Position numbers and translations under genes: made by a program. Shown here piece by piece: positions 1 through 21,847 of a stretch of DNA of 21,847 nt (the first letter of the stretch is position 1; each line of letters begins with the position of its first letter). Under the pieces are notes generated by a model. The model was not told the DNA's origin, did not search any database, and saw nothing but the letters and a program-made list of their open reading frames with translations. Origin of the DNA: a virus. Location: positions 1 to 21,847 of IMG/VR virus record IMGVR_UViG_3300030020_000113; one strand, given 5' to 3'.

Positions 1-435
1 GCAAGAGACTTAGCAGACCGCCTTTCCCTTCGTTTCAGCAATAGCTCAACGATCAATACTATCGCCCAATCACAAGATGAAAACGGATACCCTATCATCA
101 TCGCTTCCCATAACGGAGTTGCTACTGAAAGTAATCCAGTAGTTTGGATTCGTTTGATGAACATCGATGTTGGTGCTAAAGACATTTTCGGAAATTCAAC
201 CCTCCCATTCACTCCAACCCTCGCTCAAGTAGCTTACGAATTAAACGGTGCTGGTGCTCCAATTCCTTCTACTGCAGATTTTTCAACTTGTTTATTCGAG
301 ATCGCTCGCACTGGTTGCGTTGTTTCTGAATATGCTATTGCTAACGGAACTGCTGTTACGGAAGCGGCTGTGAATGCAGCTTCTCCTGTTCAAACTATTA
401 AGGACCTTGACTGGGGCTTCAAAGGTAACACCTAA
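1..435 (+). CDS. Putative virion structural protein, 5'-truncated
   Basis: An open frame enters from the left edge and ends at TAA 433-435, giving 144 visible residues with no start in the window. A TTG at 154 is in frame, but the reading frame is open and protein-like from base 1, so the true start lies upstream. The sequence is rich in Ala, Thr, Asn and Ile, with no charged low-complexity or membrane segment, which fits a beta-rich virion component. It lies 30 bases upstream of the scaffold-like gene and two genes before the major capsid gene, so a head-related role is likely by position. I do not recognise the family. Confidence 0.75.
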   Translation, partial: ARDLADRLSLRFSNSSTINTIAQSQDENGYPIIIASHNGVATESNPVVWIRLMNIDVGAKDIFGNSTLPFTPTLAQVAYELNGAGAPIPSTADFSTCLFEIARTGCVVSEYAIANGTAVTEAAVNAASPVQTIKDLDWGFKGNT

Positions 436-465
436 TAGTAGACATAGAAAGAGGAGACTACAACT

Positions 466-1464
466 ATGTATACTGAAAAAGAACTTAGCAGCCTAATTGA
501 GGATGTAACGAAAGAATTTACATCTCATTTAGCTAAAGCTGAACAGTCTTTGGGTTTATCCAAAAACGAAGACGAGCAGCCTAAAGACAAGAAAATCAAC
601 GGCATGGCCGATGACAAGAAAAATAGCGCTAAAGACGAAAAAACTAGCGCTAGTGAAAATAAAGAAGGCGGAAAATCAGACGATAACCGCAATGCTTCTG
701 CAGATCAAAAGCAAGAAGGCAATGATGCCAAAAAAGAAGCTTCTGCGGATAAATCTGGAAAACCGATGGAAGGCGAAAGCCACGCAGATAAAGGCATTAA
801 AGATCAACATCAACAACAAGCTGGTGCGAATCCTGCTCAAGGTGAAGATCATGGTTACGACGATGAAGACATGGCGCATATGCATTCTATGTATAGCTCA
901 ATGCCTAGATCTGAATTAAAGGCTCACCACGATTGTATCCGTAAATGTATGGACGGAATGGCTATGTCGATGAGCGAAAATGAAATGGCAAAAGCCGAAA
1001 TGGAAGACAGCAAAGAAGGCGAATATCGCCCTAATGGTGGTCCTCATGATGGTGAAGCAACTAGCAAAAAAACGGCTCCTGCAAGCGGAACTCAAGCTTT
1101 AGAGAAATCTGAAAAATTTCTAGAAGTTGACACCACTTCAGTTAAAGAAGTTCAGATTTTAAAATCAGAACTTCAGGCTGCTAAAGCTGAAGCGGAAGCC
1201 ACTAAAAAGAACTTAGACGCAGTAGAAACTTTCTTAAAAGAATTTGTAAAGAAAGCGGCTCCTGCAGGAAAAGCAATCACTTCGTTGGATGTTATCGCTA
1301 AAACCGAAAGCATGACGAAGGAAAAGCCACTTTCTAAGAGTGAAATTGATTCCAAGCTTCTAGCTAAAGCGAAAGATCAGTCTCTTTCTAAGTCAGATAG
1401 AGATGCCATTAACAGCTACTACTTTACAAAAAACATTGAAAAGGTTAGCCATCTGCTTAAGTAA
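466..1464 (+). CDS. Putative prohead scaffold/core protein
   Basis: This 332-residue protein sits 35 bases before the major capsid gene, the usual place for a scaffold or prohead core protein. An AGAGGAG ribosome binding site precedes the ATG. Residues 1-30 look helical. Residues 35-130 are low complexity, rich in Lys, Glu, Asp, Ser, Asn and Gln. Residues 130-185 are Met- and His-rich with two Cys (157, 161). Residues 214-262 form a likely coiled coil (Leu/Ala/Glu/Lys heptads), followed by a Lys-rich C-terminus. KSE occurs at 214-216, 233-235 and 291-293, and KSD at 309-311, a pattern shared with other genes here. High charge, disorder and a coiled coil are typical of scaffolds. No protease motif is visible. 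The role rests on position and composition, not on a recognised family. Confidence 0.6.
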   Translation: MYTEKELSSLIEDVTKEFTSHLAKAEQSLGLSKNEDEQPKDKKINGMADDKKNSAKDEKTSASENKEGGKSDDNRNASADQKQEGNDAKKEASADKSGKPMEGESHADKGIKDQHQQQAGANPAQGEDHGYDDEDMAHMHSMYSSMPRSELKAHHDCIRKCMDGMAMSMSENEMAKAEMEDSKEGEYRPNGGPHDGEATSKKTAPASGTQALEKSEKFLEVDTTSVKEVQILKSELQAAKAEAEATKKNLDAVETFLKEFVKKAAPAGKAITSLDVIAKTESMTKEKPLSKSEIDSKLLAKAKDQSLSKSDRDAINSYYFTKNIEKVSHLLK

Positions 1465-1499
1465 GCAGGGGTAAAATTTAGGAAACAAGGAGAAACAAA

Positions 1500-2903
1500 A
1501 TGTTAGAACAACTTCAGGGCCTCATGAAAGCATTGGAAGCAGGCAGTTATAATGCAGCCCCTAGTACTTTAGTACAAGGTGCAGCTTACCAAATCGAAGA
1601 TTTAGCGCCAGTTATGGTAAACGTGACTGCTGCTGAAGAAACCATCAAATTGCAAAAAATGTTGGACAGTCGTCCTGCAAAAAGCAACCTTTATCAGTAC
1701 AACCGCAAGTTGTCTGTAGGTCGTTTCGGTGGATCTGCTGCATACGAAGGTATGCTCGGAGCCAAAAAGACTGGTCAAGCAGCTCGTCTCGTAATTCCAA
1801 TGGCTTACTACGTTGATACTCGTGAGCATTCACTGGTAGCTAACGCAGTTGAAACTTTCGATAAAGTTTCTGCTGAAGAGCGCCAAGCACAAGACGCAGC
1901 TCTTAACTTGGCTCAAGATATCGAGTTCGACCTTTTCGCAGGTAACTCAGATTTCTCTAACCAAGGTGTTTTCGATGGTAACCCAGCGTTAGTACCTGCA
2001 TTGCCAAATATGCGCGGTGTTGATCTTCAAGTTCGTGCTTCTGACTATGAGCGCAATGGACAAGATCTCATGTTCGCATCATACGGTTCAAGTGCAACTG
2101 TAGTGTTCTCTGCAGGTGGCGCAGCCCTCACCCAATCATTGATTGAAGATATTTCAGTTCGTTCTGCCCTTAACATGGGTCGCGCTGACAAACTTATGCT
2201 TGATCCTTCTTCTCTCTCTGCTTACAACAAAATTAGCCAAGCTAAAGAACGTATCGTTCTTGCTGGTAGCCCACAAGAAGCTACTGGTTCTCACTTACGT
2301 ACTCAATGGACTTCTAGCGGTGCAATCACCATGGAAATGTCTCAGTACTTGCGTAAGCAAATTAGCCCTATCAACCAATCTATCGTAGGCGCTCCTGCTG
2401 CTCCAACAGCAACTGCTACTGACGGTGGCGCTGCTGGATCACTCCTCCAAGCTGCTGCTTATAGCTACCAAGCTGCTGCAGTTAACGCTTTCGGCGAAGG
2501 CCCAACTTCTGCTGTAACAACTGTTACTCCTGCTCTCGCTGGAAATAAAGTATCAGTTGCTATCGGTGCAGTTGCCGGTGCTCTTTACTACCGCGTTTAT
2601 CGTACTGCTGCTGGTGTGGCTGCAAACGTTGCTCCAGGACCACTCTTTATCGGTAATATTCTTGCTCTTCCAAGCGGTGCTACTTTCACCGACCTTGGTA
2701 ACTTGGCTCCAGGTGCTTTAACCGGTTTCTTGATTCAAAAAGACACGATGCATTTAGGTGAGCTAAGCGGATTCAAAAAAATCCAATTAGGTATTAGTCA
2801 ATTGTCAATCAATAACGCTTTCTATCGTTGGACTACTCTCGCAGTAGAAGCTCCACGTAAGAACGCTATCGTTGAAAATCTTCAAGGACAACTTTTCACC
2901 TAA
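1500..2903 (+). CDS. Major capsid protein with Ig/FN3-like insertion
   Basis: This is a 467-residue protein with a strong AAGGAG site six bases before the ATG. It has the layout of an HK97-fold major capsid protein: an N-terminal arm rich in Ala/Gln/Leu, a central alpha/beta core, and a C-terminal segment ending in an Arg/Lys-containing beta strand (residues 410-467). Residues about 297-405 look like an inserted Ig/FN3-like domain: a Pro/Ala/Thr linker, then YSYQAAAVNAFGEGPTS, and later ALYYRVYRTAAG, the typical strand patterns of fibronectin type III repeats. The core resumes at about 410. Such insertions often sit on the outer capsid surface. A strong terminator follows directly, as expected for the most highly expressed head gene. 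No cleaved N-terminal delta domain is obvious, consistent with a separate scaffold gene upstream. The family call is by pattern recognition, without a database match. Confidence 0.8.
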   Translation: MLEQLQGLMKALEAGSYNAAPSTLVQGAAYQIEDLAPVMVNVTAAEETIKLQKMLDSRPAKSNLYQYNRKLSVGRFGGSAAYEGMLGAKKTGQAARLVIPMAYYVDTREHSLVANAVETFDKVSAEERQAQDAALNLAQDIEFDLFAGNSDFSNQGVFDGNPALVPALPNMRGVDLQVRASDYERNGQDLMFASYGSSATVVFSAGGAALTQSLIEDISVRSALNMGRADKLMLDPSSLSAYNKISQAKERIVLAGSPQEATGSHLRTQWTSSGAITMEMSQYLRKQISPINQSIVGAPAAPTATATDGGAAGSLLQAAAYSYQAAAVNAFGEGPTSAVTTVTPALAGNKVSVAIGAVAGALYYRVYRTAAGVAANVAPGPLFIGNILALPSGATFTDLGNLAPGALTGFLIQKDTMHLGELSGFKKIQLGISQLSINNAFYRWTTLAVEAPRKNAIVENLQGQLFT

Positions 2904-2928
2904 GACTTAAACATCATTGATTTAAAGG

Positions 2929-2960
2929 GCCTCCATAGTTAATTCTATGGGGGCTTTTTT
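2929..2960 (+). terminator. Rho-independent terminator after the capsid gene
   Basis: A 10-base-pair stem (2929-2938 with 2945-2954, one G-T wobble) encloses the 6-base loop TTAATT and is followed by six T residues (2955-2960). It begins 25 bases after the capsid stop codon. A nearly identical hairpin follows the tail tube gene at 18986. Confidence 0.9.
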
Positions 2961-2997
2961 GTGTTCGTTTTCTATTGACTTTTGTATATGGGTGAGA

Positions 2998-3005
2998 TAA
3001 TCTTA
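2998..3005 (+). promoter_or_regulatory. YAATCTTA motif before HNH gene 1
   Basis: TAATCTTA lies five bases before the ATG at 3011, with no Shine-Dalgarno sequence between. A TTGACT at 2975-2980 lies 17 bases upstream of TAATCT, so a sigma70-like reading is also possible here. It is one of nine intergenic copies of the motif. Confidence 0.55.
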
Positions 3006-3010
3006 TATAT

Positions 3011-3544
3011 ATGAAGGCCTGTACTGCTTGTAAAGAAAATAAAGAATTCAAAGATTTTGGAAAAGCCAAATTTGGTAAAGATGGACTTAGAGCTATCTGT
3101 AAAAAATGTCATAACTCCGATTCAAGGGAATGGCAAAAAGAAAACCTAGAAAAGATCCGTTTAAGAAGAAGAGCAAAAAAAGAAAAAGATCCTGTGTTAG
3201 CATCACAAAAACGTGCAGTTCAGACATTAAGAAGGAAAGAAAAATTAAAAATATACGATCAGGAATACAGGAAAAATAATCCAGGAAAATCTAACGCAAA
3301 GACTGCTAGGAGACGTGCCCAAAAAAGAGCCGCTACACCTAAATGGTTGACAGAAGATCATTGGACCCAAATAGAGATTTTTTATATAGAAGCTGCAAAG
3401 TTAACACAAAGTACCGGAATACCACATGAAGTCGATCATATAGAACCTGTTATGGGCAAAGACAGAAAAGGTCTTCATGTACCTTGGAATCTAAGAGTTA
3501 TTACTAGATCCGAAAATCGTCATAAAAGTAGAAAAGTCTTATAG
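3011..3544 (+). CDS. HNH homing endonuclease 1
   Basis: This 177-residue protein is a free-standing phage HNH endonuclease. The N-terminus holds a treble-clef-like zinc site (C4xxC7 and C30xxC33, with the typical KDG between them). A long basic helical linker (residues 40-108) follows, then ATPKWLT and the HNH core: HEVDHIEP (H139, D142, H143), GLHVPWNL (N160) and SENRHKS (N169, H171). Enzymes of this type cut phage DNA and promote their own spread into related genomes. The gene has no ribosome binding site; its ATG lies five bases after a YAATCTTA motif. It follows the capsid terminator, and its stop overlaps the stop of the opposite-strand thymidylate kinase by six bases. It shares the ATPKWLT and GLHVPWNL blocks with the HNH gene at 19056, so the two are paralogues. 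Confidence 0.92.
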   Translation: MKACTACKENKEFKDFGKAKFGKDGLRAICKKCHNSDSREWQKENLEKIRLRRRAKKEKDPVLASQKRAVQTLRRKEKLKIYDQEYRKNNPGKSNAKTARRRAQKRAATPKWLTEDHWTQIEIFYIEAAKLTQSTGIPHEVDHIEPVMGKDRKGLHVPWNLRVITRSENRHKSRKVL

Positions 3545-4162
3545 GGGTAGTGTTGCGATCTTATCTAGAATACCGTCTAGTTCTTGTCGTACTTCGTCAA
3601 TAGTACCATTCGCATTAACTCGAAATACTTTCATGAACTGTCCATATTGATTAAGATGTTTTTCGAAAGAAGATCGAACTTTCTCTTGAAAAGGTACACC
3701 TTTCATCTCAATAACATCGGAAGTGCCACGATTATTGCGACGCTTAAGGGCTGTATCTGTACTAACATCAAAATAAATAACTGCGCCGGGTAACTGGGTT
3801 TCAAGTCCTACAAAACGCTCATAAAGATTCTTAGTAAAATCTTCGTCCACATTATGATCGGTATAGGCAAGATGACTCAACCATCCACGATCAGATACGA
3901 CTAACTGTGAATTTACCGTTTTTAACCATCGATCATTTTCGAATCGCATTGCGGAAAAAACAAGCTCCATTGCTTCGCCGCTTAGGTTACTATTTGGGTC
4001 AAGAACTAATTCCCGCATTTTCACACATGCTGGAATATGCGGATTGCCCACTTCGCGGGTTTCGGTTACTGAAAAACCACGTTTCTTGGCCTGTTCAATG
4101 AAATATTTAAGGCCGGTTGTCTTTCCTGCGCCATCTGTACCTTCGAATTCTACTTTAAGCAT
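3539..4162 (-). CDS. tmk: Thymidylate (dTMP) kinase
   Basis: The 207-residue product has the features of a P-loop thymidylate kinase, which phosphorylates dTMP to dTDP for DNA synthesis. The Walker A loop is GTDGAGKTT (residues 8-16), the DR motif is D91-R92, and a lid-like Arg cluster RRNNRG lies at 141-146. The length fits the family (about 200-215). The third residue of the DR motif is Gly rather than the common Tyr/Phe/Trp. Start: ATG at 4160-4162 with AAGGAG nine bases upstream on the minus strand. It is the only minus-strand gene in the window, has its own promoter, and converges on HNH gene 1 with a six-base overlap of stops. A nucleotide-metabolism gene inside a virion cluster suggests an inserted cargo gene. 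A related deoxynucleotide kinase specificity cannot be excluded. Confidence 0.88.
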   Translation of the reverse strand: MLKVEFEGTDGAGKTTGLKYFIEQAKKRGFSVTETREVGNPHIPACVKMRELVLDPNSNLSGEAMELVFSAMRFENDRWLKTVNSQLVVSDRGWLSHLAYTDHNVDEDFTKNLYERFVGLETQLPGAVIYFDVSTDTALKRRNNRGTSDVIEMKGVPFQEKVRSSFEKHLNQYGQFMKVFRVNANGTIDEVRQELDGILDKIATLPL

Positions 4163-4191
4163 TTAAATCTCCTTCTATGATTGTAGAATAG

Positions 4192-4219
4192 ATAATAACA
4201 CGAAAAATGTCTTTTTCAA
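4192..4219 (-). promoter_or_regulatory. Sigma70-like promoter for thymidylate kinase
   Basis: On the minus strand TTGAAA (4219-4214) is followed after 16 bases by TATTAT (4197-4192), about 30 bases before the kinase start. Each box resembles the host consensus, unlike the plus-strand YAATCTTA sites, so this gene may be read by host RNA polymerase. Confidence 0.6.
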
Positions 4220-4229
4220 GCTTTTTATG

Positions 4230-4237
4230 CAATCTTA
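4230..4237 (+). promoter_or_regulatory. YAATCTTA motif before the 4273 gene
   Basis: CAATCTTA followed by TAA lies 35 bases before the ATG at 4273, in the divergent gap with the kinase gene. It would restart structural-gene transcription after the HNH/kinase interruption. Confidence 0.5.
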
Positions 4238-4272
4238 TAAGTTAGAGAACTACTTTTTTTGAGGTATTTAAA

Positions 4273-4746
4273 ATGAGATTGACCTCCGTACCAATTATAA
4301 ACTTTAGCAATATCAATGACTTCCAAGAAACAAGTCAGTGGACAATAAGGGCATCGGATCCGAATACCCTTTATTATCAACTATTTGACTTAGATAATAT
4401 TACTAGTACCCAAGCTCCATTTTCTGCTCTAAATGGCGGTTTCTTCAATGCTGCTATTCAAAACTATCCCCAACGATATATTGCAGGAGTGGGTACGAGC
4501 AATCAGCCAATCAGCATGACTATTACTTTTCCTAGTTTAAGCATTGGAAAAACACTTACTTATACAGGCACCCCCGATCCCAATGATGCTTCTGTTTGGT
4601 CTTTTAATATTCCAGGATATGCAAATGTTGGGTATGGACCTTCTAGCGGAAACGTTATCTTTACTTTAACTCAAGGCATAAATACTTGGACTTGGACCGT
4701 TACAAATATGTTAGCGGTTGAACAAACCAATCAGGGATGTTGCTAA
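4273..4746 (+). CDS. Hypothetical virion protein
   Basis: This 157-residue protein has a GAGG site eight bases before the ATG. The sequence is rich in Thr, Ser, Asn, Gly and aromatic residues (for example NTWTWTVTNM near the C-terminus), with few charges, suggesting an all-beta fold. It ends in two Cys. No family is recognised. It is the first gene after the HNH/kinase insertion, and its stop overlaps the next start (TAATG), so the two are probably co-translated. A small head or decoration protein is possible by position only. Confidence 0.75.
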   Translation: MRLTSVPIINFSNINDFQETSQWTIRASDPNTLYYQLFDLDNITSTQAPFSALNGGFFNAAIQNYPQRYIAGVGTSNQPISMTITFPSLSIGKTLTYTGTPDPNDASVWSFNIPGYANVGYGPSSGNVIFTLTQGINTWTWTVTNMLAVEQTNQGCC

Positions 4747-5681
4747 TGAGTAATCCTCCATTTAAGCCAGGACCACCATATGTAGAACAACAAGCTCCTT
4801 ATGAGCCGGTTCCTAAACCTACATCTGGTCCATTAGACGGCACTCCTCAACCTCCGAATTTCGATAAGGATAAGCAATTCTATTCTGCTGCATATCCAGT
4901 CCACATGAGTAAATCGTCTGGTCTATTGAGTAGATGTGAGCCTATTCTTACTCCACAATTATTGATTTCTCGTTATCTCAAAGGGATTCCCTTGGCATTT
5001 CCAAATGGTGATTCTTACAGTGCTGAAGACGTTAAAGACCAAATTGGTCTGGCTATTAATGAAGTCGAAATGCTTTGTAAGATTACTTTAAGCAGAGAAC
5101 AGTTTACTGATAAGGTCCCATTCGATATCGCTCTCTACAAAAGTTTCATTTATTTAAAAACAGAACAAAATCCTATCTTGGCTGTACAAAGCGTTCAAAT
5201 TGTTAGTAGTGATGGGTATGCGGTTTTTAAAATTCCACCTGAATGGCTTGAGCCTAGTAACTTTGCTAAAGGTATTGTTAACGTAGTACCAATTCTAGGT
5301 GCCTACTCTGTTGCTAGTGGCGGCGGAGTTGGTGCTTACGGTGGTATTCCGTATTTGAATGTTTTTAGTTCACTTACTTTTGTTCCTGGATTTTGGCAAA
5401 TTGTTTATCAGACCGGTGTTTCAAAAATTGAAGGTCAGTTTCCTACAGTGATCAATGATTTAGTGGGAACCATTGCTGCCATTAATATGCTCTCTGTGAT
5501 CACTAATCTGTTTCTGACTACAAGTCAGTCATTGAGTAGGGATGGTATCAGCCAATCATCTTCTGGACCTGGCCCTAGAATGTACCTTCCTTACATCGAA
5601 CAATTAGAAAAGAAAAAAATGGAATTGGTTGGTAAAGTAAAAGCTACTTTTGCAACTAAATTCTTGGTATCGAATATTTAA
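4746..5681 (+). CDS. Putative head-tail adaptor/neck-type structural protein
   Basis: I chose the ATG at 4746, which overlaps the previous stop as TAATG, rather than the ATG at 4737; this gives 311 residues. The N-terminal 50 residues are Pro-rich and probably flexible (PPFKPGPPYVEQQ). The next region resembles a small helical connector domain: LLISRYLKGIPL, then EVEMLCKITLSREQF. A beta-rich middle contains FKIPPEWLE, and a Gly-rich stretch (GGGVGAYGG) precedes hydrophobic helices. Head-completion adaptors commonly have this plan of short helices grading residues laid out on a connector ring, but I cannot name the family. The C-terminal helix is Lys-rich. The next gene begins four bases after its stop. 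Confidence 0.7.
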   Translation: MSNPPFKPGPPYVEQQAPYEPVPKPTSGPLDGTPQPPNFDKDKQFYSAAYPVHMSKSSGLLSRCEPILTPQLLISRYLKGIPLAFPNGDSYSAEDVKDQIGLAINEVEMLCKITLSREQFTDKVPFDIALYKSFIYLKTEQNPILAVQSVQIVSSDGYAVFKIPPEWLEPSNFAKGIVNVVPILGAYSVASGGGVGAYGGIPYLNVFSSLTFVPGFWQIVYQTGVSKIEGQFPTVINDLVGTIAAINMLSVITNLFLTTSQSLSRDGISQSSSGPGPRMYLPYIEQLEKKKMELVGKVKATFATKFLVSNI

Positions 5682-5685
5682 TTTT

Positions 5686-6810
5686 ATGGAATGTAATTTA
5701 ATAAATAAATCTGAAAATCCTGCCCAATATGCTGAACAAGCCAATAAAGGGTTGATTTTACTATATCCAGTAAAGATTAATGGTCAAGATTGTAGGTCAG
5801 ATAATGGTATCCCATACCATTCTACCATCAAAGAATTCGACGCAAATAAAGATCACGCTCACGAAATTCATAACATGGCCAAACACCTTCCATTGAATCC
5901 TCCTGATGCAAAAAATACTCAGATAGAACCAAACCAATTTAAAGATCGTAATGGATCGGATGTTTTTGTCATTACATTAAAAGGTAATTCTGCAGAGAAA
6001 ATGAAAGAGCATCATGGTAAATTTGCACATATGGGACTTCCTGAACAACGTGAATGGGCACCCCATATCAGTGTTCCTAAAGATATGCATGACAAAATTA
6101 AATCCTCTGGCGCTAAAACCGCAAAGGAAGCAGGAATTGAATTTGGTAATGCAGAATTGAAAAAGGGTCCTAAGAGGCTAAAAACCTACCATCATCAATC
6201 AGATAGTGCTGAACCCCAATTTCCTGATCAGAGCGACTATACCGCAAAATTATCCGTCAATAAGTCCGAACAAGTCCTAGAAAAAGGCGCACTAAAAAAT
6301 GTCGGTATAGGATTGGGCATGGCAGCAGCGCTAGCTGGAGGCACTAATCATACTTCGAATATCAAAAATTCTCCCGACATGCAAGCCCATCAAAATAATT
6401 ACGATCACAAAAAAATGCTAAATGCTATCATGCAAGTAGAATCAAGTGGTGGGAAAAATACAAACCACGCTCCTACTTCTCAAGGTCAGGCTTATGGTAA
6501 ATGGGCTTTAATGCCTAACACCATTACAGATACTATTAAGGGACACAAGGACCTTCAAGCAAAATATGGGAAGGCCCTGACATTAAAGGGTCCTCAATTG
6601 CACAGATTTATGCAGGATAACAAAGGTCTTGAAGAAATAATAGCAGATCGTCATCTAGCCCACATAGAGCACAATTTTAAAAATAACCCCGATCAAACGG
6701 CTTTTGCTTGGAATCAAGGTATAACTGGTACCAAGAAGAACAATGCAAATTCTATTTCAAATCATCCCTATGTCAAAAAGATTAGAGATGCGTACAGTAA
6801 GGAAAAGTAA
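5686..6810 (+). CDS. 2H phosphoesterase-like / lytic transglycosylase-like fusion protein
   Basis: I chose ATG 5686 (374 residues); an in-frame TTG at 5650 would overlap the previous gene. Residues about 20-165 carry the paired H-x-S/T motifs of 2H phosphoesterases: YHSTIKEF (H45, T47) and APHISVPK (H127, S129), 82 residues apart, each after a predicted strand (KGLILLYPV; DVFVITL). Known 2H enzymes cleave cyclic or 2',3'-linked nucleotide phosphates. Residues 205-219 form a short Gly/Ala hydrophobic segment. Residues 238-374 look like a lysozyme-superfamily transglycosylase: IMQVESSGGKN with a likely catalytic E252, YGKWALMPNTI, and AFAWNQG, matching the AYNxG region. Such domains open the cell wall during DNA delivery. 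KSE occurs at 8-10 and 193-195. A virion-carried two-domain enzyme is likely; the substrate of the 2H domain is unknown. Confidence 0.78.
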   Translation: MECNLINKSENPAQYAEQANKGLILLYPVKINGQDCRSDNGIPYHSTIKEFDANKDHAHEIHNMAKHLPLNPPDAKNTQIEPNQFKDRNGSDVFVITLKGNSAEKMKEHHGKFAHMGLPEQREWAPHISVPKDMHDKIKSSGAKTAKEAGIEFGNAELKKGPKRLKTYHHQSDSAEPQFPDQSDYTAKLSVNKSEQVLEKGALKNVGIGLGMAAALAGGTNHTSNIKNSPDMQAHQNNYDHKKMLNAIMQVESSGGKNTNHAPTSQGQAYGKWALMPNTITDTIKGHKDLQAKYGKALTLKGPQLHRFMQDNKGLEEIIADRHLAHIEHNFKNNPDQTAFAWNQGITGTKKNNANSISNHPYVKKIRDAYSKEK

Positions 6811-6811
6811 T

Positions 6812-7306
6812 ATGAAAATCTCAGAAAATGATATCTCCTCTACAGAACCATTTGGAACAATCGACGGCAATCAAGTAAAATTGGTGTGTACTAAAGGTGG
6901 CTTAAATTTAGCTACAGTGACCGACCATAAAGGTCAAGATACTGTGCTTGGGGCGGCTTCTCACCGTGCGATTCTCTGCTATTCAATCGAACAAAAATTT
7001 CCAAACTATCATCCACCAATTATGAAAAGTGAAGGCTTGAAATTCAGCGCTGAAAGTCATTCTCATTTTTTAACAGAAGATCTCCGTAAATCTGGACACG
7101 ATATTTATTCTGTACAAGAAGGTAATAGCGTAGATTTTTATGTTACCAAACTAAACATTAAGGTCGCTACTATAAATTCTTCTATTAAAAATAACCAACT
7201 TGTAATTGATGCTTACAAGCTGCCAAAAGAGTTCGTTTCTGGTATCAGTGGCGCAGTTAGCGAAAAAGCCCTAGGTTCTGGGTTGAAAGGTGTAAAGGTC
7301 TTATAA
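6812..7306 (+). CDS. Hypothetical protein
   Basis: I chose ATG 6812, one base after the previous stop, with AAGGA about eight bases upstream; a longer frame from 6743 would lie inside the preceding gene. The 164-residue protein has mixed alpha/beta character, one KSE at 72-74, a His-rich stretch (ESHSHFLTEDL), and a Gly/Ala/Ser-rich C-terminus ending in GLKGVKVL. No family is recognised. The tight spacing to the 2H/transglycosylase gene suggests co-expression and perhaps a joint role in the particle. Confidence 0.72.
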   Translation: MKISENDISSTEPFGTIDGNQVKLVCTKGGLNLATVTDHKGQDTVLGAASHRAILCYSIEQKFPNYHPPIMKSEGLKFSAESHSHFLTEDLRKSGHDIYSVQEGNSVDFYVTKLNIKVATINSSIKNNQLVIDAYKLPKEFVSGISGAVSEKALGSGLKGVKVL

Positions 7307-7307
7307 T

Positions 7308-7670
7308 ATGTGCGTTAAAATTATTTGTAGTGATCACGAACATGAATTTGATCCAAATGAGCCTTTGGAACGCCAGATCGTTGGCGCTAAAGAGGTTTTT
7401 GTAAGTTATAGCCCTATGGATTCTAAAATTCCATTTTTCTTAAAAGAATTGGACAGGCTTTGCAGTAGTGGAACTAGTTGCAAATTGGACTTTAAGTTTA
7501 AAGCAAATAATAATCTAGAAGGTTTTAAGATGGAAAGACATCTAGAAAAAATAAAACAAAATTTCGAAGTAAATGAGATAGTTAAAAATTTAGTTAATAT
7601 GTACGACAAAACAGATAAGAAATTAGAAGAAATAAGTAACGGCTTGTTAAGGAAAGTAAATGAGCAATAG
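7308..7670 (+). CDS. Hypothetical small acidic/coiled-coil protein
   Basis: The protein has 120 residues, and its ATG starts one base after the previous stop, with AAAGG nine bases upstream. The N-terminal half is beta-like (VKIICSDHEHEF; EVFVSYSP). The C-terminal half from about residue 75 is helical with heptad-like spacing (HLEKIKQNFEVNEIVKNL), consistent with a coiled coil. Its end overlaps the next gene by 11 bases. No family is recognised. Confidence 0.7.
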   Translation: MCVKIICSDHEHEFDPNEPLERQIVGAKEVFVSYSPMDSKIPFFLKELDRLCSSGTSCKLDFKFKANNNLEGFKMERHLEKIKQNFEVNEIVKNLVNMYDKTDKKLEEISNGLLRKVNEQ

Positions 7671-8616
7671 AACCCCAAAAGGGGAAGAACTTCAGGCCAT
7701 CAATGCGTGGTGCCCTCTAGTTGAAACCTCATTCAGTTTAATAAGCGACGATGCCTTTGTCACAGGACAAGGAATTGACTACAGTCATTGGAAAGCTATG
7801 CCTTCTCCTATTGGCCTAAAGGATCGTGGCGATTATAGACGTGATGGACTTGATGTATTGACATCAAATGGAATGCTTTACTTTTGTGCTGGGGTATTTA
7901 CTGCTTGTGAAGTAGAAAACGATACTAAAAAAACAAGAACCGATGGCGGCATAGTAGATCCATCCGTTAGTAGATTAATTTTACCAAGATTTTACAATAA
8001 AGCGAAATCTGTAGGAGTGCAGGTTAATGGAGCCCCAGTCGATGATGGAAATAGGATATATTTAGCTCCTGGAGATAGGCTTTATGTTTCTGATCCTGTT
8101 GCCAATGTAAGCGTATCGTACTATCAAAAAATGACATATGAAGTTGGACCAAATGTCCCCATGTTCCCAATTATTCAACTTGAAGTTCCGATTATAGATA
8201 GTAAAAATAATCAATATTCTCAAGGACTTGATTACTGCGTAAGTAGTGATGGTAGTATTAATTGGATGGATGGCGGTAAGAATCCAGGTTTTGATCCAAA
8301 AACAGGTAAAGGGAATGTCTATTCAATAAGATATTTGTATAAAGCATACCACTATGTAGTTGAAATCCCTAAAGAAGTTAGAATGAGTAACGTAACTGAA
8401 GGTGGCGTTAGGGTTCCCGAAAGAATGGCCTATTACGCTATAATTCAACGCGAGTATGTCTACCACTCTCAAAATAGACCTGATCCCAAGAATCAATCCC
8501 AATCGAAAACCCCAAATAGGGCAGTCCAAGAGCCCCTGGATTCAATTAAACCAGGCCCTGGGTCCATTAGTGTCGATATGGTAAACATTTCGGAAGATGA
8601 CCTTGGAACGGACTAA
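7660..8616 (+). CDS. Putative virion structural protein
   Basis: This 318-residue protein starts inside the end of the preceding gene (11-base overlap), where the preceding gene supplies AAGGAAAG upstream of ATG. The first 260 residues are a mixed, mostly beta sequence with many aromatic residues (NGMLYFCAGVF; GDRLYVSDP; VSVSYYQKMTYEVG). The last 50 residues are Pro, Ser and Gln-rich and probably flexible. The composition and place fit a neck or head-completion structural protein, but I recognise no family. Confidence 0.72.
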   Translation: MSNRTPKGEELQAINAWCPLVETSFSLISDDAFVTGQGIDYSHWKAMPSPIGLKDRGDYRRDGLDVLTSNGMLYFCAGVFTACEVENDTKKTRTDGGIVDPSVSRLILPRFYNKAKSVGVQVNGAPVDDGNRIYLAPGDRLYVSDPVANVSVSYYQKMTYEVGPNVPMFPIIQLEVPIIDSKNNQYSQGLDYCVSSDGSINWMDGGKNPGFDPKTGKGNVYSIRYLYKAYHYVVEIPKEVRMSNVTEGGVRVPERMAYYAIIQREYVYHSQNRPDPKNQSQSKTPNRAVQEPLDSIKPGPGSISVDMVNISEDDLGTD

Positions 8617-8622
8617 ACTTAG

Positions 8623-8630
8623 CAATCTTA
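8623..8630 (+). promoter_or_regulatory. YAATCTTA motif before the 8659 gene
   Basis: CAATCTTA followed by TAG lies 28 bases before the ATG at 8659, which also has its own GAGGA ribosome binding site. The motif starts six bases after the previous stop codon. Confidence 0.5.
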
Positions 8631-8658
8631 TAGTGATATATAGCAATAGAGGACTTTT

Positions 8659-9126
8659 ATGGCAAAAAATAACCGGGTAATAGACAACAATTCTTTACAG
8701 GATCCAGACCAAATTAAGGTTGTTGAATACAATCCATCGTCTGGTGGACAAAAATCGCTTACGGTTGGACCTAGACTTCTGCCAATCCAAATCGCTGGTG
8801 GGTATACAACTGATGCTTCTGCAAAAGTGGCACTTCCATTTCTTGGCGCAAATCTTGCAATTTACAATAACGGTACTTTGGGGTCAGTTACTATTGGGAG
8901 TTCTACAATCACCGCCTTAGCAGCCGGTGCAACAGATGCAAATGGTAATGTTGGAGTAGCATGCCCTCCAAATGCATGGACCTATTTATCTGCGGGGAAC
9001 AATCAGTATGTGTATACTAGCGCCAATACCCTTTTAGTTTACATAATGGAAGACCCTACTAGGATCGCACAAGAAACAGGACCATACGCACAACAAAATG
9101 CAAACAATACACAACCTATCTCTTAA
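8659..9126 (+). CDS. Putative small virion protein
   Basis: The product has 155 residues, with an AGAGGA site five bases before the ATG. After a polar N-terminus the sequence is Ala, Gly, Thr, Val and Asn-rich with alternating hydrophobic residues (ANLAIYNNGTLGSVTIG; YVYTSANTLLVYIMEDP), as in small beta-sandwich virion proteins such as head decoration or tail-associated subunits. The C-terminus is Gln/Asn-rich. It overlaps the next gene by 29 bases. No specific family is recognised. Confidence 0.72.
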   Translation: MAKNNRVIDNNSLQDPDQIKVVEYNPSSGGQKSLTVGPRLLPIQIAGGYTTDASAKVALPFLGANLAIYNNGTLGSVTIGSSTITALAAGATDANGNVGVACPPNAWTYLSAGNNQYVYTSANTLLVYIMEDPTRIAQETGPYAQQNANNTQPIS

Positions 9127-10144
9127 TAAGATTTTAGATGAAGATTTTCTACAATCTTTAGCTAAATCTGCAGATCTATACAAGATCGGATCCAATTCTG
9201 TATTGGACCCTGAAGAGATTCGTATTGGGTTGAAGGTGGTTCCAAGATTTGTCATGTCATTGCTCATTAGCGCTTTGACACCGATGCCACTCAATACCAG
9301 TATAGAACTTCAACTTCCATTTGGCAAAAACGCTCGTGTTAGTGCAAACAAGAATGCTGCCGATGACTATACGGGATCTGTCTATGACAACAATAAATTA
9401 GTTTACAGTTTTCAAAATAGATCAATTCCTGGACTTGGTATCATCCTACTATCTACATTCGAACTTTACGAATTAGAAAAATTAGAAAAAGAGACTATTG
9501 AGCCAACGGAACATGCTGAAGCCAAAATACAAAAATTGATCGATGCAAGAATGGAACTTCATTCTTTGGTTAGTCGCGTAGTTGAGAATAAAATTTCTGA
9601 AAGAGACGCTCTTAATAAACTTATGATGGATAGGCTCAATGAAGCTTTAGCCAAAGAACATAAGAAAAATGAACAGATTTCGGATGTAACAAAAATTGCC
9701 CATCAATCTGCGCAGTCGGGTGAGTATTTCCAGGGAATGGCTAATGGCATGGAAGTTGCCGATTCAATTGCAAATAATAAAGAGCCCAATTTTGCAGAAG
9801 CACCTAAAAAAAAATTGGATTTTAAGGCAGAAGATATGGCCAAAAAAGAAGAGTCTCCCGAAAAAGGTTCTCCATTAAAAGCATTTTTGGAACGAAAGAA
9901 AAAACCAAAAGAACATAGAATTGAAATTGCTAAATCCGAAACTATCAACTGCCCTGATTGCGGACAAACCATTTTTGGCCAAGGGTCTTTTTCTTGTTGT
10001 TTGTGCTATGGCCAAGATCAGTATAGCAAAATTTGGATTAAGAAATCAGAAGAAAGTATTCAGATAAGATTTTCTCGTGGTTGGGATAAAGAAAATATTC
10101 AAATGCTCCTGGACACTTTGAGGAAAACAAATGGAAAAGATTAA
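9098..10144 (+). CDS. Zinc-ribbon protein of unknown function, upstream of the mCpol-like gene
   Basis: A 348-residue protein whose ATG lies 29 bases inside the preceding gene; no clear ribosome binding site is visible. Residues 1-120 form a mixed domain with a hydrophobic core (RFVMSLLISAL; GLGIILLSTFELYEL). Residues 120-200 are helical and strongly charged, likely coiled coil. Residues 235-278 are Lys/Glu-rich. A zinc ribbon follows: C285xxC288 and C300/C301 with C303, and then a short basic domain. KSE occurs at 279-281, just before the zinc ribbon, and at 316-318. The stop overlaps the start of the next gene by 14 bases, so the two are likely co-translated. A packaged or scaffold-associated protein is plausible by its resemblance to its neighbours; function unknown. 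Confidence 0.7.
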   Translation: MQTIHNLSLNKILDEDFLQSLAKSADLYKIGSNSVLDPEEIRIGLKVVPRFVMSLLISALTPMPLNTSIELQLPFGKNARVSANKNAADDYTGSVYDNNKLVYSFQNRSIPGLGIILLSTFELYELEKLEKETIEPTEHAEAKIQKLIDARMELHSLVSRVVENKISERDALNKLMMDRLNEALAKEHKKNEQISDVTKIAHQSAQSGEYFQGMANGMEVADSIANNKEPNFAEAPKKKLDFKAEDMAKKEESPEKGSPLKAFLERKKKPKEHRIEIAKSETINCPDCGQTIFGQGSFSCCLCYGQDQYSKIWIKKSEESIQIRFSRGWDKENIQMLLDTLRKTNGKD

Positions 10145-12170
10145 GCCAGGGATGCTATACATAGCTGTCGATGGTGATGGCATTGGAAAACTAGTAGGTC
10201 GGGCCGTAATTGCTAACGATGTTGAAGAACTACATAAAGTTTCTGGCCGTATTGATGCGGCCCAAGCATATATTGATCATTGGTGCAAGCAAAATGACGG
10301 AGCAAAAATTTCTGGTGGTGGAGATGAAGCTACAATGGCTATTCCTCCAGAGTCTAGAAAGAAAATAAAAGAATTAAGAAGCGGTGTCGAAAAATCATTT
10401 GGGTACACTATTTCTGCTGGAGTAGGGAAAAATCTTTCAGAGGCTGGCACCGCCCTATTGGTTGCGAAACTTCGTGGCAAAAATAGAATTGTTTATTTCA
10501 ATAAATATATCAAAGAAGATATTAAAAAAGCCAAAAGAAGAGTCAGAGAAAAAAGGGCAACACAAGAGGAATATAAACTTGCTGAGGCCTATCTGGAAAA
10601 GAGTGAACTTATGGGACTATGTAATTTACATAAAGCGGATGCTCAATTGGTGGACAAGAAAACTGCTACCAAAAAACCTAGAGGGCCTAAATTAGGGGAT
10701 AGCAAGCCCAAACTTACCCATGAAGGAATGATGGGGCTGGATTCTCCTACTCATTCTAGATTAGCACGACAACATGAAAAAATTGCATGGAATGAAGGTA
10801 GGGGTACCCCCCATCAAGAAGGGCACCAGGCAATGCATGATATGCATAGAGCCTACTCTACTGCTACAACCCCTATTGAAACTGGACATGAAAGTTCTGA
10901 TGATTGGGCTAGGGACAAAGAAATAAATGCAAATCCAGAAAAAAGACAGGCGTGGAGACAAGGAAATCAAAAAAGACATGAAGACCACGCAAAAGGGCTA
11001 CATGAAAAGGCATCGGCCATAAGCGCCACTGCTCGTCATTTGGACAACCACATGCTGGATCATAAGAAATCCGAAAAATATTGTAACTTACACAAAAGCA
11101 AGCTTTGCGATATCCATAAAAACGATGAAGATGCTGAAGAACACAATCACGATAATGAAGATGACCGTACAGATGATTGCGCTTTTTGTCAAGATCTTGA
11201 CGCACAAGAAAATGCTGACGGCACTGCCGGTATGCACGATGACTGCCCCGCTTGTCAAGAATACAACCAGTCTAATCAAGAAACCGGTCACATTGATGAT
11301 TGTCCTTATTGTCAAACAGAAAATATTACTGGATCTCAAGCAAATCCACAACACGAGGACACATGTGACTGTCCTTGGTGTGCTGAGTATGATCAGGACC
11401 AATCAAATGTAGAAGCTCAAGACATGGGAGCAGAACACCCAGAAAATTGCCCTCAGTGTCAAGAAATGTATGGAGATGCAGTTGAAAGCGATCCAGCACA
11501 AAATGGCCAACAAGACCCTAATTTGCAAGGACACGAAACGGCTGAAGAAGTACTTAATTTACTAGATCAAGAACCTGGTCAAGGAAATGCAGATCCTACT
11601 CAGGAAGCCGGACAAATAGATAATACTGAGATGCCGCAAGGCGATGCAATGAAAGACAATGTTTCTGTGAAGTCGAATTTTGGAGACGCACAAAAACAAA
11701 ATATTTCAGACCAAGATCAGGATTTTCAGCAAGATACACAAGCAGTTAGTGATCCTAATAGCCCTATGCCTGGAGAAGAACAGGTCATGGGCGATTCACA
11801 AGGTGGTGATGAACAACCAGATATGATGGGTGTTCTGCAAGGTGGATTACAAGACAATCAAGATCAGATACAACGAGAAAAAGTTGTTAATATGGTATCG
11901 CAAACTCTTCAACAATTTAAAGCCAATAAGCAATCGTTGGAGGCCACAAGAGAGCAAAATGAAGGCCTGTACACTTCTTGTATTCAAATGTTAAAATCAA
12001 TGATTGAACTTTGTAAATTACTAGGCCTTGAACCATCGCCTACATCTCCTAATTCAGCGCCTGCACCTACTGCGCCTGCTCAACAACAGTCTCCTCCAAA
12101 ACCAGCACCTATGCAACAAAAAGCGGCTCCTATGGAGGGTGCCGCCCCAGACCCAAAAAATCAGGGCTAG
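10131..12170 (+). CDS. mCpol/GGDEF-like palm domain protein with CxxC repeats
   Basis: This 679-residue protein starts with GAGGAAAAC upstream of ATG 10131. Residues about 8-125 match the palm domain of the GGDEF/Cas10 (mCpol) class, which builds cyclic nucleotides: YIAVDGDGIGK (D14, D16, metal ligands), SGGGDEA (G63-G64-D65-E66), then ISAGVGKNLSEAGTALL and AKLRGKNRI, the conserved tail of these cyclases. Residues 160-345 are His-rich, with CNLH at 164-167 and 318-321 and CDIH at 326-329. Five CxxC knuckles follow (C350, C372, C391, C414, C440; spacing 19-26), typically DDCPxCQ. Residues 450-580 are Gln/Asp-rich, 583-635 helical, and the end is Pro/Ala-rich. KSE occurs at 157-159 and 313-315. 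It appears to be a virion-associated multi-domain protein. Catalytic activity is inferred, and a slippery site near its stop probably gives a longer form. Confidence 0.82.
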   Translation: MEKIKPGMLYIAVDGDGIGKLVGRAVIANDVEELHKVSGRIDAAQAYIDHWCKQNDGAKISGGGDEATMAIPPESRKKIKELRSGVEKSFGYTISAGVGKNLSEAGTALLVAKLRGKNRIVYFNKYIKEDIKKAKRRVREKRATQEEYKLAEAYLEKSELMGLCNLHKADAQLVDKKTATKKPRGPKLGDSKPKLTHEGMMGLDSPTHSRLARQHEKIAWNEGRGTPHQEGHQAMHDMHRAYSTATTPIETGHESSDDWARDKEINANPEKRQAWRQGNQKRHEDHAKGLHEKASAISATARHLDNHMLDHKKSEKYCNLHKSKLCDIHKNDEDAEEHNHDNEDDRTDDCAFCQDLDAQENADGTAGMHDDCPACQEYNQSNQETGHIDDCPYCQTENITGSQANPQHEDTCDCPWCAEYDQDQSNVEAQDMGAEHPENCPQCQEMYGDAVESDPAQNGQQDPNLQGHETAEEVLNLLDQEPGQGNADPTQEAGQIDNTEMPQGDAMKDNVSVKSNFGDAQKQNISDQDQDFQQDTQAVSDPNSPMPGEEQVMGDSQGGDEQPDMMGVLQGGLQDNQDQIQREKVVNMVSQTLQQFKANKQSLEATREQNEGLYTSCIQMLKSMIELCKLLGLEPSPTSPNSAPAPTAPAQQQSPPKPAPMQQKAAPMEGAAPDPKNQG

Positions 12171-12190
12171 CCGGACCCATTCCTGCTAGC
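12152..12190 (+). promoter_or_regulatory. Probable -1 ribosomal frameshift signal
   Basis: In the frame of the preceding gene the bases read C CCA AAA AAT (12152-12161), which holds two X-XXY-YYZ heptamers, CCCAAAA and AAAAAAT. Four bases later two GCTAGC copies (12166-12171 and 12185-12190) can pair across a 13-base loop; the first covers the TAG stop at 12168. A shift of -1 opens a frame to 12361. Confidence 0.65.
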
Positions 12191-12361
12191 AAACTATCTG
12201 CAAAACATACCACTACTCATCTTGCCGCAAATCCTATTCCTGAGGGTGGCGTCAATGGAAAGGGCCAGAAGAAGATTACGGACGAAAACGGTCGAGTCCG
12301 TTTCATCGATATGAAAGAGGGTAGAGTCTTAGGTCCAAATGGAGTACCTATAAAAGGTTAA
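12161..12361 (+). CDS. -1 frame C-terminal extension of the mCpol-like protein
   Basis: The -1 frame relative to the 10131 gene is open from the slippery site to TAA 12359-12361 and adds 66 residues, giving a 743-residue fused product. It has no ATG or ribosome binding site of its own near its beginning. The translation looks protein-like, with TDENGRVRFIDMKEGRVL and a GPNGVPIKG end, and fills what would otherwise be an unusual 190-base gap in a tightly packed cluster. The next gene begins one base after its stop. Either programmed frameshifting produces a minor long form, or an indel in the A6 run (12155-12160) broke a single gene. Confidence 0.65.
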   Translation, partial: SGLAGPIPASKLSAKHTTTHLAANPIPEGGVNGKGQKKITDENGRVRFIDMKEGRVLGPNGVPIKG

Positions 12362-12362
12362 T

Positions 12363-13163
12363 ATGCCTGATTTTAAAGTCACCTTAGATATATCGGCACT
12401 TACCCAATTTCTTGAAAACTTCAAGAAAGAAGTAGTGTCTGATTTAAAGAAATCAGTAAAGGGACTTGCAGTAGATACCCAAACCCATATTGTAGAGGAA
12501 GCACAAAATAAATTAAAGTCCAGCCGTAAAATTTATTTAGAAAATCTATCTCAAGCCGAAAAAATTGATGACTATTTATGGGAGATTACTTTAAAAGCAG
12601 ATGCTGAGTGGATTGAAAAAGGATTGCCTGACAATTTCGATATGAAGAAGGGTCTTTTGAATACCAAAAAACCTGGGAGTAAAGGGGAAATTAAAACTGG
12701 CAAGGATGGTAAAAAATACAGAATCGTAGCTTTTGATCAGGGAAAGGTAGCATCTGAATTAAGTAGTAATGATGATAAACTAAAATATCAACAAGAACTT
12801 ATAAAGAAAGTAAAATCTGAATTAAGAAAAAGAGATATTCCTTACAAAAAATTAGAAATAGATCCGAAGACAGGAAGTCCAAGGATAGGTAAATTACATT
12901 CATTTGATATAGAGAGTGGGATCCCAGGAAGAGGAAATACTCCAGTGTTGCATGGGCTATCCATTTATCAAACCAAAAAAGATGATGGTAGCGTAAAAAG
13001 AAGCATAACAACCTTTAGAACCGTTAAAGAAGGTCAAGACGGTAAATGGATTCATCCAGGGCTAGAAGGTAAAAAGTTCTTCGAAGAAGCGAAGAAATGG
13101 GCTGAAGATAGATGGGAAAAAGATATTTTACCATCTTTGATGTCTAAATACGGAAGTAGATAA
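12363..13163 (+). CDS. Putative tail-completion / HK97 gp10-like protein
   Basis: The product has 266 residues. The N-terminus (about 1-55) is amphipathic helical (LTQFLENFKKEVVSDLKKSVKGLAV, shown here only as a pattern). A domain with EWIEKGLPDNFDMKKGLL at 83-100 and a later KWIHPGLEGKKFFEEAKKW (228-246) is typical of HK97 gp10-like minor tail or tail-completion proteins, which usually carry a W/HPG signature before an Ala/Phe-rich helix. The middle is Lys/Asp-rich and longer than in small members of the family. The ATG lies one base after the stop of the frameshifted frame, without a strong ribosome binding site, which supports translational coupling to that frame. The next gene follows within two bases. 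Confidence 0.62.
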   Translation: MPDFKVTLDISALTQFLENFKKEVVSDLKKSVKGLAVDTQTHIVEEAQNKLKSSRKIYLENLSQAEKIDDYLWEITLKADAEWIEKGLPDNFDMKKGLLNTKKPGSKGEIKTGKDGKKYRIVAFDQGKVASELSSNDDKLKYQQELIKKVKSELRKRDIPYKKLEIDPKTGSPRIGKLHSFDIESGIPGRGNTPVLHGLSIYQTKKDDGSVKRSITTFRTVKEGQDGKWIHPGLEGKKFFEEAKKWAEDRWEKDILPSLMSKYGSR

Positions 13164-13165
13164 TT

Positions 13166-14200
13166 ATGTCTTTATTTTTTGGCGATATAAGAATTCGCAC
13201 TGCAATCGAACTAGGCCTTGAGGATATTCAAAAAAATCCTTGGCTTCTAGACGATATATTAGGAGACACTCTTTCCAATCAATATCTGCGTGAACGTTAC
13301 GGCAGCCAAATCGAATCATGTAAGCAATGGTTTGCCAATAATAGGGTGTACACTTTTATGTCCAATAGGGACGATAAAATGGAATTTCCTTGTGTAGTAA
13401 TTCAAATTGGTAATAGCAATGAAAAAGCTGACATGAAACACATGGGAGACTTAAGTGTTGAAAAAGTTAGACTGATGCCAAATAATATCAATAAACAAAT
13501 CCCATATATAATCAAACCGATTCCTGGCTCGTATAATCCGACTTCTGGTGCATTTACTTTCTCTTCTACCATTGATTTTACTAATATCAGTCCTGGCATG
13601 CTTCTTGTAGATCCTGCTACAGGAACTGGCTATTCGATTCAAAGTATTGGTTTGAATAATTCAATTAATTTATTTAAAGGATTGAGTCTAACAGCAGCAA
13701 AATATGGCGTCCTTTCAGAATTTCAATTCTATGAAACTAGAATTAGTCATACCTTCATGAAGGAAAACTACAAAATTACCTGCAATGCTATGGATCAACA
13801 GACTTTGCTTTGGCTTCATGCAATTACAACCTATTCTTTACTTAGATACCGCCAAGCACTGTTAGAAAAAGATGGTTACGCAGAAAGTCTTATTTCAAGT
13901 GGTCAAATGTATCCCAATCCAGATTATTCTGACGCAGGTCAAGTAATATGGTCTAGGGATATAGAGATTACCGGTCAAGTGGAAAATAGATGGTACAATC
14001 AACCACATAGATTACTTGAAACTGCTGTCTTGGGTCAAGGTGGCACCTCTACTACCAAACCAGATGGAACTCCTGTATCTGAAGGCGAAGGTTATATTGG
14101 TGGACTTAAAATTATAAGCAATATAACAGATACATTTGAAGATTTGAATACAGTTAATTGGAGCACATTAGCCGATATAGCTTACAAGGATGAAGAATAA
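13166..14200 (+). CDS. Putative neck/tail-terminator structural protein
   Basis: This is a 344-residue protein two bases after the gp10-like gene. The N-terminal 75 residues are helical (AIELGLEDIQKNPWLLDDIL), followed by DKMEFPCVVIQIGNSNEKAD, a strand pattern like the one seen in tail-terminator or neck proteins. The middle (100-190) is beta-rich with Pro/Gly turns, and the C-terminal half has a helical ATTYSLLRYRQALLEKDGY-like segment and then Gly-rich loops. Position just before the sheath/tube block fits a tail terminator or neck subunit. I cannot assign a named family. Confidence 0.62.
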   Translation: MSLFFGDIRIRTAIELGLEDIQKNPWLLDDILGDTLSNQYLRERYGSQIESCKQWFANNRVYTFMSNRDDKMEFPCVVIQIGNSNEKADMKHMGDLSVEKVRLMPNNINKQIPYIIKPIPGSYNPTSGAFTFSSTIDFTNISPGMLLVDPATGTGYSIQSIGLNNSINLFKGLSLTAAKYGVLSEFQFYETRISHTFMKENYKITCNAMDQQTLLWLHAITTYSLLRYRQALLEKDGYAESLISSGQMYPNPDYSDAGQVIWSRDIEITGQVENRWYNQPHRLLETAVLGQGGTSTTKPDGTPVSEGEGYIGGLKIISNITDTFEDLNTVNWSTLADIAYKDEE

Positions 14201-14201
14201 C

Positions 14202-14209
14202 TAATCTTA
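14202..14209 (+). promoter_or_regulatory. YAATCTTA motif before the 14217 gene
   Basis: TAATCTTA begins one base after the previous stop codon and ends seven bases before ATG 14217. There is no Shine-Dalgarno sequence, so a transcript from this motif would be nearly leaderless. Confidence 0.55.
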
Positions 14210-14216
14210 TCGATAT

Positions 14217-14540
14217 ATGCCTAAGCAATACACTCCAGAAGAAGTGGCTGTAATCGTTCTACAAAAAGCAGAAGAATTGGTGAAATCTGCTATCGGCGGC
14301 TTAAAGCAAACCCAATTAACGCCGGTTCCTGGGGTTGTAAGCCCTACGAACAGCAACACTGCCAGTCCAATGAAGGTTGGATCCCAAGCGGTTGTAAAGA
14401 CGGCCAAACCCAAGAAATTGGGTGGTGCGATGGACAAGCCTAGCGTGTTTTATGGAAAAATGGGGAAATCAGAATCCAATCATAATAATGGAATTGATAA
14501 ACTGGAACTTTTTTTGAAAAACGCAAAAAACAAAAAATAA
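14217..14540 (+). CDS. Small virion-associated protein with shared N-terminal module
   Basis: This 107-residue protein starts at ATG 14217 without a ribosome binding site. Residues 5-25 (YTPEEVAVIVLQKAEELVKS) closely match residues 6-26 of the product at 15299 (FTPQEAAVLVLKKAEELYKS). After that a Pro/Thr/Ser/Gly-rich stretch (30-75) is probably disordered, and the C-terminus is Lys/Asn-rich with KSE at 84-86. The short conserved helix ending in KS followed by disorder resembles a targeting peptide plus cargo; the function is unknown. An interrupted HNH gene follows five bases later. Confidence 0.72.
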   Translation: MPKQYTPEEVAVIVLQKAEELVKSAIGGLKQTQLTPVPGVVSPTNSNTASPMKVGSQAVVKTAKPKKLGGAMDKPSVFYGKMGKSESNHNNGIDKLELFLKNAKNKK

Positions 14541-14545
14541 TATAT

Positions 14546-15263
14546 ATGACCAAATGCTATAAGTGTAAATCAATTAAAGAAAACCAAGAATTTGGCCATA
14601 ATTCTACTCGTCCTAACGGATTACAGGATAGATGTAAACCTTGCAGAAAGATTAGCGGCAAGAAAAGTTACAAGAAAAATATAAAAAAGATATTGAAATA
14701 CAGAGAGTTACATAAAGAAAAACAAAAAGAATACCATAAAGCTTGGCGTTTAGAAAATGCCCAAAAGATAAAAGAAGACGCCAATAAATACTATGGAGCC
14801 CATAAGGAGCAAAGGATTGATTATCAGAACGATTATTACTTATACCATAAAAAAGAAAGGGTTAGCTATCAGGGTCAGTACATAAAAAATCGTAGAAAGA
14901 ATGATAAATTATTCAATTTTGAATCCAATTTAAGGTCTCGAACTTCAGCAGCTTTTAGGGGGAAAGATAAATCTCAAAAAAACCCTTAAAATGCTTGGAT
15001 GTTCCATAGAAGAGGCATTTAGCTATATACAGTCGCTATTTAGGGGTAACATGTCATGGGAAAATAGAGATTTGTGGGATATAGACCATATAATACCGTT
15101 GGCTATGGCCAAAACTATCGAAGAACTGGAATCTTTATGTCATTACACTAATTTGCAGCCTCTTTGGAAAGAAGATCATAGAAAAAAGACAATTATGGAT
15201 ATGCAAAAAATAAAGATTAATAAAAACAATAAGTTAATAGAGATGAATACTATTGTAGATTGA
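14546..15263 (+). pseudogene. HNH endonuclease 2, split by a one-base insertion
   Basis: Two frames together make one HNH endonuclease. The first part (14546-14989, 147 residues) has a treble-clef zinc site (C4xxC7, C30xxC33), a basic linker with a Tyr/Lys/His-rich repeat, and the start of the family block RSRTSAAFRGKDKSQK. It then stops in an A7 run (14976-14982). With one A fewer, the text continues as TLKMLGCSIEEAFSYIQSLF into the second part (14991-15263), which holds DIDHIIPLAMAKT and CHYTNLQPLWKEDH, the HNH core of this family. The ATG at 14991 alone would give a fragment lacking the zinc finger. The indel could be real decay, a sequencing error in a homopolymer, or repaired by transcriptional slippage. 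It lies between two genes that share an N-terminal module. Confidence 0.85.
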
Positions 15264-15269
15264 TTTAAC

Positions 15270-15277
15270 CAATCTTA
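15270..15277 (+). promoter_or_regulatory. YAATCTTA motif before the 15299 gene
   Basis: CAATCTTA followed by CAT lies 21 bases before ATG 15299, with GGAG (a ribosome binding site) in between. It starts six bases after the HNH gene 2 stop. Confidence 0.5.
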
Positions 15278-15298
15278 CATATTATATGGAGACCCACT

Positions 15299-15973
15299 AT
15301 GTCAGATAAAAAATTTACTCCACAAGAGGCGGCTGTTTTAGTTCTTAAAAAAGCCGAAGAACTCTATAAATCCTCTAGCCTAGCTAAAGGGGATTGGGCT
15401 AAAATTCATTCCAAATTGAAACGTGAAGGCTATTCTGAAGAGAGTGCCGACAAAATCGATGGCGCTATTAAAGCAAAAATGAATAAATCCGATGAACAAG
15501 GGCAAAATCCTGATGCAAAAGCAGATGCGGACCTTGGTGAAAAAGTAGAGCAAGATGTTCAGGAACATGAAGAGAAGAATTCAGATCCAGCACATGCAGA
15601 GCCACAAATGAGAGGTCACATTAAGCTGGCTAAGTTTATGGGACGCATGGAGCACAAAAAAGGTCAAAAGTCTAAAGAGATGGATAAAAGTGAAGAAGCT
15701 CGTAAAGGCGTACTCAGTGAAGATGCTTCTAAAATGAGTGGAAAAACCGGTAATGTTCGCGCAACAACTGAAAGCAATCAAAATCAAACTGGTATTAATC
15801 AAACCGGAAATAACGGTCGTAGTGGCGGAATGAGCGAAGCCGGAAATATGGTTCGCAATGCACAATTTTCTACTCCTAAAGGTGCGGCAGAAGCAAAACA
15901 AGGCGCTAAAAGTATTCATGAAGCTACTTTGAATCAAATTCATCAAATGTCAAAACCAAAGTTACCAGGATAA
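15299..15973 (+). CDS. Virion-associated protein with shared N-terminal module
   Basis: The product has 224 residues, with GGAG seven bases before the ATG. Residues 6-26 form a helical module nearly the same as in the 14217 product, ending in YKSS. Residues 28-65 contain DWAKIHSKLKREGYSEESA, a helical segment with a KIDGAIKAK tail, and a KSD at 63-65. The remainder is Glu/Asp/Asn/Gly-rich and probably disordered, with KSE at 130-132 and a Gln/Asn/Thr/Gly-rich stretch at 155-185. The C-terminus is helical. The build resembles a packaged or scaffold-associated protein. Its stop is four bases before the next gene. Function unknown. Confidence 0.72.
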   Translation: MSDKKFTPQEAAVLVLKKAEELYKSSSLAKGDWAKIHSKLKREGYSEESADKIDGAIKAKMNKSDEQGQNPDAKADADLGEKVEQDVQEHEEKNSDPAHAEPQMRGHIKLAKFMGRMEHKKGQKSKEMDKSEEARKGVLSEDASKMSGKTGNVRATTESNQNQTGINQTGNNGRSGGMSEAGNMVRNAQFSTPKGAAEAKQGAKSIHEATLNQIHQMSKPKLPG

Positions 15974-15977
15974 TAAG

Positions 15978-16259
15978 ATGGCTAAGGAAAAGAAACAACA
16001 AGAATTTAAATCAGACGAAATGAGCTTAGAAGAAGCCCGTCAATGGAGAACTTCGCTTTATAAGCCAACTCCAAAAGTTTTAAATGAAGATCAAAAGAGA
16101 GAAGCTTTTCGTATTTTTTGGGCCGCAAATAAATCCAAATATCAAAAAGCCAAATCTATTGAAAAAGCGCTTTGGCTACATTTAAAAGCAATCAATATGG
16201 ATACGCCAGAAAGTTTTGCTAATGGCTTAGCTCACTTCGGGCTTAAAAAGATTAAGTAA
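15978..16259 (+). CDS. Small conserved-type basic protein
   Basis: The protein has 93 residues and begins four bases after the previous stop. It is Lys-rich with a KSD at 11-13, an Arg/Trp-containing helix (EEARQWRTSLY), and a C-terminal helical block (REAFRIFWAANKSKY; EKALWLHLKAINM). The size, basic charge and position between the KSE-rich genes and the tail sheath suggest a small structural or assembly factor. No family is recognised. Confidence 0.72.
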   Translation: MAKEKKQQEFKSDEMSLEEARQWRTSLYKPTPKVLNEDQKREAFRIFWAANKSKYQKAKSIEKALWLHLKAINMDTPESFANGLAHFGLKKIK

Positions 16260-16274
16260 TAGGAGATATTAAAA

Positions 16275-18425
16275 ATGTCACAAAGAATTGTTACTCCGTG
16301 GTTAAACACAAATGTCCCAGGTGCCTATACCAACACTCAGGTGATTTCAAATGCATCTGGCTTGGCTACCTCAGGTGTCGTCCTCATCATGGGCGAAGCT
16401 AGTGCGGGTCCTGATTATACCGTTACAACATTAGCCAATAACTTTTTTGGTCCTTCTGCCTTAAATACCGTTAGAAGTATTTATGGTTCAGGTCCAATCG
16501 TTGATGGTTTCGCAGCTTTATGTGCTTCAAGCAATGATCCAGATATTACCGGTGCTCCATCTTCAATTTATATCTGTAAAACAAATAGAGGTCGTGAAGC
16601 ATCTGCTTTCATGTTGACCCATTCTGCTTCTACTTATGGGACATTAGTTGCTTCAAACTATGGATCCGGTGGAAATCAATATAGTTACACCACTACCGCA
16701 CTTCAAGCTGAAGTTGCTCCAACCATTACCGGAAATACTATCACTTCATACAGTGGTCTTTCTGGTGCTACTTTTACTGTTCGGGTAAATGGTGGTCCTT
16801 CCATAGTAATTACTCCTACAGGAACAATTACTAACGTTGCGACATTGGTAACTTCATTAAATGCTACTTTCACAGCAATGGCTACAACTTTAGTTGCTGC
16901 TCCTGGAACTGCTCCAAATACTGTTTCTATCAGTCTTCCAGCCGATGCTGCTGCTTATAGCGAAGGATTCGGAAAATCGTTTGAGTTAATCGATTCGACT
17001 CCAGGTGATTTGGCTGCATTAGGATTTTCTTCAGGTCTCTATACTTCTTCGGATGAACCAGCGGTTGAAGTTCAAATCGTTAATTCTAGCACTGGTCTTA
17101 ATGAGACTCTTAATATTTCTCCAGTAATCGCTCTTTCTATGGGCTATGAAGGAACAACTGCAACTGTTACCATTAATGCTACTACATTAACTACTACTGT
17201 AACTGGTGGAATTGGAGCAAATTTATCTATAGAATTAAATCAATTCACCACTATTGGTCAACTTGCGGCCTACATTAATTCTCAACCAGGTTATTCGGCT
17301 AGTTACAATTCTTCAGTAAATTCAAATCCTACTTCTGCTTTAGATCAAGTAACTGCTCTTGGGATCGCTTCTACCGCAGATGTTCAGCCAGGTCGTATCA
17401 AAAACTCTGTTGCTGCTTTCGAAGCCGCTCTCTCAACCTCTACTGCGGTTAACTTTACTTCAACGGCAGTTGCTGGTCTTCCAGATCCTGCTGCTCTTGC
17501 TTATCTTTCAGGTGGATTGCTCGGACCGACTCTCGCTGCTGATATCGTGAATGCAATTGCCCAATTTGCTGGAATTCAAGTGAACATTATTGTTCCTTTA
17601 TTTTCTCAAGATGCAACTGCTGACATCGCTGCTGGCAATACTTCTCCATCTTCTACCTATACGATTAATGCGATCAATGAATTGCTAAAATCTCATTGTA
17701 TTCAATATTCAACTCCTACTTTGAAACGCAATCGTACTGCAATTTTATCGATCAACGATACTTATGCAAATTGCAAAGTTCAAGCTCAAGAACTTGCAAG
17801 TTATCGTTGTGATTTGACTTGTCAGCAAGTTACACAAATTAACTCTTTGGGTAATAGTACCTTGTTCTTGCCTTGGTATGCTGCTTGTTTGGCTGCTGGG
17901 ATGCAGACTGCAGGTTTCTACAAATCAATTTGCAATCATTTGACGAACGCAATTTCGTTCCAAGATCCTGCTGGTTATAACTCTGGTGATCCAGATGATG
18001 TTTCTGATGCTTTGACTGCAGGACTTTTAGTTCTTGCTCAAAACACTTCAGGCATTCTTTGGGTATCAGATCAAACTACTTACGGACTCGACCAAAACTT
18101 TGTATACAATTCAATTCAATCAGTTTATCTTTCTGATATTTTATCTCTTGACTTGGCACAAAGTTTCCAAACTGCGATCGTTGGTAAGTCTGTAGCGGAC
18201 GTTTCTGCTGCTTCAGCTTTAAGTTTCCTGCAACAACGTTTTGATTATTACAAAAAACTGAAAATGACTACCACTTCAAGTGATGCGCCACTTGGATACA
18301 AGAATGCAAGTATCCAAATTACGGCTCCCTCAATGTATGTGAATGTGGAAGCAAAATTAACAACCAGCATTTACTTCGTAGCAATCAATCTTGCTCTTAG
18401 TGCAGTTACACAATCTGCTTCATAA
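16275..18425 (+). CDS. Contractile tail sheath protein
   Basis: The product has 716 residues, with AGGAG upstream. It begins like phage sheath proteins, with an N-terminal VPGAY motif (residues 14-18) and VVLIMGEASAGP, a pattern found where sheath subunits start to stack. Residues 100-350 are Thr/Ser/Ala-rich beta domains, probably surface insertions. The C-terminal half (from about 400) holds the conserved core: IVPLFSQDA, then HCIQYSTPTLKRNRTAILSIND, and a C-terminal extended strand VEAKLTTSIYFVAINL. In myoviruses the sheath contracts around the tube to drive injection. The immediate downstream gene is a tube-sized protein, the standard sheath-tube order. At 716 residues it is somewhat longer than T4 gp18, which the insertions explain. 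Confidence 0.92.
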   Translation: MSQRIVTPWLNTNVPGAYTNTQVISNASGLATSGVVLIMGEASAGPDYTVTTLANNFFGPSALNTVRSIYGSGPIVDGFAALCASSNDPDITGAPSSIYICKTNRGREASAFMLTHSASTYGTLVASNYGSGGNQYSYTTTALQAEVAPTITGNTITSYSGLSGATFTVRVNGGPSIVITPTGTITNVATLVTSLNATFTAMATTLVAAPGTAPNTVSISLPADAAAYSEGFGKSFELIDSTPGDLAALGFSSGLYTSSDEPAVEVQIVNSSTGLNETLNISPVIALSMGYEGTTATVTINATTLTTTVTGGIGANLSIELNQFTTIGQLAAYINSQPGYSASYNSSVNSNPTSALDQVTALGIASTADVQPGRIKNSVAAFEAALSTSTAVNFTSTAVAGLPDPAALAYLSGGLLGPTLAADIVNAIAQFAGIQVNIIVPLFSQDATADIAAGNTSPSSTYTINAINELLKSHCIQYSTPTLKRNRTAILSINDTYANCKVQAQELASYRCDLTCQQVTQINSLGNSTLFLPWYAACLAAGMQTAGFYKSICNHLTNAISFQDPAGYNSGDPDDVSDALTAGLLVLAQNTSGILWVSDQTTYGLDQNFVYNSIQSVYLSDILSLDLAQSFQTAIVGKSVADVSAASALSFLQQRFDYYKKLKMTTTSSDAPLGYKNASIQITAPSMYVNVEAKLTTSIYFVAINLALSAVTQSAS

Positions 18426-18446
18426 TAGATTTTAAGGAGATAGTTT

Positions 18447-18959
18447 ATGGCAATTATAGATGACAGTGGACGGGGCGGAATTTCCGCTGCAGCATCAAAA
18501 GTTATTACCGGTGGTCGATCAGTTGTATCGATTGACAATGGATCTGGACCAGTCGTAATTGGTATTTTTGATTCTTGTCAAATCAGTGAAAGTATTTCTT
18601 CTGAAGATATCCATCTTCTTGGACGTTATTCACCAGATGAAATTACTTTGGTAAGCTACAATGCAGTTAACGTTGCTTGTACAGGTTTTAGGGTTTATGG
18701 ATACGGAGTGAAAGCTCTTGGACAATTCCCTACCTTGAATCAATTACTTGGTTTGGGACCAGTTACAATTACCGTTGCTGACCGTGAAAACCCAACTGGA
18801 GCTTCTATGGCTACAATTATTGGATGTCTTCCTGATACCAATTCGAATAATTTTCAATCTCGTGCAACCAGCAAGATCAACCTTACCTATAAAGGTATCG
18901 CTGTTACTGATGAATCTGCTCCTAACGATTCTGAAGCAGGCGCAGTTTCTCTTCCTTAA
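18447..18959 (+). CDS. Tail tube protein
   Basis: This 170-residue protein has an AAGGAG site seven bases before the ATG and lies 21 bases after the sheath gene. Size, beta-rich sequence, low charge and position match myovirus tail tube subunits, which stack into the hollow tube inside the sheath. Features include an ISESISSEDIHLLGRYSPDE segment, where tube proteins often carry a loop, and a hydrophobic ATIIGCLPDTN strand. The gene is followed by a strong terminator. Recognition is by position and general character. Confidence 0.85.
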   Translation: MAIIDDSGRGGISAAASKVITGGRSVVSIDNGSGPVVIGIFDSCQISESISSEDIHLLGRYSPDEITLVSYNAVNVACTGFRVYGYGVKALGQFPTLNQLLGLGPVTITVADRENPTGASMATIIGCLPDTNSNNFQSRATSKINLTYKGIAVTDESAPNDSEAGAVSLP

Positions 18960-18985
18960 TCGGATATTAAAATATTTAATATTTA

Positions 18986-19018
18986 AGCTCCATATATTTA
19001 ATTATATGGGGCTTTTTT
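18986..19018 (+). terminator. Rho-independent terminator after the tail tube gene
   Basis: An 11-base-pair stem (18986-18996 with 19003-19013, one G-T wobble) encloses the 6-base loop TTTAAT and is followed by a run of T to 19018. It closely resembles the capsid-gene terminator at 2929, including CTCCATA on the left arm, GGGGC on the right arm, and the T-run followed by GT. Confidence 0.9.
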
Positions 19019-19042
19019 GTTGTAAGTCATTGTAATATGATA

Positions 19043-19050
19043 TAATCTTA
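19043..19050 (+). promoter_or_regulatory. YAATCTTA motif before HNH gene 3
   Basis: TAATCTTA, here inside TATAATCTTA, lies five bases before ATG 19056, with no ribosome binding site. TTGTTG at 19017-19022 is 18 bases upstream of TATAAT, so a sigma70-like reading is possible too. Confidence 0.55.
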
Positions 19051-19055
19051 GATAT

Positions 19056-19721
19056 ATGTCAATTGCTCACCCTAATTTAAAGACTTGTTCTAACAAAAAA
19101 TGTAATTTAGTAAAGCCACTATCGGAATTCGATAAGCTAAAGACTACGAAAGATGGATTGAATTCTTGGTGTAAAGAATGTTGTAGGATTTATAAATCAA
19201 TACATTATAAGAAAAACAAAGATGGAATCTTAAATAAAAATGCTATTTATCAACACGAAAATAAGAAAAGAATAAATTCCCAAAGGGCAGAATATCGCTT
19301 AAAAAACAAGGAAAAAATTGCCCTACAGCATCTAGAGTATCGCCTAAAAAATAAAGAAAAAATTGCTATAAAAAAAGCTGAATATATGTCAGTATATTAC
19401 GCTAAAAACAAGAAATTAATAGATAATAGAAACGCCACATATGATAGGCTTAATCAGGGCAGAAAAAACGCTAGGATCGCTAAACGTCGAGCTTTAAAGG
19501 TTGAAGCCACTCCTAAATGGTTAACGGCAGATCAATTAATGGAAATAGAGAATTTTTACATAAAAGCAAACGACTTAAGTAAAACTACCGGAATTTCTTA
19601 TCATGTAGACCATATTGTTCCTATTCAGGGTAAGAATATAAGAGGTCTTCATGTTCCTTGGAATCTGCAGATCTTAACGGGACACGAGAATGTCTCTAAA
19701 GGAAATAAGCTTATCTCTTAG
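19056..19721 (+). CDS. HNH homing endonuclease 3
   Basis: This 221-residue HNH endonuclease is a paralogue of the one at 3011. The N-terminal zinc site uses C11/C16 and C39/C42, with KDGLNSWCKEC between. The linker is extended and holds a tandem repeat of 15 residues (EYRLKNKEKIA plus four, at 79-93 and 94-108). The C-terminal core has ATPKWLT (151-157), YHVDHIVPI (H183, D185, H186), GLHVPWNL (N203) and HENVSKGNK (N212). It starts five bases after a YAATCTTA motif without a ribosome binding site and follows the tail tube terminator. Like HNH 1 it sits after a strong terminator and before a structural gene, as expected for a mobile intergenic cassette. Confidence 0.93.
   Translation: MSIAHPNLKTCSNKKCNLVKPLSEFDKLKTTKDGLNSWCKECCRIYKSIHYKKNKDGILNKNAIYQHENKKRINSQRAEYRLKNKEKIALQHLEYRLKNKEKIAIKKAEYMSVYYAKNKKLIDNRNATYDRLNQGRKNARIAKRRALKVEATPKWLTADQLMEIENFYIKANDLSKTTGISYHVDHIVPIQGKNIRGLHVPWNLQILTGHENVSKGNKLIS
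19290..19379 (+). repeat. Two tandem copies of a 45-base repeat in HNH gene 3
   Basis: Copies lie at 19290-19334 and 19335-19379. Both encode EYRLKNKEKIA followed by four variable residues. It lengthens the basic linker between zinc finger and nuclease core; base differences are mostly at third positions, so the copies are not very recent. Confidence 0.85.
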
Positions 19722-19723
19722 TC

Positions 19724-19731
19724 CAATCTTA
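19724..19731 (+). promoter_or_regulatory. YAATCTTA motif before the 19737 gene
   Basis: CAATCTTA followed by TAAAT lies five bases before ATG 19737, directly after the HNH gene 3 stop. No ribosome binding site is visible, so a leaderless or near-leaderless transcript is suggested. Confidence 0.55.
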
Positions 19732-19736
19732 TAAAT

Positions 19737-20096
19737 ATGGTTAATTTACCGAACGCATCAACTGCAAATACAGAATCTACAGCAACCAATACAGCTGATG
19801 TGGCTGCTGCCCAAAGCGAATTCATAGCTGCTACGACCGTTTTAATCAATCAGGCTATATCTAACGGTCTATTCCTTGTACAGCCAGTATTACCGCCTTT
19901 GGTGACTTCGGCCTACGTTAAGACTTATTTTACTAACTTGGGATATGCCGTACTTTTCCCAATTTATCCTGTATATGGCTACAATCCATCATTTGTGCCG
20001 GGATTTCCAGAAGTGCTCCCTCCAGGATACATAAACCCCTTCTTCGATCACGCTTATCCAGGCCCACCAAGAATTCAGATTTCCTGGACCTCTTAA
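19737..20096 (+). CDS. Hypothetical tail-region protein
   Basis: This 119-residue protein has an Ala/Thr/Asn-rich N-terminus (helical, 1-40) and a Pro/Tyr/Phe-rich C-terminal half (for example FPIYPVYGYNPSFVPGFPE). The many Pro and aromatic residues with few charges suggest an extended or fibrous structural segment. It starts five bases after a YAATCTTA motif with no ribosome binding site. No family is recognised; the place between tube and baseplate-like genes suggests a tail component. Confidence 0.7.
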   Translation: MVNLPNASTANTESTATNTADVAAAQSEFIAATTVLINQAISNGLFLVQPVLPPLVTSAYVKTYFTNLGYAVLFPIYPVYGYNPSFVPGFPEVLPPGYINPFFDHAYPGPPRIQISWTS

Positions 20097-20110
20097 CAAT
20101 TAATTACAAG

Positions 20111-20118
20111 CAATCTTA
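20111..20118 (+). promoter_or_regulatory. YAATCTTA motif before the 20172 gene
   Basis: CAATCTTA followed by ACT lies 53 bases before ATG 20172, whose own AAGGA ribosome binding site is at about 20158-20162. It is the most distant copy from its start codon. Confidence 0.45.
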
Positions 20119-20171
20119 ACTACATCAGCTTCATGGCATGGGTCATGATTCTAGGTTAAGGAAAATGGAAA

Positions 20172-21038
20172 ATGGCTACAGAACGCAATTATAATGCGGT
20201 TCCACCTGTATCGCTTACCGCAAATGGTAGCACAGAGGGTGTCGTACAAGTCGTTGATAGTTCAGGCTTTTATGTCCAGATGCAAGCCACGCTTGCAAAT
20301 AATACTCCTACCAAATTAACAGTTTATATCAAGAGAGTTGTGGATTCTACAACCTTGTGGGTTGGCGCTACAAAAGGTGGGATGGACCACAATGTAGACG
20401 TGAGCATGTTTACGACTGCTACACTATCCACCATTTCCGCTGCGGAACAGCCTAAACAAACAGTTCCCATGGAAGCTAGACTCCTAGCAACCTATGAAAA
20501 CGATCCTGTAGACGCCTGGAGAACGATTCCGGTAGATGAGTACGGGAATCACTACAATAACTCAAACCCTCTTCCTGTAGCCCTCGAAGGAAGCATAAGT
20601 ATAGGGGCCGTCTCTATTATCGAGGGTGGCAATACAATGACCGTCAACCCTGACGGGTCAATTAATGTAATTGTAGAAGCGGTCCCTAGCCCAAACTCAA
20701 CTGTTGTCAATACTTATAGCGAGGTAACTTTAGCAGGAGGAATTACCTCCTTTATAGTGAGTTACACTGTCCCAGCAGGCATGCAAGCAGTATTCCAAAG
20801 AGCTGCGTTTTCTGGAGAAAACATTGCCAGATACGATTTATTCATTAATGGGGCTGTACAGGCTACTGCCAGAACTAACTATGCTGGTGATTATACAGGG
20901 GAATTTAATTTTACTACTGGAAATGACTCAGGTTTAATTATCCCTGCTGGTCAAACTATACAGGTTCAGGTTTATAATTTTAGAGCTTCATCGGCCTCGT
21001 TTGAGGGTCGGATTCAAGTTCTAGTTCTTCCAGCTTAA
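20172..21038 (+). CDS. Putative tail/baseplate structural protein
   Basis: This 288-residue, almost all-beta protein has AAGGA nine bases before the ATG. The N-terminal 90 residues include SSGFYVQMQATLAN and KLTVYIKRVVDSTTLWVGAT, strand-turn patterns of virion proteins. A middle segment, NPLPVALEGSISIGAVSI and NPDGSINVIVEA, resembles the beta-rich linker modules common in phage tail proteins and similar to parts of the 21277 product. The C-terminal 100 residues (VSYTVPAGMQAVFQRAAF; IPAGQTIQVQVYNF) look like a compact beta domain that might bind a partner or a surface. Tail or baseplate location is inferred from position. Confidence 0.75.
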   Translation: MATERNYNAVPPVSLTANGSTEGVVQVVDSSGFYVQMQATLANNTPTKLTVYIKRVVDSTTLWVGATKGGMDHNVDVSMFTTATLSTISAAEQPKQTVPMEARLLATYENDPVDAWRTIPVDEYGNHYNNSNPLPVALEGSISIGAVSIIEGGNTMTVNPDGSINVIVEAVPSPNSTVVNTYSEVTLAGGITSFIVSYTVPAGMQAVFQRAAFSGENIARYDLFINGAVQATARTNYAGDYTGEFNFTTGNDSGLIIPAGQTIQVQVYNFRASSASFEGRIQVLVLPA

Positions 21039-21051
21039 AAACAAACAACTG

Positions 21052-21059
21052 CAATCTTT
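21052..21059 (+). promoter_or_regulatory. Variant motif (CAATCTTT) before the 21076 gene
   Basis: CAATCTTT followed by ATG-like bases lies 16 bases before ATG 21076. It differs from the other copies in the last base; the surrounding GCAATCTTTAT resembles the 8623 copy. Confidence 0.35.
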
Positions 21060-21075
21060 ATGAAAAGGCGATGCT

Positions 21076-21264
21076 ATGACTCCATATGAAATTAAAAAAT
21101 TACAAGTTGACTTAAAAAGAGTAATTTTGGGTAAAGAAGATCAAGAATTACGTGTACTTGAACTTCAAGATACTATTGCTAGAATTCAAAAAAGTATAGA
21201 TGTGTCTATTGCATCAGAAAAAGAATTAGAAGAAAAATTAAAGGCCGCTTTAGCAGCAGAATAA
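21076..21264 (+). CDS. Small coiled-coil protein
   Basis: The protein has 62 residues, with AAGGCG before the ATG. Nearly its whole length is a strongly amphipathic heptad pattern of Leu/Ile/Val and Lys/Glu (KKLQVDLKRVIL; VLELQDTIARIQKSID; EKELEEKLKAAL), so it should form a coiled coil. It lies between two beta-rich structural genes; a small tail chaperone or fibre-assembly factor is possible, but the function is not known. Confidence 0.75.
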   Translation: MTPYEIKKLQVDLKRVILGKEDQELRVLELQDTIARIQKSIDVSIASEKELEEKLKAALAAE

Positions 21265-21276
21265 TAGGAGATCTTT

Positions 21277-21847
21277 ATGTCAGATTACAGTAGTGAACTT
21301 CCAATTCGGTCGCAGTATCCAGGACAATCGCTTCCAGATGATGTTATTATTAAAATTGGAGACGGTACCAATCCAACAACTCAATTGGCTACGGTCCTTC
21401 CTGCTTCAACATCAGCAATTGCAACCAATACCGCACTTGTTGTGGCCTTCTCACCAAATTCTCCATTACCTGCAGGATCTGCAACTATCGGTTCTGTAAA
21501 CCAAGGAACTTCTCCATGGATTACTTCTGATTTAGCAGACGGTTCTGTTGCTCCTGGAACAGCCGGTACCAAATCAATGTTGGGTGGCTTAGTATATGAA
21601 TCAAGCGGTATCACTCTTACCAATGGTCAGCAAGCAGCATTGCAAGGTGACGCTTCTGGTAATTTAAAAGTAAATTTAGAAACTCCAATTCCTGCTGGTA
21701 GTAACACGATCGGTGCTGTTACTCAAGCTGGTGGTCCTTGGACTACGAATCTAACTGAAGTTGGTGGATCCGCAATTGCTTTAGGTCAGACTACAATGTC
21801 TGCATCTATTCCGGTTACCATTGCTTCTAATCAAAGTGCAATTCCTG
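21277..21847 (+). CDS. Repetitive tail/fibre-type structural protein, 3'-truncated
   Basis: The frame opens at ATG 21277 with AGGAG six bases upstream and stays open to the window edge (190 residues visible). The protein is Ala, Thr, Ser, Gly, Pro-rich and beta-like. It contains two copies of a pattern, PxPAGSxTIGxV followed by a PW and a Thr-rich stretch (about residues 65-92 and 136-163), and ends in the window with IPVTIASNQSAIP, a phrase typical of long repeat-built virion proteins. Full length is unknown. Its strength as a gene rests on the ribosome binding site, the open frame and the internal repeats. Confidence 0.85.
   Translation, partial: MSDYSSELPIRSQYPGQSLPDDVIIKIGDGTNPTTQLATVLPASTSAIATNTALVVAFSPNSPLPAGSATIGSVNQGTSPWITSDLADGSVAPGTAGTKSMLGGLVYESSGITLTNGQQAALQGDASGNLKVNLETPIPAGSNTIGAVTQAGGPWTTNLTEVGGSAIALGQTTMSASIPVTIASNQSAIP

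What the first reader, a model, noticed from the sequence alone, without database searches (positions are those of the whole stretch)
10149..10505. mCpol/GGDEF-like cyclase domain inside a phage virion gene cluster
Residues 8-125 of the 10131 product carry the ordered motifs of the Cas10-palm/GGDEF class: DGDGIG with two Asp, GGGDEA, then SAGVGKNLSEA and AKLRGKNRI. In bacteria minimal domains of this type (mCpol) are linked to nucleotide-signal defence systems. Here the domain is fused to His-rich and CxxC-knuckle regions and lies among structural genes, so the enzyme may be packaged and delivered at infection. Seeing the motifs is direct; the class is known; delivery and role are inference.
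Basis: partly seen in the sequence, partly recalled or inferred. Interest (0 to 1): 0.88.

Follow-up and report, generated by a model that had tools for sequence, protein, structure and literature searches.

The report
Phage virion-block protein with mCpol cyclase
A gene among the virion genes of a large bacteriophage carries a complete, active-looking mCpol cyclase, the enzyme bacteria use in the Panoptes anti-phage defence, and many related phages keep it in the same gene block, which suggests that they package a cyclic-nucleotide synthase and inject it at infection.

Summary
Observation confirmed. ORF 10131-12170 begins with a bona fide mCpol domain (Pfam PF18182, 62 bits; NCBIfam NF033576 above cut-off). 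Its AlphaFold model (pLDDT 94.7) matches Panoptes OptS best (1.6-1.7 A), and the two OptS catalytic aspartates are D14 and D65. The gene is not a stray: in 37 of 38 related phage rows it lies upstream of the same virion-block gene (26 of the 27 rows not found through that gene), and 31 of 38 keep all three active-site aspartates. No Panoptes effector was found, but that search had no positive control. Two new observations bear on its role. (1) The tripeptide KSE is the most enriched of 4,737 tripeptides in the head-to-tail blocks of three such phages (43 in, 13 outside) and sits just after the mCpol domain, as prohead-protease sites might. (2) One clade also carries a GGDEF cyclase; mCpol lost its catalytic residues only in that clade, Mx1 included. 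Packaging and injection are likely but unproven; product and target are unknown. Most likely it alters host cyclic-nucleotide signalling at entry; keeping Panoptes-type effectors off is the boldest version. A conserved -1 frameshift adds a C-terminal tail.

The parts
10131..12170 (+). mCpol-headed virion-block protein, frame-0 product (679 aa)
   Evidence: no PHROG family
10155..10505 (+). mCpol domain (residues 9-125); D14 at 10170-10172, D16 at 10176-10178, D65 at 10323-10325, K113 at 10467-10469
   Evidence: Pfam PF18182, AF2 model, Foldseek to OptS
10599..10607 (+). KSE motif (residues 157-159), putative prohead-protease site directly after the mCpol domain
   Evidence: role inferred
11067..11075 (+). 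second KSE motif (residues 313-315)
   Evidence: role inferred
11178..11459 (+). five CxxC knuckles in an acidic linker
11853..12035 (+). helical-hairpin-like stretch shared, by eye, with the fusion proteins of relatives
   Evidence: sequences printed; coordinates; not modelled
12152..12158 (+). slippery heptamer C_CCA_AAA for a -1 ribosomal frameshift
   Evidence: shared with L003, L005 and L039; C_CCA_AAG in L053
12159..12361 (+). -1 frame extension encoding a conserved C-terminal tail; predicted 743-aa product
   Evidence: same peptide in the -1 frame of L003, L005, L039, L053; in-frame in L027 and others, by eye
9098..10144 (+). upstream virion-block partner (348 aa, carries KSE); homologue in Mx1
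12363..13163 (+). downstream conserved virion-block protein, phrog_16819, function unknown
   Evidence: structure search uninformative
13166..14200 (+). tail-terminator-like protein, phrog_1000 / PF23932 (below the Pfam cut-off)
16275..18425 (+). tail sheath
   Evidence: phrog_279 E 7e-24
1500..2903 (+). major head protein
   Evidence: phrog_752 E 2e-37
466..1464 (+). scaffold-like protein (so called from its place before the major head protein and its make-up; no family match); 6 K[SA]E motifs; homologue in Mx1 E 8e-14

Best explanation
The gene encodes a multidomain head protein of the polyvalent/ejection type. Its N-terminal mCpol domain is a working palm-fold nucleotidyl cyclase. The protein enters the prohead, is probably trimmed by the prohead protease at KSE sites (freeing residues 1-159), is injected with the DNA, and makes a cyclic dinucleotide or a related product from host NTPs in the first minutes of infection. 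That signal perturbs host nucleotide-based immunity or signalling; the boldest specific version is that it keeps Panoptes-type effectors inhibited. Shown here: family, fold, conserved catalytic residues, conserved gene block, and the KSE signature of that block. Inferred: packaging, cleavage, injection and activity. Speculative: the host target.
For: Family and fold. The aspartates matching OptS D6, D8 and D57 are all present in 31 of 38 phage rows. The phrog_16819 gene lies downstream in 37 of 38 rows, within 216 bases in 28 and at 390-2,341 bases in 9; 11 rows were first reached through that gene, and of the other 27, 26 have it. Eleven IMG/VR phage records each have one mCpol over the family cut-off, and Mx1 one below it. 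KSE is rank 1 of 4,737 tripeptides for enrichment in the head-to-tail block of three genomes, 43 of 25,806 against 13 of 114,679, one-sided p 3e-21 before correction, next best 4e-5. In 36 mCpol proteins KSE occurs 36 times after residue 125 against 7.3 expected, its letter permutations 2-11 times against 7.4-8.3. The scaffold-like proteins hold 6 (window) and 4 (Mx1) K[SA]E. K[SA]E lies at residues 146-170, just past mCpol, in 12 of 36 proteins. The window's 114-kb copy has a homologue (E 2e-31) of the Mx1 protein annotated as putative prohead protease, and the giant phage SPN3US has a prohead protease that cuts after AXE (PMC10052503, passages). Relatives are fused to GNAT (L025) or DUF5661 (L019, L021, L024) domains above cut-off, and Mx1's block holds an ART-PolyVal/NUDIX/GNAT protein.
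Against: No virion proteomics and no assay. Seven of 38 rows have lost catalytic residues, or their start, while keeping the rest of the domain, so some role may be non-catalytic. K[SA]E is absent from 7 of 36 proteins. The motif is K-S/A-E, not the published A-X-E, and KAE alone is only weakly enriched in the blocks (rank 89); EKS (rank 50) and SEK (rank 96) are also mildly enriched. Block limits were drawn by hand, the motif was first noticed by eye in these proteins, and Pfam found no protease family in the two protease candidates. For the anti-Panoptes version: no mCpol in the other 57 genomes of the phylum of a MAG that contains such a phage contig, CD-NTases in only 3 of 58, Acb2 in only 1 of 20 phage records.
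Confidence: 0.6

Rival explanations
1. The mCpol domain is a structural scaffold of a virion protein; catalysis is vestigial.
For: Its place in the head-to-tail block; in Mx1, L015, L016 and L070-L073 the domain remains while catalytic residues (or, in L016 and L073, the start) are lost.
Against: D14, D16 and D65 are kept together in 31 of 38 rows although intact rows beyond the nearest two are only 33-42% identical to the window. The losses need only 3 changes on the tree, all in the clade in which a second cyclase was found. The slot before the phrog_16819 gene shows neither mCpol nor a giant protein in L028 (by eye) and giant proteins with Zeta-toxin domains in L031, L032 and L036, so mCpol is not required there.
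Confidence: 0.15
2. It acts late in the producing cell, not after injection: for example it sets cyclic-nucleotide levels for lysis timing, superinfection exclusion or assembly.
For: Located in a late-type virion block, mostly on one strand.
Against: The KSE signature and the fusion to polyvalent-type domains in relatives point to the capsid.
Confidence: 0.15
3. It is a phage-borne defence module (a Panoptes-like system protecting the infected or lysogenic host).
For: Known mCpols are defence enzymes (PMC12657218, sections 6, 8 and 12 plus passages; PMC12657230, passages). The plasmid mCpol found here has a 2TM effector beside it.
Against: No PF18153 effector in 20 phage records, although that search had no positive control. 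The domain is fused to a virion-block protein instead of standing alone.
Confidence: 0.05
4. It makes c-di-GMP or a similar metabolite to reprogramme host physiology (motility, envelope) and has nothing to do with immunity. This overlaps with the favoured reading on delivery and differs on the target.
For: GGDE-like motif; a true GGDEF cyclase in genomes of the Mx1-like clade; other phages have annotated GGDEF proteins of similar fold. Iyer 2017 proposed that polyvalent GGDEF/RelA domains use nucleotide signals (PMC5512222, section 22).
Against: Profile and structure match OptS far better than GGDEF.
Confidence: 0.25

Closest known systems
Panoptes OptS mCpol (Klebsiella pneumoniae 9mnr/9pd0)
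   Same: Palm fold, 31-32% identity in the structural alignment, catalytic D6/D57 equivalents, GVG..L.EA and GKN motifs
   Different: OptS is a stand-alone protein of about 120 aa beside the OptE effector; here it is the N-terminus of a 679-743 aa phage protein without a detected effector, and it carries GGDE where OptS has AADG
Phage polyvalent proteins (Iyer et al. 2017, PMC5512222)
   Same: Large protein in a virion locus; a relative carries GNAT, and Mx1's block an ART-PolyVal/NUDIX protein; GGDEF and RelA domains were already proposed there
   Different: mCpol was not among the domains in the passages and section read; here one cyclase sits at the N-terminus across a lineage
SPN3US-type head maturation (PMC10052503)
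   Same: Putative prohead-protease homologue and a scaffold-like protein with repeated short Glu-ending motifs
   Different: Motif here is K-S/A-E rather than A-X-E; cleavage not shown
GGDEF diguanylate cyclases
   Same: Palm fold, GGDE
   Different: No PF00990 match listed for the window protein at E up to 1; motif ends GGDEA

Membership tests
mCpol (PF18182 / NF033576) | Profile score above the curated cut-off | tested here: met
   62.2 vs 26.4 bits; 55.9 vs 40 bits
mCpol (PF18182 / NF033576) | Minimal palm fold like OptS | tested here: met
   AF2 pLDDT 94.7; top Foldseek hits OptS, E 1.2e-9, TM 0.87 by target
mCpol (PF18182 / NF033576) | Two metal-binding aspartates (OptS D6, D57) | tested here: met
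   D14 and D65
mCpol (PF18182 / NF033576) | Cyclic dinucleotide synthesis | not testable with these tools
   needs an assay
Panoptes defence system | Neighbouring OptE/2TM-beta effector | tested here: inconclusive
   PF18153 in 0 of 20 phage records including the window, but nothing rang in the controls; no effector family among the matches of the window genes scanned
Type III CRISPR Cas10 | Cas10 domain match above cut-off | tested here: not met
   PF22335 Cas10-Cmr2_palm2 17.8 bits (20.1 for the first 190 residues) vs cut-off 27
GGDEF diguanylate cyclase | PF00990 match | tested here: not met
   not listed at E up to 1
Phage polyvalent/ejection protein | Several unrelated enzymatic domains in one protein of a virion locus | tested here: inconclusive
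   Window protein has mCpol plus uncharacterised parts; relatives add GNAT (L025) or DUF5661 (L019, L021, L024) above cut-off
Phage polyvalent/ejection protein | Packaged in the head and injected | not testable with these tools
   indirect KSE evidence only

The most novel reading that the evidence does not exclude
These phages inject a ready-made mCpol cyclase so that, from the first minute, the cell contains the inhibitory cyclic dinucleotide that keeps Panoptes-type guard effectors off, even while other phage proteins destroy or absorb the host's own signals: a virion-delivered synthase as a counter-measure against a defence that watches for counter-defence.
Probability: 0.18. Interest if true: 0.93.

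Novelty: new variant of a known kind. Interest (0 to 1): 0.77.

Why it matters
In the papers seen here mCpol is a host defence enzyme that phages trip by depleting its product. A phage lineage that keeps the same catalytic domain as a fixed part of a virion-block protein would mean that viruses can supply, not only remove, immune nucleotides, perhaps at the moment of DNA entry. The KSE signature gives a sequence-based prediction of which proteins of these phages enter the capsid. A sequenced relative with a named host (Myxococcus phage Mx1, with a dead mCpol and a live-looking GGDEF) makes parts of this directly testable.

Tried and rejected
Rejected: MT837983 (L008), a tblastn hit, is an ordinary GGDEF protein. 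L040, a MAG hit, aligned only at the C-terminal part, its genome gave no Pfam mCpol match, and it was left out. A product-specificity prediction from the OptS N34 position was dropped because the bacterial Sulfitobacter mCpol also has Asp there. The idea that GGDEF simply replaces mCpol was weakened: most GGDEF-bearing phages keep an intact mCpol; of seven rows with altered mCpol, GGDEF was found in the two large records (G011, Mx1) and not in the fragments of 22-74 kb holding the other five.

Led nowhere: structure of the downstream phrog_16819 protein (pLDDT 83, no PDB match at E up to 0.001); RNA structure after the slip site (9 of 200 shuffles fold as well in the window, 31, 55 and 159 of 200 in three relatives); plasmid searches gave one bacterial mCpol record only; OptS as query found nothing in the phage collection; PADLOC gave only a weak CARF_HEPN_mCpol match; no paper was found on phage Mx1.

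Rows dropped before counts: of 40 aligned rows, L040 (bacterial, partial) and L043 (copy of L003) were left out to give 38; L046 and L071 (near copies) were also left out to give 36 for the KSE counts.

Full report
What was checked. Residues 10-122 match Pfam mCpol (PF18182) at 62.2 bits against a cut-off of 26.4; a Cas10 palm family appears only below its cut-off, and no GGDEF family was listed at E up to 1. NCBIfam mCpol also exceeds its cut-off. No PHROG family matched the protein at E up to 0.1. The closest solved sequences are Panoptes OptS chains. An AlphaFold2 model from a 13-sequence alignment of window and related phage domains has mean pLDDT 94.7; its best PDB matches are OptS 9pd0/9mnr at E 1e-9 to 1e-8, rmsd 1.6-1.7 A, followed by GGDEF domains and, lower down, Cas10. 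In the alignment OptS D6, D8 and D57 correspond to window D14, D16 and D65. The Panoptes paper reports D6 and D57 as the aspartates that hold the metals and are critical for activity (PMC12657218, sections 6, 8 and 12 read).

The gene belongs to a phage lineage. The window is a 21,847-base IMG/VR fragment, and an identical locus lies in a 114-kb contig. Scans with the mCpol domain and with the downstream gene brought in 5, 5, 30 and 33 viral loci, overlapping in part, plus one contig of a Deltaproteobacteria MAG that the tree tool labels Myxococcota. In the collection of GenBank phages searched, the only true relative was Myxococcus phage Mx1; a second hit is a plain GGDEF protein. Thirty-eight phage rows remain after dropping one bacterial partial hit and one copy. 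In 37 of them a phrog_16819 gene (function unknown) lies downstream in the fetched stretch; L062 is the exception. It is within 216 bases in 28 and at 390-2,341 bases in 9. Eleven rows were first reached through that gene, so for them the link is by construction; of the other 27, 26 have it. Among the 14 records searched with the family, 11 IMG/VR phages have one match each over the cut-off (G009 has a second, sub-threshold one at its GGDEF gene), Mx1 has one below it, the Myxococcota MAG has two, and the MAG of L040 none. Distant relatives of the downstream gene show that the slot before it varies: L028 has neither an mCpol nor a giant protein there by eye, and three giant proteins that were checked carry Zeta-toxin domains, two of them also RadC/JAB.

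Conservation of the active site. The D6, D8 and D57 equivalents are all aspartate in 31 of 38 rows. In seven rows (Mx1, L015, L016, L070, L071, L072, L073) one or more are lost or the start is missing. A tree of 40 rows puts the phage domains on one side of a fully supported branch against two bacterial mCpols, a small outgroup. The losses need three changes, all inside a clade of 21 rows that includes Mx1; none of the 17 window-like rows is affected, though those 17 (grouped by their C-terminal tail) are not one clade, since L027 joins the Mx1-like side. GGDEF domains were found in 11 of 32 phage records: 11 of 20 Mx1-like ones, including all eight above 120 kb, and 0 of 12 window-like ones, four of which are 114 kb or longer. 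Of the seven altered rows, GGDEF was found in the two large records (G011, Mx1) but not in the 22-74 kb fragments of the other five. In Mx1 the GGDEF gene lies two genes behind the annotated prohead protease and has an intact GGDEF motif. In the 11 records the GGDEF domain lies in open frames of 264 to 1,367 codons; in the 3.3-kb stretches fetched, 8 of 11 GGDEF ORFs show K[SA]E. Their distance from the head genes was not worked out for each record. So mCpol is intact in every row of the group in which no GGDEF was found, and has decayed only within the clade in which one was.

Evidence bearing on packaging. While reading relatives I noticed the tripeptide KSE. Because it was noticed by eye, I ranked all 4,737 tripeptides with at least ten occurrences in three genomes, with block limits drawn by hand and mechanically called ORFs. 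KSE is first: 43 in 25,806 positions of the head-to-tail blocks against 13 in 114,679 elsewhere, one-sided p 3e-21 before correction; the runner-up is at 4e-5. KAE (rank 89), EKS (rank 50) and SEK (rank 96) are only mildly enriched. In 36 mCpol proteins KSE occurs 36 times after residue 125 against 7.3 expected from shuffles, KAE 27 against 11.4, and the five other orders of K, S and E 2-11 times against 7.4-8.3. The protein before the major head protein, called scaffold-like here from place and make-up only, holds 6 K[SA]E in 332 residues in the window and 4 in 290 in Mx1, and the two are homologous. The 114-kb copy has a homologue (E 2e-31) of the Mx1 protein annotated as putative prohead protease; Pfam named no protease family in either. 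In the window KSE lies at residues 157-159, just after the modelled domain; 12 of 36 proteins have K[SA]E at residues 146-170, and 29 of 36 have at least one anywhere. The giant phage SPN3US has a prohead protease that cuts after A-X-E in head and ejection proteins (PMC10052503, passages). The simplest reading is that KSE is this lineage's maturation site and that the mCpol protein is processed in the prohead. That step is inferred.

Frameshift. After the stop at 12168-12170 the -1 frame is open to the stop at 12359-12361 and encodes a tail conserved at protein level in L003, L005, L039 and L053, with the slippery heptamer C_CCA_AAA (C_CCA_AAG in L053). L045 appears to use +1; in L014 and L049 no such reading was found in the frames tried; in most other relatives a similar tail is in frame, judged by eye. 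A 743-residue product is predicted. RNA structure support is weak.

Mechanism. I favour a packaged, injected cyclase that alters host cyclic-nucleotide signalling. Shown: family, fold, catalytic residues, gene block, KSE signature. Inferred: processing, injection, activity. The anti-Panoptes version is attractive because loss of the mCpol product is what triggers the Panoptes effector (PMC12657218, sections and passages; PMC12657230, passages). Support from likely hosts is thin: no mCpol in the 57 other genomes of the MAG's phylum, CD-NTases in 3 of 58, Acb2 in 1 of 20 phage records. The effector search was negative but its controls were silent.

Novelty. Searches of the paper library for mCpol, minimal CRISPR polymerase, Panoptes and phage-encoded diguanylate cyclases with virions (listings, plus sections or passages of the two Panoptes papers and passages of PMC12265719) showed no report of a phage virion-block mCpol. 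The library lacks most subscription journals. The polyvalent-protein paper proposed GGDEF and RelA domains as phage-delivered signal makers (PMC5512222, section 22 and passages), so the concept is anticipated while this domain and its fixation in a lineage appear new. In the viral structure library the best match is one uncharacterised phage protein (E 4e-10); several of the next are annotated GGDEF or diguanylate cyclases of other phages.

Noticed in passing
window 3011-3544, 14546-14989 with 14991-15263, 19056-19721: Three HNH-homing-endonuclease-like insertions among virion genes, recognised by eye; the middle one is split into two ORFs and is missing at that place in L003, L004 and L005.
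   Followed up: no
window 3539-4162, minus strand: Thymidylate/nucleoside-monophosphate-kinase-like ORF (GTDGAGKTT, by eye) inside the virion block.
   Followed up: no
window 12152-12361: Conserved -1 ribosomal frameshift that adds a C-terminal tail; +1 (L045) or in-frame (L027 and others) solutions in relatives.
   Followed up: partly
L096 17173-17904 (Mx1) and L101-L110: A GGDEF cyclase in the same phage genomes; in Mx1 it lies between the annotated prohead protease and the major capsid protein and is annotated 'nucleotide cyclase'.
   Followed up: partly
G007 43403-43567 (L080): An Acb2/Tad1-hairpin protein in one phage that also has an intact mCpol (L065).
   Followed up: no
L031, L032, L036: Giant proteins with Zeta-toxin (all three) and RadC/JAB (two of three) domains in the slot that mCpol proteins occupy in the window's lineage.
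   Followed up: partly
window 5650-6810: SLT-lysozyme ORF that overlaps the next gene; its L005 counterpart is twice as long and similar only in the N-terminal part.
   Followed up: no
L081 16193-17830 and L096 13002-16721 / 19703-21103: The putative prohead-protease proteins contain a stretch (KA..AG..NAAPSTL) that, by eye, resembles the start of the major head protein.
   Followed up: no
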